From IMG/VR virus record IMGVR_UViG_3300024346_000070, positions 1 to 58,318 of that record: a stretch of 58,318 bases of DNA; one strand, 5' to 3'. A program made the translations under genes and the position numbers. Shown in pieces: positions 1-58,318 of this stretch. The DNA comes from a virus. Below the pieces are notes generated by a model. The model was given only the letters and a program-made list of their open reading frames with translations, was not told the origin of the DNA and made no database searches. Positions within the stretch are counted from its first letter, which is position 1. The number at the start of each line of letters is the position of its first letter.

Positions 1-3000
1 CATTACCATGACCCTGTTAGGGCTTCAATTGCTACTAACCTCCCTTCAACGTATGACAACGGTTCTAGTGGTGTAGGGGCTACACTTACAAACTCTAGTA
101 CACAAGCCGCTATTGTAATTGATGGCGTTTCTCTGGTTTTAAATGACCGTGTTCTTATTAAAGGCCAAACTAACGCCAGACACAATGGTGTATATAAAGT
201 AACAACAGTGGGCAACGGCAGCACTAACTGGGTGATAACCCGTACCACAGATACAGATAGTTATGGTGCTTCTGATAAAGATTCATTAGGAGAAGGCGAT
301 GCTTTCTTCGTATCTTCAGGTGCAGTAAACGGTGGTGCACTAGATGTTATGAATGTATCTGGTGCCATTACCTTTGGTACTACTGAGATAACTTTTGTAC
401 ACATGCTCGACACTACTATTTATTCTGCAGGTACAGGACTTACCCTTACAGGGACAGAATTTGCTGCAGCACAAGATATATCTACTACCGCTAACCCCCA
501 ATTTGGCACAGTTACTGCTAATCTTACGGGTAATGTTTCAGGTACGTCAGGGTCTACCACAGGTAATGCTGCTACAGCCACAGCCTTAGCTACAGCACGT
601 ACCGTACAACTCTCTGGTGATGTAACTGGTAGTGCAACCTTTGATGGCTCTGCTAATATTAACATTACTGCTGCTGTACAGGATGATTCACACGCACACG
701 TTATTTCTAACGTAGATGGACTACAGACTGCACTAGATGCTAGAGTACCTACATCACGTACTCTTACAGCAGGTAATGGTCTTACTGGTGGTGGTGACTT
801 AACTGCTAACCGTACTTTTACTGTAGGTGGTGGCACAGGCATTACGGTTAATGCTAATGATATTGCTATTGATACTAGCTATACAGATGGTCGTTATGTG
901 AATACCTCTGGCGACACCATGACGGGTGCGCTAGATATTAATGGCACAGTCACTGTAAGCCCAAACACTGCTGGTAAAGACACTTTTGAGTTATCTACTA
1001 ACGCTGTAAACGAAGCAAGACTTCGGATGAAAAATGTAGATACCACCACCGTTCAAATTCGTGCAGGGGGCGACAGCTATTTTAATGGCGGAAATGTTGG
1101 GATTGGCTCAAGCACATCTAATCACTTTTCAGTAACATCTGCCGCAAATGTATTAGGAGTTAAAAGCAGTTCTGGCGCTTTGGTTTCTCTTGCCGCAACA
1201 GGCACTAATTTTAGTGGGATAGACTTAGGCACAGACAGTCTTCGCAGGGCTGGGATGTACTCTTTAAATGGTTCAGTCTTAGGTTTTTATACCAACCCTA
1301 CAAACTCTGGCACTTCTCTAGCAGAAGCCATGCGCCTAGACAGCAGCGGTAATTTGTTAGTAGGTAAAACTACTCTAGAGTATACTAGCAACGCTGGACT
1401 TATCCTCCGCAATGATGGCCTTCTAAGCGCAGTTCGAAGCGGTGGTAATGTTCTTAACATAAATAGGCTGTCTAGCGATGGTGAGATTATTCAGCTTAAT
1501 AAAGACGGCTCACAAATAGGAAGTATTGGGACTAATGGTAGTTACATTTATGTAGGTTCAGGTGATGTAAACTTACGGTTTCATGCGGCTGCTGATTCTA
1601 TTCTTCCTGCTACTACGGGTGGAGCTACTAGAGATAGTGCGATTGACCTTGGCACTTCTGGGGCTAAATATAAAGACCTGTACCTGTCTGGAGAAGTCAA
1701 AGGTAATGCTGAGACAGCAAGTGCTTGGGAAACAGCACGTACCCTAACACTCTCTGGTGACGTAACAGGGTCAGTAAGCTGGAATGGGAGCGCCGATGCT
1801 TCTTTAAGCGCAAGTTTGTCAGCGCCTTATAGCTACATAGATACCGCCACAGGATCTTACGGCACAGTTAAAGTAGACGATGATCGTAACGTTACTTGGG
1901 CTGGCTACGCCATTCGTGACGATTGGGTGTTTATGTCAAATGGCGCAGCTAAATGTGGCCTTTACGATGATAATACAAGCGAATGGGCTGTTGAGTGTTT
2001 TACTAACGCTCAAGTAAACTTGTACTATAATGGCGTACAGGCTCTACAAACAATAGGGAATGGCATAAGGGTTGGATCAGGAGCTGCATCTGACATCTAT
2101 ATGGCAGATACAGATGAAGGTGAACGCCGTATACACTGTAACTCGAACCGGATTGGCTTCCTCAACAGTTCTAGTGGTTGGTCTGCGTACAGCGAAGATG
2201 GGGGTCTGTGGTATTGTGCGAGTGGGTTAACTGTCGCTGGCGATGCAACTTTCACGGGCGGGGCAGCTGCTATTAGTGTCGCTGCTGGCTCAGACATTCG
2301 TTTAGGTGATGGTGCTTGGACAGGTGAGCAAGACGGCAAGATACAGCATCACTCAAATGGCTTATATTTTCAAGCACAAGAATTTCGTTTTAGAAACTCT
2401 GGTGGCACTAACGTTATGGTTGTTAATTCGTCAGGCAATATGACGATTTCAGGAACAGTAGATGGACGTGACGTTGCAGCAGATGGCACGAAGCTAGATA
2501 CGATAGCTACAAGTGCAAACAACTACAGCTTGCCAGCAACACCCTCTGTCACTAGCTTGAACGTAGCTGATAAAATTATTCACTCAGGTGACATTGATAC
2601 TTACACACAGTTCCACGCAGGGGATCAGTGGCGAGTTGTAACGGGTGGTATTGAACGTTTTGAAGTCAACAACACAACAGTAACTTCTGTCGAGCCTATT
2701 TACGCACCTAGTTTCCATGGAGATGGTTCTAATCTTACAGGGATTTCAAGTGGGCTACCCTTATCTGGTGGTACTCTGACGGGTGATCTTAGTATACCAA
2801 GTAAACTTATTCACGCAGGTGACACAGACACTTATACACGGTTTAATTCAGATGAATTTAGTGTCTATACAGGTGGTACTGAACGTTTTAAGGTAAACAA
2901 TACATCTGTATACTTTAATAATTACGTTAGTGCCCCTTACTTTTCCGCTACATCTGACATGAACTTAAAAACAGATATTAAGAAGATTGTAAATCCTCTT

Positions 3001-3231
3001 GAAATGATAAGTAACTTAAACGGTTACACATTCAATTGGAAAGAAAGTGGTGAAGCATCTGCTGGAGTTATAGCGCAAGAGGTAGAAAAAGTATTGCCAT
3101 CTGCTATATCTGAAAACAAAGAAGGCAATAAATCCGTAAACTATAATGAGCTTATAGGTGTTCTAATTGAGGCTGTTAAAGAACAACAGGTTCAAATAGA
3201 TTCTTTAAAAAAAATGTTAGGAGATAATTAA
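1..3231 (+). CDS. Tail fibre with C-terminal S74 chaperone, 5' end missing
   Basis: The frame is open from the first base, so the N-terminus lies outside the window; about 1076 residues are visible. The start has a fibre module (DGVSLVLNDRVLIKGQT, NGVYKV) typical of marine phage tail fibres. Then come repeated TARTxxLSGDVTGSxxxxGSA segments (around bases 595-660 and 1730-1800) typical of trimeric beta-rich fibres. The last ~95 residues are an intramolecular chaperone of the peptidase S74 family: SDMNLK at residues 985-990 holds the Ser and Lys expected for self-cleavage, followed by GVIAQEVEKVLP and VNYNELIGVLIEAVKEQ. In this family the chaperone trimerises the fibre and then cuts itself off. 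The stop overlaps the next start (TAATG). Bases 1807-1921 recur exactly at the window end. Confidence 0.9.
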   Translation, partial: HYHDPVRASIATNLPSTYDNGSSGVGATLTNSSTQAAIVIDGVSLVLNDRVLIKGQTNARHNGVYKVTTVGNGSTNWVITRTTDTDSYGASDKDSLGEGDAFFVSSGAVNGGALDVMNVSGAITFGTTEITFVHMLDTTIYSAGTGLTLTGTEFAAAQDISTTANPQFGTVTANLTGNVSGTSGSTTGNAATATALATARTVQLSGDVTGSATFDGSANINITAAVQDDSHAHVISNVDGLQTALDARVPTSRTLTAGNGLTGGGDLTANRTFTVGGGTGITVNANDIAIDTSYTDGRYVNTSGDTMTGALDINGTVTVSPNTAGKDTFELSTNAVNEARLRMKNVDTTTVQIRAGGDSYFNGGNVGIGSSTSNHFSVTSAANVLGVKSSSGALVSLAATGTNFSGIDLGTDSLRRAGMYSLNGSVLGFYTNPTNSGTSLAEAMRLDSSGNLLVGKTTLEYTSNAGLILRNDGLLSAVRSGGNVLNINRLSSDGEIIQLNKDGSQIGSIGTNGSYIYVGSGDVNLRFHAAADSILPATTGGATRDSAIDLGTSGAKYKDLYLSGEVKGNAETASAWETARTLTLSGDVTGSVSWNGSADASLSASLSAPYSYIDTATGSYGTVKVDDDRNVTWAGYAIRDDWVFMSNGAAKCGLYDDNTSEWAVECFTNAQVNLYYNGVQALQTIGNGIRVGSGAASDIYMADTDEGERRIHCNSNRIGFLNSSSGWSAYSEDGGLWYCASGLTVAGDATFTGGAAAISVAAGSDIRLGDGAWTGEQDGKIQHHSNGLYFQAQEFRFRNSGGTNVMVVNSSGNMTISGTVDGRDVAADGTKLDTIATSANNYSLPATPSVTSLNVADKIIHSGDIDTYTQFHAGDQWRVVTGGIERFEVNNTTVTSVEPIYAPSFHGDGSNLTGISSGLPLSGGTLTGDLSIPSKLIHAGDTDTYTRFNSDEFSVYTGGTERFKVNNTSVYFNNYVSAPYFSATSDMNLKTDIKKIVNPLEMISNLNGYTFNWKESGEASAGVIAQEVEKVLPSAISENKEGNKSVNYNELIGVLIEAVKEQQVQIDSLKKMLGDN

Positions 3232-3800
3232 TGTCGCATAGTTTTGGAGCAGGTGTGGGAACAGTCCCCTATGACAGTCACACTACCAACTCATTCGTTT
3301 CGACTATTACTCTAGATGTCAATGACACATCAGACTCTAATCGTTTAGTGTATGTTAACGGTACGTTTGATGTGTCAATTGACGGAAACCAATATTTATC
3401 TTTTAAATTTTTAGATAGCAGTGGTAACACTCTCAATAGTCGTTATAGTAGTAAAGCTTCTCGTACAACAAGTAGGTTTATGACCACAAGTAGTAGCAAC
3501 CTTATTACGAATGGTTACTGGAATCTTGGCACTGCAAACAGTTCTAATGTTTTATATGGTGAGATGCAAGATGTACAAATATATCTGGATATGAACCGCA
3601 CATCGAATGGGGCTGGTAGGGTGTCTGGGTATTGGACAACTTACTACGAAAATACTGGTGGTGTTCCTATTGGTGCTAATGGTAGTTTTGTACTAGCAAG
3701 CAACACTATTGTAACAGCTTTAGAATTCTCTTCAAACGGGCCAGGTTCAGGAACAGTTAGGGGCAATTGTCGTTCACAGGTAATTTTAGGGAGGTATTAA
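3231..3800 (+). CDS. Fibre-tip-like virion protein, paralogue 1 of 3
   Basis: This encodes 189 residues starting in a TAATG overlap with the S74 fibre. It is rich in Ser, Thr, Asn and Gly with alternating hydrophobics, suggesting an all-beta fold. No named family is recognised. Its N-terminal half (TLDVNDTSDSNRLVYVNG, YLSFKFLDSSGNTL) aligns by eye with the next two genes, so the three look like divergent tandem copies. Position right after a self-cleaving fibre suggests separate tip adhesins or fibre-associated proteins. That role is inferred; the coding call is firm from frame, coupling and spacing. Confidence 0.75.
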   Translation: MSHSFGAGVGTVPYDSHTTNSFVSTITLDVNDTSDSNRLVYVNGTFDVSIDGNQYLSFKFLDSSGNTLNSRYSSKASRTTSRFMTTSSSNLITNGYWNLGTANSSNVLYGEMQDVQIYLDMNRTSNGAGRVSGYWTTYYENTGGVPIGANGSFVLASNTIVTALEFSSNGPGSGTVRGNCRSQVILGRY

Positions 3801-3801
3801 C

Positions 3802-4347
3802 ATGGATTTTAAATCTAAAGGATTAGATCAAGAGCTAGACTCCATTGCCTCTTTAACTACCGCTGTTAGTTCAGTAGATTTAGATGTACAAAATTCCACT
3901 AACACTGTTGCTACAACTTTTATATCTGGTATGATTTCAGACACTGATACGTATTTTAGGCCGACTATCCAGTTCCTGTCTGGGACATCTGTTATTCCCC
4001 ATGGGTACTGTACCAGCATTGATGGCACCACCAGTTATGGACAAAGCACCAATACGGGAAACCCTATTAACTTTACTGATAGTTTTTGTTACACTAGCTC
4101 AGGAACTTATAACTTACAATTCACTGGTTGGATACATAAGAGTGCACCTTTTACCAATGCAGGGCAAAAACTTACACACATAAATATAAGATCTATATTT
4201 TATGATAACAGTAACATGAAATCAGTTCATTTTCAAGCATCGTCAATAAACAATCAATCTGTAATTACAAGTATAAGATTTAGTGGTGGGAACTATGGTC
4301 CCTTTACGTATGCATTAAGATCTTACTCTCTAATAATAGAAGATTAA
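3802..4347 (+). CDS. Fibre-tip-like virion protein, paralogue 2 of 3
   Basis: This encodes 181 residues, begins one base after the previous stop, and is preceded by a GGGAGG ribosome site. Its N-terminus (SLTTAVSSVDLDVQNSTNTV, then FRPTIQFLSGTSVI) matches the layout of paralogue 1: a polar start, a strand pair of the LDV..N type, then a second strand pair ending in a Gly turn. The C-terminus ends in a predicted strand (YALRSYSLIIED). Function is unknown. It is probably a virion surface protein in the adhesion cassette, because it lies between an S74 fibre and a tail assembly chaperone. Confidence 0.7.
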   Translation: MDFKSKGLDQELDSIASLTTAVSSVDLDVQNSTNTVATTFISGMISDTDTYFRPTIQFLSGTSVIPHGYCTSIDGTTSYGQSTNTGNPINFTDSFCYTSSGTYNLQFTGWIHKSAPFTNAGQKLTHINIRSIFYDNSNMKSVHFQASSINNQSVITSIRFSGGNYGPFTYALRSYSLIIED

Positions 4348-4359
4348 AAGGAGAAAAAC

Positions 4360-4899
4360 ATGACTGTAAATTACACAGCTTCGGGAATGGAAAGCCTCCT
4401 AGATTCATATGACAGTGGGACTGCTAGTGCATCTAATTTTGAATTGGATTTAAATCAAGGATCAAACACTAAGAGTTTAATTATGATACAAGGATCACTT
4501 AAACTTACTGGTGCAAGTACTGCAAACCTTGGTCTCTATATAAGATCTAGCGGTAATCAACAAGCCAATTGGTTTAACACTATTCAAACGGTAGGGACAA
4601 CTAATTCTTACTATTGGAGTAATCCAGTGCCATACCAGTATACGACTTACTATAGATTATCAGCTAATAATACTTATCAAGTCCAAATGATGTTAGACTG
4701 TGAAAACAACGGGACAAGTTCCCCATATAAAAGAATGAATTTGCATGTTGATGGTTTTGGGTATACCCAATACGGAATAAGAATGAATATAACAGACGGT
4801 TCCAGAGCCTCCCTAGCAGATCCCTACAAGATGTATTGTTTTTGCACAAGTGGCTCCATGTTTGTAAAAATTAATTCATATGCAATTACAGGTAGATAA
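4360..4899 (+). CDS. Fibre-tip-like virion protein, paralogue 3 of 3
   Basis: This encodes 179 residues with an AAAGGAG ribosome site. It opens with MESLLDSYDSGTASASNFEL, then a LIMIQGSLKLTGAST strand pair that aligns by eye with the LVYVNGTFDVSIDG segment of paralogue 1. It ends with MFVKINSYAITGR, echoing the terminal strands of the other two copies. There is no signal peptide or membrane segment. It is most likely the third member of a receptor-binding or fibre-decorating set. The homology is weak at residue level and rests on shared length, order and pattern. Confidence 0.7.
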   Translation: MTVNYTASGMESLLDSYDSGTASASNFELDLNQGSNTKSLIMIQGSLKLTGASTANLGLYIRSSGNQQANWFNTIQTVGTTNSYYWSNPVPYQYTTYYRLSANNTYQVQMMLDCENNGTSSPYKRMNLHVDGFGYTQYGIRMNITDGSRASLADPYKMYCFCTSGSMFVKINSYAITGR

Positions 4900-4911
4900 A
4901 GGAGAATTAGA

Positions 4912-5232
4912 ATGGCAAAATCTTCAAGTTTTGTAATTCGTGATGACGGAGATTATGATCTAGTTGAAACTAATCACAGGACTGACGAAATAACAATTTT
5001 AGATACAGTTACTGAAGCTGAGATGGAAGTCTATTTTGCACCATCACTAGAAGACACAGTAATGATGAATAGGTTACAAAGAGAGGGTCTGTTAGGTGAA
5101 ACAGATTGGTGGGCAGTTTCAGATCGTACTATGACAGATGATCAAATTGCTTATAGACAAGCTTTAAGAGATATGCCTACTCATGGAAACTGGCCTAACT
5201 TAAACGAAGATGATTGGCCCACTAAACCATAA
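4912..5232 (+). CDS. Tail fibre assembly chaperone (Phage_tail_APC-like)
   Basis: This encodes 106 residues with a GGAG ribosome site. The second half has the signature of phage tail assembly chaperones: RLQREGLLGETDWWAVSD, then a short helix, YRQALRDMP and a terminal NLNEDDWPTKP. Such proteins assist folding or joining of tail fibres and are normally encoded just after the fibre they serve, as here. A second protein with the same C-terminal logic (WRQAWLDYP) follows the other fibre at 12136-12471, so each fibre seems to have its own chaperone. Confidence 0.75.
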   Translation: MAKSSSFVIRDDGDYDLVETNHRTDEITILDTVTEAEMEVYFAPSLEDTVMMNRLQREGLLGETDWWAVSDRTMTDDQIAYRQALRDMPTHGNWPNLNEDDWPTKP

Positions 5233-5255
5233 TAACAAACAAAAGGAAAATTAAA

Positions 5256-5474
5256 ATGGTAAAAGAAAATAACACAACCATTACAATTAATGATATAGAG
5301 TATGACACTAATGATTTTACAGATACTCAAAAAATACTACTGAGTCATGTAACAGACCTTGATCGGAAGGTTGTTAATATTAAGTTTAATCTAGATCAAT
5401 TAACCTTTGGTAGAGATTGTTTCTTAAAGGAGCTAGTGGCTTCTTTAGAGGAAGAGATTGAAGAAGCAGCGTAG
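5256..5474 (+). CDS. Small acidic protein, possibly DUF6447-like
   Basis: This encodes 72 residues preceded by AAAGGAAAA. The N-terminus (NTTITINDIEYDTNDFTD) followed by a helical segment with regularly spaced hydrophobics resembles a family of very small cyanophage and marine phage proteins annotated DUF6447. I assign that from memory of the pattern only. It ends in an acidic helix (LVASLEEEIEEAA), probably a coiled coil. It is the last gene before the RNR promoter. Function is unknown. Confidence 0.65.
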   Translation: MVKENNTTITINDIEYDTNDFTDTQKILLSHVTDLDRKVVNIKFNLDQLTFGRDCFLKELVASLEEEIEEAA

Positions 5475-5485
5475 TCTAAGGTATA

Positions 5486-5509
5486 TTCTCTAAGTTCCTT
5501 ATAGGGGGG
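5486..5509 (+). promoter_or_regulatory. Phage RNAP promoter P1 (upstream of RNR)
   Basis: This contains TTCTCTAAGTTCCTTATAG followed by a run of G. The core TAAGTTCCTTATAG recurs exactly at four other intergenic sites. The TATAG-purine end matches the -4 to +6 part of the T7 promoter, so the predicted start is G5504. It is therefore most likely recognised by the phage T7-like RNAP. It lies 55 bases before the RNR start, making RNR and downstream tail genes part of a late or middle transcript. Confidence 0.8.
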
Positions 5510-5523
5510 TCTCAGGATCCCCC
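5504..5523 (+). other. 5' hairpin beginning at the predicted P1 transcript start
   Basis: Starting exactly at the predicted +1 G is an 8-bp stem with a TCAG loop: six G and TC pair with GATCCCCC, with one G-U. A short T tract follows (CCCTTTGG) but is too weak for a good terminator. A 5'-terminal hairpin usually stabilises phage mRNA; it could also attenuate. The role is inferred. Confidence 0.55.
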
Positions 5524-5563
5524 TTTGGATTAATTAACATATAACAATATCACGAGGATATAC

Positions 5564-7318
5564 ATGCGCAACATTACTTATGAGGGTCCATCTACTCCCT
5601 TGTCTCAAGAATTAGATGAAATGAAGTACAGACAAAAGGGAGAGACCTTTGATGGTAAGGTTAAGCGTATCGCACGATCACTGTGCGATAGTGTAGAACA
5701 CCAATGGGTCCTAGAGGACATCATTGGTCTGCAAAGATTTTTACCAGCTGGTAGAGTACAGTCTGCAATGGGTGCAGGTAAGCTTGTTACTGCTTATAAC
5801 TGTTTTGTATCAGGAGATATTAAAGATAGTATGGATTCTATCATGGATCGTGCTAAAGAAGCAGCAGAAACAATGCGAAGAGGAGGTGGAATAGGTTATG
5901 ATTTCTCTAAAGTACGCCCTAGAGGTACTCAAATCAAGTCGTTGGAAAGCCAAGCAAGTGGGCCTATCTCTTTTATGTCTATCTTTGATGCAGTCTGTCA
6001 AACAATCAGTAGTTCCGGTCATAGACGTGGTGCGCAAATGGGCGTACTCCGTATTGACCATCCGGATATCGTTGATTTCATTACTGCTAAACGTAATTCT
6101 GATAAGCTTACTGGTTTCAATATATCTCTAGGGATTACCGACAAGTTTATGGAAGCTTTATCTAAGGAAGATGACAGCTTCGATCTAGTCTTTGATGGTA
6201 TCACACATGAAACAGTCTCTGCAAAAGAGATCTGGGACTTAGCGATGGAATCTACATGGGATTGGGCTGAGCCTGGTGTCTTGTTTATTGATCGTATTCA
6301 AGAAATGAATAACTTACATTACTGTGAGGACATTAGTGCTACTAATCCATGTGGTGAACAACCTTTACCACCATACGGTGCTTGCCTACTAGGGTCTTTT
6401 AACTGCACTAAGTACACAATTAAAAATAAAAATGGTAAATACACATTCGACTTTGCTCAGTTTAAGGAAGACATCCCACACGTTGTTCGTGCTATGGATA
6501 ACGTTGTTGATCGTACTATCTACCCACTTCGGGAGCAAGAGGATGAGGCAAAGAATAAGCGGAGAATGGGACTCGGCGTTACAGGTCTTGCTAATGCAGG
6601 CGAGATGCTTGGATTCGAGTATGGCTCTAAACCTTTCTTGCGATGGATGGAAAAAGTCTTCGCATGTCTCAGAGACAACACCTACTACGCATCAGCAAAA
6701 CTTGCAGAAGAAAAAGGAGCATTCCCCCTATATCGTGAAGACTACCTAAAAGGTAATTTTATTCGCACACTTCCAGCATTTGTACAAAAGGAGATCCGAA
6801 AGCATGGTATTAGAAACAGCCACCTCACGTCTATTGCGCCTACTGGGACAATCTCCCTCGTGGCAGATAACATCAGTGGTGGAATCGAACCAGTCTTTTC
6901 ACATTCATACGAGCGTACCATCCAGACTTTTGACGGTCCACGCTATGAGAGTGTTGAGGACTATGCTTTTGCAAGAGGAGTCTCCGGACGAAAGGCAGAT
7001 GACATTTCCGTTCATGAACACTTAACTGTTTTAACCCTAGCCCAACATTACATTGACAGTGCTTGTTCTAAAACCTGCAATGTGGGAGATGATGTTACCT
7101 ATGATGATTTCAAACGTGTTTACGAAACGGCATGGAAAGAGGGAGCCAAGGGCTGTACCACATTTAGGATCTCTGGAAAACGCTACGGAATCTTCAATGA
7201 GGCCGTGGAAAAGGAAGCGGAGACTGAGGGCCAGATTGAAGGTGCTGCAGAGACGGACGGAGCGAAAGCAGAGGCGTGTTTTTTTGACCCGACTACTGGG
7301 CAGCGAGAGTGCTCGTGA
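5564..7318 (+). CDS. nrdJ: Ribonucleotide reductase, class II (B12-dependent) type
   Basis: This 584-residue enzyme reduces ribonucleotides to deoxyribonucleotides for phage DNA synthesis. Visible hallmarks are the thiyl-radical motif N261-P-C263-G-E265, flanking redox cysteines C80 (YNCF) and C274 (GACLLGSFNC), RRMGLGVTGLAN, and the phosphate-binding segment SIAPTGTISLVADNISGG. A Cys-containing tail (ACFF...RECS) could accept electrons from the phage glutaredoxin at 33779-34000. There is no small subunit (NrdB) anywhere in the window and no NrdD glycyl-radical motif, which argues for an adenosylcobalamin class II enzyme. The RNR has its own promoter and sits between tail genes, far from the other nucleotide genes. 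Confidence 0.9.
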   Translation: MRNITYEGPSTPLSQELDEMKYRQKGETFDGKVKRIARSLCDSVEHQWVLEDIIGLQRFLPAGRVQSAMGAGKLVTAYNCFVSGDIKDSMDSIMDRAKEAAETMRRGGGIGYDFSKVRPRGTQIKSLESQASGPISFMSIFDAVCQTISSSGHRRGAQMGVLRIDHPDIVDFITAKRNSDKLTGFNISLGITDKFMEALSKEDDSFDLVFDGITHETVSAKEIWDLAMESTWDWAEPGVLFIDRIQEMNNLHYCEDISATNPCGEQPLPPYGACLLGSFNCTKYTIKNKNGKYTFDFAQFKEDIPHVVRAMDNVVDRTIYPLREQEDEAKNKRRMGLGVTGLANAGEMLGFEYGSKPFLRWMEKVFACLRDNTYYASAKLAEEKGAFPLYREDYLKGNFIRTLPAFVQKEIRKHGIRNSHLTSIAPTGTISLVADNISGGIEPVFSHSYERTIQTFDGPRYESVEDYAFARGVSGRKADDISVHEHLTVLTLAQHYIDSACSKTCNVGDDVTYDDFKRVYETAWKEGAKGCTTFRISGKRYGIFNEAVEKEAETEGQIEGAAETDGAKAEACFFDPTTGQRECS

Positions 7319-7345
7319 GTTATTAGATTAAAATAGGAGGTAGCG

Positions 7346-9103
7346 ATGCCACAAGAGATTATATTACCAATCACAAACCTAGCATCTGCAGGTCTTGTTG
7401 AAGATGCTCCTGCAGTGTCGCTACCACCTAATGTTTTTTCAGAAGTACAAAATGTTCGTTTTAGGGATGGAGCTGTTAAAAGGTTCCCTTCCGATGTGGA
7501 TAAGCTGACATCACTTACAGACGTTGTGTACGTTGCATATTGGCCCTCTACCCTTGGGGATAGATATGTGGTCATAGTAGACAATGGAAGCAACACAGTG
7601 TTCACAGTTTACAACAGCTCCTTCTCTGTGGTTTCATCACAAGGTGGTACAAACACTGGGGTTACTGGTGGAAGTTGGCAGCATACTTTGTTCAATGGTG
7701 GTTATCATATTATTTTTAACAATGGTAACTCTACCCCTGTATTCCTACAAGATGATGTTGCAGGTGTTATTCAGCTTCCTGGATGGGATTCTTATGCCAT
7801 TGAGGAAGAGCTTAGCTCTTTTGAACACGATGGTTCTTCTGGTGCGGTGCAAATTAAAAACACTGTATTTGCAAATCCAGGGTCAGGTAATTCTATTTCT
7901 GTAAAAATGACTGCACTGCCTCGTAACACTGCCTCTCCGATACAGACAGAGACAGTTACAATAAATAGCTCTGGGACTGTATCCCCCGATGCAACCCTCC
8001 TTAACATTGGCACAATAACTAATGTTAACTATTCAACTAATTCTTTTGATTTTACTCCAGACACATCGTCAGGTGGCACTACCTATAAGGCATACGTTAC
8101 ATCTACCCCAGTTACTAGTGTAACAGCGGGTGTTGTAAGATCGTATGGTAACTTAATAGTCGCAGGTAACCTTAAGGAAACTGGTGGTCGTACCCTTACA
8201 GGTACTATCAGAACCTCTGATGTTGCAGGTCCAGGTGCTATGCCTGAGAATTGGAACCCTTTTAAAAACGGCGCTAATACAGCAGATGAGTTTATATTAG
8301 CCTCTACAGGTACTATTCAAGATCTGGCAGAGTTGCAAGGAGTTTTGTATATTTATACAGATTCTTCAATCCACGCTGTCCAAAGAACAAACTCTGAGTT
8401 TGTACCTTTTCAGATATCGACAGTCACTGATAACTATGGAGTTAATAATACAGATGGTGTTATAGAAGTAGATGGTAAACATATTGTCTATGGAAGCAAT
8501 GACTGTTATGTTTTTGCAGGGCACCCTGGATCTATCTCTTCCATATCTGATGGACGTGTTCGTAATTTCTTCCGTAATAACACAACAATAAAATCTGTAA
8601 GATTTAATAAGTATGATGAAACTTGGTTTTGGTCAGGTAGTATTATATACGTTTGGAACTACAGGAATAACGTTTGGACTAAGAGGGACATACCTGCAGG
8701 TACAAACTCTATAACTTCTATTAGAGGAGACCTCCTTTTGTCAGCACCTACAAAAATTGTTAGTGTAGATGGAAGTTCATATTTACCGAATGCTGTATTA
8801 GAACGTAAGCGCATGGCAGTAACTCCTGAGTTTGACACTGAAAGTGTTTCTGGTATGGCATTACTTTTTGATGGACCCTCTAAGGTTAATATTAAATACG
8901 CTGGAATTGATAAAGTTGGTACAACAGTTGACTTCTCAGCTAAGCCTGCGATACCTTTTGATACTTCTTTAGATTATAAGGCAGACGTTAGATTTAATGG
9001 TAGATTTTTAAATTACAGAATAGAAAGTCAATCAAACGAGACAAATTTAGATTGGAATCTTACAGGTTACCACATTCAAATCAGTAAAGGAGGTGCTAGG
9101 TAA
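7346..9103 (+). CDS. Tail tube / nozzle protein (gp12-like)
   Basis: This encodes 585 residues with a very strong AGGAGG ribosome site. The N-terminus LPPNVFSEVQNVRFRDGAVKRFP is the usual opening of podovirus tail tubular B / nozzle proteins and related beta-propeller-like tail proteins. The rest is beta-rich with repeated short hydrophobic blades (VYVAYWP, LYIYTDSSIHAV, ETWFWSGSIIYVW). With the adaptor at 53344-54240 it would form the short non-contractile tail. The stop overlaps the next fibre start. Family assignment is by N-terminal pattern and context; a different tail-tip role is possible. Confidence 0.65.
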   Translation: MPQEIILPITNLASAGLVEDAPAVSLPPNVFSEVQNVRFRDGAVKRFPSDVDKLTSLTDVVYVAYWPSTLGDRYVVIVDNGSNTVFTVYNSSFSVVSSQGGTNTGVTGGSWQHTLFNGGYHIIFNNGNSTPVFLQDDVAGVIQLPGWDSYAIEEELSSFEHDGSSGAVQIKNTVFANPGSGNSISVKMTALPRNTASPIQTETVTINSSGTVSPDATLLNIGTITNVNYSTNSFDFTPDTSSGGTTYKAYVTSTPVTSVTAGVVRSYGNLIVAGNLKETGGRTLTGTIRTSDVAGPGAMPENWNPFKNGANTADEFILASTGTIQDLAELQGVLYIYTDSSIHAVQRTNSEFVPFQISTVTDNYGVNNTDGVIEVDGKHIVYGSNDCYVFAGHPGSISSISDGRVRNFFRNNTTIKSVRFNKYDETWFWSGSIIYVWNYRNNVWTKRDIPAGTNSITSIRGDLLLSAPTKIVSVDGSSYLPNAVLERKRMAVTPEFDTESVSGMALLFDGPSKVNIKYAGIDKVGTTVDFSAKPAIPFDTSLDYKADVRFNGRFLNYRIESQSNETNLDWNLTGYHIQISKGGAR

Positions 9104-12100
9104 TGTCTATTATTAGACCACCCTACACAGGAGACCCCCTAATAGACTCTTGGACAAACCAAATAACTCAGGCTATTAACATGGGGCTTACGCTTCCTGG
9201 GGTTCAAGGTCAGTCTGGAGGGGACGGGTCATCAGGCACTGCTGGTAATACAACTCTTTATTTATATCAAAGAACAACAACTAATTCTGCACCCAGTAGA
9301 CCTACAAGTGTTGCTTATGATTATACTGACATTGACAATGTTACAATAACCGCCAACAATTCTTGGCTTGGTGAAGTCCCTACGTCTGGGGGTAAGTATC
9401 TTTGGATTACTTTCAGGTACGTGTCTGAACTGGTAGATACAATCACTCAATCTAACACTTGGAACACCCCTGTCTTATTAGCTGTTGATGGTGATGATGG
9501 TGCGGATGGACTTACAGGTGCTTCTTCTAATATTATATTTATAAGGTCTGCCACCCAACCATCCACTCCTTCAGCCAGTTCTGGAATACCCTCTGGTTGG
9601 TATGATACCCCACCTGCGGGTACCGAAATATTATGGTCATCCTCTGGTACCAAAACTGTAGGGGCTACGACATTTACATGGGGTACTCCTTTCCAGATAG
9701 AGGGTACATCTGTTGCGGAAGTGTTTATATATCGTAAGAATAGTAGTACTTTTACTGCTGGAACTAGTAGTTATAATTTTGTAACACAGACATTAACAGC
9801 TCCGACTAATTGGTCAACTACTGTACCTACTCTTTCTTCGGATGGAGATGTGATTTATCGGGTAAGTGGTGTAACCTCTGGAGCTGCAACTCAAACATCT
9901 GCTGCTATAACTTATGGCTTACCCGTTGTATACGCACAGAGAACTGATGGCACAGATGGAACAGACGGCACAGATGGCACAGATGGCACAGATGGCACAG
10001 ATGGCAATGATGGGCTTACAGGTGCCTCTTCTAATGTTATTTTTATAAGATCTGCTAATGCACCCTCTACCCCTTCGGCTAGTGCTGGAATACCCTCTGG
10101 TTGGTATGACAGCCCACCCACAGGTACAAATATTCTGTGGGCAGCTTCGGGCACTAAAGTTGTAGGAGCTACCACATTTACATGGGGCACTCCTTTTCAA
10201 ATAGAAGGTGCATCTGTTGCAGAAGTTTCTGTATATCGTAAAAACGTCAGCACTTTCTCTACTGGTGGAAGTTATAATTTTGTAACACAAACATTAACAG
10301 CTCCGACTAATTGGTCAACTACTGTACCTACCCTTTCTTCAAATAATGATATAATCTACAGAGTAAGTGGTGTAACATCTGGAGCTGCAACCCAAACAGC
10401 TGCATCTGTATCTTATGGATCGCCTGTGATTTATGCACAAAGAACGGATGGGACTAATGGTGGTACTGGTGATACTGGTCCTCGTCGTGCTAACGGTTTT
10501 ATTTACCGTTCAACATTTTCAGCAGGCTCTGCTCCAACAGGGGGCTCAATAAATTGGCCCACAGGTGTTCTAACCCCTCCGACAGGGGGTTGGTCTAACA
10601 CAGCTCCATCTACTACATCATCCGGTAATAGTGTATTCGTATCTTACTGGGCAGCATCAGAAGCTGATGACCGCCTGTCAACTGCGATTACATATACCGT
10701 ACCAGTTCTAGCTCAGGTCGTAGTCAACGATATTAAGTCTGTTAACTTTGATGGTACTGTTGATAATCTCATTGGCCCTAACAGTAACTCAGGTACTGTA
10801 GGTTACGCAATGGATGCTTCAACAGGTACAGCAGTGTTCAGTAACGTTATTGTACGTGGTCGTGTTACAAATGAAGCTGAACGATTCCTTAGTGGTTCCG
10901 CAGGTACTTGGACTACCATTACCGCATCATCAACTAATATCCACCTTGAACCAGCTTTCTCAGAAGGCGCGGGGCCATACAGGATATTTGTTGTAGGCGC
11001 AGGTGGTGCTGGTGCAAGAGCTGCGCCGTTAGATCCAATTACTTCTGGCGGTATTGTGTCTAGAACCTGGGCTGCAGGCGGTGGTGGTGCTGGAGGCTTT
11101 GCTGCCTTTACACTCGAATGGGATGGCACTACTGCCCTAGACTGCACAGTCGGTTCTGGTGGTGAATCTATAGGTCGTGTTGACCTGTATCACGCTGGTA
11201 ACACTGGTGGCGCAACTACCTTCTCTATAGGAGGCAGTGTAGTTGTAACATGCAACGGTGGTACTGGTGGTGTGCACGAATTAAGCTCGACTACCATTTC
11301 ATCAGGGGGTTCTGGCGGAACGGCAACAATAGCAACTAACGCACTCATAACCGACACCGCTGACAACGTTACGAATACAGGTGGCTCTGGTGGTTATGGA
11401 ATTGCTAGGGTCTACACTACTAACACTACTAGCATGGCTTGCGGAGGCGGTGGAGGTGTAAACTTCTTATCAAAGTCTAACACAAACGGCGGCTTTGCAA
11501 GTATTGGAGCCACTAACCTACGAGTCGGTGCTGGACATATTGCAGTCGCGGGTGGTGGTGGTGGTGGCCCATTTGGAGCTGGTATTAATGCATCAATTAG
11601 TGCAGCCAGTGATGGTGGCGCTGTTAATGGTAGTGATGTATTCGTGGGGTCTGGTAGGGGTATCTTCGGAACAGGTGCCTATGGCAGTTATGTATCCGGT
11701 AACGGAAGCGGTGGAAGTGCTGGTGAGGTAGCCCCTGGTGGTTCAGGGGTGATCGGTCCATACCTCGGCAGTCTAGCACAAGGTTTTTCTATTGCAATTG
11801 CACAACCACACACAGGCACTACAGGTGGTAACTCTCCTCCATTGGGTAATCGTACAGCCATCATGTCTGGTGGTGGTGCCTTTGCTAAGGCAGGAGGTCA
11901 GACAGAAATTGCAGGCTTTGAGTACAAAGCACAAGATGGTGAAATATTTGGAGGAGGTGGCGGTGCTGCTTACTCTAACTCTGCTTTGTCTAATACTTCA
12001 AGTGGTGTTGCTAACGCACCTAGAGGTGGTAACGGTGGCTTCGGTGCTGGTGGAGGTGCTGGTGGTAGAAGTCAAATTACAAGCAGTAGAGGTGGTGACG

Positions 12101-12126
12101 GTATTATACTTATCGCAAGACTATAG
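9103..12126 (+). CDS. Second tail fibre, collagen-like linker and poly-Gly tip
   Basis: This encodes 1007 residues. The N-terminal ~40 residues probably anchor it to the tail (PPYTGDPLIDSWTNQITQAI). A module of about 145 residues occurs twice (roughly residues 136-283 and 304-447; shared GASSNxIFIRSA, SGIPSGWYD, VTSGAATQT). The copies are joined by a collagen-like GTDGTDGTDG linker coded by 9-bp repeats at 9943-10010. From about residue 625 to the end it is strikingly Gly-rich (AGGGGAGG, GGGGGGPFGAG, GGFGAGGGAGG), resembling adhesins that stack polyglycine helices at a receptor-binding tip. It is followed by its own chaperone gene. Host-recognition role is inferred from architecture. Confidence 0.8.
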   Translation: MSIIRPPYTGDPLIDSWTNQITQAINMGLTLPGVQGQSGGDGSSGTAGNTTLYLYQRTTTNSAPSRPTSVAYDYTDIDNVTITANNSWLGEVPTSGGKYLWITFRYVSELVDTITQSNTWNTPVLLAVDGDDGADGLTGASSNIIFIRSATQPSTPSASSGIPSGWYDTPPAGTEILWSSSGTKTVGATTFTWGTPFQIEGTSVAEVFIYRKNSSTFTAGTSSYNFVTQTLTAPTNWSTTVPTLSSDGDVIYRVSGVTSGAATQTSAAITYGLPVVYAQRTDGTDGTDGTDGTDGTDGTDGNDGLTGASSNVIFIRSANAPSTPSASAGIPSGWYDSPPTGTNILWAASGTKVVGATTFTWGTPFQIEGASVAEVSVYRKNVSTFSTGGSYNFVTQTLTAPTNWSTTVPTLSSNNDIIYRVSGVTSGAATQTAASVSYGSPVIYAQRTDGTNGGTGDTGPRRANGFIYRSTFSAGSAPTGGSINWPTGVLTPPTGGWSNTAPSTTSSGNSVFVSYWAASEADDRLSTAITYTVPVLAQVVVNDIKSVNFDGTVDNLIGPNSNSGTVGYAMDASTGTAVFSNVIVRGRVTNEAERFLSGSAGTWTTITASSTNIHLEPAFSEGAGPYRIFVVGAGGAGARAAPLDPITSGGIVSRTWAAGGGGAGGFAAFTLEWDGTTALDCTVGSGGESIGRVDLYHAGNTGGATTFSIGGSVVVTCNGGTGGVHELSSTTISSGGSGGTATIATNALITDTADNVTNTGGSGGYGIARVYTTNTTSMACGGGGGVNFLSKSNTNGGFASIGATNLRVGAGHIAVAGGGGGGPFGAGINASISAASDGGAVNGSDVFVGSGRGIFGTGAYGSYVSGNGSGGSAGEVAPGGSGVIGPYLGSLAQGFSIAIAQPHTGTTGGNSPPLGNRTAIMSGGGAFAKAGGQTEIAGFEYKAQDGEIFGGGGGAAYSNSALSNTSSGVANAPRGGNGGFGAGGGAGGRSQITSSRGGDGIILIARL

Positions 12127-12135
12127 GAGACTACT

Positions 12136-12471
12136 ATGAAGTGGTATATTAAAGACGCGGATGGTAACATTCTAAACACTTACGTTGGTGCAGGAGATTT
12201 GTATCCTGTTGGATCCTTATGGATGGGTACTGAAATAGCTTTGGTAGAAGAGGTAGTACCCCTTGTAGAAGACATCGTAGATAACAGAGATGTTCGCAGG
12301 CTTCGGAGGGCTGAAGAGTTCTCTTCTACACTCGACGTACTTAACCCTTTCTGGTATGCTTCACTGTCTACAGACCAACAAACATTGATAGGCAACTGGC
12401 GTCAAGCTTGGTTAGATTATCCTAATGATGAGAATGCAACAGAACCTCAAAGACCTGATGGTATATTTTAA
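12136..12471 (+). CDS. Tail fibre assembly chaperone, second copy
   Basis: This encodes 111 residues with a TAGGAG ribosome site. The C-terminal half reads RRAEEFSSTLDVLNPFWY, then SLSTDQQTLIGNWRQAWLDYP and ends with Pro-rich RPDGIF. This is the helix-turn-YP layout of phage tail assembly chaperones, related in plan to 4912-5232. The N-terminus (WYIKDADGNILNTYV) is a short beta unit. It follows the poly-Gly fibre directly, so that fibre is the likely client. Confidence 0.65.
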   Translation: MKWYIKDADGNILNTYVGAGDLYPVGSLWMGTEIALVEEVVPLVEDIVDNRDVRRLRRAEEFSSTLDVLNPFWYASLSTDQQTLIGNWRQAWLDYPNDENATEPQRPDGIF

Positions 12472-12480
12472 GGAAAATAC

Positions 12481-12876
12481 ATGATTAGATTATTAAGTGG
12501 ACCTGAGTTAGCAGATAAATGGCATACGTTAAGGCCACTAATAGACCAAGCATTAAAACATGGAGGAGGAGCTGTGACATCTCACGGGCTCTTTCTTCAA
12601 TGCTTAGGTGCGGTAGGTCAATGTTGGATTAGAAATGAGGGTGAGGTATGTATTACTCGCTTTGAAGAGATAGAAGGTAAACGGCAGCTATCCGTAATTG
12701 CCTGCACGTCACCTGGTTTGTTGGAATTCTTACCAGAGTGCATGAAGATATTTGAGGATTTCGCACGTTTCAATGATTGCAATAGAACTGTAGTCTATGG
12801 GCGCAAAGGTTGGGCTCGTGCCCTTAAAGAATATGGATATTATGAGACGTTTATAACTCTCATTAAGGAGGTTTAA
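12481..12876 (+). CDS. GNAT-fold phage protein (gp13-like position)
   Basis: This encodes 131 residues. The pattern GAVGQCWIRNEGEVCITRFEEI, then LLEFLPECMKIFEDFARFNDCNRTVVYGRKGWARALKEYGY, matches small GNAT-like proteins found before internal virion genes in podoviruses. T7 gp13 holds the same position and size. Terminal C...GR.GW...L...GY is the typical acetyl-CoA-site helix and strand of the fold. Catalysis cannot be inferred, since T7 gp13 acts in virion assembly rather than as a known acetyltransferase. It is spaced one base from the next gene. Confidence 0.55.
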   Translation: MIRLLSGPELADKWHTLRPLIDQALKHGGGAVTSHGLFLQCLGAVGQCWIRNEGEVCITRFEEIEGKRQLSVIACTSPGLLEFLPECMKIFEDFARFNDCNRTVVYGRKGWARALKEYGYYETFITLIKEV

Positions 12877-12877
12877 T

Positions 12878-13552
12878 ATGGCTGAAACTACTACTACAAC
12901 AGGGTTACCTGACTATGCTCAACCGTATGTTGAAAATGCTTTAACTAAAGCAACAAATCTTTACGAAGTTGGGGCTATGGACAATGTTGCAGGTATGACA
13001 CCTGAACAACTTGACGCACTCGCAAAACAAAAGACACTTGGAGGTACTGGTGGTGTCTATGATCAAATTGCATCAGACAGCTATGGTGCAACTGAAGCGT
13101 ATCGTGATGCTGCCGCTGGCACTGGTCTGTTTGGGGCGGATGCTTTAGGTCAGCAAATGACTGCTATGCAAGGAAGTATTGGTAATGCAGTCCAAGGATT
13201 GATGGGACAGCAACAGGGTCAATACTCACGAGGTGGTAATCTTGGAGGTGCTAGGGCTCAGAGGTCTATGGATTCTGCTGCTTTAAAAGTAGGTGGTGAT
13301 ATGGCAGCGAGTGAACTTGCCAATCGTCGCGCGTCTTCCCTAAGCGGAGCAGGTGGTGTGTTAGGTGCAGGGTCAAACCTTCAGAATCAGTTTGGAGCAG
13401 GTGCTAACCTATTAGGTCAAGCGGGATCTGCTATCCAACAACAGAATCAAAACGAAGGTGATGCAGCATATCAAGGTGTTCAACGATTGTTTGGACTTTT
13501 AAATTCTCCTGCTTTAGGTACTCAAAGTACTTCGACAGGTGGAGGTAAATAA
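12878..13552 (+). CDS. Internal virion protein (gp14-like)
   Basis: This encodes 224 residues with an AAGGAGG ribosome site. The opening TTGLPDYAQPYVENALTKATNLYE is characteristic of small ejection proteins in marine podoviruses. The rest is Ala-, Gly- and Gln-rich and helical (MTAMQGSIGNAVQGLMGQQQGQYSRGG), with small-residue faces suited to membrane insertion. It likely forms part of the conduit that carries DNA across the outer membrane, as T7 gp14 does. The last codon overlaps the next start. Assignment rests on the N-terminus and gene order. Confidence 0.6.
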   Translation: MAETTTTTGLPDYAQPYVENALTKATNLYEVGAMDNVAGMTPEQLDALAKQKTLGGTGGVYDQIASDSYGATEAYRDAAAGTGLFGADALGQQMTAMQGSIGNAVQGLMGQQQGQYSRGGNLGGARAQRSMDSAALKVGGDMAASELANRRASSLSGAGGVLGAGSNLQNQFGAGANLLGQAGSAIQQQNQNEGDAAYQGVQRLFGLLNSPALGTQSTSTGGGK

Positions 13553-14910
13553 TGAAACGTATAATTCAAAGGTATCAAGATGGTGGTGGGGTTAACCCTA
13601 TGGTGTCAACTGGTGTCCCTGAAGGTGGTTATGCTAAACAAGCCATAGCTAACTACTTGGCAGGTGAAACTTTAGGCGGTCCCTTATCTTACGTGGCTGG
13701 TGAATCCAATGTTCCTGATTATCATGCACTCGCAGATGAGCTTGGCACAAGTGTTATTGATGGCTATAGACCAGCGACTGCGGCATCGGCTGCGGCTGCA
13801 ACAGGGGATAATAACACTGCCCATGAAGAAATGATGGCGGGTGCTTCAAATAACTCAGTCGCAAATAACACTTATAGCACAGGCTCAGGTGGCGATACAA
13901 GTTCTTGGGTAACTGATCAAGAAACTTATGGTGCTCCTGGTGGACATTGGGGTGGCTCATCTGAATACGAAGCCAACTTGATCAACAACCCTTATATTGG
14001 GGATGAAGAATTTTGGGATACATATGAATCAGGTGAAGCATCTGGCAGTACCTTCTCAGGTGGTGGGCGTGATGGTGCTGGTAACTATGGTATAGCAGGT
14101 GATGTTGGCGCGGCAATTTATGATGCTGCTGGTAACTTACTTAACGGTTCACTTATTGGTCGTGGTTATACTGCACTCACTGGTAACAATTTACTAGATC
14201 CGTATGATGCTACAAAGTACCCTGATGGGGTTGTGCCAAACGAATATAATCCTGATGGAACTCCTAAAACTACAGGTTTAAATCTTACAGGACCAGTAAA
14301 CCCTAACCTCTCCTTAAAAAGAGGTGGTGGCTACAACACATCAGATACACACTCAACACACAACGATAGCATAGCGAAGGACGAGGCCAGTCGTGGAGCA
14401 TTTGGCAATGCAATTTGGAGCCCAGCGTTAGGTAGGCATTTAAATCCTACTCAAGTTGCAAACAGGAGAGCAAATGGTCTACCTGTTAACAATGGTGGTT
14501 TTATAGGTCCACTTGTTAAGGGATATAACAATGGTGGAGTTTCCTTGGCTAAGTCAGGTATTCGTGAAGAAGAAATACAAGAGCGTCAAAGGATGCAAGC
14601 GCGACTGCCTCAAGTGCAACAGAATCCACTATCAGATGTAGGATATAAACTTGCCATGGGAACTGTAGACAAAGGTATTGAATCTGCAGCATCTTCCTTA
14701 GCAGGCCAAGGTGCTGCTGGTGCTGCTGGTGCTGGTGCTGCTGGTTCAGGTATGATGGCAGCTCTTGGACCTATTGGTATTGGAATTGGTCTAGGTAAAC
14801 TGTTTGGTGTGTTTAACAAAGGTGGTAAAGTTACGTGTTCTTGTGGGAAACCTAACTGTAACTGTTCAAGTAAAATGAAATATTCCCCTTTAGGAGGAAG
14901 TTATGATTGA
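13552..14910 (+). CDS. Ejection-complex protein with GG-repeat motifs and Cys cluster
   Basis: This encodes 452 residues. Low-complexity Gly/Asn-rich sequence carries repeated Y(Q/N)xGG motifs (YQDGGGV, NNGGFIGPL, YNNGGVSL), as in marine phage virion proteins of this position. Residues ~385-425 are Ala/Gly-rich and hydrophobic (GAGAAGSGMMAALGPIGIGIGLGKLFGVF), plausibly membrane-inserting. It ends with a compact CSCGKPNCNC cluster that could bind metal. The gene overlaps the next by 8 bases. The next protein opens with more GG motifs, so the two may once have been one polypeptide. Function is inferred from neighbours. Confidence 0.6.
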   Translation: MKRIIQRYQDGGGVNPMVSTGVPEGGYAKQAIANYLAGETLGGPLSYVAGESNVPDYHALADELGTSVIDGYRPATAASAAAATGDNNTAHEEMMAGASNNSVANNTYSTGSGGDTSSWVTDQETYGAPGGHWGGSSEYEANLINNPYIGDEEFWDTYESGEASGSTFSGGGRDGAGNYGIAGDVGAAIYDAAGNLLNGSLIGRGYTALTGNNLLDPYDATKYPDGVVPNEYNPDGTPKTTGLNLTGPVNPNLSLKRGGGYNTSDTHSTHNDSIAKDEASRGAFGNAIWSPALGRHLNPTQVANRRANGLPVNNGGFIGPLVKGYNNGGVSLAKSGIREEEIQERQRMQARLPQVQQNPLSDVGYKLAMGTVDKGIESAASSLAGQGAAGAAGAGAAGSGMMAALGPIGIGIGLGKLFGVFNKGGKVTCSCGKPNCNCSSKMKYSPLGGSYD

Positions 14911-17900
14911 TAAAACAGACCCAACTAATAGGGACACTGTACCTGCTATACTTACTCCTGGAGAGTTTGTACTCAACAAGGAAGCAACTCAAATGTTTGG
15001 CCCTGTAGTTGAGCAAATGAATAACGCAGGCTTACAGCATCGTGCAATGAAAAACATGGGTGGTGGTATTCAAAACTACAATGATGGTGGTTTTGCGTGG
15101 CATAAAAACTACACACCTGAGGTTGAAGCTGCTATAGTTACAGCGGCAACTAAGTATGGTATCGATCCATTAACTCTTAAAACCATTGTCTACCTTGAGT
15201 CTAGGGGAAACCCTGAAGCTCAATCAAAACAGTCATCTGCTGGTGGCATCATGCAATTTTTAGATAAGACAGCTAAATCTTACAATCTTGAAAATCGTTT
15301 TGATGTTAATGAAAGCCTAGATGCAGGTGGTAAACTACTGACAGATAATGTTTCTCATCTAAGAAGTGTTCTTGATCGTGAACCAACACCTGCGGAAACA
15401 TACCTAGCACACCAACAAGGAGCAACAGGTGCTTTACGATTGTTAAAAGATCCATCTATTAATGTACTAGATGTAAAGAACATGACAAAAGATAAGGTTA
15501 TTAAGAACGGTGGTAATGTTGACATGACTGCTGGTGAGTTTGCAAACATGTGGATGCAAAAAGCCAACAATGCTTCTAAATTTATTGGGGGCGGTGACAC
15601 AAACACACCTGCACAACCCACAACCCAGACAGTATCCGTAGCCCCCATTACTTCCATTCCTCCTCAAATGAGAAATGATACAGTGTCATCTCCACGTCCT
15701 CAAACGAGACCTGAAGAACTAGTTCCTCAAATGGTAGCTAGTAACCAGGTAGAACCTTTAGCTATTGAACAGGCAGTGATGCAAGCTAGTGTACCACAGG
15801 TTCAAGCAGTACCCCCATCACCTTCAAGCTTTGGTGAAGCCTTCAAAGATGCACGAGCTGACATGGGAGCGGGAGGTATCTTTACCTTTCGTGGTAATGA
15901 TTATACTACTAATTATGCTGAAGAAGAAGATAAAAGGATGACTGCTAACATGGGTGGTGCTGTTTCTCTCAATATGGGAGGTTACCCACAAGAGTACTTA
16001 GATAATTATCGTAAAGCTATAATGGCTAATATGGGTCCGGAGTACTTGTCTAGAGTAGAGAGAATGGGAGGTGTAGACGCTGCTCGTGAACTACAAGCGC
16101 AAGTTCGTCCAGACTATACACCAGGTAATGTGGAGGAAGACTCTGCTTCATCTCAGCCTATGGCATATAACGATCCTGCTTTAAAAGTTAGATCAGATGG
16201 TATGATTGATTTAAGAGGCTCGGGAGGCTCAGATCGAAGGCTAGACAAAAACTTATATTTATCACAACCTGGAACTGGTATGACAACAGAAGAATCTATA
16301 GCTAAGCGTAAGAACCTTGCGTCTAATAGTTATGTACCGATGCCAAAAGTAAACAGTGATGAGTCATTACTTCAAGGCTCTTCTCAAAGCGTTGAGAATG
16401 CTGCTAGTTCCTACCCAAGTGACTACTCAATTATGGCTGCTGCTAACATGGCTGTGCCAAAGATTCCATTACCTCCTCCAGCACCCAGACCTACGATGGT
16501 CGGTGGTAATTTGTACTACTTAAATTCAGATGGGTCTGTAACTGATGGGAATGGTAATCCTGTTCAGGATCCTAGTATTGGTGCTGCTGTTCAGGATAAA
16601 CTCAACTACAGTGCAGAGGAATCTGCTGCTAATGCAGAAGCTTACAACGACTCTATGGCTGAGCAGGCGGTATTCAATGGTATTGCTCCACAGTCAGTAA
16701 ACCCAAGCTATGATTCAATGCGTCAACAGCAAGAGTCTAATGCTGCTGAGGCAGAAAGGATTAGGAAAGAAATTGCAGAGACTAATGCAAAACGTGAAGC
16801 CCTTAGAGTTGAGTTTAACAATAGGGAGCCAGCAGTTGTCCCACCATTAGACCCTAATGCACCTACATTTATGGGTGATGTTGTACCTTATCTTGGAAGG
16901 GCTGCTGGTAGTTTAGCAAGCAATGTTGGAGATACTGTCAATGAGTTTATGGCATCCCCTGCTTTACCTGTAGGATCAGTTGATGTTAATAAAGAGTATA
17001 GGGATATTAAGTCTATACTTGCAGGTGGTGTTGATAGAAACGGTGTTCCTTTAACTGACAATCAGATAAGAGCTTATAATACTCGTATTGGAGCTATAGA
17101 AAAAGAAAGGGACTACAATGATAGGATGGAACCATTTGGTGCGGGTCAGGTATTTGACACTGTTATTGAGAGTGGTAACCAACTAGCCGCAGATGTGAAC
17201 GATTACGTCACTGATAAGGTTGGGAATGTTGTTTCAGGGTTTAACCCCGAAGCTGGTGCAAGCGTATTAGATAGTAAACTAGGGTACGCACCACCACCAC
17301 GCCGTGAATTAACTGCTGATGAAATTGAATTTAATAGGCTAAGGGGACTGACTGGTGATACCACCCCTGAACCTGAAAACAATATCTCAAAAGTTGAAAA
17401 GGTAATTACCAACTTAGAAAAAAACCCTGAAGTATTACCAACAACCACTGTTTCTGAATCAGCTGCAGCCAAACAGGCAGCTGCAGCCAAACAGGCAGCC
17501 GCAGCCAAACAGGCAGCTGCCTCTATAAAGGTTGATCCAAAAGACCCTAAGGTATCCGGTGCCATGTCCACGCTTAAGAGTGTCTTCGGGGATCTGTTCG
17601 ATAGTAAAGAACTCATGAGAGCTGCTATCATGTACCTTGGTGGTCGTGCTACTGGTATGGATGGTAACCAAGCTCTTGCCTTTGCTGGTAAGAACTACAT
17701 TGCTAGGACTGATGCCAAGACAAGTTTCTATAATGAACAAGCTACATCTGGTAAGTGGACTAATGGGAGTCTTGCTAAGTATAGAAAGACTCGTGATCCT
17801 GCAGATCTGATTCCGGTTGGTGCTGTTTATAAAAGATCCTCTAAGGATGCTGAGGTATGGTATAATAAGAGGACAGGAAAAACTATCGTGTATGAGCAAT

Positions 17901-18649
17901 GGCAAGCAGGTAAGGATGGTAGCTATGTTACTGTTGAGGCTGGTAAGAACCCTATGGACCCTAATGCTAGGATTAATTACAGCATGGTTACTCAAGATGG
18001 TTCTAATGTGGTTGGCACAGATGCATATAATGCTAGGATTAATTCCAACAGAGAAAGCTACGCAGATGTTATAACTGCAGAGTTGCTGAAGTCTGAGATT
18101 CCTGCGGAGGATGGTAGAGCCAAGTCTAATTACCTAAAGGATATAAATTCTACCACAGATTCAAAAATCGTTTCAGATTTTGCTAAAAAATATGGAATTG
18201 ATCCAGACACTATGGCCCTAGTTCTTAGAAATGCTATGGTTAAGGCAACAGAAGATGTTAGGTCTACTCGTATTGATAAGGTTACCACTCTTGGTCCATA
18301 CCTTAAAGAGTCTTACATAACAGTCAACACTGGTGATAGGTCTAACTTTATGGTTGGTAATGGTAAGAAGGGTGACGAATACTCTGAAAAACTTGTCGGC
18401 ACTGAGGAATTTAGTAGTTGGTTGGCACAAACCCAACGAACATTAAGTCAATTGAAACCAGGTGCAAACCTAGATCAATATAACCCTGTTCAATTCAGTC
18501 AGAAACTTATGGAACAAGCTATTTATCAGGATTGGATAGGTCTAGATGAAGACATAAAAGCTAAGTACGCAACTGACGGAAGTCCTAATAGAAGTGGGTT
18601 TATGGAATACGTGACTGAAAACTTAGCGAAGGGTGCATTAAACTCTTAA
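14903..18649 (+). CDS. Virion-associated lytic transglycosylase, 1248 aa
   Basis: The N-terminus has DTVPAILTPGEFVLNKEAT, a motif common in phage virion proteins. A soluble lytic transglycosylase (SLT) domain covers about residues 70-170. The catalytic Glu is E99 in YLESRGNP, followed by SSAGGIMQF and later AYLAHQQG-like TYLAHQQGATGAL. It would cut peptidoglycan locally during DNA entry. The remaining ~1000 residues are Pro/Ala-rich linkers, an AAAKQAAAAKQ repeat (about residues 853-873, coded at 17460-17520) and a helical C-terminal half. The size and order match T7 gp15/gp16-type ejection proteins. No separate endolysin was recognised in the window. Confidence 0.8.
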   Translation: MIDKTDPTNRDTVPAILTPGEFVLNKEATQMFGPVVEQMNNAGLQHRAMKNMGGGIQNYNDGGFAWHKNYTPEVEAAIVTAATKYGIDPLTLKTIVYLESRGNPEAQSKQSSAGGIMQFLDKTAKSYNLENRFDVNESLDAGGKLLTDNVSHLRSVLDREPTPAETYLAHQQGATGALRLLKDPSINVLDVKNMTKDKVIKNGGNVDMTAGEFANMWMQKANNASKFIGGGDTNTPAQPTTQTVSVAPITSIPPQMRNDTVSSPRPQTRPEELVPQMVASNQVEPLAIEQAVMQASVPQVQAVPPSPSSFGEAFKDARADMGAGGIFTFRGNDYTTNYAEEEDKRMTANMGGAVSLNMGGYPQEYLDNYRKAIMANMGPEYLSRVERMGGVDAARELQAQVRPDYTPGNVEEDSASSQPMAYNDPALKVRSDGMIDLRGSGGSDRRLDKNLYLSQPGTGMTTEESIAKRKNLASNSYVPMPKVNSDESLLQGSSQSVENAASSYPSDYSIMAAANMAVPKIPLPPPAPRPTMVGGNLYYLNSDGSVTDGNGNPVQDPSIGAAVQDKLNYSAEESAANAEAYNDSMAEQAVFNGIAPQSVNPSYDSMRQQQESNAAEAERIRKEIAETNAKREALRVEFNNREPAVVPPLDPNAPTFMGDVVPYLGRAAGSLASNVGDTVNEFMASPALPVGSVDVNKEYRDIKSILAGGVDRNGVPLTDNQIRAYNTRIGAIEKERDYNDRMEPFGAGQVFDTVIESGNQLAADVNDYVTDKVGNVVSGFNPEAGASVLDSKLGYAPPPRRELTADEIEFNRLRGLTGDTTPEPENNISKVEKVITNLEKNPEVLPTTTVSESAAAKQAAAAKQAAAAKQAAASIKVDPKDPKVSGAMSTLKSVFGDLFDSKELMRAAIMYLGGRATGMDGNQALAFAGKNYIARTDAKTSFYNEQATSGKWTNGSLAKYRKTRDPADLIPVGAVYKRSSKDAEVWYNKRTGKTIVYEQWQAGKDGSYVTVEAGKNPMDPNARINYSMVTQDGSNVVGTDAYNARINSNRESYADVITAELLKSEIPAEDGRAKSNYLKDINSTTDSKIVSDFAKKYGIDPDTMALVLRNAMVKATEDVRSTRIDKVTTLGPYLKESYITVNTGDRSNFMVGNGKKGDEYSEKLVGTEEFSSWLAQTQRTLSQLKPGANLDQYNPVQFSQKLMEQAIYQDWIGLDEDIKAKYATDGSPNRSGFMEYVTENLAKGALNS

Positions 18650-18670
18650 ACAAACACAAGGAGATTTTAA

Positions 18671-21600
18671 ATGGGAACATTCAATGAGTTATTTGATTTC
18701 AAGCCCGATGCTTTAGTCGGTACTGATTATTTCTTCATAGATGGTGACACATTAAATAACCCCAATGGCCCTAACTATCGTCTTCGTGGGTTTGATACAG
18801 CAGAAGTATCTAAGATGCTTCATACTGGAGAGTTCAAAGAAGGTACTGCTGGTGGTCGAGAGACTGCCAGCATTATATCAAGGCTTGCTAATGAGCAGGG
18901 GTATAACAATGTTGTACCCCAGTTCAATGCTGATGGTTCTCTTGCTATGGATAATCATGGTCGTCAATTAATTGAGTTACACAATAAGAATGGTGAATCT
19001 TTCGGCACTGAAATGCTTAATTCAGGTGCTATGGACATGACAAGATACTCGACTGATGGCGACAGGATGAAAAAGTATCGGGCGGAAGCTGATAGGGATC
19101 TCCAAAGAAGGATGGGGACCTACGAACCATCTGATTTCGACAAGGCAGCTATAGAAATTAAGGATGCTGAAGAAGCTGAAGGTGCAAGATCTCTTGGGTT
19201 CAAGAAGACACTTGCAACTGAGGCGGATCGTGGGGCATACGTTAATTACTTCATGCAGGCTGAAGGTCTATCAAGATCAGATGCTATTGTAAGAATGAAT
19301 GATTACTTTAACATTACTCCCAGTATTGGATTTAGTGGGGTTGATAGGAACTACACATCTCTCAACCCTAAGATGGATTCTTTAAAGCAAGGTATGATTG
19401 GGGTAGGTGAGAGTGCCTTTGGTATGGCTAACCTTCTTGGATATGTATCTGATATCGAAGGGTTGGAAAACTGGGGTGAGCAAGGTGTTAAACGTCAGCG
19501 TGAAAAGCAAGAAAAGATTGGGTACCTGCTGAATAACTACAAAGAGATTGAAGGTGCTGGGGATGTCTTCGAGTACCTTGGGAACACAATGGCTATGTCT
19601 CTACCATACATGGCGACAATCGCTGCAGCAACAGTTGCAGCTCCTGTTACTTTTGGATTATCCTATACAGTACCTGTCAGTGTTTATGCTGGTCAGAACT
19701 GGAATGAGATGGAAGGACCTAACGAAAACAAGTCAGCTTCCATAGCCATTGGTGCCGCTGTTGCTATGACTGTTGCTGATAGGTTTGGTCTCCAAGCACT
19801 CAAGGGTGTTGGTGGATCCCCTACAGCTATGCTTCAACAACACGCAAGGAACTTAGCAGCTAGAGATGGCATTACTTTACCGACAGCTAGGAAGATGGTT
19901 AAGGAAAGTACGGATGAGATAATTGCACAGTTTTCAAAAGAGGTCCATGAGAAAGCTAAAGAGCAACTTAAATCTGCAGCCACTACTAAGAGGATTCTAA
20001 AAGATGTTGGTGTTGGTTCATTAGGTGAAGGGCTAACTGAGGTTGCTCAAGAAGCTATTGGGTACACAGCAGCAGTTGCGGGGTCTGATAAGCAATTTGA
20101 TTATCAAGAGTTGGAAGAACGATTGATCAATGCAGCTGTTGCTGGATCAGCTTTAGGTGCAGGGTTCTCTGTTCCTGGAACTGTTAAGGATCAGTTGGGA
20201 TGGATGGATGCAGCCGCAAGGTACGGCGTACCAATTGAGTCCACAGACGTTGAGAGATATGAATCTGAAGAGTTAAATTCCCCTAGCCCTGACTACTCAA
20301 CCAATGGTATGATGGATGGGGTTGAAACATTGTTGTCTAAAGCTGCAGTTAAAATAGCTAAGACTAAGCCTGCCCCCAAAGGTAAATCAAAAACTAAAGT
20401 TAAAACAAAGAAGCCTAGCTTACAGCCAAGGAAAGATGCTCATAGAGTATCTCAAGGTAGTAAGACATACATGGAACGTGCATCAGAAGCTGTGATGAAT
20501 GCGTCTAACTTATGGCAGAGCCACATCACTAACACCTTTACAAAAGACCTGTTAGATAAATCTCGTGCAGCTCGTGCTTTACATTCAATACTTGGTGGTG
20601 GTTTAACTAACCTACATAGTGGGTCAGGGTTTGAAGCTGCACAGCACCACTTGATGACAGCATACACAAATCAAGTATCACATCCAGCAACTTTCTGGAA
20701 GGCGTCTGGCTTACCAACCTTTGCAGGTGTTCATAGATCTTCTCAAAAAGCTAAGATGAGTGATCAGATTTATGCAGCATGGAAAGCAGCCCGTGATAAT
20801 GATGGCGTCTTTTATCCTGATAGGGTACCTCAGAACACTCCGAACAGGGGGTTGGTTATTAGCCTTGGGAATGAACTTATTGCATTGGGCACTAAATTAA
20901 GGAATGATCAGATTGCTTCTGACCCAGAACTTAACATGGGTCTTGTGGAGAGTTACCTCCAAAGGTACAGGGCTCTTGATAAGAGGGCTGTTCAGAATGA
21001 TCCTGAAGGATTTAAAAAAGCTTTAATGAGTATTGAATTTAAAAGTGGTAAGAAAATCTCAGCTGCTCAAGCACAAGAAATTGTAGATGATATAATAGAT
21101 AACCCACTTGTTGATTCACTTTCAGATGCAATGTCTTCTAACATAGGCTCATTGAACCCCTCGTCACATAAGAAAAGGACATTAGATCTTTCAGAACAAG
21201 AAGGGTTCGATGCTTTCTACGAGAGGGATGTGTTTGCAAACGTAGCTAAGGCTAGTAAGTCAGCTGCAAGATTTGTAACTCAGATGAAATATGTTGGTAA
21301 GGATGGGGAGGTAATCTCTCACTTCTTAGATCAAATGGAAGCTGAGGGTGTCCCACGGGAAGAGGTAAACAAGGTAGCCTCTAGGGTGTTTGATGGTTTA
21401 GAAGCAGTGTCAGGTAACTACAACAGGCCGACTACTCAAGCTGGTAAAAAGCTTATGAGGTTCCAGAAGAATGTAATGTTCTGGATGACACTCTCCGCCT
21501 TACCACTGGCTACATTCTCCTCACTCCCTGAGTTGGCAATGTCACAAGGTGCTCTAACCAAGGATCAAATCTTTGGGGAAAACAATAGTATTAAAGCTAT

Positions 21601-22744
21601 TGCGACTGAGTTTTCAGCAGCATTCATACCACTACTTCGTAAGGTTGAAGATGGGTCTGATGATGATGTCCTCAAGCCGGATACATATAGTAAGGGTCAG
21701 AAGATACTTAATGAGGTGATGGGATCATCTTGGGAAGTTGGAGCTGCTACTACTGTGGGTGTTAAGGAAGCCTCTGAGAACCGTAAGGAAGTCATGGAGT
21801 TCTTCTTCAAGGCTATTGGTCTTACACAGTTTACTGATTACACTCGTGCTGTTCGTGCATCCTTTGCATATGACTTCATGTCCTACAACGCTAAGATAAT
21901 AAACAATGGTAAGATGGGTAGGCTTAGGCGTGGTGATGAGTACAAGACCCGTCAGGAACAAGAGGCGGAGCAAAAGCTTAGGAGCATTGGTATCCCCATA
22001 GAAGAATTTGTGGGTATGCATATTGATTTTGAGGCAGAAGGGCTTAAGTATTTCGAAGGGCCTAATGCAGTCTACTCTTTAGACCAGTGGAACACTATTA
22101 TAAAAGAAGGTACGTACAACTTTATCAATCAGACAGTCCCACTTCCAGGTGCTATGAATCGTCCTTTGATCTATCAGGATCCTAGGTTTGCTCTGTTCAC
22201 ACAGTTCCAAGGTTTCATATCTACCTTCACAGCTAATCAGATACCTCGTATGTGGAATGATTATATTAAACGTGGTAGTCCATCGATGAAGTTTAACACC
22301 TTTGCAATAATGTCTACAATGATTGCTCTTGGGTTCTTTTCACAGGCCATAAAAGACTCTATTAAGTTTGACGATGATGATGATGAAGGAACTCTAGGTA
22401 ACCCTTATTTAAACAAGCCTGAGTATATTCGTCGTGGTATCATGGCATCTGGCCTTTTAGGTACAGGTGAAAGGGTCGTCGATATCTTCGCTCCTATCTA
22501 TGGTCAAAGGTCTGACGGGGGAGTTGGATGGGTGTACGCCCAAGCCACAGGTGAGAGCCCCTCTCTAGGTTACTTAGCTAGGGGAGGTACTTCTCTTTCC
22601 AAACTAGCACAAGGTGATGTGGAAGGATCACTGTATAATGCCATGCGAATGGCACCTGGTATTGCACCTTTCACAGAGGGTAACAAAAGCTTAGCTAGTT
22701 TATTAACTGGTGGTGGATGGAACTACAAAGACAATGAGGAGTAA
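18671..22744 (+). CDS. Ejection protein with N-terminal staphylococcal-nuclease domain
   Basis: This encodes 1357 residues. Residues ~20-150 read as a complete SNase (thermonuclease) domain: D24-G-D26-T, then R37LRGFD42T43AE45, then GR98QLIEL and MLNSGAMDMTRY, ending with a helix rich in K/R. Spacing R37-D42-E45 equals that of R35-D40-E43 in the staphylococcal enzyme, and R98 fits its R87. Metal and catalytic residues therefore look intact. Residues ~305-375 hold two hydrophobic stretches (MAMSLPYMATIAAATVAA, IAIGAAVAMTVA). The rest is helical, with no recognised domain. As a virion protein next to the transglycosylase it is probably ejected; it may degrade host nucleic acid or process entering DNA. 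Target and activity are unknown. Confidence 0.75.
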   Translation: MGTFNELFDFKPDALVGTDYFFIDGDTLNNPNGPNYRLRGFDTAEVSKMLHTGEFKEGTAGGRETASIISRLANEQGYNNVVPQFNADGSLAMDNHGRQLIELHNKNGESFGTEMLNSGAMDMTRYSTDGDRMKKYRAEADRDLQRRMGTYEPSDFDKAAIEIKDAEEAEGARSLGFKKTLATEADRGAYVNYFMQAEGLSRSDAIVRMNDYFNITPSIGFSGVDRNYTSLNPKMDSLKQGMIGVGESAFGMANLLGYVSDIEGLENWGEQGVKRQREKQEKIGYLLNNYKEIEGAGDVFEYLGNTMAMSLPYMATIAAATVAAPVTFGLSYTVPVSVYAGQNWNEMEGPNENKSASIAIGAAVAMTVADRFGLQALKGVGGSPTAMLQQHARNLAARDGITLPTARKMVKESTDEIIAQFSKEVHEKAKEQLKSAATTKRILKDVGVGSLGEGLTEVAQEAIGYTAAVAGSDKQFDYQELEERLINAAVAGSALGAGFSVPGTVKDQLGWMDAAARYGVPIESTDVERYESEELNSPSPDYSTNGMMDGVETLLSKAAVKIAKTKPAPKGKSKTKVKTKKPSLQPRKDAHRVSQGSKTYMERASEAVMNASNLWQSHITNTFTKDLLDKSRAARALHSILGGGLTNLHSGSGFEAAQHHLMTAYTNQVSHPATFWKASGLPTFAGVHRSSQKAKMSDQIYAAWKAARDNDGVFYPDRVPQNTPNRGLVISLGNELIALGTKLRNDQIASDPELNMGLVESYLQRYRALDKRAVQNDPEGFKKALMSIEFKSGKKISAAQAQEIVDDIIDNPLVDSLSDAMSSNIGSLNPSSHKKRTLDLSEQEGFDAFYERDVFANVAKASKSAARFVTQMKYVGKDGEVISHFLDQMEAEGVPREEVNKVASRVFDGLEAVSGNYNRPTTQAGKKLMRFQKNVMFWMTLSALPLATFSSLPELAMSQGALTKDQIFGENNSIKAIATEFSAAFIPLLRKVEDGSDDDVLKPDTYSKGQKILNEVMGSSWEVGAATTVGVKEASENRKEVMEFFFKAIGLTQFTDYTRAVRASFAYDFMSYNAKIINNGKMGRLRRGDEYKTRQEQEAEQKLRSIGIPIEEFVGMHIDFEAEGLKYFEGPNAVYSLDQWNTIIKEGTYNFINQTVPLPGAMNRPLIYQDPRFALFTQFQGFISTFTANQIPRMWNDYIKRGSPSMKFNTFAIMSTMIALGFFSQAIKDSIKFDDDDDEGTLGNPYLNKPEYIRRGIMASGLLGTGERVVDIFAPIYGQRSDGGVGWVYAQATGESPSLGYLARGGTSLSKLAQGDVEGSLYNAMRMAPGIAPFTEGNKSLASLLTGGGWNYKDNEE

Positions 22745-22747
22745 CTT

Positions 22748-25700
22748 ATGAGTAAGTTTAATGTTAATAATGTATCTGGTTCTGTTAACGCAGTCGATGA
22801 TATAGATTTAGGTCTCATCCAAAACGAAGGAGTTGTAGCCCCAGAAGGGGCTGCTACCTCTACTGGTTCATCTCTTGCAGATCAATGGAGGGATTCTCCA
22901 GAGACAGTAGAGGATGTTTCAGGAGCTGTTGGTTCTTTTGTGGATGATGCATTTGCTCCAGTAGATCCAGATGAAATGGAAAGGCTTGACCGACAAAGTT
23001 TAACACCAATTAATGAGCGTGTTAGAAATCCCCAACCTGCCTTTGTAGCATCATCTGCACTAGGTAATACATCTCAGAATGCACAGTATGCAATAAGCCC
23101 AGACGGGGGTCTTGTTGCTAGGGCTGAGAAGCTTAGGACTATGGTAGACGAAGGGTATGGGGTATACGTTGGTGGTCAAGGTAACCCTGCCTACCCAATG
23201 TCCCTTGGGCCAGACGCACAGAGAGGCCCTGCATTAGCAGATTCTTATGCAGAAGCAAACGATGGGACTTTCTTTGCAGCCGCAAGTAGATCTGATGCTA
23301 TACAGTATGATCCTCTTAATGAAAAAGAAAGAGCATTAGACCCAATGTTTACAATGCTGGGTAGCGTTGTTACTGAAAACATGATGATGAATTACTTTCA
23401 GTCTCTTAAAGAAGGTGACTACTACAACCCAGAATCTGATGGGATGGATGTCGCACAGTCTTCTTTGTTAAGGGGTGGTCAAACACTTCCCGAAAGGAAC
23501 GCTGAGATTGTAATGAGTCAGTCTAAAAACAATGGTCAGATTGGACACCAGATAAACTCAGAGTATCAAACACGCAGGGCTGGTCCTCGTACAGAACAAC
23601 TTGTTAATCAGATGGTGCAAGAGATGGTTTCTCAGGGTGTGCCAGAAGATGTCGCACTTCAACAGGCACAGTCTTCACCTCAAGTTAATGAGATGCAAGC
23701 ACCTACAAGATTAACTACCAAAGAGGCTGAGACTTTAGGTGCTGCATTTAAATCACTATGGGCTAGGGCTAATCCAAACTTGGTAGATGTATATAAGGAT
23801 TCAACCCAGCAAAGGGTTTACCGATTAACCCCAGAAGGTGAGGCATTAATTGAGAAGGGTAAGGCAGAACGTGACATAGCCTTTCCACCCCTTAACGTCA
23901 AACCAAATAAGTCTCCATCTACTGAAGGTCTTAGTGGAACTGGTGTAGGTACTGTTAAGAGAGGTAAATCTGGGGGTGCTCCTGGACAGCGTATGCGTAA
24001 TATTATGAATGAGGCTAAGGGTAATCTAGGAACCATAGGTCATTTTGTAAGACCTCGACGTATGAAACTCCTAATCTCAACTATAGCACTGCCACTTGTA
24101 ACAGGTAACCACAACTCTTGGCAAGCTGAGATAAATGGTATGGGTGAAACCAAGATGAAGCAGTACAGGGCTGAGCAAGCTTCCCAAGATAGGAGGTTAG
24201 AAAAACCTGGTGCTGAAAGGGAAAAGCCATACATCCCAACGGATGAGATTAAAAAGCAGATGAATAAGATTGCACAGGAAGTTCAATCCTTAGCACAAGA
24301 GCGTAAAGGTGAAAACTTTTTAACATTCTTTTTCCAAGGGTATCAGGGCAGACTTGCAGCACAACAAACTAATTTTAATCTCACAAGCTCTAAGACTGTT
24401 CGCGCTGTAACAAGTGCGGTTGCACCTGCTACTTTTAAGATTGGAAGTCGGAAGGATAAAAACTATAGGCAAATGCAGGCCATGCTTTTAGTTCTTAAAC
24501 AGAAGGATACTAATGGTAATGTTATTGAGGAGGCTGCTGAAGATTTCTTACCTGTTGTTAGAGATGCTAAGCTCAGACTTAATGAGCCAATCCTATACGC
24601 ACATGGTAAGAGATTAAAAGAAGCGTTAGATATGTCAATGACAGACGATCAATATGAAGCTGTTGCTGAAGCTATTGCTCAAGGTGTTGCATTAGACTCT
24701 CCTAATTTCCCAAAGTTTTCTGGACTTAACTTAGATCCTACCAATGATATGGACGCCGCTATCATTAAGAACATTAATAGCCAAAAGCAAGATGGTTTAG
24801 TTTACATGGATGCCTTGATAGACTTTGCTGATTACCTAGACTTTAAAAACAACAGGGGTGACCCTGATGCTAAGCAATCTTTTAGTACACACCTTAATGC
24901 GTACTTAGATGGTAAGACACACGGGACAGCTACCAATGCTGTGCTACTAGGTGATAAGAAAATGTCTTACAAGACTGGTGTACTGAGGACTCAGCGACTT
25001 AAGTTTCTTGATGATGGTGACATCCGAGATGAGCTTATACGATTAGCAGATGCAAGTATTAGTACACCTTGGGAGAATGTATCTGATGATATTCTTGTAG
25101 ATATTAATGCTGTTGCCCGTAAGGTTTTTCAAGACAGGGAATTAGCTAAGTTGACGATTATGACTTTTGGGTATGGTAAAGAGATTCTAAGTTTTGGTTC
25201 TGCTATTGATGAAACTATTGAGTTGATATACCAAGACACTGAAACAGACTCTGGGTTTGTCAACAGTTTAGATAGGTTGACGAAGGAAGTGACGAGGGAT
25301 CAGCTTGCTGATATCTTATTGCTAAAGTATGCAGCATCTCTGGAGAATATCTTATCAGAGGATGCGCTTATAGCTAGGGAAGTTACCCGATCAGCTGCAT
25401 CTTTGTTTTCCATTATGGATATGCCCTTTATGATACGAGGAGCTACTGGTATGGAGATGTACATAGGTGGGATGGTTTCCTCTGACTATGAATCTTCAGA
25501 TAAAACTAAGTTTAAAATGGCTGATAGGTTTGGCAATGTCACTGAACAAGTGATACCACACTACACCAACACCCCAACAGCATCTGCTGCTAAGTTGAGG
25601 GGGACTGTCTCAATACCTGGAGACCATGCGTTTAGTGGGGTTGTTGTTCAACCTGTTCAATCTATTGATGCTGCTACAATGGCATTAACATTTTCTGGTA

Positions 25701-26320
25701 AATCATTTGATAGATTATCTAAAGCATCTAATGGTAAGCCTTATGCATACCCTATCTACGATGCTGTTAAGGTAGATGTTAATGGCTATGATGTTATGTT
25801 TGAAGAGATTAATCAGAACTGGATGGATGCTACGTTTGGATGGAGTTACTTTAAAGAGATTTCAAAATCTTTAGATGAAGCCACTGAAGTCTTTGAGAAG
25901 AATATCAAGAGTCGTCCTGCAGATGAAATACTATCAGCACAGCAGGCAGAGTATATGCAATTCTATCTAGCAACTGTTATTTCCTCTAAGGGTAATGAGT
26001 TAATGTTACCTTTGATGAAGAAGATTAAACAGCTAACTGGCAGAGCAGACTCTGATTATCTTTTTGATACTGTTAATATGTTTGCAAGAGAGATGCGGAA
26101 AGTAGGATACGATCCTTTCAATCCACCATCAAACCCTAACGTCAAACAGCTTAGAACTTTCTATGCTCTTATGAAAAGAGAGTTGAAAACTAAATCAAGA
26201 TTGTCTGATCTAGTTGCTCGTACAGAGGCCAGCAAGAAAGATCTTAGGAAAGAACTTCTTAGGACTGGTTTTAAAACTGAGAGTGGTAAGAGGATTGCTG
26301 CTAATTTCTACGGACACTAA
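22748..26320 (+). CDS. Putative virion RNA polymerase (T7/N4-type single subunit)
   Basis: This encodes 1190 residues, the last gene of the ejection-protein cluster. The C-terminal two-thirds carries the ordered motifs of single-subunit RNA polymerases. G534-R535 sits in FFFQGYQGRL (T7 DWRGR). Motif A is YLDGKTHG with D721 (T7 FDGSCSG). Motif B is R797-ELA-K801-LTI-M805-TFG-Y809-G, identical in spacing to T7 R627/K631/M635/Y639 and to N4 virion RNAP. Motif C is YPIYD1005, after a QSIDAATM segment that parallels T7 HSQDGSHL. The N-terminal ~450 residues are unlike T7 and may direct packaging or ejection. In N4 a virion RNAP enters with the genome and transcribes early genes from hairpin promoters. 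Assignment as polymerase is strong by motif; packaging in the virion is inferred from operon position. Confidence 0.8.
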   Translation: MSKFNVNNVSGSVNAVDDIDLGLIQNEGVVAPEGAATSTGSSLADQWRDSPETVEDVSGAVGSFVDDAFAPVDPDEMERLDRQSLTPINERVRNPQPAFVASSALGNTSQNAQYAISPDGGLVARAEKLRTMVDEGYGVYVGGQGNPAYPMSLGPDAQRGPALADSYAEANDGTFFAAASRSDAIQYDPLNEKERALDPMFTMLGSVVTENMMMNYFQSLKEGDYYNPESDGMDVAQSSLLRGGQTLPERNAEIVMSQSKNNGQIGHQINSEYQTRRAGPRTEQLVNQMVQEMVSQGVPEDVALQQAQSSPQVNEMQAPTRLTTKEAETLGAAFKSLWARANPNLVDVYKDSTQQRVYRLTPEGEALIEKGKAERDIAFPPLNVKPNKSPSTEGLSGTGVGTVKRGKSGGAPGQRMRNIMNEAKGNLGTIGHFVRPRRMKLLISTIALPLVTGNHNSWQAEINGMGETKMKQYRAEQASQDRRLEKPGAEREKPYIPTDEIKKQMNKIAQEVQSLAQERKGENFLTFFFQGYQGRLAAQQTNFNLTSSKTVRAVTSAVAPATFKIGSRKDKNYRQMQAMLLVLKQKDTNGNVIEEAAEDFLPVVRDAKLRLNEPILYAHGKRLKEALDMSMTDDQYEAVAEAIAQGVALDSPNFPKFSGLNLDPTNDMDAAIIKNINSQKQDGLVYMDALIDFADYLDFKNNRGDPDAKQSFSTHLNAYLDGKTHGTATNAVLLGDKKMSYKTGVLRTQRLKFLDDGDIRDELIRLADASISTPWENVSDDILVDINAVARKVFQDRELAKLTIMTFGYGKEILSFGSAIDETIELIYQDTETDSGFVNSLDRLTKEVTRDQLADILLLKYAASLENILSEDALIAREVTRSAASLFSIMDMPFMIRGATGMEMYIGGMVSSDYESSDKTKFKMADRFGNVTEQVIPHYTNTPTASAAKLRGTVSIPGDHAFSGVVVQPVQSIDAATMALTFSGKSFDRLSKASNGKPYAYPIYDAVKVDVNGYDVMFEEINQNWMDATFGWSYFKEISKSLDEATEVFEKNIKSRPADEILSAQQAEYMQFYLATVISSKGNELMLPLMKKIKQLTGRADSDYLFDTVNMFAREMRKVGYDPFNPPSNPNVKQLRTFYALMKRELKTKSRLSDLVARTEASKKDLRKELLRTGFKTESGKRIAANFYGH

Positions 26321-26327
26321 AAAAAAT

Positions 26328-26375
26328 AAGGCCCCCAAGAGAACCATAAAGGTTTTCCTGGGGGCCTTTTTATTT
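26328..26375. terminator. Bidirectional terminator between late and early arms
   Basis: A long hairpin: arm AAGGCCCCCA (26328-26337) pairs with TGGGGGCCTT, an inner stem GAGAACC pairs with GGTTTTC, and the loop is ATAAA. It is followed by TTTTTATTTTT on plus and preceded by AAAAAATAA, giving a T tract on minus too. It separates the converging polymerase genes at 26320 and 26376. Confidence 0.9.
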
Positions 26376-26666
26376 TTATTTAAGCATACCTTGTTTTGCA
26401 AGAAGCTCACGATACTCCTTCATCTGCTCATGCTTTCGTTGTTTTGCTAACGTAGTGTCTATAATACCACCCTCTAGATCCTCTGCAATACCAATGTCTA
26501 TGACACGCGGCATGAGATCTTTTGTATACGCTAACTCTAAATCTAGAGCTGTCTTAGTCAATCGATTGGAGTTCCAATCAGAGATGAACTCATCGTCATC
26601 TACTTGAACACCTCGTAGTGCTAAATGATTATATGATTTACGCGAAGAAGTAGTCACTGTTTTCAA
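26376..26666 (-). CDS. Small protein downstream of RNAP
   Basis: This encodes 96 residues and overlaps the 3' end of the RNAP gene by 29 bases, suggesting translational coupling. It is charged and helical, with an acidic first half (VQVDDDEFISDWNSN), a middle ALDLELAYTKDLMPRVID, and a basic C-terminus (LAKQRKHEQMKEYRELLAKQ) that could bind nucleic acid or form a coiled coil. No family is recognised. As the last gene of the minus arm, right before the terminator, it may modulate the polymerase; that is only suggested by linkage. Confidence 0.65.
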   Translation of the reverse strand: MKTVTTSSRKSYNHLALRGVQVDDDEFISDWNSNRLTKTALDLELAYTKDLMPRVIDIGIAEDLEGGIIDTTLAKQRKHEQMKEYRELLAKQGMLK

Positions 26667-28932
26667 TCTCCTTTATATCTAAGCTGCCCAATGTGGGTTG
26701 TTCCACATCATCCTCAGCATCTGTAATGAAGTTACGTATAACCTCAAAGTAATTATCGTAGTCGTACATACGTATGAATATTTGTTTGGTTAGGTCGAGT
26801 AGTTTATCCACATCACTGGCATGAGTACTGAAGCTATCATGCACAGCTGCAAAGGAACCATCCCACTCAGAGATAACCAAAGCCATATGACTAGCATCCA
26901 TAGAGTGAATGTAGTTAGGCGACATGCCACAGATAAAACCTCTCCTGTCTGGCATACGTGTAGGCACAAGGGCTACGTGTGTAACTTGACCTGTCTTGTT
27001 ACCATACCCTTTGATACGTCCTCTAGCTTTCCTGTCTTGCATGATCCATTTCTCATAGATCACATGGAACCCTGAAGGTGTACTCCACTCAATCCGATCT
27101 TCACCCTTACCATGTTTAAGACTTGTTGTAAACTCTTTCAGTTTAATCACAGTATCATTAAGTTCATATAGATCTTCATCTGTCTTGAAGTTTTTCTTCA
27201 TTAGGGTGTCACGTATCTTAGACAGGTTCCTATACTCAGTGTTAGCTTCGTAGCCATCTGAGTCTACTTTCACATGTGTACCCAATTGGTACATCGCTAG
27301 GTTCTGTAAGTAACTCATAGTAGATAGTGGACCTGGGCACACCTTATCAATTGCTTTGATCAGCAGCTTAGATAGTTTAGTGCAATCATCTTGTGTGATG
27401 TCATAATCTGTGTGGTAGTCTTCCGATTTACAATCAAAGAACATGTTCTCAGCTATCTTCTTAGACCCTGCCGAGTATGCCCTAGTCATAGAGCCACGTT
27501 TGGATATACCTTTACGTATGCTCTTCATGGGCATGTTGTTTAGGATACTATTGAGTCGATCATCTTTACAAAGATTGATCATCTCCTTAGCTGTTTGAAC
27601 ATAGAAATCTTTCTGTATCTCTGAAGGTATTAGACCAACCAATCCACCAGTCTGTGAGTCCTTAGAGATTGCTCCAAGGTGTTGCCAACCATTGTTACTA
27701 CCATCGATGGGGATAGGTAGGCTAGTCATGTGAATACGATTGTCTCTATAAGCACAGTCAAAATCATACCACTCAACACAAGCCGCGAGAAAAGATACTT
27801 TCTTCTCAGCCTGATCAGAGAACTGTGAGTTTTTACCAGCATGTACGATTTCATCCATGTATTCGTTTGTCCACATGATACGATCTTCTAGAGTCATTTT
27901 ATCAACAGATATATTATCTAGTCCTTCTTCTTCAAGGTGACCTTTATAATCAGATGTACACCACTCAGGTATCTCATCTATATTGTAGGACATGTTGAAG
28001 ACAGACGCTGTGTGTATAGCCAACCACTGTAACCCACTTTCAGTCATGGGCTTTGAGTGCTGGAACTTAAACAATCCCCTGGCTAAATCTGATCCTTGAA
28101 AGTTCATAAAGCTTTCGCAGTAGTAGAACCTGCCGCGATAATCTACATCTAGGTATTGATAGAACTCCTCTAGTTCTGATAGCTTACGTGCCTTCTCTGA
28201 TATAAATGCCCACTCAACCATCTTGCTCCTACGTTTAAGCTCTTTAGCATCGTTGTCTTTAATAGGATCAGTAGATATGAACAGGTCTTTGTTCTCAACC
28301 ATCGCATTGTAAACTGGCTTGTTTATCTTCCAAGCAGTCTGCTGTAGTTTGTTAAGAGCTTGTACCCAAGGGGCATATGGATCTATCGCATCACCATCTA
28401 CTCTACCTTTGATTACTGGTCTGTGAACACCATTGATCTGCTGTATCATACCAGCTATATCTTTGGGCCGTAAGGTACTGGTAGATGCTAAGGGAAAGCT
28501 CCCACCTTTCTCAGGTATCACACCTAACTCGTACCACCTATGGGACGCAGACACCACATGACAGCTGTTACGGGTCTTAGCATAGGACAAGTCGATAAAC
28601 CCTAGGTTGTATAAGGCTTCTACGAACAGGTCTCCTATGGACACTACAGAGCCCCAGGGAAGGGGCTCTCTATCTAGTTCTTTACCCACACTCTGACCTA
28701 TTTTACTAGATGCATTAGTAAGTGTGGAGGTACCAGCTGGGCTTGAACTAGTATCTTTAGTGAATTGCATTTGAAGTATGGAGATACTTTTCATAACGTA
28801 ACTTTCCATACGCTCACTGTAATTTCCAGACAACCTCATCAAGAGCCCAGCAAGATGGGGCCTTCGACGTGCAGGACTTACACCATCTACCCTCTTGACA
28901 AGGTAATCAACTATCTCTTGGAGTGCTGACAT
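26638..28932 (-). CDS. T7-like DNA-dependent RNA polymerase
   Basis: This encodes 764 residues (T7 has 883). Motifs: DYRG-R268, motif A PIDGSNNGWQHLGAI with D410, motif B K478-RGS-M-TRA-Y486, and motif C SPNYIHSMDASHMAL...VHDSFS with D699. All catalytic residues are present. The N-terminal promoter-binding part is shorter than in T7. Motif B has YS where T7 has YG. Five promoter-like sites with core TAAGTTCCTTATAG are its likely targets. Unlike in T7, where RNAP is the first gene, here it is near the far end of the minus arm, so something else must transcribe it first. Confidence 0.95.
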   Translation of the reverse strand: MSALQEIVDYLVKRVDGVSPARRRPHLAGLLMRLSGNYSERMESYVMKSISILQMQFTKDTSSSPAGTSTLTNASSKIGQSVGKELDREPLPWGSVVSIGDLFVEALYNLGFIDLSYAKTRNSCHVVSASHRWYELGVIPEKGGSFPLASTSTLRPKDIAGMIQQINGVHRPVIKGRVDGDAIDPYAPWVQALNKLQQTAWKINKPVYNAMVENKDLFISTDPIKDNDAKELKRRSKMVEWAFISEKARKLSELEEFYQYLDVDYRGRFYYCESFMNFQGSDLARGLFKFQHSKPMTESGLQWLAIHTASVFNMSYNIDEIPEWCTSDYKGHLEEEGLDNISVDKMTLEDRIMWTNEYMDEIVHAGKNSQFSDQAEKKVSFLAACVEWYDFDCAYRDNRIHMTSLPIPIDGSNNGWQHLGAISKDSQTGGLVGLIPSEIQKDFYVQTAKEMINLCKDDRLNSILNNMPMKSIRKGISKRGSMTRAYSAGSKKIAENMFFDCKSEDYHTDYDITQDDCTKLSKLLIKAIDKVCPGPLSTMSYLQNLAMYQLGTHVKVDSDGYEANTEYRNLSKIRDTLMKKNFKTDEDLYELNDTVIKLKEFTTSLKHGKGEDRIEWSTPSGFHVIYEKWIMQDRKARGRIKGYGNKTGQVTHVALVPTRMPDRRGFICGMSPNYIHSMDASHMALVISEWDGSFAAVHDSFSTHASDVDKLLDLTKQIFIRMYDYDNYFEVIRNFITDAEDDVEQPTLGSLDIKEIENSDYFFA

Positions 28933-28940
28933 GTATTCTC

Positions 28941-30560
28941 CTATGTAGCTATGTAATCAAAACCAACCTCTTTATTTTGAAGTCGGGTAGTCTGTGCATC
29001 ATATGTTGCAGCACCAGCATCACCAGTCTTACCTGTAAACCTAGACTTAAGAACCCTGAAGTTAACAGTGTTACGTTCGTATTCGTCAGATGCTGTTAGG
29101 TTCCTTGAGAATGCAATGATATCAAATGAGATCTGTTTGATAGAACCAGAGCCCTTGATGTCATCGATGGATGCAATGTTACCATCCTCGAATGCCTTAC
29201 CACCTTGTGCCTTACGAAGATGAGAGATCAAACCTAGCCAGATGTTGTGTCGCTTGACGATTTTGAGGAGGTCGGACATGAACTTGTCGATGGCTTCATT
29301 ACCCGATAGACCGTCACTTCCTTCTGATACAGCGATTGTGATGTGGTCGAGGACCAGATATTTACAACCCATGAGGGCCATGTATTCGATTTTGTCGATG
29401 AGGCTGTCATCTCCGACTGATCCTTGGTGGTCAAGGAGGACGAGTCTTTCATCTCCAAACACTTGTTCAAAGCCTTGTCTAAGTTCGTTTTCATCCGGAG
29501 GTGTGTCTTCATTAAGCGACTTTTTGAGTACCATTCCAATGAACTTCTCTGCCGTATCTCCAACGCTTTCTTCCAGACTGATAAGCCCCACGCGATCTTT
29601 TGTTTTTGAGAGAAGATCCAAGATAATCTCTTTGATAATAGTAGACTTACCACTGCCAGTTCCAGAAGTGAATAAAGTAATCTCACCATGTCTAATTCCC
29701 TTTAGTTTATCGTTTAAACCACTCAAACAAACAGGGTAGGGTACACACTCTACATTCTGTCGTTGAATGAATTGATCCCAGATAGGTTTGCCTGTAACGA
29801 TACCTGAGGGGTTCCAACTCTGTGCATTCCACACACACTCTAGTAAGGTCTTCCAACCATGCTTAAGTAGTGTGTCATTAGCGTCATTCTCTGGTAGCTT
29901 TGCGACTTTAGCCTTACCTGGTTTAATCATCTTACCAAGGAAGTCAGACATCTTTTTACCAGCTTCATCCTGATCCATCATTATTACGACAGTCTTGAAT
30001 GAGTTTATCCAATCCCGTTGAGCCAGAGCGCAAGAGGTAGAAGATGAAGAAGGTACAGCGACCACAGAATAGGTTCTACCGTATTTTTCTTTGTAGGCTT
30101 GCGCGACACTGAGTGCGTCGATTTCTCCTTCACAGATGACCAGCGTAAATCCTGATGTTGATTGTTGTTGTCCGAATAGTTCGACATTTTTGAAGTCTCC
30201 ATGAGTACGAAACTCTTTAGGGAGCTTACGCTCTTTGTATGCAGACAGTTCTCCATTGATAGTGTAGGGATAGAAATGTGATTGAGGTTTCCCATTGATG
30301 TCTACAGACATCTTAACATTAAAATGGTCAACCACATCTTGAGATATTCCACGACTAGTCATTGGATAGCTTCTGTATGTATTGATCTCATCTATCATCG
30401 ATGAGTTCATAAGGAAATCGGTATCTTCTATAAGTTCCATTGGTTTTCTTTCGTTTAAAAATACTGTTATTCCACATGAAAAGCAGTGGCTTCTTGGGTT
30501 ATCATCATTGTATACATGGTTAGCATCAGAGCTTCCACAATTTTCACAATTAGTTTTCAC
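28941..30560 (-). CDS. Primase-helicase (T7 gp4-like)
   Basis: This encodes 539 residues. The N-terminal zinc ribbon has C5-x2-C8 and C27-x2-C30 (CENC, CFSC). It is followed by a TOPRIM primase core (LVICEGEIDALSVAQAY and VVIMMDQDEAGKKM) and a DnaB/RecA-like helicase from about residue 270, with Walker A TSGTGSGKST (K305), LISLEES, and KYLVLDHITIA as Walker B. It unwinds the fork and makes primers for the phage DNA polymerase. It is encoded between RNAP and RusA with an 8-base gap to RNAP. It matches T7 gp4 in length and domain order. Confidence 0.95.
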   Translation of the reverse strand: MKTNCENCGSSDANHVYNDDNPRSHCFSCGITVFLNERKPMELIEDTDFLMNSSMIDEINTYRSYPMTSRGISQDVVDHFNVKMSVDINGKPQSHFYPYTINGELSAYKERKLPKEFRTHGDFKNVELFGQQQSTSGFTLVICEGEIDALSVAQAYKEKYGRTYSVVAVPSSSSTSCALAQRDWINSFKTVVIMMDQDEAGKKMSDFLGKMIKPGKAKVAKLPENDANDTLLKHGWKTLLECVWNAQSWNPSGIVTGKPIWDQFIQRQNVECVPYPVCLSGLNDKLKGIRHGEITLFTSGTGSGKSTIIKEIILDLLSKTKDRVGLISLEESVGDTAEKFIGMVLKKSLNEDTPPDENELRQGFEQVFGDERLVLLDHQGSVGDDSLIDKIEYMALMGCKYLVLDHITIAVSEGSDGLSGNEAIDKFMSDLLKIVKRHNIWLGLISHLRKAQGGKAFEDGNIASIDDIKGSGSIKQISFDIIAFSRNLTASDEYERNTVNFRVLKSRFTGKTGDAGAATYDAQTTRLQNKEVGFDYIAT

Positions 30561-30590
30561 CAGTAATCCCTTTCGATTTTTATGTCACGA

Positions 30591-30989
30591 TTACGATTCT
30601 TTTTTATCCGAGTCTTTGAATGCTTGGAGGCCCACTTCAAGTTCTTCTGCTTTTTCAACTCGAACCCAGAGGTATTCTCCTCCTCGTTTAACTCTGTCTC
30701 TTTGAAGGATGATTCCTTGTACCGTTTTATCATTGAACTCCTCGAATATATTTTGATAGGTATCAAGTAAAGGTTTAATTATATTATCTAGGTCAGAAGC
30801 TTTGTTAGATAAGCCAGCGTACACAATGAAGTGGACAGGATTACTTTTAAAATCCCATGTCTGATCCATTAGTATCACTGCCATATCCTCTTGAAACCTC
30901 TTGTAGTCAGCTGTCTTGTAGGTTGTCCTGCCTTTCCTGACAAACATCCTGTTGGCTGACAGTGGTTTTATTTGGAATAGGTTTTCCAT
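30591..30989 (-). CDS. RusA-like Holliday junction resolvase
   Basis: This encodes 132 residues from the ATG at 30989, chosen because GAGAGG precedes it and upstream codons extend far into the HNH gene without family similarity. The core is YAGLSNKASDLDNIIKPLLDT...FNDKTVQGIILQRDRV, the RusA pattern DxDN..K..LD followed by a D..V segment. The acidic residues that bind metal are present. It would resolve branched recombination or replication intermediates before packaging, the job of T7 gp3. It is encoded inside the replication operon. Confidence 0.8.
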   Translation of the reverse strand: MENLFQIKPLSANRMFVRKGRTTYKTADYKRFQEDMAVILMDQTWDFKSNPVHFIVYAGLSNKASDLDNIIKPLLDTYQNIFEEFNDKTVQGIILQRDRVKRGGEYLWVRVEKAEELEVGLQAFKDSDKKES

Positions 30990-31263
30990 CACGCCTCTCT
31001 GCTGTTCTGATAGCATGACAGTTATGGCACACCACTTCTGTTTTAAAGACTTCATTAAGAATGTCACCGATATCTTTATCGGAAGATATCATTCGAGATA
31101 CATTGTGAAGCTTTTCATACTTAGGTAGATGGTCGAAGGCTAAAGCATCTGGATGTTTATCATAACCACAATCAGTACACCCTATGTCAGTCTTCAATAT
31201 TCCTATGAACTGACGCTTGCTTTTTCGACTTATACTCTTCAATTTGTTTTTTAATGTCATCAA
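30907..31263 (-). CDS. HNH endonuclease
   Basis: This encodes up to 118 residues. The zinc-type HNH signature is clear: CTDCGYDKHPDALAFDH, then KTEVVCHNCHAIRTAERR. It overlaps the exonuclease gene upstream (77 bases) and the RusA gene downstream (83 bases), so the true start may be a little later than 31263. Such small HNH proteins are often free-standing homing or debranching nucleases in phage replication operons. It could also act with terminase, but it is not near the packaging genes. The unusual double overlap suggests insertion into the operon. Confidence 0.75.
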   Translation of the reverse strand: MMTLKNKLKSISRKSKRQFIGILKTDIGCTDCGYDKHPDALAFDHLPKYEKLHNVSRMISSDKDIGDILNEVFKTEVVCHNCHAIRTAERRDGKPIPNKTTVSQQDVCQERQDNLQDS

Positions 31264-31936
31264 GTTCTTCCCATGATGTTAGCATTGTTAATAGACGTTT
31301 AGATATTTCAGGATCACCTGCTGCATTAGCTCTCCAAGCAGCCCTTACCCTATTCCATCTACGATGCATAGGAACTCCTTTAAGAAGCTTCTCTGCTTTC
31401 TTAGGACCAATCCCTTTAATTCCAGGTATATTGTCAGACCTGTCACCAGTTAGGCACTGTAGCATAAGCTTAAGGTCAGCAGTGTCTTCACTTACCTCTG
31501 TTAGCTCCTTCTTTACAAAGTTGTAATGTGTTCCAGGTATTTGTAAAAGATCTTTATCAATACCAACAACTGTGTACTCTTGATCTACATCTCTGCATTC
31601 AGCTGCCCAGATAGAGACAAGATCATCTGCCTCCATATCATCAGCTTCTACAGCGTTATGTTTATCAACCATGTACTGATGACCATAGTTCAAAGCTTCT
31701 TTAACGTCTTCGTCTAACTCCTTACGTGTTGACTTGTAGTCGGAGTATATTTCCTTTCGGAAATTACCCCTTCCTTTAATTGCTACAAGAAATTTATCTG
31801 ATCCACAATTTTGTTGGATCTCTTTCATAGTGTGGTCGATGCCAACACGTATGTCTTTTTTCTTCTTGGTTACACAAGCCATCCGAAAATAGATTGAGTC
31901 TGAGTCTACCAGTATTACTGCATTATCAGTGAACAT
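31187..31936 (-). CDS. 5'-3' exonuclease (FEN / T7 gp6 family)
   Basis: This encodes 249 residues. Metal-binding acidic motifs are in order: ILVDSDSIYFRMA, EADDMEADDLVSIWA, VVGIDKDLLQIPG, then the helix-hairpin-helix LTGDRSDNIPGIKGIGPKKAEKLL. It removes RNA primers and degrades host DNA, as T7 gp6 and T5 D15 do. Its start overlaps the DNA polymerase stop by 11 bases, indicating coupled translation of two enzymes acting at the same fork. Confidence 0.9.
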   Translation of the reverse strand: MFTDNAVILVDSDSIYFRMACVTKKKKDIRVGIDHTMKEIQQNCGSDKFLVAIKGRGNFRKEIYSDYKSTRKELDEDVKEALNYGHQYMVDKHNAVEADDMEADDLVSIWAAECRDVDQEYTVVGIDKDLLQIPGTHYNFVKKELTEVSEDTADLKLMLQCLTGDRSDNIPGIKGIGPKKAEKLLKGVPMHRRWNRVRAAWRANAAGDPEISKRLLTMLTSWEELDDIKKQIEEYKSKKQASVHRNIED

Positions 31937-33764
31937 CTGCGTAGCTTTCTCCTATTACATAATCACCACCATCCATACATGTTACACCGAACATCTCTGG
32001 ACCAGCAGCAAAAGATTCTGTTAGAATTTCCCCAACACGTTTAGCATCGTCGGGGTGCGATTGGAATGCCATCTCATCATGATAAAACAAACGAGGTTCA
32101 GCACGTAGATTTTCTTCACGTATCTTATTCCATGCCCACATCAGTGAAGCCTTACAGGTTACACCTTCAGCAGCTTGGAGTAAGTAGTTGAGAGTTTGAT
32201 GACCAGATCCACAGAACACAGGGCGTCCATCCAGAGCAGGAAACCACCCATCACCTTGTTGGTTAGATGTTTTGCTCCAAATGTTTAGAAGTTTCTTCTT
32301 AAGTTCTTCCAAACCTTTGATACCCTTAGCGAAGTCAGCACGAGACTTACGTCCTACTTCACTGTTTGATTTGCCTGAAAGAACTTGCCCCAACTTAGCG
32401 TCACCAGCACCAAAAAGATAAGCATATAAATACCCCTTAGCGACACCCCTAGAGCATCCAAGAGCATCAGCATTTCGTTGGTGTTGATCCCCATAGCGAA
32501 CCTCATTAGTGAAATCATCGTTCCCAACATAATGACAAAGACCACGTAGCTGATTACCAGCACTATCGGCACCAACAATAACATACCCTGGGTCAGGTTT
32601 AAGCATCCCACGTATCTCTTTACCCCAAGGTGTTTCAATACCTGGGAGGTTTGCGATAACTTCGTGACGTACTCTGAAGGTAGGAGTACCAATAGTCCAC
32701 ATGTTACCATGAAGTCGTTTATCATCTGAGCCCTCTACTTTTTCTACCCAGCCCTCCATGAGAGAAGCTTTGTGACGCAATACATAATACTCGTCTACCA
32801 TCATGCCAACTTCTCCAAGTTTAGACAATGAGGATGTTGTCAGTTTGGGTCCAGTTGTTACCCATTCTCTTCCGATTTTCTTTCGGTTGTACTCGTCTGG
32901 TTTCCATCCGATAGTTTTAAGCCAATCCTTGACCGCTTCTTGAGATCCCAGTTTAGCTTGTTCCTTAGTTGTTCGTTGGAATTTGAAATCTGGTCCTGCG
33001 AGATGGGTGTCTGTGACCGAGACTTCCGTTCCAAAATATTCAGTAAGCAGCTTGGCAGTTGTCGCATTGTATTTCCCATTCTTATTGTACTTGGGAGACT
33101 TAGGTTCTTTGTCAATGTAGACAACCTTAGTTCCCATCTGAGGCTCAATGGTGTTAGAGATCTCAGCCATACGCTGTTGCATTGTTCCCAATAGGGTCTT
33201 AGCTTCTTCCATGTCAAAGTACCAGCCCTTGACTTTGCAGAATGCATTAAACTTAGCTGTTTCATGCTCAGCCTGCATACCTAGTTTGATTTTAGGATTG
33301 TATGCAGAAACCTTCTTGTACTCTGAGAGTAACTCATTGTACACATCGACATTCACACGAACATCTTGAACACAGTAGCGTAACATTTCTCTTGAGTATT
33401 CATCCCAGCCACCTTCATATGCAATCTTACTGTTTCCGAGGTGTTCACCCCAACCTGCAAGACCATGCTTGTGACCACGTTTGTACCTCAGAACTTGAGA
33501 CATGACCCAAGTGTCGTGTAGTCGTTTCTCGTTCAGGGTAGTACCACATAGTTTATCCATTACTACATTGTCAAAACCAATGATGTTATGGCCCACTAGT
33601 AGGTCTGCATTCTGAAGCAGTGAAGCACCATCAGCGATAGATCCATGTAGGTTATCGTGATCAGAGAACTTATAGATCTGGTTAGTGTCTAGGTTTTGTG
33701 CAACAATCATCCACACAGTGTCTGGAGTAAGACCATTACATTCGATATCATAACATAAACGCAT
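31926..33764 (-). CDS. DNA polymerase, family A (T7-like)
   Basis: This encodes 612 residues (T7 gp5 has 704). A 3'-5' exonuclease comes first: YDIECNG, LVGHNIIGFD, and MLRYCVQDVRV. The polymerase follows: motif A VGADSAGNQLRG (D400), motif B RGVAK443GYLY447AYLFGAG, motif C FYHD563EMAF. Y447 is the position of E. coli Pol I F762 and T7 Y526. A Tyr there allows efficient dideoxynucleotide use and, in published virome surveys, goes with lytic phages. The shorter length suggests no large thioredoxin-binding insert. It is followed directly by the exonuclease. Confidence 0.95.
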   Translation of the reverse strand: MRLCYDIECNGLTPDTVWMIVAQNLDTNQIYKFSDHDNLHGSIADGASLLQNADLLVGHNIIGFDNVVMDKLCGTTLNEKRLHDTWVMSQVLRYKRGHKHGLAGWGEHLGNSKIAYEGGWDEYSREMLRYCVQDVRVNVDVYNELLSEYKKVSAYNPKIKLGMQAEHETAKFNAFCKVKGWYFDMEEAKTLLGTMQQRMAEISNTIEPQMGTKVVYIDKEPKSPKYNKNGKYNATTAKLLTEYFGTEVSVTDTHLAGPDFKFQRTTKEQAKLGSQEAVKDWLKTIGWKPDEYNRKKIGREWVTTGPKLTTSSLSKLGEVGMMVDEYYVLRHKASLMEGWVEKVEGSDDKRLHGNMWTIGTPTFRVRHEVIANLPGIETPWGKEIRGMLKPDPGYVIVGADSAGNQLRGLCHYVGNDDFTNEVRYGDQHQRNADALGCSRGVAKGYLYAYLFGAGDAKLGQVLSGKSNSEVGRKSRADFAKGIKGLEELKKKLLNIWSKTSNQQGDGWFPALDGRPVFCGSGHQTLNYLLQAAEGVTCKASLMWAWNKIREENLRAEPRLFYHDEMAFQSHPDDAKRVGEILTESFAAGPEMFGVTCMDGGDYVIGESYADVH

Positions 33765-33778
33765 GTTGCGTCCTTTCT

Positions 33779-34000
33779 TTATTTATTTAAGTACATTTTA
33801 AGATCGTTATATCCACCAATGAAAATATCATCGTGATATACAATAGGTACAGTGTTCATCAGAGATCTCTCCATGATGTACTTACCCAATTCTGGCTGTA
33901 TGTCTATAGCATACTCAGTTAACCCTTCTCCGGTTTCACGTAACAACTCTTTAGCTTTGTCACAGAAAGGACAGTTTGCTATCCCATAGATTTCATACAT
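33779..34000 (-). CDS. Glutaredoxin
   Basis: This encodes 73 residues, the size of a minimal glutaredoxin. The active site is CPFC (residues 10-13), followed by the TVP cis-proline segment and GGYNDL glutathione-binding turn. It probably supplies electrons to the phage ribonucleotide reductase at 5564-7318, though that gene lies in the other transcription arm. The stop and start overlap with neighbours (one base with the DUF3310 gene), so it is part of the replication operon. Confidence 0.92.
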   Translation of the reverse strand: MYEIYGIANCPFCDKAKELLRETGEGLTEYAIDIQPELGKYIMERSLMNTVPIVYHDDIFIGGYNDLKMYLNK

Positions 34001-34335
34001 TAAAGTTTAACCTCACCATTCAATTGGTTGATACGCATTTCAGCATATCTAATTACTTTTTCTAAGTCAACTATTTCTGACTCAACCTGTGTCTTGCCTT
34101 CGTACATTTTATAACCTGCACGACTGGCATACTTAATGATGTTACCACGCCAGAACTCAAAGCCATTACGCATGATGTATGTAATAGGCTCAATGGACCA
34201 ACGTGCATAGTGTTCAGGTTCATTCACGATGTCTGATGTATGCTCTGACAATACACTCTCCTTAAAGTCTTCACGTTCTTTTATTAGTCGATCCCATTCA
34301 CTTTTTATCATTGCTTTTACCATTCTTTTTATCAA
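34000..34335 (-). CDS. DUF3310 protein
   Basis: This encodes up to 111 residues. The stretch DIVNEPEHYARWSIEPITYI, followed by FWRGNIIKYASRAG and LEKVIRYAEMRI, is the DUF3310 signature, common in phage nucleotide-metabolism operons. Sometimes it is called a nucleotide kinase, without firm proof. The first codon at 34335 is TTG; ATG codons at 34323 and 34311 are alternatives. The 34311 start would leave a 14-base overlap with the 40-residue gene upstream and is attractive. Function is unknown. Confidence 0.75.
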   Translation of the reverse strand: MIKRMVKAMIKSEWDRLIKEREDFKESVLSEHTSDIVNEPEHYARWSIEPITYIMRNGFEFWRGNIIKYASRAGYKMYEGKTQVESEIVDLEKVIRYAEMRINQLNGEVKL

Positions 34336-34420
34336 GTTCCTTAGCAGCTTTACGCTCTTCTGGTGTCATTGGTCTAATGTCTGTGAAGTCAGCTTCTAAA
34401 GGCCACTCATTGTCTGTCAT
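34298..34420 (-). CDS. 40-residue charged microprotein
   Basis: A short frame: ATG at 34420 with GGGAGG nine bases upstream, stop TGA at 34298-34300. The product starts MTDNEWPLEADFTDIRPMTP and ends in a Lys-rich tail. It overlaps the 58-residue gene upstream by 14 bases and the DUF3310 start downstream. The strong ribosome site and tight fit in the operon argue that it is translated. No family is recognised. Confidence 0.6.
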   Translation of the reverse strand: MTDNEWPLEADFTDIRPMTPEERKAAKELDKKNGKSNDKK

Positions 34421-34583
34421 TGTCTGCCTCCCAGTATAGACCAGTCTTAATGAGTGACACAAAGCCTACGTTAAAGATGGCAGCAAAGGTCTTGGGGTCA
34501 CACTCTACTTGCAACGTGGCACTGCCATCCTCATGCTCAGTTATCTCAGTAATCTTGACGGGTTCATTTATATACTCACTCAT
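34407..34583 (-). CDS. 58-residue conserved-looking small protein after thyX
   Basis: ATG at 34583 overlaps the thyX stop (GATGAGTGA), a coupling arrangement. The product (MSEYINEPVKITEITEHEDG, then SATLQVECDPKTFAAIFNVG) ends in a hydrophobic helix, FVSLIKTGLYW. The mix of a short beta hairpin and amphipathic helix is seen in many small phage proteins of unknown role. It occupies the whole space between thyX and the 40-residue gene, so leaving it out would create a gap in an otherwise gapless operon. Confidence 0.7.
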   Translation of the reverse strand: MSEYINEPVKITEITEHEDGSATLQVECDPKTFAAIFNVGFVSLIKTGLYWEADNDRQ

Positions 34584-35220
34584 CTCTCAATGCCACCCAT
34601 GATACAGGGAACAGGTCTTCCATCTTTAGACTGATGGCCCATGCTACCTCTTGTGTTTCTGCTTGTGTGTCAGACTTACAGCGTAGGTTGCACATATCAG
34701 AAAAAGCATCAAGGCTACCTGACCAGTACCACTCAGTCATCATCGACTGGGGCAGTACCATACGTGCTTGCTCTGGACATACTCCTTCATCTAATAGGAC
34801 CATGTATGTCGCTAGATGTTGTGCCCATTGTGTCTCCTGATTTACGGTGATATTGACAAGCCCCTCAGACCCTTGCTTTTTATCAGCACTACGTCCACGC
34901 CATTCCATAGGTTCGTAGAACTCAGGCTCTTCATCAACGTAGCGCCTAGATATTTCGTTCCATCTCAAGAACTTATGCTTCACTAGCTGCCGTGCTACAA
35001 AGATCGGAGCCTTGATGTGGAAGCTGGCAAAGCAATGCCCAAAGGGACTGATATGTTTCTCTCTTGCAAGGTAACGTATCAGCTTTGCATCCTTCTCCTT
35101 GAGCTTGGGTGGACCCCATGGATCATCTTCCATCTCGCTTGTCTTGCCGAATGATACACGAGCAGCGTTGGCTACAGTTAAGTCTTTACCCATGTGGGCT
35201 ATGTATGTTGCTTTAATCAT
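34576..35220 (-). CDS. thyX: Flavin-dependent thymidylate synthase
   Basis: This encodes 214 residues, normal for ThyX. The signature region reads ARQLVKHKFLRWNEISRRYV (canonical RHRxxSxNExSxRY with Lys and Arg substitutions). The upstream HISPFGHCFASFHIKAPIF and downstream EQARMVLPQSMMTEWYWSGSL segments are also typical. It makes dTMP from dUMP using FAD, NADPH and methylene-tetrahydrofolate. With RNR, glutaredoxin and MazG it forms the phage nucleotide-supply set. It overlaps the DUF1127 gene upstream by 8 bases. Confidence 0.93.
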   Translation of the reverse strand: MIKATYIAHMGKDLTVANAARVSFGKTSEMEDDPWGPPKLKEKDAKLIRYLAREKHISPFGHCFASFHIKAPIFVARQLVKHKFLRWNEISRRYVDEEPEFYEPMEWRGRSADKKQGSEGLVNITVNQETQWAQHLATYMVLLDEGVCPEQARMVLPQSMMTEWYWSGSLDAFSDMCNLRCKSDTQAETQEVAWAISLKMEDLFPVSWVALRDE

Positions 35221-35425
35221 TGTTGTTTTTACTTTCTTGCTCAGTTATGTTTCGAACTGTTCTGTGAAAATCTATAACGCTACGGGCTACTTCATCAATC
35301 TGTGTTCTGTGTATCCCAATATCACGAAGTTCTAGATCATTTAGTTCGTGAAGTGATTTAATAGTTGCATTCATATTCCGTCTGCGTCTTAGTGTTTCTC
35401 GTATTTCTTTAATTTTATCAAACAT
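35213..35425 (-). CDS. DUF1127 domain protein
   Basis: This encodes 70 residues. The segment SLHELNDLELRDIGIHRTQIDEVAR matches the DUF1127 (YjiS-like) motif L..L.D..L.DIGI.R..I, with an Arg-rich helix before it (RETLRRRRNMN). Such small proteins are abundant in Alphaproteobacteria, where some bind RNA and affect phosphate and carbon metabolism. Finding one in a phage early operon suggests capture from an alphaproteobacterial host or mimicry of a host regulator. It overlaps both neighbours by 8 bases. Confidence 0.75.
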   Translation of the reverse strand: MFDKIKEIRETLRRRRNMNATIKSLHELNDLELRDIGIHRTQIDEVARSVIDFHRTVRNITEQESKNNND

Positions 35426-35603
35426 TTAAAGTTTCCTCTATTTTACTATTTGCATAATACATGTAACTACTTGGTATTCCACTTTCATGACACTTTTTAT
35501 ACACTAGTTCTTTGAATGTCTTTTCAGTTGAGAAGTCACCAAACATATAAACATCCATGATTATATCATCGATATCTATTGTTATTCCTTTTACTTTACC
35601 CAT
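35418..35603 (-). CDS. 61-residue protein heading the replication operon
   Basis: ATG at 35603 is preceded by AAAGGC. The product (MGKVKGITIDIDDIIMDVYM...) is mixed alpha-beta with no recognised family. Hydrophobic-acidic strands at the start are followed by a helix with FKELVYKKC. It overlaps the DUF1127 start. It is the first gene after the covarying hairpin at 35657-35679 and so is probably the first translated from that transcript. Confidence 0.6.
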   Translation of the reverse strand: MGKVKGITIDIDDIIMDVYMFGDFSTEKTFKELVYKKCHESGIPSSYMYYANSKIEETLNV

Positions 35604-35612
35604 TGTGTTGCC

Positions 35613-35635
35613 TTTCTTTAAGTTCCTTATAGAGA
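35613..35635 (+). promoter_or_regulatory. Phage RNAP promoter P2 (upstream of TerS-like gene)
   Basis: Reads TTCTTTAAGTTCCTTATAG then AGA. The 14-base core TAAGTTCCTTATAG is identical to the other four copies. The predicted start is G35632. It faces the isolated plus-strand gene at 35705, against the surrounding minus-strand operon. A weak AGAGA/TCTCT stem followed by CTTTT lies just downstream (35631-35655). Confidence 0.78.
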
Positions 35636-35656
35636 AGAGGGTTAATCTCTCTTTTA

Positions 35657-35679
35657 AATCCGACCCCTGTGGTCGGATT
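35657..35679 (-). promoter_or_regulatory. Covarying hairpin H4, candidate virion-RNAP promoter
   Basis: A perfect 9-bp stem (plus-strand arm AATCCGACC) with loop CCTGT, read ACAGG on minus. On the minus strand it is followed by TAAAAGAGAGATT. It lies 54 bases upstream of the first gene of the replication operon (35603). It is one of four such hairpins; see the entries at 39599, 40204 and 42234. It has no T tract on either side, so it is not a normal terminator. The promoter role is inferred from N4 biology. Confidence 0.55.
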
Positions 35680-35704
35680 ACTAAAGTTATAAGAGGTACT
35701 AAAT

Positions 35705-36097
35705 ATGACTAGAGAGGTTCATCCAAACAGCCTTAAAAACTTAGCTCCTTCATTCACCAAAGAGAATGCTCGTGAGATGCAACTGAAATCAGCAGCTTCC
35801 CGTAAGGCGTCTAGAGATGCTAGAGAAGCCTTAAAGATGAGCATGAAGGATTGGCGTCAGTACAAAGAAGATGTGCTGGATCATGTCGATATGAACTCTT
35901 TAGATGTCTTGAAGATCCTCATGTTCAAAGCTTTGGACAAAGAGGATTTCGATACTGCTAGTGATCTTGCAGCAAAAGTTGCAGAGTATGAGCAACCAAA
36001 ACTACAGCGCAGAGAACTTCAAATTGAAGAGTTAGGTGCTGAGAGTTTGTCTGATGAAGAGCTTGACAGTAAACTGAGGGCACTGCGAGTTGTGTGA
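35705..36097 (+). CDS. Small terminase-like protein
   Basis: This encodes 130 residues with an AGAGGT ribosome site. HPNSLKNLAPSFTKENAREMQLKSA followed by SRKASRDAREALKMSMKDW is the N-terminal DNA-binding pattern of phage small terminase subunits. The C-terminus is an acidic helix (ESLSDEELDSKLRAL). It is the only plus-strand gene in the minus arm and has its own promoter (P2) and terminator (36189-36233), consistent with late expression alongside the large terminase 6.7 kb away. The family call is by pattern; the terminase role is inferred. Confidence 0.55.
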   Translation: MTREVHPNSLKNLAPSFTKENAREMQLKSAASRKASRDAREALKMSMKDWRQYKEDVLDHVDMNSLDVLKILMFKALDKEDFDTASDLAAKVAEYEQPKLQRRELQIEELGAESLSDEELDSKLRALRVV

Positions 36098-36113
36098 GGT
36101 TCTATGAGAACCT
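36097..36113 (+). other. Small hairpin at the stop of the TerS-like gene
   Basis: AGGTTCT pairs with AGAACCT around a 3-nt ATG loop, starting on the last base of the stop codon. It may protect the 3' end or pause the polymerase. No T tract follows. Confidence 0.45.
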
Positions 36114-36120
36114 GAAAGAA

Positions 36121-36184
36121 AATGCCAGTGCGCTTTGTCGGTTACCAAAAAAAATGCAAGTGCGTTTTGTCGGTTACCAAAAAA
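36121..36184. repeat. Two 32-bp direct repeats
   Basis: Two adjacent copies of a 32-bp unit begin AATGC(C/A)AGTGCG and share TTTGTCGGTTACC before a run of A. They differ at two positions by eye. They lie between the TerS-like gene and the convergent terminator, in non-coding DNA. With TerS next door they could be a terminase recognition or other protein-binding site; that is only a suggestion. Confidence 0.7.
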
Positions 36185-36188
36185 CTAT

Positions 36189-36233
36189 AAGAACCCAAAG
36201 ATTCTCTGTGAGAGTCTCTGGGTTCTTTTTTTT
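36189..36233. terminator. Bidirectional terminator
   Basis: Arm AAGAACCCA pairs with TGGGTTCTT; an inner stem AGATTCTC pairs with GAGAGTCT around a TGT loop. It is followed by eight T on plus and preceded by A-rich sequence for the minus strand. It ends the P2 transcript and insulates it from the converging gene at 36232. Confidence 0.88.
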
Positions 36234-36477
36234 ATTTCCATAAGAGTCCGTGGAATCCCTCTGAGGAATCGAACGACTTTATTAGATCTTTGTACATTCC
36301 TGGTGACATTGTTACTACATCATATCCATCAATGTCTCTATTGAATTGTCTGATAGATGCATAGCCCTGATATTCTCCAGCGTTTTCTATGATAATTGTA
36401 AAGTCAAGATCGTCCCCTGAGTCATCCATGATAACTATCTCAGTAGTCCAGGGTTTTTCTTCTATTGTGAATGGCAT
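36232..36477 (-). CDS. Small hypothetical protein
   Basis: This encodes 81 residues from ATG 36477; a GTG at 36489 would add four. It contains TEIVIMDDSGDDLDFTIIIE and a C-terminal MYKDLIKSFDSSEGFHGLLW, a small alpha-beta protein with an acidic surface. It overlaps or abuts the gene upstream. No family is recognised. It ends at the terminator and is the last gene of the middle minus-strand operon. Confidence 0.65.
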   Translation of the reverse strand: MPFTIEEKPWTTEIVIMDDSGDDLDFTIIIENAGEYQGYASIRQFNRDIDGYDVVTMSPGMYKDLIKSFDSSEGFHGLLWK

Positions 36478-36478
36478 T

Positions 36479-36730
36479 TTACATCTCACTTACGCCAAGC
36501 ACACCACCGTTTTCCCATTCTGCATATAGACCATTAGCATGTAGGATATCATTGATTTTATGATTAACACCAAAATCATCTAGTGCTGCATCGTTTTCAC
36601 GATAGTAGTCAGCCCATACAGTGTCATAGTTATCTTCTGCGGAGATTATGAAATCATCATTACCATGATCTCTTACAGGTACTCCGATTTTACTAAGTTG
36701 ATCGAATGCTGTTCTGTATTTACGTTTCAT
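36479..36730 (-). CDS. Small hypothetical protein
   Basis: This encodes 83 residues. It begins with a helix (KYRTAFDQLSKIGVPV), then a hydrophilic middle with aromatic residues (DTVWADYYREN) and a C-terminal strand (LYAEWENGGVLGVSEM). It resembles many uncharacterised small phage early proteins, but no named family is recognised. It is tightly packed with its neighbours. Confidence 0.65.
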   Translation of the reverse strand: MKRKYRTAFDQLSKIGVPVRDHGNDDFIISAEDNYDTVWADYYRENDAALDDFGVNHKINDILHANGLYAEWENGGVLGVSEM

Positions 36731-36733
36731 TAT

Positions 36734-36799
36734 CTATCCTCTTTGGTTAGCAGCTATGATGATTATCAGTACTGAGAATATTAATACTGCTACGCTCAA
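36734..36799 (-). CDS. Possible 21-residue hydrophobic peptide
   Basis: A TTG start overlaps the MazG stop (TTGA), with GGTGATGATCG just upstream. The product, LSVAVLIFSVLIIIIAANQ plus two residues, is one membrane-spanning helix. It fills the whole gap between two genes. The TTG start and small size make it uncertain, but TTGA/ATGA overlaps are common in this operon. Confidence 0.4.
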   Translation of the reverse strand: MSVAVLIFSVLIIIIAANQRG

Positions 36800-37152
36800 C
36801 GATCATCACCAGAGCCACTGAGAGTACCCTTAGAAGCACGGTTGTGTAATTTAAGTAGGTTACCTGCTGCGAGACTGTCTAGGTCTTCTCCGAGGTAGTG
36901 TGCGAGTACTGCTACATACCAAAGAACATCTCCTAGTTCTGCTGCAATACCATCATAGGATGCACCATCACGTATACACTTCTTGATTTTATTTGCAACT
37001 TCCCCAGCTTCTCCGCATAGGCCCAATGCTAAATAGGGAATTGCTTCTGACTCTGGGAAGATTGCAGTTTCTCTAGCTTTAGTCTGATATTGATTCATAT
37101 AGATTGTCATGTCAGGAAGCTCCTTTTTAGTAGGCCAGTAGGATATTTTCAT
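36796..37152 (-). CDS. MazG-like nucleotide pyrophosphohydrolase
   Basis: This encodes 118 residues. The four-helix MazG core is clear: ALGLCGEAGEVANKIKKCIRD (EAGE metal site) and ELGDVLWYVAVLA (E..D). It hydrolyses non-canonical NTPs or ppGpp-like nucleotides. In marine phages it is thought to keep the host in a growth-like state, although cyanophage MazG prefers dGTP and dCTP. It may also recycle nucleotides with ThyX and RNR. It overlaps the upstream gene by four bases. Confidence 0.88.
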   Translation of the reverse strand: MKISYWPTKKELPDMTIYMNQYQTKARETAIFPESEAIPYLALGLCGEAGEVANKIKKCIRDGASYDGIAAELGDVLWYVAVLAHYLGEDLDSLAAGNLLKLHNRASKGTLSGSGDDR

Positions 37153-37382
37153 TCAGTCCGGAAAGCTTCGTAGAGTTTCCATTGTGCTTCTGATAGTTTA
37201 CGAACATCTGAGATATAAAGATCATTACATTCTTCTAGCATTTGAACTACGTTTTTCATAGTTTCTTCTGCTGACTTGATTGCACTTTGCTGAACTTTAT
37301 TTAGTAACTCATAGTTCTTTTTATTATCTTGAAGACGTTTATTGAATTCTTTTTGCCATTCTGGGATTTCATCAGTTTTCAT
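37149..37382 (-). CDS. Helical hypothetical protein
   Basis: This encodes 77 residues, almost entirely helical and charged (WQKEFNKRLQDNKKNYELL, SAEETMKNVVQMLEE), probably a coiled coil. It starts immediately after the GP88-like gene (one-base overlap) and overlaps MazG by four bases. Function is unknown. It could be an assembly partner of either neighbour. Confidence 0.65.
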   Translation of the reverse strand: MKTDEIPEWQKEFNKRLQDNKKNYELLNKVQQSAIKSAEETMKNVVQMLEECNDLYISDVRKLSEAQWKLYEAFRTE

Positions 37383-38020
37383 TAGTACCTCTTTACTTTT
37401 TCTATGATTGTATCTACATCATTGATTTCATAGCACAATCGACAGTCTTGACACTTTTGACCAGTGCAGTTTTGTCTTTCTGCAAACTCATGAGTTAATA
37501 CATTGTTGAATGTTTTGTCAAAGTATTTAGGTGGCTTTGACATTACTACACTTTTCTTTGGGTTACTGTATATAAGGTTTATGTTTTTAGGTTTACTTTG
37601 TGTTTTCATCCAACGAAACACAAGGTCTGTTCGTTTAGTCCACAGAGCAAATCTACACCAAGGATTATCTATAACAATTTTCATCAGGTTGTCTAGGTGT
37701 TGCATGTTTATTAGCTCACCGTGTGCATTGAATCTGAATATGCTATCTATAATCCTTGGTATTTCTTGTGGTTCTAATGGTCTTGAAGACAGCAAGTCAC
37801 TATTACGTTGTAGTGCTGGAGCCATGTTTTTGCGGAAACCGTCTAGCATTTTATGACTGTAACAGTCCCCACAGATATTATCTGTTTTGTTTTCTATGGC
37901 TTTCTTGTGTTGATCTATGCAATACTTGTTACTTTTTGTGTTAGTACTTATTGCTTTGAGACCTTGAAGTTTACCTGTCATTACAGATATATGTACTGCG
38001 GGTTTAGTCATAGGTTCCAC
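37382..38020 (-). CDS. GP88-family protein with Cys cluster
   Basis: This encodes 212 residues. The pattern GKLQGLKAISTNTKSN, then ICGDCYSHKML, LQRNSDLL, FRFNAHGELINMQHLDNLMKIV and CRFALWTKR is the layout of the phage GP88 family, sometimes linked to radical-SAM-like folds. The C-terminus adds C-x4-C-x2-C-x2-C (NCTGQKCQDCRLCYEI) that could hold an iron-sulfur cluster or zinc. Function of the family is not established. Confidence 0.7.
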   Translation of the reverse strand: MEPMTKPAVHISVMTGKLQGLKAISTNTKSNKYCIDQHKKAIENKTDNICGDCYSHKMLDGFRKNMAPALQRNSDLLSSRPLEPQEIPRIIDSIFRFNAHGELINMQHLDNLMKIVIDNPWCRFALWTKRTDLVFRWMKTQSKPKNINLIYSNPKKSVVMSKPPKYFDKTFNNVLTHEFAERQNCTGQKCQDCRLCYEINDVDTIIEKVKRY

Positions 38021-38030
38021 TTTCTTTAGG

Positions 38031-38342
38031 TTAGTCTGCTTCTCTCGCAGCTTGTATCATCTTCTCTTTGATGTGTCCCCATTGTTTATCTGCGTCAAGT
38101 TCATCCTCGAAATCTGTTGTACATTCTACGTAGTCTGTGTCGCTCATACGTTTCCAATCAACGTTATTGATGTCAAGGTCTACTATTTCTGCTTTTATTA
38201 TTTCCCCAGAGTTTAATTCAACATACGCAGTCCCCCATTTATCCCATGAGTTTACAACATCATCTATTGATTTACCATCTGGTAACTCTAGAGTCATTTC
38301 TGCGTAACAGTTGTAGACTCCTGAGTATATAATGCTAGTCAT
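38031..38342 (-). CDS. Small protein sharing a module with 41461-41739
   Basis: This encodes 103 residues. The first part is a beta-rich domain (YNCYAEMTLELPDGKSIDD, KAEIVDLDINNVDW). The C-terminal ~30 residues (TTDFEDELDADKQWGHIKEK) are clearly homologous to TTDFENELDPGEQWEHIKEE in the protein at 41461-41739. The DNA of that part is also alike (about 9 mismatches in 85 bases by eye). Module sharing among early genes suggests recent recombination. No known family. Confidence 0.7.
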   Translation of the reverse strand: MTSIIYSGVYNCYAEMTLELPDGKSIDDVVNSWDKWGTAYVELNSGEIIKAEIVDLDINNVDWKRMSDTDYVECTTDFEDELDADKQWGHIKEKMIQAAREAD

Positions 38343-38579
38343 TTATTGTTCCTCTATACCATCATCATCCTCAGATATGAAACCATTGTCTACACCATAG
38401 CTTGCAAACAGTGCACCGATTGCTGTGAATATCTCGTGCTCTGTGTAGTCTTCATGGCTTTCCATACTTATCTCATACTCATTGTTTGTACCAATCCACA
38501 TCGTCACATGGAATAGTTCATCAATTCTTTTAAAGTCATCCTCTTTAGGTTTAGGTTTAAATTCGATGACTTCAGACAT
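38343..38579 (-). CDS. Small acidic hypothetical protein
   Basis: This encodes 78 residues from ATG 38579, which overlaps the stop of the upstream gene (ATGTCTGA). Upstream in-frame codons lie inside that gene and are not used here. It is acidic, with a VTMWIGTNNEYEISM strand pair, an EIFTAIGALFASYG helix and a DDD-rich tail. No family is recognised. Confidence 0.65.
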   Translation of the reverse strand: MSEVIEFKPKPKEDDFKRIDELFHVTMWIGTNNEYEISMESHEDYTEHEIFTAIGALFASYGVDNGFISEDDDGIEEQ

Positions 38580-38757
38580 CAGGTTGTTCGCCAATATCTT
38601 CTGCATAGTTGTCCATACAATCATGCATATCTCTGAGTGTATGGCCTAAGTCTGTAAACAGTATTTCTGCTTCTACACGAGACAAGATTAGTGCTCGTCC
38701 TGCAATCTCAATGACCACTTCTCCTTCTGCTGTCCAGAAGACATTTGATTTATCCAT
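38572..38757 (-). CDS. Small hypothetical protein
   Basis: This encodes 61 residues: a beta hairpin (VFWTAEGEVVIEIAGRALIL) and a helix (EAEILFTDLGHTLRDMHDC), acidic at the end. The start overlaps the upstream stop by one base. It is probably translated in a coupled series with its neighbours. Function is unknown. Confidence 0.65.
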   Translation of the reverse strand: MDKSNVFWTAEGEVVIEIAGRALILSRVEAEILFTDLGHTLRDMHDCMDNYAEDIGEQPDV

Positions 38758-38969
38758 TAATTGAAACCTCGTAGTTTGATTACGTTGCGAATACGATCTA
38801 CAGTTGATGCTGAAAGTTTAGAACGAGATACAAATCGACCTGTTTCAACATCCCGTGCTACAGATAGGTAACCTTGGTGGCCTGAGAATGAACCTACTGG
38901 TTTACCATAGCGTTTTGTTACACGACGAAATTGCAGATTCTGGCGACCGATTGGGTTTACTGTTGTCAT
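38757..38969 (-). CDS. Small basic protein
   Basis: This encodes 70 residues, strongly basic (IGRQNLQFRRVTKRYGKP, SRSKLSASTVDRIRNVIKLR). It has a GSFSGHQGYLSVARDVETG middle that suggests a small beta barrel. It may bind nucleic acid. It has an AAAGG ribosome site and is the first gene after the 630-base non-coding tract, so probably the first cistron of that transcript. Confidence 0.65.
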   Translation of the reverse strand: MTTVNPIGRQNLQFRRVTKRYGKPVGSFSGHQGYLSVARDVETGRFVSRSKLSASTVDRIRNVIKLRGFN

Positions 38970-39598
38970 AGTGTTAGCCTTTCTGTGACTAATTTAAGTT
39001 AAGATCTTTTTCTAGTAGTTGCAACCATAATGTAACCAACTACCCATACTCCAAATAAAATTGATATATTAAAATGCCTCTTGTTGGAATGAGTCTTGTC
39101 GGACCCTCCAAAAATCAGAGTGACCCCTAAGGGTCACGAAGGATTCTGAAGGAATCCTATAGAGATCTGAAAGATCTCTCTGAGGAATCTTGAAAACCTT
39201 TAGGTTTTTGAGACTCCGATTAAAAACAGGATCCCGCAAGGGATTCTATTTAAAAAACTATGGACCCTGACTGGAAACCTCAGCGCAGCATTACTACGGG
39301 GTCTCAACAGCCAGGGGTACAGGGACTTCAACGAGAACTTCAGCAAGGAGTTCGGATCGGAGTCACCCGTATTGGTTGTCCCAACCGGAGTTTGAGCTTG
39401 AAAGGATAAAAGAACCCAGACTCAACAGTTGGAACAGACAACACTGGGAGGTGTGTTGTATAGAATTGTATGAGCAGTTTCACTGTGTTGCTCAGCACTT
39501 GTATTCTGCATTATGCTGATACCTTACGTATCTCACACTCCTAGCAGTAGGAATTTCATAAGCAGTTTATTGAGATGCTTAGCTCGTTACTCTTTTTA
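38970..39598 (-). other. Long non-coding tract with structured RNA potential
   Basis: No convincing gene. Its 5' side on minus is hairpin H3 and its 3' side is the small basic gene, so it would be a ~600-nt leader or non-coding RNA. It contains the five-hairpin array at 39120-39247 and a further stem GGTTG/CAACC near 39375-39390. A 30-codon minus frame near 39430-39520 has only a weak ribosome site. It is one of the two largest gene-free stretches. Confidence 0.6.
39120..39247. other. Array of five consecutive perfect hairpins
   Basis: Stems in order: GTGACCC, loop CTAA (39120-39137); AGGATTC, loop TGAAG (39140-39158); AGAGATC, loop TGAAA (39161-39179); AAAACC, loop TTTA (39193-39208); AGGATCCC, loop GCAA (39228-39247, one G-U). 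On minus, the first is followed at a distance by a T tract; on plus, the fourth is followed by T. Spacers are as short as two bases. Confidence 0.75.
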
Positions 39599-39621
39599 AA
39601 TCCGACCCCTGTGGTCGGATT
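39599..39621 (-). promoter_or_regulatory. Covarying hairpin H3, candidate virion-RNAP promoter
   Basis: The stem arm AATCCGACC and loop CCTGT on plus are identical to H4. On minus the loop reads ACAGG and the next bases are TAAAAAGAGTAAC. It lies between the SSB-like gene and the long non-coding leader, so it would head the transcript running through 38969. No T tract follows the hairpin on minus. Confidence 0.55.
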
Positions 39622-39634
39622 CAGATAGAGGATG

Positions 39635-40159
39635 TTAGAACATTGCCTCTAGGTCTTCGTCTTTGACACCTGCAACAGTTGGCGACACACTGTCAAGAAT
39701 ATCAAAGTCTACACCATCACTGCCGTTGTACTCGACAAGATCAGTTACTTGTACAGCTGTGAGGGAGTTGAAGACTGATTCGTTATTGTCACCGTAAGGA
39801 GCTTGCCATACGATAACATTAACTGTTGAACCATTACCAATAGTTTTAGCGTCCATTGGTTGTTTGTCATTACCAACCACACGAGGCTTACCATTGTCAC
39901 TGCCATCTTTCCTGAGAGCCCGACGACGAAGTGTCAGTGTTTCGACACCTTCGTTGTTTTCTCTTACAGGCAAATGGTTATCTTTCCACAGTTTGAGAGT
40001 CGCTTCATCTTTAGCACGTAGCTGAATCTCAAACTGCAATGGTGTAGTGAAAGGGCGACCATTGACTGTGCCTTTACCAATCTGGGGTGTTTCCAGTTTA
40101 GGGTAAAAGCACAAAGCGTCTTTGATCATGAAGTTACGGGCTTTTTCAAGTTTAGTCAT
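39635..40159 (-). CDS. Single-stranded DNA-binding protein (probable)
   Basis: This encodes 174 residues with an AAAGGAAC ribosome site. It has a beta-rich OB-like body (TPLQFEIQLRAKDEATLKLW, TVNVIVWQAPYGDN, TAVQVTDLVEY) and an acidic tail ending EDLEAMF, the aromatic-terminated acidic C-terminus typical of phage SSBs such as T7 gp2.5. It would coat ssDNA and contact polymerase and helicase through the tail. It is flanked on both sides by covarying hairpins (H3, H2), as if transcribed as its own unit at high level. Confidence 0.7.
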   Translation of the reverse strand: MTKLEKARNFMIKDALCFYPKLETPQIGKGTVNGRPFTTPLQFEIQLRAKDEATLKLWKDNHLPVRENNEGVETLTLRRRALRKDGSDNGKPRVVGNDKQPMDAKTIGNGSTVNVIVWQAPYGDNNESVFNSLTAVQVTDLVEYNGSDGVDFDILDSVSPTVAGVKDEDLEAMF

Positions 40160-40203
40160 TTTAGTTCCTTTACATGGATTGTGAGAGGAAATCTCTCTTT
40201 TTA

Positions 40204-40226
40204 AATCGATCCCCTGTGGGTCGATT
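40204..40226 (-). promoter_or_regulatory. Covarying hairpin H2, candidate virion-RNAP promoter
   Basis: A 9-bp stem with a different sequence from H3/H4 (plus arm AATCGATCC, one T-G wobble at pair 7) but the same length and loop CCTGT. On minus it is followed by TAAAAAGAGAGATTTCC. It lies 45 bases before the SSB-like gene. On plus, GAGAG-GAAAT-CTCTC-TTTTT at 40183-40202 is a separate small terminator-like hairpin. Confidence 0.55.
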
Positions 40227-40332
40227 ACTTTGAGTTATTATCATAGTATTCTTCAATGAACTTAATCCATTCATAAGCATACCAGATAGAGAAGATTAGA
40301 AACACTGCCATCAGACCTGAGAGTAATAGCAT
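40225..40332 (-). CDS. 35-residue single-pass membrane protein
   Basis: ATG at 40332 overlaps the stop of the gene upstream (TGATG). The product is MLLLSGLMAVFLIFSIWYAY followed by a charged WIKFIEEYYDNNSK tail: one membrane helix with a cytoplasmic or periplasmic tail. Its stop lies in hairpin H2. It could act in early takeover or lysis control; the sequence alone does not say. Confidence 0.6.
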   Translation of the reverse strand: MLLLSGLMAVFLIFSIWYAYEWIKFIEEYYDNNSK

Positions 40333-40523
40333 CAGTTAGCTCCTTTGTTTAGTTCTTTGAGCCTAGTCTCAGCATGTCTCAAGTCATCATAAAGGTTCTC
40401 AAGTTCTCCGAGAACCCAGGCGGGTCTGAGACCATGACCATAATTTTTATGTAAGTCATTGATCTCACTTTTATAGATTGAGATACTGGTCTCAGCCAGT
40501 TCTATCTCTCCAGACATACTCAT
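40332..40523 (-). CDS. Helical small protein
   Basis: This encodes 63 residues, coupled through ATGA to the gene upstream and TGATG to the one downstream. It is two helices with alternating charge (SISIYKSEINDLHKNYG, LGELENLYDDLRHAETRLKEL), a probable coiled-coil hairpin. The function is not known; it belongs to a run of overlapping early microgenes. Confidence 0.6.
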   Translation of the reverse strand: MSMSGEIELAETSISIYKSEINDLHKNYGHGLRPAWVLGELENLYDDLRHAETRLKELNKGAN

Positions 40524-40690
40524 TGGTTCCCCCTATATAGTTGACATGACAAGTAACCGACAGACTCCTGCATTACTAGGAAGTCTTGCATCCGCTCCAG
40601 ACAGTCTGTACCTGTGAGGTTGTAATCAAGTATGTGATTAACTCCACAATCTTGGTACAGAGTTAGGACAAGTATGTAGACTTTTATCAT
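40520..40690 (-). CDS. 56-residue small protein
   Basis: ATG at 40690 overlaps the previous stop (CATGATAA), stop at 40520-40522. The product starts with a hydrophobic strand (MIKVYILVLTLYQDCG) and ends with LSCQLYRGNQ. It fills the space between two coupled genes exactly. No family is recognised. Coding is inferred from the perfect ATGA junctions at both ends. Confidence 0.55.
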   Translation of the reverse strand: MIKVYILVLTLYQDCGVNHILDYNLTGTDCLERMQDFLVMQESVGYLSCQLYRGNQ

Positions 40691-40800
40691 GAGGGATACC
40701 CAAGAACTTCTTCTACATAGTACGTAGCCTTTGCTTTAGTCATTGATGGGTATTTTGCAATAGTATTAGCTATTGCTTTTTCTTTTGAGATTTTAGTCAT
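40687..40800 (-). CDS. 37-residue basic small protein
   Basis: ATG at 40800 overlaps the upstream stop (AAAATGACTAA). The product, MTKISKEKAIANTIAKYPSM then TKAKATYYVEEVLGYPS, is a single basic helix and turn that could bind nucleic acid. It is part of the coupled microgene series. No family is recognised. Confidence 0.55.
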   Translation of the reverse strand: MTKISKEKAIANTIAKYPSMTKAKATYYVEEVLGYPS

Positions 40801-41059
40801 TTTCTACATCCTTACGTGTTTCAATTATATTACGAACATTCTGAAGAGTTTCTATTAAACTGTCCAGATTGTTATCGAAATTTAGTATAACCCAGTCATG
40901 AGAGTTTTTAGGCAAGATGGCAATCTCATGTATAAATACAATGTCACTACCATCAGCTTGAAACTCTCTGTGTTGAGCTATAGATACCGCATGAGAACCA
41001 TGTGTTACTCTTACGTTATTGAGTTTGAATTTTGTTTGAAAGTCATTGTCTTCCATCAT
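40793..41059 (-). CDS. Small hypothetical protein
   Basis: This encodes 88 residues; start ATGATG overlaps the stop of the 57-residue gene. It is beta-rich (FKLNNVRVTHGSHAVSIAQH, DIVFIHEIAILPKN) with a C-terminal helix (LIETLQNVRNIIETRK). No family is recognised. It overlaps the next gene by eight bases. Confidence 0.65.
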   Translation of the reverse strand: MMEDNDFQTKFKLNNVRVTHGSHAVSIAQHREFQADGSDIVFIHEIAILPKNSHDWVILNFDNNLDSLIETLQNVRNIIETRKDVEND

Positions 41060-41229
41060 TTAACCCTTTCTCCAGAGCATTGAACATTATGTACCACATA
41101 TCCAGAATCTTCCCAACCTGAGATGATGTCAGGTATTCTGGTTGATTCTATGTGGTACGATACTTGGTGATTCACATCGTCCTTGTAGGAGTAGGACTTG
41201 GAGATGTTCATTTTGTATTCAAGTTTCAT
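41056..41229 (-). CDS. 57-residue small protein
   Basis: ATG at 41229 with GAAAGG upstream; start overlaps the stop of the gene before it. The product is two beta strands and a loop (LEYKMNISKSYSYKDD, VSYHIESTRIPDIISGW). No family is recognised. Coding is supported by ribosome site and overlaps at both ends. Confidence 0.6.
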   Translation of the reverse strand: MKLEYKMNISKSYSYKDDVNHQVSYHIESTRIPDIISGWEDSGYVVHNVQCSGERVK

Positions 41230-41387
41230 TTGATTGACCTTTCAATAGGTGATGTTTCGATGAATTCTACATGATATCCACCGAAGTCTTTTACGAATAC
41301 ACCTACACCATTTTTGTCGATGTAGAATACTTTTGCCACTACCCATGTCAGCATAGCAGCACAGAGAAGCATAGAGAGTTTAGGCAT
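41226..41387 (-). CDS. 53-residue protein with N-terminal membrane helix
   Basis: ATG at 41387 with AAAGGATATACCA upstream, the repeated leader also found before the next two genes. The N-terminus MPKLSMLLCAAMLTWVVAKV is a membrane anchor or signal sequence with a Cys at residue 9 that is not in a clear lipobox. The remainder is a short beta domain (VGVFVKDFGGYHVEFIE). Function is unknown. Confidence 0.6.
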   Translation of the reverse strand: MPKLSMLLCAAMLTWVVAKVFYIDKNGVGVFVKDFGGYHVEFIETSPIERSIK

Positions 41388-41462
41388 TGGTATATCCTTT
41401 CAAGATATAGGTTAAGTGTTTATGAAACAGCAACCATTACGATTGCTGAAACAAAAAGACTT
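41388..41462 (-). repeat. Intergenic leader repeat, copy 1
   Basis: About 75 bases nearly identical to 41740-41816. In minus orientation it has a CAGCAA/TTGCTG hairpin followed by TTTC, then TTAACCTATATCTTGAAAGG, then ATATACC and ATG. It provides the ribosome site of the 53-residue gene and may end or process the upstream mRNA. The loop of the hairpin differs between copies while the stem is kept. Confidence 0.8.
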
Positions 41463-41739
41463 AAGACACAAGCGGAAGCCACTCGTCCACTTCTTTTATG
41501 AAGATGTAAGTCAGGAGGTGATCTATCTCGTCTTGTGTCACGTAGTCGTTTATACCCAAACCATCTGGCAGGGTTAGGACTTTGTCCACAGCTTGTATCA
41601 TCTCCTCTTTGATGTGTTCCCATTGTTCACCTGGGTCAAGCTCATTCTCGAAATCTGTTGTCCATTCTACGGAGTCACAGAGTTTGTCAAATTTATGCTC
41701 GAAGAAGTCTATGTCATTTCCTGCAATTGAGTTAGTCAT
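41461..41739 (-). CDS. Small acidic protein sharing a module with 38031-38342
   Basis: This encodes 92 residues from ATG 41739, directly after the repeated leader; longer upstream frames only translate that leader. The middle (VEWTTDFENELDPGEQWEHI) matches the C-terminus of the 38031-38342 product. The ends differ: DIDFFEHKFDKLCDS before, YVTQDEIDHLLTYIFIKEV after. So a common ~30-residue module is joined to different partners. It may bind a shared target. No known family. Confidence 0.65.
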   Translation of the reverse strand: MTNSIAGNDIDFFEHKFDKLCDSVEWTTDFENELDPGEQWEHIKEEMIQAVDKVLTLPDGLGINDYVTQDEIDHLLTYIFIKEVDEWLPLVS

Positions 41740-41816
41740 GGTATATCCTTTCAAGATATAGGTTAAGTGTTTATGAAACAGCAATCATAGACATTGCTGA
41801 AACAAAAAGACTTAGA
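41740..41816 (-). repeat. Intergenic leader repeat, copy 2
   Basis: The second near-identical copy of the 75-base leader, including AGGTTAAGTGTTTATGAAAC (plus sense), the CAGCAA stem, and the TATATCTTGAAAGG ribosome segment. A truncated third copy (42127-42150) keeps only the ribosome-site part before the gene at 42126. Each of three consecutive genes thus starts from the same leader. Confidence 0.8.
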
Positions 41817-42126
41817 TGAGGGACAGTTGTCTTGGGTCTTTACCAAGGTCACTAGGGCCATAGAACGGGAACCCATCGTATTGCCGCTCATTGGCGAACA
41901 ATGTATCCAGAATCATATATGCGTAATTTAAGCATACATTTGAGAGAGCAACTACACGCTTAAGTTCACACTCATCGCAGGAGAGTAAGAAAGCCTCGAA
42001 TGCTTTTATCATCTCCTGGTTTTCTGGCTGCATCCAAGGATCTTGAATACCATCGTCCTGTTCCCAGAATATTTCAAGGCGTCTAGCAGCACGAAGGATG
42101 ATTTTGTCTGAAGTTGGGAATTGCAT
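41812..42126 (-). CDS. First gene of the minus arm, helical protein
   Basis: This encodes 104 residues from ATG 42126, placed after the truncated leader repeat (AAAGGATATACC). It is helical and acidic (ILRAARRLEIFWEQDDG, EMIKAFEAFLLSCDECELK), ending in GKDPRQLSLI. No family is recognised. As the first gene after the control region it is probably among the earliest made and a candidate host-takeover factor; that is inference from position. Confidence 0.65.
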   Translation of the reverse strand: MQFPTSDKIILRAARRLEIFWEQDDGIQDPWMQPENQEMIKAFEAFLLSCDECELKRVVALSNVCLNYAYMILDTLFANERQYDGFPFYGPSDLGKDPRQLSLI

Positions 42127-42233
42127 GGTATATCCTTTCAAGATATATGTCGGACCCCACACCTCTGAGAGATCCATGAGACACCAAGAGAACCTTGGAG
42201 TCAGTACAGGGACAGCCCCTATACTTCTTCTTA

Positions 42234-42256
42234 GATCTGGCCCCTGTGGTCAGATC
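42234..42256 (-). promoter_or_regulatory. Covarying hairpin H1, candidate virion-RNAP promoter
   Basis: A 9-bp stem (plus arm GATCTGGCC, one G-T wobble at pair 7) and loop CCTGT. It differs from H2-H4 at pairs 1, 5, 6 and 7 but keeps pairing and the loop. On minus it is followed by TAAGAAGAAGTAT. It lies 108 bases before the first early gene. Confidence 0.55.
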
Positions 42257-42287
42257 AGAGACTATCCGAACCAATCATGTAGAGGTC

Positions 42288-42394
42288 TGAGAGATACTGA
42301 GAGATACTGAGAGATACTGAGAGAGACTGAGAGATACTGTACATTGGTCTAGACTGAGAGATACTGAGAGAGACTGAGAGATACTGAGAGATAG
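42288..42394. repeat. Nine decamer repeats TGAGAGATAC
   Basis: Five tandem units (42288-42337), a 17-base spacer containing TGTACATTGG, then four more (42355-42394). Variants are TGAGAGAGAC (units 4 and 7) and TGAGAGATAG (unit 9). A 10-bp period is close to one helical turn, so a protein could bind each unit on the same face, as with iterons or terminase sites. Confidence 0.85.
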
Positions 42395-42456
42395 ACTAGG
42401 AGATCTTATAGTATAGATATAGATATATAGTAACCTAAGGGAGGGACTGGAAGGCT

Positions 42457-42480
42457 TCTCCCTATAAGGAACTTAGAGAA
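42457..42480 (-). promoter_or_regulatory. Phage RNAP promoter P3 (toward early arm)
   Basis: On the minus strand it reads TTCTCTAAGTTCCTTATAG then GGAGA, the copy closest to T7 (TATAGGGAGA). The predicted start is the base complementary to 42462. It would let the T7-like RNAP take over transcription of the whole minus arm after the first phase. It is the only minus-oriented copy seen. Confidence 0.82.
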
Positions 42481-42792
42481 CAGTACACCATCCCCCCACA
42501 GTCTCTCACAGAATCCCACACAATCCCATAGTCCCGCTAGAGCCTATGCCACATAAGACCCTCAGAGAGCCTCACAGAGCTTATAGAAGTCTCAGAGTAC
42601 CTCACAGTACCTAAAAGATAGACACCTACCTGAGAGGGCCTCTTAGAGATCTAGGGGGTACTGCAAGACTATGAGGGTACCTGATAAAAAAAGTACTTAT
42701 TAGGCTCTCTTCCTCAAAGACTCTCCCAAACCTAGGAGGGGGTACCTCAATCTCTCACAGAATACCCACATATCTAAAAATATATAAATATA

Positions 42793-42813
42793 TTTCTAAG
42801 TTCCTTATAGGGA
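42793..42813 (+). promoter_or_regulatory. Phage RNAP promoter P4 (packaging genes)
   Basis: TTTCTAAGTTCCTTATAG then GGA, after an AT-rich tract (ATATATAAATATAT). The start is predicted at G42810, 19 bases before the terminase ATG, so the leader is very short (ACATAGAGGACACACA contains the ribosome site GAGG). Confidence 0.82.
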
Positions 42814-42828
42814 CATAGAGGACACACA

Positions 42829-44481
42829 ATGAACAATAAAGAGATACAGTCTCTTCTCAAAGAAAAAGAGAGGAGGGTAAAACTAAAAGGGTACGAGGGG
42901 GACTTTACTTCCTTTGCCGAAGAACAGATACAGATTATTACCAAGGATACTAGCTTAGGTTTCATACCTTTTAGGTTTAACGAGTGCCAAGAGCGTATCA
43001 CTAAGGCTCTCGTAGAACAACAAGAAGAAACTGGTATGGTTAGGGCTATTATCCTAAAGGCTAGACAACAAGGTATCAGCACTTACTGTGCTGGTAGGGT
43101 CTTTTGGAAGTCATACTTCTCACCTCATTCTAGATCAGTGGTTATGGCGCATGACTCTGCTACATCAGATGCCTTGTTTAGTATGTCTAAGAACTTGATT
43201 AGGAATATGCAGGGTGAGTTAGTACCTAAGGAGATTACATCTAATGCTAAAGAAATTAAGATACAGTCTCCTGCTTACAATGATAAAGATGCTATTGGCT
43301 CTTATCGTCTGTATACAGCGGGTTCTCCGGAAGCTGGTCGTGGAACTACACCAACGATTGCTCACCTATCAGAAGTAGCCTTCTGGACTCATGATGAGAA
43401 GATATTGGCTGGTTTGTTCCAAGGTATATCCCAAGCACCAGGCACTGAGGTTATACTAGAGTCTACAGCTAATGGTGCTCAAGGGGAGTTCTACAGGCTC
43501 TGGAAGGGTGCTGTAGCTGGTGAGAATGAATACCTACCAATCTTTCTACCTTGGTTCATAACCCCTGAGTATAGGCGTACAGCCCCTGAGGGAATGGAGT
43601 TAACGATTGAAGAAGAAACCCTTGTAGAGAACTATGGGTTAGATAATGATCAATTGTATTGGCGCAGATTAAAAATTGCAGAGGGTGGTAAGTTAAAGTT
43701 TCAACAGGAGTATCCTGCTACAGCGGATGAGGCATTTATTGTGTCTGGTGCTAATGTGTTTGACATTGATAAATTAAACTCTCTTGTACCCCGTCCAGAA
43801 CAAAAGCGTAGTGATTGGGATCCATCTAGTAAAATGTTTGATGATAACAGGGAAGGTAACCTGTCTATATATGATTACCCTAAATGGGAAGAACCCTATG
43901 TGATTGGGGCTGATGTCTCTTTAGGGGTGGGTCAAGACTATAGTGCTGCTGTTGTTATGAATAATAAATATGAAATTGTAGCTGTATATCGTAACAATCG
44001 CATTGACCCTAGTATGTGGGGTGAGTTGTTGTTCTACTTAGGTAGATATTATAACAATGCTTTCCTAGCTGTCGAGTCTAACTCAATGGGCATTGCTACG
44101 TTGCAGAAACTAGAACAGATGGGCTATTTAAACCTGTACAAACAAACTAAGATAGCTAATGTGTCTAACGAAGAAGGTATGAGATTAGGCTTCAGGACAA
44201 CCTCTGCATCTAAACCTGTGATCATTGGGAACCTGAAGAACCTAATAGACAATGAGGATATTATGATCCCCTCACCTATTCTGATTAGAGAACTAAAGGA
44301 CTACATCTCTACCGCTAGTGGAAAGACAGAAGCAGCACCTGGTTGCTATGATGATACTGTTATCTCCCTCGCCATATGTGCTGAGGTGTTACGCACACAT
44401 TGGGATCGTCTAAACACAAGGAATGTTTCATGGAAAGAGAGGATATCGGACTGGGAAGAGGACAGTACCCAGTGGATTTAG
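42829..44481 (+). CDS. terL: Terminase large subunit
   Basis: This encodes 550 residues. The ATPase has Walker A-like K77ARQQGIST, Walker B IAHLSE182VAFW and coupling motif LESTANG. The nuclease has IGAD362VSLG, VESNSMG and D508DTVISLA, the three acidic clusters of the RNase H-like fold. It translocates and cuts DNA into the prohead through the portal. It is first in the plus-strand packaging arm under P4. The small subunit is not adjacent; the best candidate is 35705-36097. Confidence 0.95.
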   Translation: MNNKEIQSLLKEKERRVKLKGYEGDFTSFAEEQIQIITKDTSLGFIPFRFNECQERITKALVEQQEETGMVRAIILKARQQGISTYCAGRVFWKSYFSPHSRSVVMAHDSATSDALFSMSKNLIRNMQGELVPKEITSNAKEIKIQSPAYNDKDAIGSYRLYTAGSPEAGRGTTPTIAHLSEVAFWTHDEKILAGLFQGISQAPGTEVILESTANGAQGEFYRLWKGAVAGENEYLPIFLPWFITPEYRRTAPEGMELTIEEETLVENYGLDNDQLYWRRLKIAEGGKLKFQQEYPATADEAFIVSGANVFDIDKLNSLVPRPEQKRSDWDPSSKMFDDNREGNLSIYDYPKWEEPYVIGADVSLGVGQDYSAAVVMNNKYEIVAVYRNNRIDPSMWGELLFYLGRYYNNAFLAVESNSMGIATLQKLEQMGYLNLYKQTKIANVSNEEGMRLGFRTTSASKPVIIGNLKNLIDNEDIMIPSPILIRELKDYISTASGKTEAAPGCYDDTVISLAICAEVLRTHWDRLNTRNVSWKERISDWEEDSTQWI

Positions 44482-44597
44482 AAGAAGAGTTTCATAGTCA
44501 AGTGCTAGAGTATTGGATACAAGGTAGGATACCACTCGATATGGTGTCTATTAACCATGAGGATAAATGCCTCGAAGTATACTATGGTTATGCATAA
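44430..44597 (+). CDS. Small protein overlapping terL 3' end
   Basis: This encodes 55 residues from ATG 44430, preceded by AAGGAATG, overlapping terL by 52 bases in another frame. The non-overlapping part (EEFHSQVLEYWIQGRIPLDM, then VSINHEDKCLEVYYGYA) looks like a real folded peptide, and the stop falls just before promoter P5. An earlier ATG at 44400 is possible. No known family. Confidence 0.5.
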   Translation: MEREDIGLGRGQYPVDLEEEFHSQVLEYWIQGRIPLDMVSINHEDKCLEVYYGYA

Positions 44598-44599
44598 AG

Positions 44600-44621
44600 T
44601 TCTCTAAGTTCCTTATAGAGA
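44600..44621 (+). promoter_or_regulatory. Phage RNAP promoter P5
   Basis: TTCTCTAAGTTCCTTATAG then AGA, the same 14-base core as P1-P4. The start is predicted at G44618. It drives the membrane protein, portal and head genes. Downstream a TGGTGGT/ACCACCA stem (44654-44679) followed by TTAATTTTT lies in the leader before the next gene and may attenuate or stabilise. Confidence 0.82.
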
Positions 44622-44702
44622 ATAGAGATTCCTGCATTGTCCTCATAACGCGCTGGTGGTCGCGGCAGGTAAACCACCACTTAATTTTTGAGGAGTATTG
44701 AA

Positions 44703-44963
44703 ATGAATATTGTTATCGGGTTGATCATGGCCCTTGCGGTTACTGGAAGTGTAGCCCCCCAAACTAAACCAGTAGTAGATCCAATGATTATTGGACTCTC
44801 AGTGGGAACTGTTGCTGCACCACTCGCAGTATCATCTGGGGTTACAGGCAGTGCATCTATCTTAGGTACAGCATACACCAATGCTAATGTTGTTGCAACA
44901 GGTGCTGGTGTCCTTGCAGGATCGGCAGTTGTTGTTAATGCTGTTTTAACTGAAGAAGAATAA
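44703..44963 (+). CDS. Small membrane protein, holin candidate
   Basis: This encodes 86 residues from ATG 44703 (GAGGAG upstream; an in-frame TTG at 44688 is less likely). Three hydrophobic segments: IVIGLIMALAVTGSVA, MIIGLSVGTVAAPLAV and VVATGAGVLAGSAVVVNAVL, with an acidic end LTEEE. The first may be a signal peptide. Size and small-residue-rich helices suit a holin or other lysis membrane protein, but no family is recognised. Confidence 0.6.
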   Translation: MNIVIGLIMALAVTGSVAPQTKPVVDPMIIGLSVGTVAAPLAVSSGVTGSASILGTAYTNANVVATGAGVLAGSAVVVNAVLTEEE

Positions 44964-45181
44964 GTTCGTCTGGCACTAACGCAAAGTGCTACGCCACGAG
45001 GTTACACAACCTCACTCGTTACGTTGTTCTGCAGATGGAATTTCGCTACCGTATAGTTTGGGCATCAACCAACTATAGCTGAACACTGGGCAGGCGTCAT
45101 CCTAGTCATGATATAAAACTGACTGTCTACAATTCATAGGGCATAGCCCCAAGTTAGTTAGTTAGACCCACGGAGGGAGCT
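44964..45181 (+). other. Structured non-coding segment before the portal cistron
   Basis: No gene. At least three stems: GCACT/AGTGC (44973-44989), GAGGTT/AACCTC with ACAC loop (44998-45013), and TATAGTT...GG pairing with CCAACTATA (45052-45077, one bulge). GGGC-ATA-GCCC follows near 45140. It is not a tRNA (no T-loop or acceptor stem seen). It may be an mRNA processing or stability element or a small RNA. Confidence 0.5.
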
Positions 45182-45328
45182 ATGCGATTTAATGAAACAC
45201 AAGTCGAGCCAAAGAAAGAACCTAAACCTAAAAAGAAAAAAGACATTGTAAAAGCTGGTAGTAAAGACTATGACTACGCAAATTTAGCAAACACTAAAAA
45301 AATCCTCACAGGTAGGGGTTCATTGTAA
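45182..45328 (+). CDS. 48-residue basic protein before portal
   Basis: ATG 45182 with GGAGGGAGCT upstream; stop overlaps the portal start (TAATG). The product MRFNETQVEPKKEPKPKKKK then DIVKAGSKDYDYANLANTKK is very Lys-rich at the start. Similar small Lys-rich ORFs often precede portal genes in marine podoviruses. It may be a head-packaged or DNA-binding peptide. Function is unknown. Confidence 0.6.
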   Translation: MRFNETQVEPKKEPKPKKKKDIVKAGSKDYDYANLANTKKILTGRGSL

Positions 45329-47484
45329 TGGCTGGTAATAAGTATAAAGAAAAGGTGTCTGATGACAGTCTAATCAATTTGATTGAGACTGGTATCCAAA
45401 ACTCTACAGGAGAATGGTTAAACTCGTCTGACATGACACGGGAACGTCAACGGTCTACGTATGAATTTGCAGGAGTTGCTGCAGATCACTTAGCACCACA
45501 GGGTGTATCTAGTATTGTTGACACGTCTACTACCGAAACAATAGAAGCATATACTGCAATCTTGTCTGATTTGTTTTTAAACAATGGTAAATTAGCTAGA
45601 TTTGTACCATATGACAATTCTCCAGGCTCTTTTAAGAGTGCTAGGGATGCCTCAATGGTTACTAATTATGCCATATTTAAACAGAATAATGGGTGGGAAC
45701 TTATCCAAACTTGGATAAAAAGTGCTCTATTATGGAAGAATGGTGTAGTTCGGTGGGACTATGTAGAAGGTTATGAGTACGAGTTTGAAGAATACGAGAA
45801 GATCTCTCAGGGCCAGTTGGATATCCTCCTTGCTGAAGAAGGAGTTGAGATCATTGGTAACCTAAATTATGAAAATGAGTTAGGTGAGTTAAACATGGAG
45901 ACCGGACAGCAGGATGCTGAATTGGTTTATGTTGATGTCCGTATTCGTCGTAAGAATGATAACTCTCGTGTGAAGATTGAAAACATTCCACCAGAATCTT
46001 TTAGGATTTCTCGTGATGCTAAGTCAATAGATGACGCAAGTTTCGTAGGTGTTCAAACAATTCTGACTCGCTCAGAGATACGTAAAATGTGGCCGGATGT
46101 TGCAGACAGTATCAACGAAGACGAGTGGGATGAGCTTGGAGATGACACTGGCTGGGATGGTAATGGAAGCTATGCAGAAGATATTGCAGCTCGTAAATTA
46201 GTAACAGGTCAAAGCTATCTCCAAGGTCGTATGTCTGACGATGTGACTGCCCTTGAAGCGAATCGGGAAGTTACAATCACAGAGTGTTGGATTAATGTTG
46301 ATCGTGATGGGGATGGGGTTGCTGAGCTTAAGCACTTCATAACTGCAGGTGATACAGTCTTGTATGAATGTGATGTAGACATGATACCAATTGCGTGTCT
46401 ATCGCCCATCGATATCCCATATGAGTTTTATGGTTTGTCTATTGCTGACTTCACTCGCTCATCAACACTAGCGTCTACTGCAATCCTTCGTGGGTTTGTT
46501 GAAAATACATATCTTACAAACTATTCACCAAAGCTTGCTGATCCAAACGTTGTTGATTTTTCTGCTCTTCAAAATATAAGACCAAAACAAATCATACCAA
46601 CTAACGGTAATCCTAATGGTGCTGTATCCTCAATGCCTCCAGAGGCAATTAGCTCAGGTACTGTACCACTGCTCTCACACTTACAGACAATTAAAGAGCA
46701 GGCAACTGGGATGTCCAAGGCTGCACAGGGCCTCAATGACTCTCTGTATGTTTCTGGTAACAGTGAGCAGAAATTAGCTGCAGTTCAATCTGCATCTCAA
46801 AAACGTATACAACACATTGCTCGTAGGTTTGCCGAAACAGGTATGAAGCGTCTATGCACAGGTGTGTATAAAACAATGCGTAAATGCTTAAAGACTCACT
46901 CCAAGTTTAGTTACCAAGGTGTGTTTGCTGAGATAGATATCATGTCACTCCCATCTCGTATGGATGTTGAAGTGTTCCTTGATATCGGTGAAAACTCAAA
47001 TGCAAATATGATTAAGAAATTTGAGATGCTTGGTGGTACAGTTCTCCCAGGCCTTAACAGCCAGGGCCAGGGTGTTGTAATTCGTCCAGAAGCTCCTGCT
47101 GTCTTAGCTACAAAGCTCATAGAATCTATGGGTATTGACAGTAACGATTACCTTGAAGATTACACTACAGATGAGTTTAAACAGAAAGCTATAGAAACTG
47201 TTAAACAACAAACTGAAAATAACCAAAAGGATAGTGCTCTACTTCAACGTAAAGCAGAAGCTGATGCATTACTGGCCGAAGCCAATGTTACATTTACTAA
47301 CGCACAATCTAAGAACACTGTAGATGATAACACTAAACAGTTAGCTATCTCTATTGATAAGCATTTCCAACAGTGGGCAGAGATTGATATCAAGGCTCGT
47401 AAAGAGGGTATTGAACCCCCAATGCGTCCTGACTTCAACCAAATAACAACTCTTGCAAGAGCTATGATTGCAGGTGAAGTATAA
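45328..47484 (+). CDS. Portal (head-tail connector) protein
   Basis: This encodes 718 residues. Context (after terL, before scaffold and capsid) and sequence fit a large P22-like podovirus portal: early YEFAGVAADHLAPQG and AILSDLFLNNGKLARFVP, a middle REVTITECWINVDRDGDGV then IPIACLSPIDIPYEFYGLSI, and a helical C-terminal barrel (NNQKDSALLQRKAEADALLA). A dodecamer would form the channel for DNA. Length is near P22 gp1 (725). Confidence 0.85.
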   Translation: MAGNKYKEKVSDDSLINLIETGIQNSTGEWLNSSDMTRERQRSTYEFAGVAADHLAPQGVSSIVDTSTTETIEAYTAILSDLFLNNGKLARFVPYDNSPGSFKSARDASMVTNYAIFKQNNGWELIQTWIKSALLWKNGVVRWDYVEGYEYEFEEYEKISQGQLDILLAEEGVEIIGNLNYENELGELNMETGQQDAELVYVDVRIRRKNDNSRVKIENIPPESFRISRDAKSIDDASFVGVQTILTRSEIRKMWPDVADSINEDEWDELGDDTGWDGNGSYAEDIAARKLVTGQSYLQGRMSDDVTALEANREVTITECWINVDRDGDGVAELKHFITAGDTVLYECDVDMIPIACLSPIDIPYEFYGLSIADFTRSSTLASTAILRGFVENTYLTNYSPKLADPNVVDFSALQNIRPKQIIPTNGNPNGAVSSMPPEAISSGTVPLLSHLQTIKEQATGMSKAAQGLNDSLYVSGNSEQKLAAVQSASQKRIQHIARRFAETGMKRLCTGVYKTMRKCLKTHSKFSYQGVFAEIDIMSLPSRMDVEVFLDIGENSNANMIKKFEMLGGTVLPGLNSQGQGVVIRPEAPAVLATKLIESMGIDSNDYLEDYTTDEFKQKAIETVKQQTENNQKDSALLQRKAEADALLAEANVTFTNAQSKNTVDDNTKQLAISIDKHFQQWAEIDIKARKEGIEPPMRPDFNQITTLARAMIAGEV

Positions 47485-47502
47485 CTAAGAGGAGGTGGAG
47501 AG

Positions 47503-47925
47503 ATGTTTGGATTACCTTTAGAACTGATTACAATGCTTTTCTCCACCGTCTTAGGTGGGGTGATGTCTATTTGGGGTCAGAGTAATAAAAATAAAGCAGA
47601 ACAACAAAGACTACTTATAGGTTCAGTTAACACTGCGCGGGAATACGGATCGAAGGATAAACATTTTGCGTGGACACGTAGGATAATTGCCCTTTCAGCT
47701 GTGATCTCTATTATTGTACTACCTAAGTTAGTAGCTGTATGGTACCCAGAAGTTCCTGTATTCGTAGGATATACAGAAGTACAGGGTGGATTTTGGAACT
47801 TCTTGTTTGGACCAGATAAACAAATTGTATGGCAGTCTGCTACAGGTTTTGTAATCACGCCGCTTGATACGCACATTGTATCAGCCATTGTAGGTTTATA
47901 CTTTGGGGCGGGGTTTGCAAAGTAA
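47503..47925 (+). CDS. Membrane protein conserved next to portal
   Basis: This encodes 140 residues with a strong AGAGGAGG site. Hydrophobic segments at about 5-25 (LELITMLFSTVLGGVMSIWG), 60-80 (RIIALSAVISIIVLPKLVAV) and 123-138 (IVSAIVGLYFGAGF). The pattern LITMLxSTxLGGVM...WG followed by WTRRIIAL is one I recall from marine podoviruses of the SIO1 type, without known function. Holin is possible. It overlaps the next start by one base. Confidence 0.65.
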   Translation: MFGLPLELITMLFSTVLGGVMSIWGQSNKNKAEQQRLLIGSVNTAREYGSKDKHFAWTRRIIALSAVISIIVLPKLVAVWYPEVPVFVGYTEVQGGFWNFLFGPDKQIVWQSATGFVITPLDTHIVSAIVGLYFGAGFAK

Positions 47926-48173
47926 TGGAAAATAAAAGTGTATCTATATCATTTCTAGTGGGTATCCTCTTTCAAACAGGGGCCTTAGTGTGGTATGTTT
48001 CGAGCCTGGCAAGTGCAATTGAACTTAACTCTAGAGACCTTAGTCGTCATGAAGTAAGGATAAACAACCTAACATCTATAATGCAATCTCAGGCAGTGAC
48101 CCTAGGTCGTATGGATGAAAACATTAAATCAATTCGTGATATGATGGAAAACAGTAGAACTAACAAGGAGTAA
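47925..48173 (+). CDS. Single-TM coiled-coil protein, copy A
   Basis: This encodes 82 residues. An N-terminal membrane helix (ISFLVGILFQTGALVWYVSS) is followed by a coiled coil (LNSRDLSRHEVRINNLTSIM). The next gene has the same plan and related sequence around the helix, so the two are probably duplicates. The topology resembles spanin-like or holin-associated proteins. A role in lysis is suggested by that topology only. Confidence 0.65.
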   Translation: MENKSVSISFLVGILFQTGALVWYVSSLASAIELNSRDLSRHEVRINNLTSIMQSQAVTLGRMDENIKSIRDMMENSRTNKE

Positions 48174-48178
48174 TTACA

Positions 48179-48526
48179 ATGGATAATATTAAACTTCCTA
48201 TTGCCCTTGTGTTAGCTATGGCTGTTCAGCTTGCAGGTGGTGTGTGGTGGGTGTCTCAACAGGCATCTACTATATCCAACTTAGAAGAAACTGTCAGCCA
48301 ACTAGGTTCACGTATGGCTATTGAGGACAACATCAATCTTAAACGTGATGTTGAAGGTAATGGTGTAGAAATACAATACGTATGGGATGACATAGAAGAA
48401 CTATGGGATGAGCTTGCATCTATGACTTCCGCTATCAATGAGATTAATAAACTCAAACAAAGGGTAGCTGTTATAGAAAGTGAGTTACGTTACATTAACC
48501 GTGACCACAGAGATATGGCAAAGTAG
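48179..48526 (+). CDS. Single-TM coiled-coil protein, copy B
   Basis: This encodes 115 residues. The N-terminal helix IALVLAMAVQLAGGVWWVSQ aligns with FLVGILFQTGALVWYVSS of copy A, then comes a longer acidic coiled coil (ISNLEETVSQLGSRM, LKQRVAVIESELRYI). It is separated from copy A by five bases. If A and B form a pair they could be inner-membrane lysis components; direct evidence is absent. Confidence 0.65.
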   Translation: MDNIKLPIALVLAMAVQLAGGVWWVSQQASTISNLEETVSQLGSRMAIEDNINLKRDVEGNGVEIQYVWDDIEELWDELASMTSAINEINKLKQRVAVIESELRYINRDHRDMAK

Positions 48527-49000
48527 ATGATTGATCCTTTTACAGCTATGGCAGCAGCAACCACAGCCTACAATGGCATCAAGAAAGCTGTGTCCGTAGG
48601 CCGTGAAATCAGTTCTATGACTAGTGCAGTCTCCCAATGGTCTAAGGCTGTAAGCGACTTAGACTTCTTAGAAGATAAAGCTAAAAACCCTCCAATGTAT
48701 AAGATGTTCAGTGATACTCAGTCCAATGCATTAGAGATATGGTCACAGAAACAAAAGCTCAAAGAGATGAGAGAAGAACTCAAATCACACATATCTTGGA
48801 CTTACGGCCCTAGTGCATGGGAAGAGATAGTGAGGATAGAGGCGAAGCAACGTAAAGAACAACGTGAACTAGTCTACAAGAAACAAGAGTTTGTAGATAA
48901 CTGCATTAACTGGGCTGTGGGTATCTGTGTAGCATTGGCGGGTGTAGGTGCTTTGATAATAGCAATGTATTTTTTAGGTGTAAAACAGGGGAAGTGGTAA
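48527..49000 (+). CDS. Conserved phage protein with C-terminal membrane helix
   Basis: This encodes 157 residues. MIDPFTAMAAATTAYNGIKKAVSVGREIS is the typical opening of a protein family found across marine tailed phages. The middle is helical (LEIWSQKQKLKEMREELKSH), and a membrane segment lies near the end (WAVGICVALAGVGALIIAMYF). The function of the family is not known. The stop overlaps the next start. Confidence 0.7.
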   Translation: MIDPFTAMAAATTAYNGIKKAVSVGREISSMTSAVSQWSKAVSDLDFLEDKAKNPPMYKMFSDTQSNALEIWSQKQKLKEMREELKSHISWTYGPSAWEEIVRIEAKQRKEQRELVYKKQEFVDNCINWAVGICVALAGVGALIIAMYFLGVKQGKW

Positions 49001-49164
49001 TGTGGTTTTTAGTTTGGTTTATGTTTACTAATAATAAATTAGACCACTACATCTTAGGTCAATATAGTTCGTTTGATGTTTGTGAACAAGAGAAGATTAG
49101 GTCTTCAGTTCTGATAACTAACAGTACAACAACGGTATATTGCTTTGAGGTTATTCCAAAATAA
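49000..49164 (+). CDS. 54-residue small protein
   Basis: ATG 49000 overlaps the previous stop (TAATG). The product, MWFLVWFMFTNNKLDHYILG ... STTTVYCFEVIPK, starts hydrophobic with two cysteines later, possibly a small secreted or membrane protein. Between 49165 and 49259 another frame is open (YSKDGKVIIITCNKK) but lacks a good start; it could be the remains of a longer protein after a frameshift. Confidence 0.5.
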   Translation: MWFLVWFMFTNNKLDHYILGQYSSFDVCEQEKIRSSVLITNSTTTVYCFEVIPK

Positions 49165-49259
49165 AAATAATAAGTACGTAGGTTATAGTAAAGATGGTAA
49201 AGTCATCATAATAACTTGCAATAAAAAGATGGCTATTCTTTACATGAGGAGTTTAATTG

Positions 49260-49550
49260 ATGCCGAAGAAAAAAGACTCAAGGCTAACTAACGCTGGAGT
49301 GTCTGGTTATAATAAACCTAAACGCACTCCATCACACCCCACTAAGTCACATGTTGTTGTTGCTAAAGAGGGAGAGAAAGTTAAAACCATTCGATTCGGA
49401 GAGCAAGGTGCGTCTACAGCAGGTGCTCCTAAGTCCGGCGAATCTGATAAGATGAAAAAGAAACGTGCTAGTTTTAAAGCCAGGCATAGTAAGAATATTG
49501 CTAAAGGTAAAATGTCTGCAGCGTATTGGGCGGATAAAGAAAAATGGTAA
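49260..49550 (+). CDS. Conserved basic phage protein (DUF6321-like)
   Basis: This encodes 96 residues from ATG 49260 (GAGGAG upstream). The motifs RLTNAGVSGYNKPKRTPSHP, TIRFGEQGASTAG and FKARHSKNIAKGKMSAAYWA are hallmarks of a Lys-rich family common in marine phages, which I recall as DUF6321. It is probably a head-associated or DNA-associated protein. It overlaps the next gene by seven bases; this and the next two genes typically occur together. Confidence 0.75.
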   Translation: MPKKKDSRLTNAGVSGYNKPKRTPSHPTKSHVVVAKEGEKVKTIRFGEQGASTAGAPKSGESDKMKKKRASFKARHSKNIAKGKMSAAYWADKEKW

Positions 49551-49726
49551 AGAAAAAATCCACTGTTAATGAGGCGGGTAATTACACTAAACCTACAATG
49601 CGTAAGAACCTATTTAAAAAAATAAAAGCTGGATCTAAAGGTGGAAGCCCAGGCCAATGGTCTGCACGTAAGGCTCAACTATTAGCCAGTGAGTACAAAA
49701 AAGCTGGGGGCGGTTATCGTGCCTAA
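49544..49726 (+). CDS. Conserved basic phage protein
   Basis: This encodes 60 residues (TVNEAGNYTKPTMRKNLFKK, then GSPGQWSARKAQLLASEYKK). The same text pattern is widespread in marine phages and algal viruses beside DUF5872-type genes. It is strongly basic. Coupled by overlap on both sides. The role is unknown, likely in the virion or DNA binding. Confidence 0.75.
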   Translation: MVKKKSTVNEAGNYTKPTMRKNLFKKIKAGSKGGSPGQWSARKAQLLASEYKKAGGGYRA

Positions 49727-49979
49727 GAAAAAATCCCAGAAGAGTTTAGATAAATGGACTGATGAAAAATGGGGTACTAAGAGTGGTAAGAACTCTACTC
49801 AAGGTAATAAGGCTACAGGTGAAAGGTATCTACCTAAAAAGGCAAGGGAAGCATTAAGCTCTAAAGAATACTCTGCTACAAGTGCGGCTAAACGTAAGGG
49901 CACTAAAGAGGGTAAGCAGTATGTTTCGCAACCTAAAAAGATAGCCAAAAAGACTTCTAGATACAGGTCTAAATCATAA
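49719..49979 (+). CDS. DUF5872-like basic protein
   Basis: This encodes 86 residues from GTG 49719, which overlaps the previous stop; an upstream in-frame start at 49689 would only read through the preceding gene. LDKWTDEKWGTKSGKNSTQG, ATGERYLPKKA and KRKGTKEGKQYVSQPKKIAK match DUF5872, a family in phages and giant viruses. It is basic and of unknown role. Confidence 0.75.
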   Translation: MPKKKSQKSLDKWTDEKWGTKSGKNSTQGNKATGERYLPKKAREALSSKEYSATSAAKRKGTKEGKQYVSQPKKIAKKTSRYRSKS

Positions 49980-49988
49980 GGAAACATA

Positions 49989-50291
49989 ATGGAAAAGTAT
50001 AAAGCTGCAGCGGAGAAGACGCTGAAAGGAAATACACATCCGGATCTACAAGCCAAAGAAGCATTACTACGTGCTAATTTCTCTTCACAACAACGCGAAG
50101 GTTTCTTCAATGAAGCGTATGGAGAGTTATTAGTGCAGTATTTTACTGCCTGGTTAGGAACAGATCCACATGAAGTTAAGACACGAGAGTTTATATATAA
50201 CTCAGCACTTGCGTTGGGGGATGTTAAACAGAAACTAATTAACTTTGAAACATACGGAAAGAATGTACCATACATTGAGGACAACGCATAA
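49989..50291 (+). CDS. Helical hypothetical protein
   Basis: This encodes 100 residues with an AAGGAAAC site. It is all helical, with FFNEAYGELLVQYFTAWLGT in the middle and KTREFIYNSALALGDVKQKL later. No family is recognised. It is encoded in the head operon between basic proteins and the scaffold; the stop overlaps the next start. Confidence 0.65.
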   Translation: MEKYKAAAEKTLKGNTHPDLQAKEALLRANFSSQQREGFFNEAYGELLVQYFTAWLGTDPHEVKTREFIYNSALALGDVKQKLINFETYGKNVPYIEDNA

Positions 50292-50497
50292 TGAACAATA
50301 TTGATTACGAAAAGTTGGTAAAGAACGTGGAAAACATGATTAACCTGTTAGAGTACGATTCTATGCGATCTCCAGGTAAGGCCAAACTTAATAGCAATCA
50401 GCTCATGGCTATGTATAATCTATTAGATCGATACAAAGCCAATAAAGAAACATCCGTACCAAAGGCAAAAAAGCCTACGGCTAAAAAAGAAGGATAA
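50291..50497 (+). CDS. Small hypothetical protein
   Basis: This encodes 68 residues: two helices (YEKLVKNVENMINLLEYDSM, NQLMAMYNLLDRYKANK) and a Lys-Pro-rich tail (PKAKKPTAKK) like the tail of the scaffold protein downstream. It may be a minor head or assembly factor. Start overlaps the previous stop. Confidence 0.6.
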   Translation: MNNIDYEKLVKNVENMINLLEYDSMRSPGKAKLNSNQLMAMYNLLDRYKANKETSVPKAKKPTAKKEG

Positions 50498-50503
50498 TAA
50501 AAC

Positions 50504-51595
50504 ATGTCAGAACAAAATGAATCTCTACCCAACACGGATGATGTTCCCAGTTCTGCTGGTCCAAACGAACAAGAACTCCTAGATGCCGTATTATCTAATA
50601 CCGAATTTCTTCGGAATGATGATGTGCCGCTACCAGAAGAGGAGGTCGAGTACGAGGATCCGGAGGTAACTGCTGAGGAAGACCCAGATGTAGCAGATAC
50701 CGCCGTTAGCGATGAAGAGTCTGAGGAAGAAACAGAAGAGTCAGAAGATGAGGATGGCGCGGAAGCCCCTACCCAAGAAGCTGATGTATTCACTGTTGAT
50801 GATTTAGATTTAGATGCCAAAGTCTCTGTCAAAATTGATGGAGAAGAAATGGAAGTCTCATTTGCTGATTTGCTCAAGGGCTATCAGACAGATGCTTCAC
50901 TCTCTAAGAAGGGTCGTGAACTCGGAGAGGCACGTAAGTCTATTGAAGAAGAACGTGTTGCTAAGCTATCTGAAATTTCAAAAATATCAGATGCTACTAA
51001 CGCAATGCTAACAATGGATGAACAAAAACTGGCTAAGGAATACCATGATGTTGAAGCCAAAATCAAAGAAGCTAGGGAAAGTGGTGATACTTATGAGTTA
51101 AGTGATCTTAAAGATCAACGTGAACAGGCACAGCAGAAATACTGGTCTGCACGTAACACTCGTGAGAATCTTTTAAAAACTGTTGAAGAACAGAAATCAA
51201 AACTTCAAGAAGAAAAGTTTGCATCTCAGATGAAACACTTTGAAGAAGTAATACCACAAATGATCCCTGACTTTAATGAAAAGGTTGCAGTTGAAATTCG
51301 AGACTTTGCTCTTGAAAATGGTATTGCAGATGAACTTTTAAATACGGTGATGGATCCTAATGTTGTAAAATTCATTGATGATTATCGTCGATTAAAGAAT
51401 GGAATTACAAAAGGCGCTGCAAAGCGTAAAGAAGTTCCAACTAAAAAAGTTCCAACTAAGAAACCAGCAGCTGCTAATAAAAAGGCAGCTGATAAAGAAA
51501 AAATGGTGAAGGCTCGTGCATTTAAAGAAGGTTCATCTAAAGATGACCAAATGGACTTCCTTCGTCAATATGCCTCCAACTCTCTAAATAAATAA
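50504..51595 (+). CDS. Capsid scaffolding protein
   Basis: This encodes 363 residues directly before the capsid gene. It has a highly acidic N-terminal third (EEEVEYEDPEVTAEEDPD, EESEEETEESEDED), a helical coiled-coil middle (LKDQREQAQQKYWSARNTRE) and a basic Lys-rich C-terminus (KVPTKKPAAANKKAADKEK) likely to contact capsid. This charge layout and position are those of podovirus scaffolds, which guide prohead assembly and then leave. Confidence 0.82.
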   Translation: MSEQNESLPNTDDVPSSAGPNEQELLDAVLSNTEFLRNDDVPLPEEEVEYEDPEVTAEEDPDVADTAVSDEESEEETEESEDEDGAEAPTQEADVFTVDDLDLDAKVSVKIDGEEMEVSFADLLKGYQTDASLSKKGRELGEARKSIEEERVAKLSEISKISDATNAMLTMDEQKLAKEYHDVEAKIKEARESGDTYELSDLKDQREQAQQKYWSARNTRENLLKTVEEQKSKLQEEKFASQMKHFEEVIPQMIPDFNEKVAVEIRDFALENGIADELLNTVMDPNVVKFIDDYRRLKNGITKGAAKRKEVPTKKVPTKKPAAANKKAADKEKMVKARAFKEGSSKDDQMDFLRQYASNSLNK

Positions 51596-51616
51596 TATCC
51601 TAGGAGGATTAATAAA

Positions 51617-52687
51617 ATGGCAACTACAGGTGGTCGTAATATCTCCACAGCCCGTGGAGCAACAGGCACAGGTAAAGACGTATCAAACCGTGAAGATCTA
51701 GCGAATTTTATTTCCATGATCACACGAGATGAAACTCCCTTTATCTCTTCAATTGGTAAATCCAAAGCAACTAACATCTACCACGAGTGGCAAACTGATG
51801 AGCTTACAGCTCCAGGTAACTCCCGTGTAGCTGAAGGTGCAGATTTCTTGGCAGCTGGCTCTACACCTGCTTCCGGAGATGGTGCAGCCTCTACATCAGT
51901 AGGCGCAATGCGTACACGTTTGGGTAACTACACTCAAATCAACAGCAAAACAATCTCAGTATCAGGTAGCCGCCGTGCTATTGATCAAGCAGGTGTTGCC
52001 GATGAGTATGCATATCAGCTGAAAAAGCGTGGCACAGAAATGCGCCGTGACATGGAGTTTGATGTTGTAAACACATATAACAAGCAAACTACTTCTGGTG
52101 CTCGTCAGACTGGTGGTTTTCAGTCATTCGTAAACAGTGGTGATACTTGTGTGTTTAAAGGTGCTTTCACAGCACCATCAACAACTAACGCTGGTACAGC
52201 AGTTATTACTGTTGCTTCAGGTGCGGCTAAAGCTGCTTTGGCTCTCACAGACATTGACTCAGTGATGCAAAAGATCTATGAGAACGGTGGTTCCGCTACT
52301 CGTATCATGGTATCCCCAAAACTGCGCCGTGACTTCTCTGACCTTATGGTTGCAGATACAGGTGTTCGTCGCAACATCGATGAAGATGGTAAACTTCGCC
52401 AATCGGTAGACGTTTACATGTCAGACTTTGGTGACTTGATGGTAGTTCCAAACTACATCATGGGCCTTGCACACACAACTACTGACGCAACTACAACACA
52501 GTTTGACGCTGCAGATTCATGTGCTCTTGTATATGATCCACAGTGGTTTGCAATTGCGACATTGCGTCCAATGCAAGAAGTTGAAGTCGGTCAGAAAGGT
52601 GACTCAACTGTTGGCATGTTTGTCGAAGAATGGTCTTTGGAAGTTAAGAATCCAAAAGGCTGTGGCGCGATTTACGGCCTAGAGTAA
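51617..52687 (+). CDS. Major capsid protein (DUF5309-type)
   Basis: This encodes 356 residues with a strong TAGGAGG site. FISMITRDETPFISSIGKSK, HEWQTDELTAPG, MRRDMEFDVVN and VEEWSLEVKNPKGCGAI are typical of the DUF5309 family of HK97-fold capsid proteins in SIO1/HMO-2011-like phages. It is followed at once by a strong terminator, as expected for a highly expressed gene whose transcript is partly ended here. Confidence 0.9.
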   Translation: MATTGGRNISTARGATGTGKDVSNREDLANFISMITRDETPFISSIGKSKATNIYHEWQTDELTAPGNSRVAEGADFLAAGSTPASGDGAASTSVGAMRTRLGNYTQINSKTISVSGSRRAIDQAGVADEYAYQLKKRGTEMRRDMEFDVVNTYNKQTTSGARQTGGFQSFVNSGDTCVFKGAFTAPSTTNAGTAVITVASGAAKAALALTDIDSVMQKIYENGGSATRIMVSPKLRRDFSDLMVADTGVRRNIDEDGKLRQSVDVYMSDFGDLMVVPNYIMGLAHTTTDATTTQFDAADSCALVYDPQWFAIATLRPMQEVEVGQKGDSTVGMFVEEWSLEVKNPKGCGAIYGLE

Positions 52688-52696
52688 TTACAAAAA

Positions 52697-52730
52697 GGGG
52701 AGGGAGATTATTTCTCCTTCCCTATTTTAT
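52697..52730 (+). terminator. Terminator after capsid gene
   Basis: A 10-bp stem GGGAGGGAGA / TCTCCTTCCC (one G-U), loop TTATT, then TATTTTATT. A GGAGG ribosome site for the next gene follows, so read-through must occur for downstream genes. Confidence 0.85.
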
Positions 52731-52750
52731 TCTATTAGGAGGTATAGAAC

Positions 52751-52981
52751 ATGATGGTAATCAAAGGGACAATCCCAGCAAATACACTTGGAAATAACTT
52801 GGTCGGAGATGTGCTTCATCTACCAGCAGATCGATGTGCTTGGACAACATCTGCAGCTTCGGCTAGTGGTTATCAAATAGATAAAGCATTTTTAATCCAC
52901 TCTACAGGTAACGTGACTATCGTTAACCCAACTTTAGGTTACATTGGTAAGTCTGGTCGCTTTGTAGAGATGGCAACTTAA
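52751..52981 (+). CDS. Small head protein
   Basis: This encodes 76 residues (ATG 52751 or 52754) with AGGAGG upstream. It is beta-rich: MVIKGTIPANTLGNNLVGDV, then VTIVNPTLGYIGKSG. It follows the capsid gene, where decoration or head-completion proteins are usually encoded. No family is recognised; a decoration role is inferred from place and size. Confidence 0.6.
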   Translation: MMVIKGTIPANTLGNNLVGDVLHLPADRCAWTTSAASASGYQIDKAFLIHSTGNVTIVNPTLGYIGKSGRFVEMAT

Positions 52982-52996
52982 TAAGAGGAAGAGGAC

Positions 52997-53332
52997 ATGG
53001 CACGTTGGGATGTAACACCTGGCACAGAGAATGGCACTATTAAAGGCACTATCCAATGTGATGAGGATGGATCTAGTAACTGGAAAGTATACCAAGATGA
53101 AAAACCTTTTTTAGAGCAGGCTAAAAAGGATCGTGATCTTTCAGACAGTGGGTTTAATAAAAAAGACTTAGGGTTTAAAAAGTTCGCTACAGTTCCTGAT
53201 ATCGTAGCCATTGAAATAAAAAACAAGTGGGGTATTGATTTGCATGATTCGGCAACGATGAAGGATAAAGACATGATGGCTAAATTCATGATTATATTCA
53301 AGCAAAACTACCCCCACCTCATGTCTTATTAA
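52997..53332 (+). CDS. Head-region hypothetical protein
   Basis: This encodes 111 residues. WDVTPGTENGTIKGTIQCDE opens a beta section, followed by a basic middle (KKDLGFKKFATVPDIVAIEI) and a helical end (DMMAKFMIIFKQNYPHL). It lies between the small head protein and the adaptor, so a connector role is possible. No family is recognised. Confidence 0.6.
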   Translation: MARWDVTPGTENGTIKGTIQCDEDGSSNWKVYQDEKPFLEQAKKDRDLSDSGFNKKDLGFKKFATVPDIVAIEIKNKWGIDLHDSATMKDKDMMAKFMIIFKQNYPHLMSY

Positions 53333-53343
53333 GGAGATTTAAG

Positions 53344-54240
53344 ATGGCAACATACGTAGAATTTGTAGGATCTGGTGACTTCACTGGTGATAACGCAGGG
53401 TTGATTAGATCCTGGGCAAACAGAGATGTTTCTGTTTTGCCTGACTCAGTGGTGACACGTTGTTTAGATTATGCAGCAGATAAGGCTTACAGAACACTAC
53501 GTGTGCCGCCTCTAGAGATAACTAAAATTTATGATGTTAATGGTACCCAAGATGAAATAACTGCAGCAGGAGTAGCTGGTGTTACTCCAGACATATCCCC
53601 AAGCTCTTTTTGGGGTGGTGGGCAAGTGTTGTCTATGACTTCACCCACTGACATGATTGAAATTATGTATATCAGGAATGCAGACACTGCTACTAAAAAC
53701 CCAGGTATTGTGTACAATGAAAGGGTAGATGTGAGAACATTCAATGATGGTCTTAGTAGCTCTAAGGATTATCACTTTTTCACTAGGATTGGAAATGTTA
53801 TAAAGCTACATGGTAATTTTAGTCGTGGAGATTCAATAGAGTTGCACTACTATCGCAGGCTCCCTGCACTTAATGCAACCTACTCGGGTACTTATAATAA
53901 CTGGAAATCCGGATTAGGTACCTTAGATATTGGAGGGGTAGCTACAACTTATTCAGCCGCTGCAGATAAAACAGAATCAGCATTTGACGCGAGACTTGCA
54001 CAAAATGCAAACTATTGGGTAGGGGAATTAGCAGCTAACTGGTTAAGAGATGAAAATGAAAGGGTTATTTTATTTGGAGCATTATTAGAGGTGTCTATTT
54101 ATTTAAATGACACTGAAGAAATACAGAAATACATGGTTCTTTTCGATCAAGAAATATCGGGATTGAATAAAGAAGAAGTAGCACGAAGAAACAGGGGCGG
54201 TAATCTCTCAATGTCATTCGCGTACAGTGGTTTACTCTAG
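53344..54240 (+). CDS. Head-tail adaptor / tail tubular A-like protein
   Basis: This encodes 298 residues with an AAGGAG site. VLPDSVVTRCLDYAADKAYRTLRVPPLE is the N-terminal helix pattern of podovirus adaptor (gp11/gp4-like) proteins. SPTDMIEIMYIRN, DYHFFTRIGNVIKLHG and SIELHYYRRLP are the strands of the central domain, followed by helices (WVGELAANWLRDENERVILF). It would dock to the portal and the nozzle protein. The fibre follows nine bases later. Confidence 0.72.
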   Translation: MATYVEFVGSGDFTGDNAGLIRSWANRDVSVLPDSVVTRCLDYAADKAYRTLRVPPLEITKIYDVNGTQDEITAAGVAGVTPDISPSSFWGGGQVLSMTSPTDMIEIMYIRNADTATKNPGIVYNERVDVRTFNDGLSSSKDYHFFTRIGNVIKLHGNFSRGDSIELHYYRRLPALNATYSGTYNNWKSGLGTLDIGGVATTYSAAADKTESAFDARLAQNANYWVGELAANWLRDENERVILFGALLEVSIYLNDTEEIQKYMVLFDQEISGLNKEEVARRNRGGNLSMSFAYSGLL

Positions 54241-54249
54241 GAGGATACT

Positions 54250-57200
54250 ATGGGATTTAGAGACTCAGACACCATAATCGAACCAATTGATGATGGGGGA
54301 GCTTTTGACTCAGGTGAAGGCTCTACAAGTTCTACAAGTGAATCTGCAGCTAATGCTTTACAAGCAGCTAACTCTGCTGCAGCTGCTCTTGTTAGTGAAA
54401 ATAATGCAGCTGCCGATGTTGTATTAACTAACGCTGACGTTGTATTAACTCATGCAGATGTTGTTTTAACCAACGCGGATCTTGCTTTAACTAATGCCGA
54501 TGTTGTATTAACTAACGCTGACGTTGTATTAGCTGAGGCAGATAAAGTGCAAACCGGACTTGATCGCGCAGCCGTAGCAGCCGACCTAGTGCTAACCAAT
54601 CAAGATACAATAGACACAGCCGCTAATCTTGTTCTAACTAATGCAGATGTTGTGTTAACTCATGCTGACGTGGTGTTAGCGGAGGCTGACAAAGTGCAGA
54701 CTGGTCTTGATCGCATAGCCACTAACGCTGACGTGGTATTGACTCATGCAGATGTTGTTCTAACTAATGCTGATGTTGTACTGGCCGAAGCAGATAAAGT
54801 ACAAACAGGGCTTGATCGTATAGCTACTGCTGCTGATGTTGTTTCAACTAATGCGGATGTTGTATCAACTAACGCTGACGTTGTATTAGCTGAGGCAGAT
54901 AAAGTTCAAACCGGACTTGATCGTGTAGCTACTGCTGCTGATGTTGTTTTAACTAACGCTGACGTTGTACTGACAAATGCTGACGTTGTGAGCGCAGGTA
55001 ACTCAGTTACTGCCGCCGCTCTTTCAGCAACAGCTTCAGCAACAGCAAAAACAGCAGCTGAGACAGCAAAAACAGCAGCTGAGACAGCAAAAACAGCAGC
55101 TGAGACAGCTGAGACAAACGCTGAAACAGCAGAAACTAATGCTGAAACAGCTGAAACAAATGCAGCTGGAAGTGCCACTGCTAGTTCAAACAGTGCCACT
55201 AGTGCAGCAACCTCTGCATCAACTGCTACGACTAAGGCATCTGAGGCATCTACATCTGAGACAAACGCTTTGGCAAGTAAGAATGCAGCGGCTATCTCGG
55301 AGACTAATGCAAGCAACTCAGCTACTGCATCAGCTAACTCTGCTAGTTCTGCAGCCACTTCTGAAACTAACGCAGCAACATCTGCATCAACGGCTTCTTC
55401 TCAAGCCAGCACAGCGACAACCAAGGCATCTGAGGCATCTGCCTCTGCCACAAGTGCAGCAACTTCTGCATCTACAGCAACAACTAAGGCGTCTGAAGCA
55501 TCTGCTTCTGCTACAAGTGCAGCCACTTCTGCCTCTAACTCTGCATCTTCTGCGACAGCCGCACAGACAGCTGAAACAAATGCTGAGACAGCTGAGACAA
55601 ACGCAGCAGCTTCTGCAACAACTGCGACTACTAAGGCTGGGGAGTCTCTCACATCTGCGAACTCTTCTGCGTCTTCTGCAACAACTGCTGAAGCAGCTAA
55701 GGATGCTGCTCTTGCTGCATTAGATTCATTTGACGATAGGTACCTAGGAGCTAAATCCTCTGACCCAACAGTAGATAACGATGGTAATGCTTTAATCTCA
55801 GGCGCTTTGTATTACAATACAACCGACGATGCAATGAAAGTTTACACAGGATCTGCATGGGTTGCGGCTTATGCATCACTTGCAGGTACTCTTCTTGTAG
55901 CAAATAACTTAAATGATCTTGACAATGCAGTGTCTGCTAGATCAAACCTTGGGCTAGTTATTGGAACTAATGTTCAAGCGTTTTCCGCTATCCTTGCAGC
56001 CACTACTGCATCATACACAACTGCATTGAATACTAAACTTTCAGGTATTGAAACTGGTGCTACTGCTGACCAAACTGGTGCAGAAATTAAAACAGCTTAT
56101 CAGGCAGAGGCAAACGCTTTTACTGATAGTCTCTACACTAAACTAGATAACATCGAAGCCAGTGCTGATGTAACAGATACTGCTAATGTGGTATCATCTT
56201 TAACTGCAGGGTCTAATATAACCATTGCAGCTGACGGTACAATATCTGGATCTGCTGCTTACAGTTTACCCACATCTTCTGCCACTGTACTTGGTGGTGT
56301 TAAGGTTGGGACTAACTTGTCTATAAGCGGTACAGGTGTTCTGTCTTCTGCTAACACTACATACACAGTGGGCGATGGTGGACTTACTCAAAGGAATTTT
56401 ACAACAACATTAAAAGATAAACTAGATGGTGTTGCTGCAGGTGCAACTAACACTATTGGAAATGCTACCCACACTGGCGAAGTCACTGGTTCTGGTGCAT
56501 TGACAATATCTGATAATGTGGTTGATGAAGCCAATCTTAAAGTTTCAAATTCGCCTACTAACGGTTACTTCTTATCAGCACAATCGGGCAATTCTGGAGG
56601 TTTAACTTGGGCGACTGTACCTGCGGGTTATAATGATGCTGATGTTGCTTCTTATTTAGCTAGTGCATCAAGTGTTGGGATTGGGGTTGTCCCTGAGTCT
56701 TGGAACTCGGCCTTCAATGGCGTTCTGCAAGTTGGCACATACGGAGTTATGGCTGGCACATCGGGCAGCGCACAGTTCGGTTCTAACTTTTATTACGATG
56801 GTGCTTACAAGCGTATTAACACCAACTTCGCATCAAGAACATATCAAGAAAATGGCAACCATGTTTTTGAAACTGCCGCCTCTGGTTCTGCCGATTCTGC
56901 AATTTCTTTTTCGGAGAGTATGCGCATCTCAGCAGCGGGTGACATGGAGTTAATCCAAAGCAATAACCTTTACTGGAAACACGCAGGCGGTGGAACTATA
57001 CGGGCTGGAATAACCGCCAATAGTTCTGACAATCTTGTATTTTCAACAGGTTCATCTGATACTACTCGAATGACGATAGATGGCAGCGGTGTCGTAGAAA
57101 TACCAAACAGCGGTGCGTTTAGAGCATCTTCCAGCAACGCAACAAAATTTGTGAGGATGTACGCTGGTGGCGGCACTGGCAAGTGGGACATCTACGGCAA

Positions 57201-58318
57201 CGGTGCAAACCTACGGATAAGCGACAACATGAACGCAGGGGTTCTTGCGGTTGATACTGGTGCTACTTTTGGTGGTGGGGTGACAATAGATTCTGGAAAC
57301 GGTGATCAGCTACTTCTAGACAATGCTGGTGAACGCTTTACTCAAATCTCTTTTTCTAACAATGGCTCTCAAGAAGCTGCAATTTGGTACGATGCCACGG
57401 ATAACTACCTTGTAGCTCATGCAAATGCTGGGGATGGTTTTAAGGTTCAAACTGGGGGCAGTAACGATAGACTAACTATAGATGCCTCAGGCAACTTAAC
57501 TACAAATGGTACTACTCTTAAAAGTAATAGTAATGTTCCTAGAAACTTTAAGCTTCAGCCTGCAGCTAGTAGCACGGACGTTGGCCTCTCTCATTATGCT
57601 GGTGATGGAAGCCATGGCTACCAACTATATTCAGATGGTACTAACTATGGTTTCTTAGATGCAAATTGGGGCAGCTGGGATCTTAAAAAAGTTAAAAACG
57701 GAGCGCTTTATGCCGATGAGGGTTCTGGTCAAAACCGTGTTTTCACCGATGGCTACCACCCTAATGCAGACGTACTAACAACAGCACGTACTATTAACGG
57801 CGTATCATTTAATGGCTCTGCTAATATTACTGTAGCTGATAGCACTAAGCTGCCCTTGACTGGTGGCACCATGACGGGTGATATTACTTTCTCAGGCGGC
57901 GCTGGCGCTATTACCCTAAACGACAGTGATATTAGGTCAGCCGATAGTAGCCCATCATGGACAGGAGACCCTGGTACAGTAGGTAAAATACAATATCACG
58001 CAAACCGTTGGTACATTGTTTCAGATAGTAATTCTACTAATATTTGTACATTTAGGCGTAATAATGGCGATCAATCTTATATTGACAATAGTGGTAACTT
58101 AGTTGGTGGTAATGCAGATGGTTGGAATAATGCCCGCACTCTAAGTCTAACAGGTGACGTAACAGGGTCAGTTAGCTGGAATGGGAGCGCCAATGCTTCT
58201 ATAAGCGCAAGTTTGTCAGCGCCTTATAGCTACATAGATACCGCCACAGGATCTTACGGCACAGTTAAAGTAGACGATGATCGTAACGTTACTTGGGCTG
58301 GCTACGCCATTCGTGACG
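54250..58318 (+). CDS. Long tail fibre with 28-heptad coiled coil, 3' end missing
   Basis: ATG 54250 with GAGGAT upstream; the frame is open to the last base, at least 1356 residues. The head (FRDSDTIIEPIDDGG) presumably binds the tail. Bases 54412-54999 encode exactly 28 gapless heptads (ADVVLTN, ADKVQTG, LDRIATA types), then about 240 Ala/Ser/Thr-rich residues with TTKASEAS and ETNAETAE repeats. After a linker (SFDDRYLGAKSSDPTVDNDG) come modules of the kind in the first fibre (LPLTGGTMTGD, RTLSLTGDVTGSVSWNGSA). The final ~115 bases are identical to 1807-1921 and in the same frame. It is missing from simple stop-to-stop ORF lists because no stop is reached. Confidence 0.88.
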   Translation, partial: MGFRDSDTIIEPIDDGGAFDSGEGSTSSTSESAANALQAANSAAAALVSENNAAADVVLTNADVVLTHADVVLTNADLALTNADVVLTNADVVLAEADKVQTGLDRAAVAADLVLTNQDTIDTAANLVLTNADVVLTHADVVLAEADKVQTGLDRIATNADVVLTHADVVLTNADVVLAEADKVQTGLDRIATAADVVSTNADVVSTNADVVLAEADKVQTGLDRVATAADVVLTNADVVLTNADVVSAGNSVTAAALSATASATAKTAAETAKTAAETAKTAAETAETNAETAETNAETAETNAAGSATASSNSATSAATSASTATTKASEASTSETNALASKNAAAISETNASNSATASANSASSAATSETNAATSASTASSQASTATTKASEASASATSAATSASTATTKASEASASATSAATSASNSASSATAAQTAETNAETAETNAAASATTATTKAGESLTSANSSASSATTAEAAKDAALAALDSFDDRYLGAKSSDPTVDNDGNALISGALYYNTTDDAMKVYTGSAWVAAYASLAGTLLVANNLNDLDNAVSARSNLGLVIGTNVQAFSAILAATTASYTTALNTKLSGIETGATADQTGAEIKTAYQAEANAFTDSLYTKLDNIEASADVTDTANVVSSLTAGSNITIAADGTISGSAAYSLPTSSATVLGGVKVGTNLSISGTGVLSSANTTYTVGDGGLTQRNFTTTLKDKLDGVAAGATNTIGNATHTGEVTGSGALTISDNVVDEANLKVSNSPTNGYFLSAQSGNSGGLTWATVPAGYNDADVASYLASASSVGIGVVPESWNSAFNGVLQVGTYGVMAGTSGSAQFGSNFYYDGAYKRINTNFASRTYQENGNHVFETAASGSADSAISFSESMRISAAGDMELIQSNNLYWKHAGGGTIRAGITANSSDNLVFSTGSSDTTRMTIDGSGVVEIPNSGAFRASSSNATKFVRMYAGGGTGKWDIYGNGANLRISDNMNAGVLAVDTGATFGGGVTIDSGNGDQLLLDNAGERFTQISFSNNGSQEAAIWYDATDNYLVAHANAGDGFKVQTGGSNDRLTIDASGNLTTNGTTLKSNSNVPRNFKLQPAASSTDVGLSHYAGDGSHGYQLYSDGTNYGFLDANWGSWDLKKVKNGALYADEGSGQNRVFTDGYHPNADVLTTARTINGVSFNGSANITVADSTKLPLTGGTMTGDITFSGGAGAITLNDSDIRSADSSPSWTGDPGTVGKIQYHANRWYIVSDSNSTNICTFRRNNGDQSYIDNSGNLVGGNADGWNNARTLSLTGDVTGSVSWNGSANASISASLSAPYSYIDTATGSYGTVKVDDDRNVTWAGYAIRD

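Follow-up and report, generated by a model that had tools for sequence, protein, structure and literature searches.

The window analyzed here, the whole 58,318-nucleotide stretch of the viral record IMGVR_UViG_3300024346_000070, contains on its plus strand an open reading frame (18671-22744) that begins with ATG, has a Shine-Dalgarno sequence (GGAG, 18660-18663) 7 bases 5' of the start, and encodes 1357 residues. Its translation, together with PHROG and BLAST matches, divides it into an N-terminal staphylococcal nuclease (SNase) domain (residues ~16-150; 18716..19120, plus strand), delimited by profiles, hhalign, AlphaFold and Foldseek, and a long helical virion-protein body (residues 160-1357; 19148..22741, plus strand), assigned from phrog_6958, homology to tf gp51 and LUZ24 gp50, and a structural model. 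Immediately upstream, on the same strand, lies a gene for a 1248-residue protein (14903..18649) with a lytic transglycosylase SLT domain at residues 79-154 (PF01464, 1.3e-13; phrog_22520, 9e-41), and downstream, also on the plus strand, a gene for a 1190-residue protein (22748..26320) with single-subunit RNA polymerase motifs, recognized from the motifs themselves, PHROG and hhalign. Since the SNase gene is flanked by these two reading frames, the locus looks, from its gene content, like an ejection module. Neither a tRNA nor an exact terminal repeat was found in the window.

The SNase domain is too divergent to be seen with one sequence at a time. The window protein, searched singly against Pfam, PDB and PHROG, gave no SNase match, and PF00565 run directly on the window found none, although the same profile does find targets in control genomes; the missing Pfam match for the lone sequence is a limit of sensitivity. 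Building a profile on the 14 nearest sequences did not broaden the search enough to reach SNase. With 52 relatives, by contrast, a profile search of every PDB sequence placed thermonuclease chains as the top five matches (E 2.9e-4), with D26, R37, D42, T43, E45 and R98 falling on the SNase active site, and hhalign against 32 alphaproteobacterial SNases gave E 2.7e-13 over 127 columns with every catalytic column aligned. The Pfam SNase profile itself matches 10 of the 52 family members (best 2e-4). The structure prediction that the preliminary description had proposed as a check against SNase returned the expected OB fold: the AlphaFold model of the domain (pLDDT 91.8) is an OB-fold barrel with helices in the SNase topology, all 50 PDB matches listed for it are staphylococcal nuclease (Z 9.8, 117 residues), the same enzyme leads the Foldseek results (E 2.3e-4), and the top VIA-align matches are likewise all staphylococcal nuclease. 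The single-sequence PDB search also appeared to match WD40 designs, but these hits arise from repeats, their per-domain E-values run to hundreds or thousands, and they were set aside as artefacts. The claim of an SNase domain at the N-terminus of the 1357-residue protein is thus borne out by profiles, predicted structure and conservation, and at the level of sequence and model we regard a true staphylococcal nuclease domain as confirmed.

The active-site residues can be assigned individually. D24-G25-D26 (18740..18748) corresponds to SNase D19-G20-D21, R37 (18779..18781) to R35, E45 (18803..18805) to E43 and R98 (18962..18964) to R87, the last three assignments resting on the family alignment, the profile and hhalign; D42 (18794..18796), placed by the family alignment and tree, corresponds to the Ca2+ ligand D40 (all on the plus strand). 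D24, D26, R37, E45 and R98 are unchanged in 68 of 68 distinct sequences, at identities down to ~22%. The preliminary description had singled out D26, R37, D42, T43, E45 and R98 as reproducing both the catalytic set and the spacing of thermonuclease. All six residues are present in the translation at those positions, and the spacing of R37-D42-E45 is identical to that of R35-D40-E43, but the other two intervals differ (D26-R37, 11 versus 14; E45-R98, 53 versus 44). Similarly, the suggested survey of relatives found D26, R37, E45 and R98 invariant, but position 42 is Asp in only 37 of the 68 sequences, being replaced by S, E, N, T or Q in the other 31, which on the tree of the body requires 12 or more changes, and position 43 is Thr in just 8. 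Among 51 divergent relatives, seven columns of the domain are invariant, four of which belong to this set of six (hypergeometric P 1.7e-5), and D24 adds a fifth invariant residue of the active-site region; the catalytic columns rank among the most conserved of the domain. Catalysis is very probably under selection. Because the D40 equivalent has been replaced in so many sequences and on so many occasions, the family has not conserved a mechanism that depends strictly on Ca2+, and the lability of this position in the alignment predicts a metal dependence that is relaxed or unlike that of the classical Ca2+-only SNase.

The body is nearly all helical in the model (pLDDT 68). It matches phrog_6958, a virion structural protein (E 2e-16), and residues 237-503 and 888-1237 are homologous to Pseudomonas phage tf gp51/LUZ24 gp50 (E 1.8e-8 and 5e-11), which are annotated as 'phage particle protein'; virion proteins of LUZ24 have been identified by ESI-MS/MS (PMC3517423). 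The body model had no PDB match at E <= 0.001, and the long helical matches that did appear, mostly transporters with TM 0.15 or less, were judged spurious. For the body, an ejection-protein fold is therefore only putative.

In the downstream protein the polymerase motifs occur in the order A, B, C (DGxTxG at 721-726, K801..MT..YG, D974 and D1005), and D721, K801, Y809, G810, D974 and D1005 are invariant in 48 sequences. Compared by hhalign with the profile of the window's own T7-like RNA polymerase, it scored E 3.6e-6 with the motif A and C regions aligned; a search against PDB sequences gave no match. This gene follows the SNase gene across relatives. Its counterpart in the isolated phage CRP-7, gp33, escaped direct BLAST and was matched by profile at E 6.5e-9. 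The motif of the N4 virion RNA polymerase is ExDGxxxG (PMC10654107), and the product of 22748-26320 is, on its motifs, a candidate N4-like virion RNA polymerase.

Relatives were retrieved with patterns located in the body, i.e., outside the SNase domain, and every marine-family relative with an intact gene proved to carry the domain, including CRP-7 gp34; the few without it were interrupted genes and tf gp51. Median identity to the window protein is 32% for the N-terminal domain and 34% for the body, and the domain is therefore kept as strongly as the body. The family is widespread among marine viral contigs, and its sole isolate is CRP-7, a podovirus whose genes are ordered as in the window. 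CRP-7 gp34 (QBQ72827.1; host, RCA-lineage Roseobacter, the marine Rhodobacteraceae strain FZCC0042) shares the full catalytic set with the window protein, with 28% identity in the N-terminal domain (E 9e-5) and a C-terminal body match at E 4e-16, yet it is annotated only as 'hypothetical protein'. No word starting with 'nuclease' occurs in the main text of the CRP-7 paper (PMC6918029), and nothing relevant came from searching the literature for virion or ejection proteins that contain an SNase domain. A search for T7 endonuclease I (PF05367) gave a match in phage tf but none in CRP-7 or in 11 family records; since the 14 control genomes likewise gave no match and several of the records may be fragments, it is only suggestive that SNase substitutes for this enzyme in the family.

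In our view the reading frame probably specifies one of the internal (ejection) proteins of a marine phage with a short tail; the protein is large, and its first ~135 residues would make up an SNase-family nuclease capable of catalysis. By homology and synteny the protein is very likely present in the virion and likely ejected into the host, and its domain has a good likelihood of being active. Delivery of the nuclease with the DNA is plausible, given a body related to LUZ24 and tf proteins and neighbors that are a transglycosylase and an RNA polymerase-like protein. The SNase protein would be packed in the virion core with these two proteins; on adsorption the three would exit before or with the DNA and build a path through the envelope, made or lined by the helical body of the SNase protein. 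At the inner end of this path the SNase domain, freed or unmasked, could cleave phosphodiester bonds in a metal-dependent manner, irrespective of sequence, most likely in host DNA or RNA close to the entry point, and cleavage would disable the host or its defenses and feed nucleotide salvage by the phage. That the target is host nucleic acid we put at just short of an even chance. Classical SNase requires approximately millimolar Ca2+, which is present in seawater and the periplasm and normally not in the cytoplasm, so a role against the host chromosome is not obvious. Moreover, a nonspecific nuclease in or near a virion in seawater puts the viral genome itself at risk and has to be kept masked. 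The preliminary description raised neither difficulty.

The joint confinement of domain and genome favors a different substrate, the phage's own nucleic acid: the nuclease might trim or nick the packaged or entering end, release that end from the ejection proteins, or cut RNA made by the co-ejected polymerase. A covalent tether implies a small working range, the RNA polymerase-like protein adjoins with operon order kept, and the labile metal site could mean attenuation. Nevertheless, the domain shows no sign of sequence specificity, the SNase fold being normally nonspecific, and the terminase (Terminase_6C) already supplies genome-end cleavage, so we consider this explanation unlikely, if worth keeping in view. 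Ejected proteins act against host defenses in other phages, as P1 Dar and T4 internal protein I do, and these precedents, with the availability of Ca2+ in seawater favoring the periplasm, would fit a nuclease that destroys defense nucleic acids or cuts the incoming DNA of competing phages in the periplasm. This possibility, drawn from precedent and calcium availability, is more doubtful, as the domain is fixed even between distant members of the family, a pattern seen more often with core functions than with those specific to defense. It is improbable that the domain is instead a nucleic acid-binding OB fold or structural tip that, like degenerate SNase-like repeats, makes no use of catalysis. 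The Ca2+ ligand D42 is indeed lost in nearly half of the family, and degenerate SNase-like proteins of Alphaproteobacteria have lost D40 and E43 together (QAPK for DAPE); but such homologues lose the general-base Glu, whereas E45 is constant in the phage sequences along with R37, R98, D24 and D26, and the catalytic columns stand out in conservation. Chance resemblance of the motif in an unrelated domain, for which the empty single-sequence Pfam and PDB searches might speak, is extremely improbable and, as far as computation allows, is rejected on the combined evidence, since profile, profile-profile, fold and conservation results concur.

As a tentative and rather speculative synthesis, marine podoviruses may eject an N4-like RNA polymerase along with a covalently tethered SNase in active form and attack host nucleic acids during early transcription from the entering genome, prior to the expression of any phage gene; inside the particle, masking or control through metal would hold the enzyme inert. 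This would be a class of virion cargo not described before. Destruction or takeover of the host genome by phages is usually credited to enzymes synthesized after entry, and a nuclease in an ejection protein, if real, would act earlier and would pose the question of how the particle guards its own DNA. The widespread family and its cultured member CRP-7 leave the idea open to direct testing. The conserved catalytic residues predict clearly how mutants should behave, and the lability at the calcium ligand yields a biochemical prediction.

Compared with known systems, the domain has the fold and element order of the thermonuclease family (PF00565; PDB 1snc, 1stn, 4k8j) and equivalents of D19, D21, R35, D40, E43 and R87, but identity is only ~20%, under single-sequence detection, the loop before the R87 equivalent is longer and the D40 position is labile in the phage family. 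Whereas members of the thermonuclease family are secreted or membrane-anchored, the SNase of the window is fused to a virion-protein body of 1200 residues; conversely, LUZ24 gp50/tf_51 has a homologous body but begins without an SNase domain. GBSV1-NSN, a nonspecific nuclease of a thermophilic phage that acts on DNA and RNA (PMC2390534), is also phage-encoded, but is free-standing rather than linked to a virion protein and was reported without homology to known nucleases (PMC2390534). Finally, the downstream neighbor shares with the N4 virion RNA polymerase (gp50) the signatures DGxxxG and K..MT..YG and the catalytic Asp residues, with ExDGxxxG in many relatives, although the neighbor, a putative virion component, has ~1200 residues against ~3500 in N4, and these marine phages additionally carry a separate T7-like RNA polymerase.

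The protein encoded by the 1357-residue ORF at 18671-22744 (+), which is preceded by a good ribosome-binding site, gave no staphylococcal nuclease (SNase) match on its own in single-sequence searches of Pfam or the PDB. Relatives were collected from IMG/VR using the full protein and alignments; one of these searches used patterns located in the body of the protein (residues 160-1357) and thus did not depend on the nuclease domain being there. When an alignment of 52 N-termini was searched against all PDB sequences, thermonuclease provided the five best matches (best E 2.9e-4), with DGDT, R37, D42, E45 and R98 falling on SNase active-site positions. Profile-profile comparison (hhalign) of the phage N-domain with 32 bacterial SNases (alphaproteobacterial and others, fetched with PF00565) gave a probability of 98% and an E of 2.7e-13 over 127 columns. 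An AlphaFold2 model of the domain (51 sequences; pLDDT 91.8, pTM 0.83) placed its strands and helices in the same order as in SNase; staphylococcal nuclease made up all of the best 50 PDB chains in Foldseek (best E 2.3e-4) and was aligned by VIA-align over 117 residues (Z 9.8, rmsd 3.9). The top structural match in a viral library was a 1368-residue protein, the same length as gp34 of Roseobacter phage CRP-7, followed by free-standing viral nucleases.

The preliminary description had assigned a thermonuclease catalytic set to D26, R37, D42, T43, E45 and R98. All six residues lie at these positions, and the R37, D42 and E45 intervals match staphylococcal nuclease exactly, although two other intervals are off by -3 and +9 residues. 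Among 68 distinct sequences (67 relatives and the window), D24, D26, R37, E45, R98 and G108 are invariant (68/68), so four members of the proposed set are conserved in homologues, whereas D42 (codon at 18794-18796 in the window; D37/S12/E9/N7/T2/Q1) and T43 (A49/S9/T8/V1/M1) vary. Variation at T43 is harmless because its SNase equivalent, T41, contacts calcium via its backbone. D40, the equivalent of D42, is a side-chain calcium ligand, and the D42 state changed at least 12 times on a tree built from body residues 160-1357, with the SNase domain left out.

The 58,318-bp window has structural genes of SU10/LUZ24 type (matching the portal of SU10 at 9e-128 and its major capsid at 4e-77), and the closest isolate found is the podovirus CRP-7 (58.1 kb). 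Also encoded are a T7-like RNA polymerase (26638-28932, -), primase-helicase, family A DNA polymerase, 5'-3' exonuclease, ThyX, ribonucleotide reductase and MazG. A tail-fibre-like protein (208-3231, +) carries a C-terminal S74 intramolecular chaperone domain (Pfam 7.9e-15). Family members occur in contigs binned into MAGs labelled Candidatus Pelagibacter, Dehalococcoidia and Bacteroidetes (L134, NZIO01000029.1; L132; L133); these are probably phage contigs inside bins, and as host hints they are weak.

The SNase gene sits between genes for a 1248-residue lytic-transglycosylase-domain protein and a 1190-residue RNA polymerase-like protein (22748-26320, +). Weak database matches of the latter to RNA polymerase prompted an alignment of 48 sequences, in which D721, G722, T724, G726, K801, M805, Y809, G810, D974 and D1005 are invariant. 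Against a profile of the window's own T7-like enzyme (hhalign E 3.6e-6), DGxxxG corresponds to motif A, the SIDAATM region to the SMDASHM region and the D1005 region to the HDS catalytic motif. These sequence criteria, with motifs A, B and C invariant, identify the protein as a divergent single-subunit RNA polymerase. Many relatives contain ExDGxxxG, used as an N4 virion RNA polymerase motif (PMC10654107), the gene comes after that for the SNase protein throughout the phage family, and its protein family extends to CRP-7 gp33, a distant member. Together with the hhalign match and motif invariance, these features make it a candidate N4-like virion RNA polymerase of ~1200 residues, besides the T7-like enzyme.

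The modelled body is helical, as expected of ejection proteins, and structure comparison against the PDB found no solved relative. Body residues 237-503 and 888-1237 are shared with gp51 of phage tf, which starts without an SNase domain. The domain is present in every relative with an intact gene; its absence was limited to a few interrupted genes on two contigs (L002/L020/L054 and L034/L105) and to tf gp51. Phage particle protein is the name given both to tf gp51 and to its counterpart in LUZ24. ESI-MS/MS has identified virion proteins of LUZ24 (PMC3517423); the text consulted does not give gp50 by number among them, so virion presence of the tf gp51/LUZ24 gp50 lineage is graded as likely. 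T7 endonuclease I (PF05367) was detected in tf (L131) and was not found in 11 phage-family records or CRP-7, all with the SNase domain; substitution of one for the other is possible on these few data points.

The best-supported reading is that the nuclease forms an enzymatically competent tip on an internal virion protein. The analyses show SNase homology and fold, catalytic residues that do not vary, and a domain that is universal in the family, fused to the body and kept in synteny; we infer the protein's activity, packaging, ejection and target. The protein would be ejected together with the transglycosylase and probably the RNA polymerase, and the tip would cut host nucleic acid at entry. 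Classical SNases need calcium at a level met in seawater and the periplasm but not in the cytoplasm, and the particle must hold the enzyme off its own genome. For these reasons, free nucleoid digestion is less likely than periplasmic or entry-point action, in-particle masking or an altered metal requirement. Rival roles are processing of the phage's own genome or transcripts, counter-defence, and binding alone.

As separate entities, SNases and ejection proteins are both well known; the literature searched contained no report of the two fused, and in CRP-7, the only isolate, the protein is annotated as hypothetical. Typical bacterial SNases fetched keep both D40 and E43, and a degenerate alphaproteobacterial SNase-like class has lost both (DAPE to QAPK). 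In this class (alphaproteobacterial genomes L143, L144, L146-L148, L150-L152, L156, L158 and L163), QAPK, or else MVPK or EAPN, replaces DAPE; its proteins retain a D21-type acidic residue and the R35 and R87 equivalents, and are probably non-catalytic. In staphylococcal nuclease mutants, changes at D40 are milder than those at D21, E43, R35 or R87. The simplest reading is that catalysis is under selection and the metal site is tuned differently among lineages: unlike both bacterial classes, the phage family holds the general-base Glu and both Arg fixed and leaves the ligand Asp (D42) free.

Follow-up and report, generated by a model that had tools for sequence, protein, structure and literature searches.

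The gene at 22748-26320 (plus strand) raises the question of whether a phage with an ordinary T7-like RNA polymerase (RNAP) also brings a second single-subunit RNAP into the cell with its virion. Virion single-subunit RNAPs (vRNAPs) have so far been treated as a hallmark of the Schitoviridae, and the hairpin-reading strategy has been tied to the family of phage N4. A preliminary description, made from the sequence alone, had read the catalytic residues of T7/N4 polymerases in the 1190-residue product and proposed a compact virion enzyme. Here, the whole stretch of DNA that was analysed, 58,318 nucleotides in length, is called the window.

The open reading frame, its 1190 residues and all the motif residues named in that description held as stated: R535 of the GR motif (24350-24352), D721 of motif A, YLDGKTHG (24908-24910), R797-K801-M805-Y809-G810 of motif B (25136-25177), and D1005 of motif C, PIYDAV (25760-25762), all on the plus strand. 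Relatives were gathered from IMG/VR in two ways, as genes convergent on a T7-like RNAP gene and, independently, as relatives of the candidate itself. There are many of them, in uncultured marine viruses infecting bacteria, and all complete ones comprise about 1160-1270 residues. In an alignment of 25 sequences, with relatives 18-47% identical to the window protein, 34 of the 1190 positions are invariant, including R535, D721, G722, K801, M805, Y809, G810, and D1005; the chance that the five catalytic residues would all be invariant is about 1e-8. In a deep clade R797 is shifted by one residue, as R and K are separated there by one more position. The exact R-x3-K-x3-M-x3-YG spacing claimed at the outset thus holds for the window protein, but its R-x3-K part is not family-wide. 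The identification of the residues as those of T7/N4 enzymes held as well, given the five invariant residues and their alignment with N4 counterparts. PHROG 414 (RNA polymerase) was matched independently by 13 of the 25 family members, with a best E of 9e-8. The open reading frame, the conservation, the structural model and the profile matches show computationally that the product is a member of the single-subunit RNAP family with a conserved active site, from which catalytic activity is inferred.

Simpler searches gave little. No match was found among 50,697 phage records by tblastn, either with the window polymerase or with four divergent relatives (L062, L072, L093, and L141), and Pfam returned solely a sub-threshold match to DUF6074. 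Neither single-sequence phmmer nor profile hmmsearch against the PDB sequences found an RNAP, so detecting the kinship required profile-profile and structure comparison. The polymerase-type gene of one further relative (L161:10001-13624) gave a short tblastn match, covering 11% of the query, to the uncultured phage cr126_1; a 128-residue stretch (residues 822-949, 37%) is common to it and a cr126_1 protein annotated as DUF1768. Some relatives, such as this one, might contain an inserted domain.

The AlphaFold2 model of the 1190-residue polymerase has a pLDDT of 76.6 and a pTM of 0.74, with low confidence for residues 1-116, and the region from about 115 to 1190 is the counterpart of the N4 mini-vRNAP. 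Foldseek matched the model to T7 RNAP, mitochondrial RNAPs, and N4 mini-vRNAP in the PDB (E 2e-15 to 1e-12). With VIA-align, the model superposed on T7 RNAP with a Z-score of 21.8 (540 residues, r.m.s.d. 4.9), and its residues 61-1190 on residues 71-1063 of the N4 chain in 3c46 with a Z-score of 20.3 (775 residues, r.m.s.d. 8.1). The model thus predicts a right-hand single-subunit RNAP fold. The structure prediction which the preliminary description had proposed as a check hence yielded a polymerase fold matching both T7 RNAP and N4 mini-vRNAP.

Comparison by hhalign shows that the compact family is related at the profile level to the N4 virion RNAP. The match to the Schitoviridae vRNAPs has an E of 3.8e-10 for the full set and 1.6e-14 for the divergent members, the latter spanning 563 columns through motif C with every catalytic motif in register, whereas ten column-shuffled and two reversed control profiles gave E-values of 0.39 or worse. 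R535, D721, R797, K801, Y809, and D1005 correspond to R424, D559, R666, K670, Y678, and D951 of N4 (mini-vRNAP numbering). With T7 RNAP and the Autographiviridae RNAPs (PHROG 414), the compact polymerase shares the fold and the catalytic motifs, but it is late-operon encoded and cysteine-free, and the profiles resemble each other only weakly (E 0.012 in the comparison with the T7-like RNAPs from the same phages).

The likeness to the N4 vRNAP (gp50, PHROG 2206) comprises not only the single-subunit RNAP fold with active-site residues in register but also the position of the gene as the last of the ejection-protein operon (gp52-gp51-gp50 in N4), the near-absence of cysteine, the early-region hairpins, and the second, T7-like RNAP of the phage. 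The sizes differ: the N4 enzyme has about 3500 residues and surveyed vRNAPs have 2,842-3,820 (PMC10654107), against 1190 here, in agreement with the earlier estimate of about a third. The compact polymerase matches only the mini-vRNAP core of N4 (residues 998-2103), the minimal active domain (PMC4496689), and is without the membrane-binding N-terminal domain (NTD) and the autoinhibitory C-terminal domain (CTD) of the N4 enzyme (PMC12633501). On the basis of the sequence and model comparison, we regard it as a natural “mini-vRNAP”, the counterpart of that minimal active domain.

The phage itself is a more distant matter. The window is 58.3 kb long with undetermined ends, whereas Schitoviridae genomes are linear, 59-80 kb, with defined ends and terminal repeats. 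The portal (45328-47484) belongs to the same PHROG as the N4 portal (1216), but the PHROG of the capsid protein differs from that of N4 (1328 versus 1357), an observation pointing to a mosaic virion module. Since the portal PHROG is common with N4 but neither the capsid PHROG nor the split RNAPII is, we treat the phage as a partial virion-module relative and not as a member of the Schitoviridae.

The polymerase is the last gene of the late ejection-protein operon. It follows a 1248-residue ejection protein with a lytic transglycosylase domain (14903-18649, plus strand; Pfam SLT, E 1e-13) and a 1357-residue ejection protein with an SNase-like N-terminus (18671-22744, plus strand; PHROG 6958, virion structural protein, E 2e-16), and its start codon lies 3 bp past the stop codon of the latter. 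The SNase-like character is a reading of the sequence, as the N-terminus has no Pfam match. Neither the polymerase nor the two ejection neighbours contain a single cysteine. Cysteine is likewise lacking in all 41 window-type polymerases, whereas the T7-like RNAPs of the same phages average 14.7 per 1000 residues; 21 of 23 segments of Schitoviridae vRNAPs have none either. We take this absence, by inference, as selection on proteins threaded through the oxidising periplasm. Packaging in the virion, which the preliminary description had deduced from gene position, gains support from the cysteine absence and the early-region hairpins; it is still an inference, drawn from the operon, the exclusion of cysteine, and the kinship with the N4 vRNAP, without proteomics. 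The absence of cysteine may also serve as a general marker for finding ejected proteins.

The ordinary T7-like RNAP described earlier at 26638-28932 was confirmed as a 764-residue protein (Pfam RNA_pol, E 8e-54; PHROG 414, E 9e-98). Its gene, the final large one in the early/replication operon, is on the minus strand and therefore converges with the compact polymerase gene. A stem-loop with T-runs between the two operons (26325-26376), recognised in the sequence and by the terminator scan on the minus strand, is likely a two-way terminator, as inferred from its sequence. The convergent arrangement was found in 151 of 153 loci, representing every testable relative; the remaining two are cut by contig ends within 500 nt. 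The 153 are loci and not distinct contigs, and only those fetched with the candidate can test the pairing, not those fetched with the RNAP. The preliminary description did not know the combination of a compact vRNAP with a T7-type RNAP as described; the pairing is not new in itself, as N4 combines its vRNAP with the T7-like RNAPII (PMC4496689). The partner differs, being a single full-length chain here (best match PHROG 414) and a gp15/gp16 heterodimer in N4 and the Schitoviridae; a 2015 review found the heterodimeric RNAPII in all vRNAP species except two with a split gp16-like sequence (PMC4496689).

The motif TCTAAGTTCCTTATAGGGA has five matches in the window, against 0.03 expected, and ends in TATAGGGA, as the T7 promoter does. 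We assign it by inference to the T7-like RNAP. The putative promoters on the plus strand precede TerL (42795-42813) and the ribonucleotide reductase gene (5489-5507) or lie at 44603-44621 and, as a weaker match overlapping the upstream region of the gene starting at 35603, at 35617-35635; the one on the minus strand (42459-42477) is directed into the early operon. Separately, a tandem AGAGATACTG array with a 10-bp period (42286-42393), which could possibly mark a genome end or an origin, lies in the 600 bp of non-coding DNA that separate the early operon from TerL.

Which elements might the compact polymerase read? Four stem-loops on the minus strand of the early region share the core CCAC[A/G]GGGG, and an A-rich 3' flank is conserved among them. 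Hairpin 1 (42234-42256) precedes the first early gene, hairpin 2 (40204-40226) lies 44 nt before the start codon of a gp2.5-like ssDNA-binding protein (SSB) gene, hairpin 3 is at 39599-39621, and hairpin 4 (35657-35679) lies 53 nt before the following start codon. The SSB itself is encoded at 39635-40159 on the minus strand (PHROG 112, E 1e-9). The combined pattern of core and flank occurs four times in the window, each time within the early region and oriented in the early direction, against none expected. Four relatives (G001-G004) also have four hairpins each in one orientation, the first element of G004 being located in L236, and in most copies the stem lies 44-45 nt from the start codon of the SSB gene and 53 nt from that of an 81-residue gene. 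When the 21 elements were aligned, 94% of the cells paired, and five of nine stem pairs showed changes on both sides. Covariation was 0.344, compared with 0.126 in shuffles (above all 500) and at most 0.122 when slid; the elements are related to each other, and the result is not a probability. The stems of 8-9 pairs with a loop near 5 nt differ from the N4 hairpins, whose stems reach at most 7 bp and whose loops have 3 nt (PMC4496689). Of the 11 imperfect pairs in the aligned set, seven would be G.T if formed on the template strand, and none would be on the coding strand. This agrees, albeit weakly in view of the small number, with a DNA hairpin on the template strand like that of N4 (PMC4496689). 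A recount on a larger set was spoiled by 6-nt-loop variants, and we used the aligned set alone.

More distant relatives (G005-G007) carry other, unrelated hairpin families, characterised by ATTG[CT]CCGC-A[TC][TC]C-GCGG in G005, the loop ACAAG in G006, and AAATTT[AG][TC]-TA[AT]C in G007; two of the three are small, with three and two copies. Each of the seven relatives with an early region that was read thus has a hairpin family, and the SSB gene lies downstream of a hairpin in all eight genomes, at 45 nt in G005, 239 nt in G006, and 137 nt in G007. The early region shows no enrichment of sigma-70-like sites, with 18 counted where 23.8 were expected, and Rfam gave no convincing match for the hairpins. 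A reading of the hairpins as terminators was rejected, since on the early strand they lack a following T-run and were not flagged by the terminator scan. The covarying hairpins are shown by computation, while their use as promoters and the compact polymerase as their reader remain inferences. Within two small genes of the same region, two 88-nt copies with 90% identity (38048-38135 and 41589-41676) likely represent a duplicated early gene segment.

Other virion polymerases have been proposed or described outside the Schitoviridae. The putative vRNAP of StenR_269 is cysteine-free like the compact polymerase, but it was proposed only from its size, helix content and lack of cysteine, without motif evidence and with low-confidence AlphaFold models (PMC10747016). 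The virion RNAPs of P23-45 (PMC10770324) and of phiKZ/AR9 are likewise carried for early genes but are kin of multisubunit cellular RNAPs and do not have the T7/N4 fold. The positional counterpart in a cultured relative is the unannotated gp33 of Roseobacter phage CRP-7 (MK613349), which is of the same size and closes the ejection operon there. Its gene converges with that of a T7-like RNAP, the only transcription polymerase named in the CRP-7 paper (PMC6918029). All eight gp33-type proteins are cysteine-free. The invariant D693, Y774-G775, and H978-D979 of gp33 stand in an order comparable to that of the compact polymerase, but R takes the place of its catalytic K. No BLAST similarity to the compact family was found, and the profile E is only 0.07-0.09. 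As structure prediction gave no confident fold (pLDDT 39.5), homology is undecided; gp33 may have diverged beyond detection, or it may have lost the function, and both are possible. The early region of CRP-7 yielded no hairpin family. The repeat TATAGTCC..TATTAAAAGG occurs there at 2017-2044, 7138-7165, and 14755-14782 (L005); it is possibly a T7-like RNAP promoter.

We consider it likely that the compact enzyme is a virion RNAP which is injected and reads the early genes from hairpin promoters before the T7-like RNAP takes over for the late genes, although packaging, activity, and promoter use are all inferred. In this scheme, the compact polymerase would be made late, enter the virion together with the two ejection proteins whose genes directly precede its own, and then be threaded through the tail and an envelope channel into the cell. 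There, as the N4 vRNAP does, it would start transcription of the early operon at promoters that fold into hairpins in the incoming DNA. The early operon would yield the SSB and, at its end, the T7-like RNAP, which would then transcribe the late operon from TCTAAGTTCCTTATAGGGA-type promoters. The proposed order of events would resemble that of N4 until the late genes, which N4 leaves to the host RNAP (PMC4496689). Several caveats apply. The hairpins could act in RNA rather than in DNA, and it is not ruled out that the T7-like RNAP reads them, even if this enzyme has a candidate motif of its own. The low copy numbers of two families in G005-G007, the larger distances to the SSB start in G006 and G007, and the CRP-7 counterpart without a confident fold or a hairpin family in its phage also count against the scheme.

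A referee may ask whether the product is simply a second intracellular single-subunit RNAP, for instance for late genes, that is never packaged. T7-like phages normally use such enzymes within the cell, and there is no virion measurement. Against this stand the place of the gene as the last in the structural operon, directly after an ejection protein, the absence of cysteine, shared with the ejection neighbour but not with the T7-like RNAP that the phage also encodes, and the virion RNAPs as the closest profile relatives, which together leave this explanation highly improbable. We give equally little credence to a former polymerase that is now a purely structural ejection protein like T7 gp16, with the host RNAP reading the early genes. 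It could draw on CRP-7, where a cysteine-free protein without recognisable similarity and with R for the catalytic K occupies the same place in a phage without a hairpin family. In the window lineage, however, no catalytic residue varies even among relatives with as little as 18% identity, seven of seven relatives read have hairpin families, and there is no enrichment of sigma-70-like sites for a host enzyme.

A third objection accepts the polymerase but holds that the hairpins are RNA elements, such as processing sites, 5' UTR regulators, or weak terminators. Several hairpins indeed lie 44-53 nt before start codons, and covariation alone cannot separate RNA from DNA. This alternative is less remote than the other two but still unlikely: the early strand has neither T-runs after the hairpins nor flagged terminators, hairpin 1 precedes the first early gene and has nothing left to terminate, Rfam has no match, and the G.T pairs fall on the template strand (7 of 11, none on the coding strand), although the last point is weak. 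An injected, hairpin-reading compact virion RNAP remains our preferred explanation.

Judged by the open-access literature that we searched, the novelty appears to lie in the compact size, in the single-chain partner, and in the position outside the Schitoviridae, although an earlier description is not excluded. A survey of vRNAPs in IMG/VR dropped homologues under 2,500 residues (PMC10654107), a cut-off that would have removed the compact family. The 1190-residue version shows how much of the enzyme may be enough for injection and function as a polymerase, and comparison with it makes the role of the NTD and CTD of the N4 enzyme testable. Several polymerase-hairpin pairs are available for studying promoter coevolution, and hairpin-dependent one-chain RNAPs of ordinary size could be useful reagents. 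In a bolder reading, which in our judgement is as likely to fail as to hold, a widespread marine lineage outside the Schitoviridae starts infection with an injected natural mini-vRNAP that needs neither NTD nor CTD, and whose hairpin specificity has changed several times alongside its own sequence. If that were true, the giant N4 form could be an elaboration of a compact injected polymerase.
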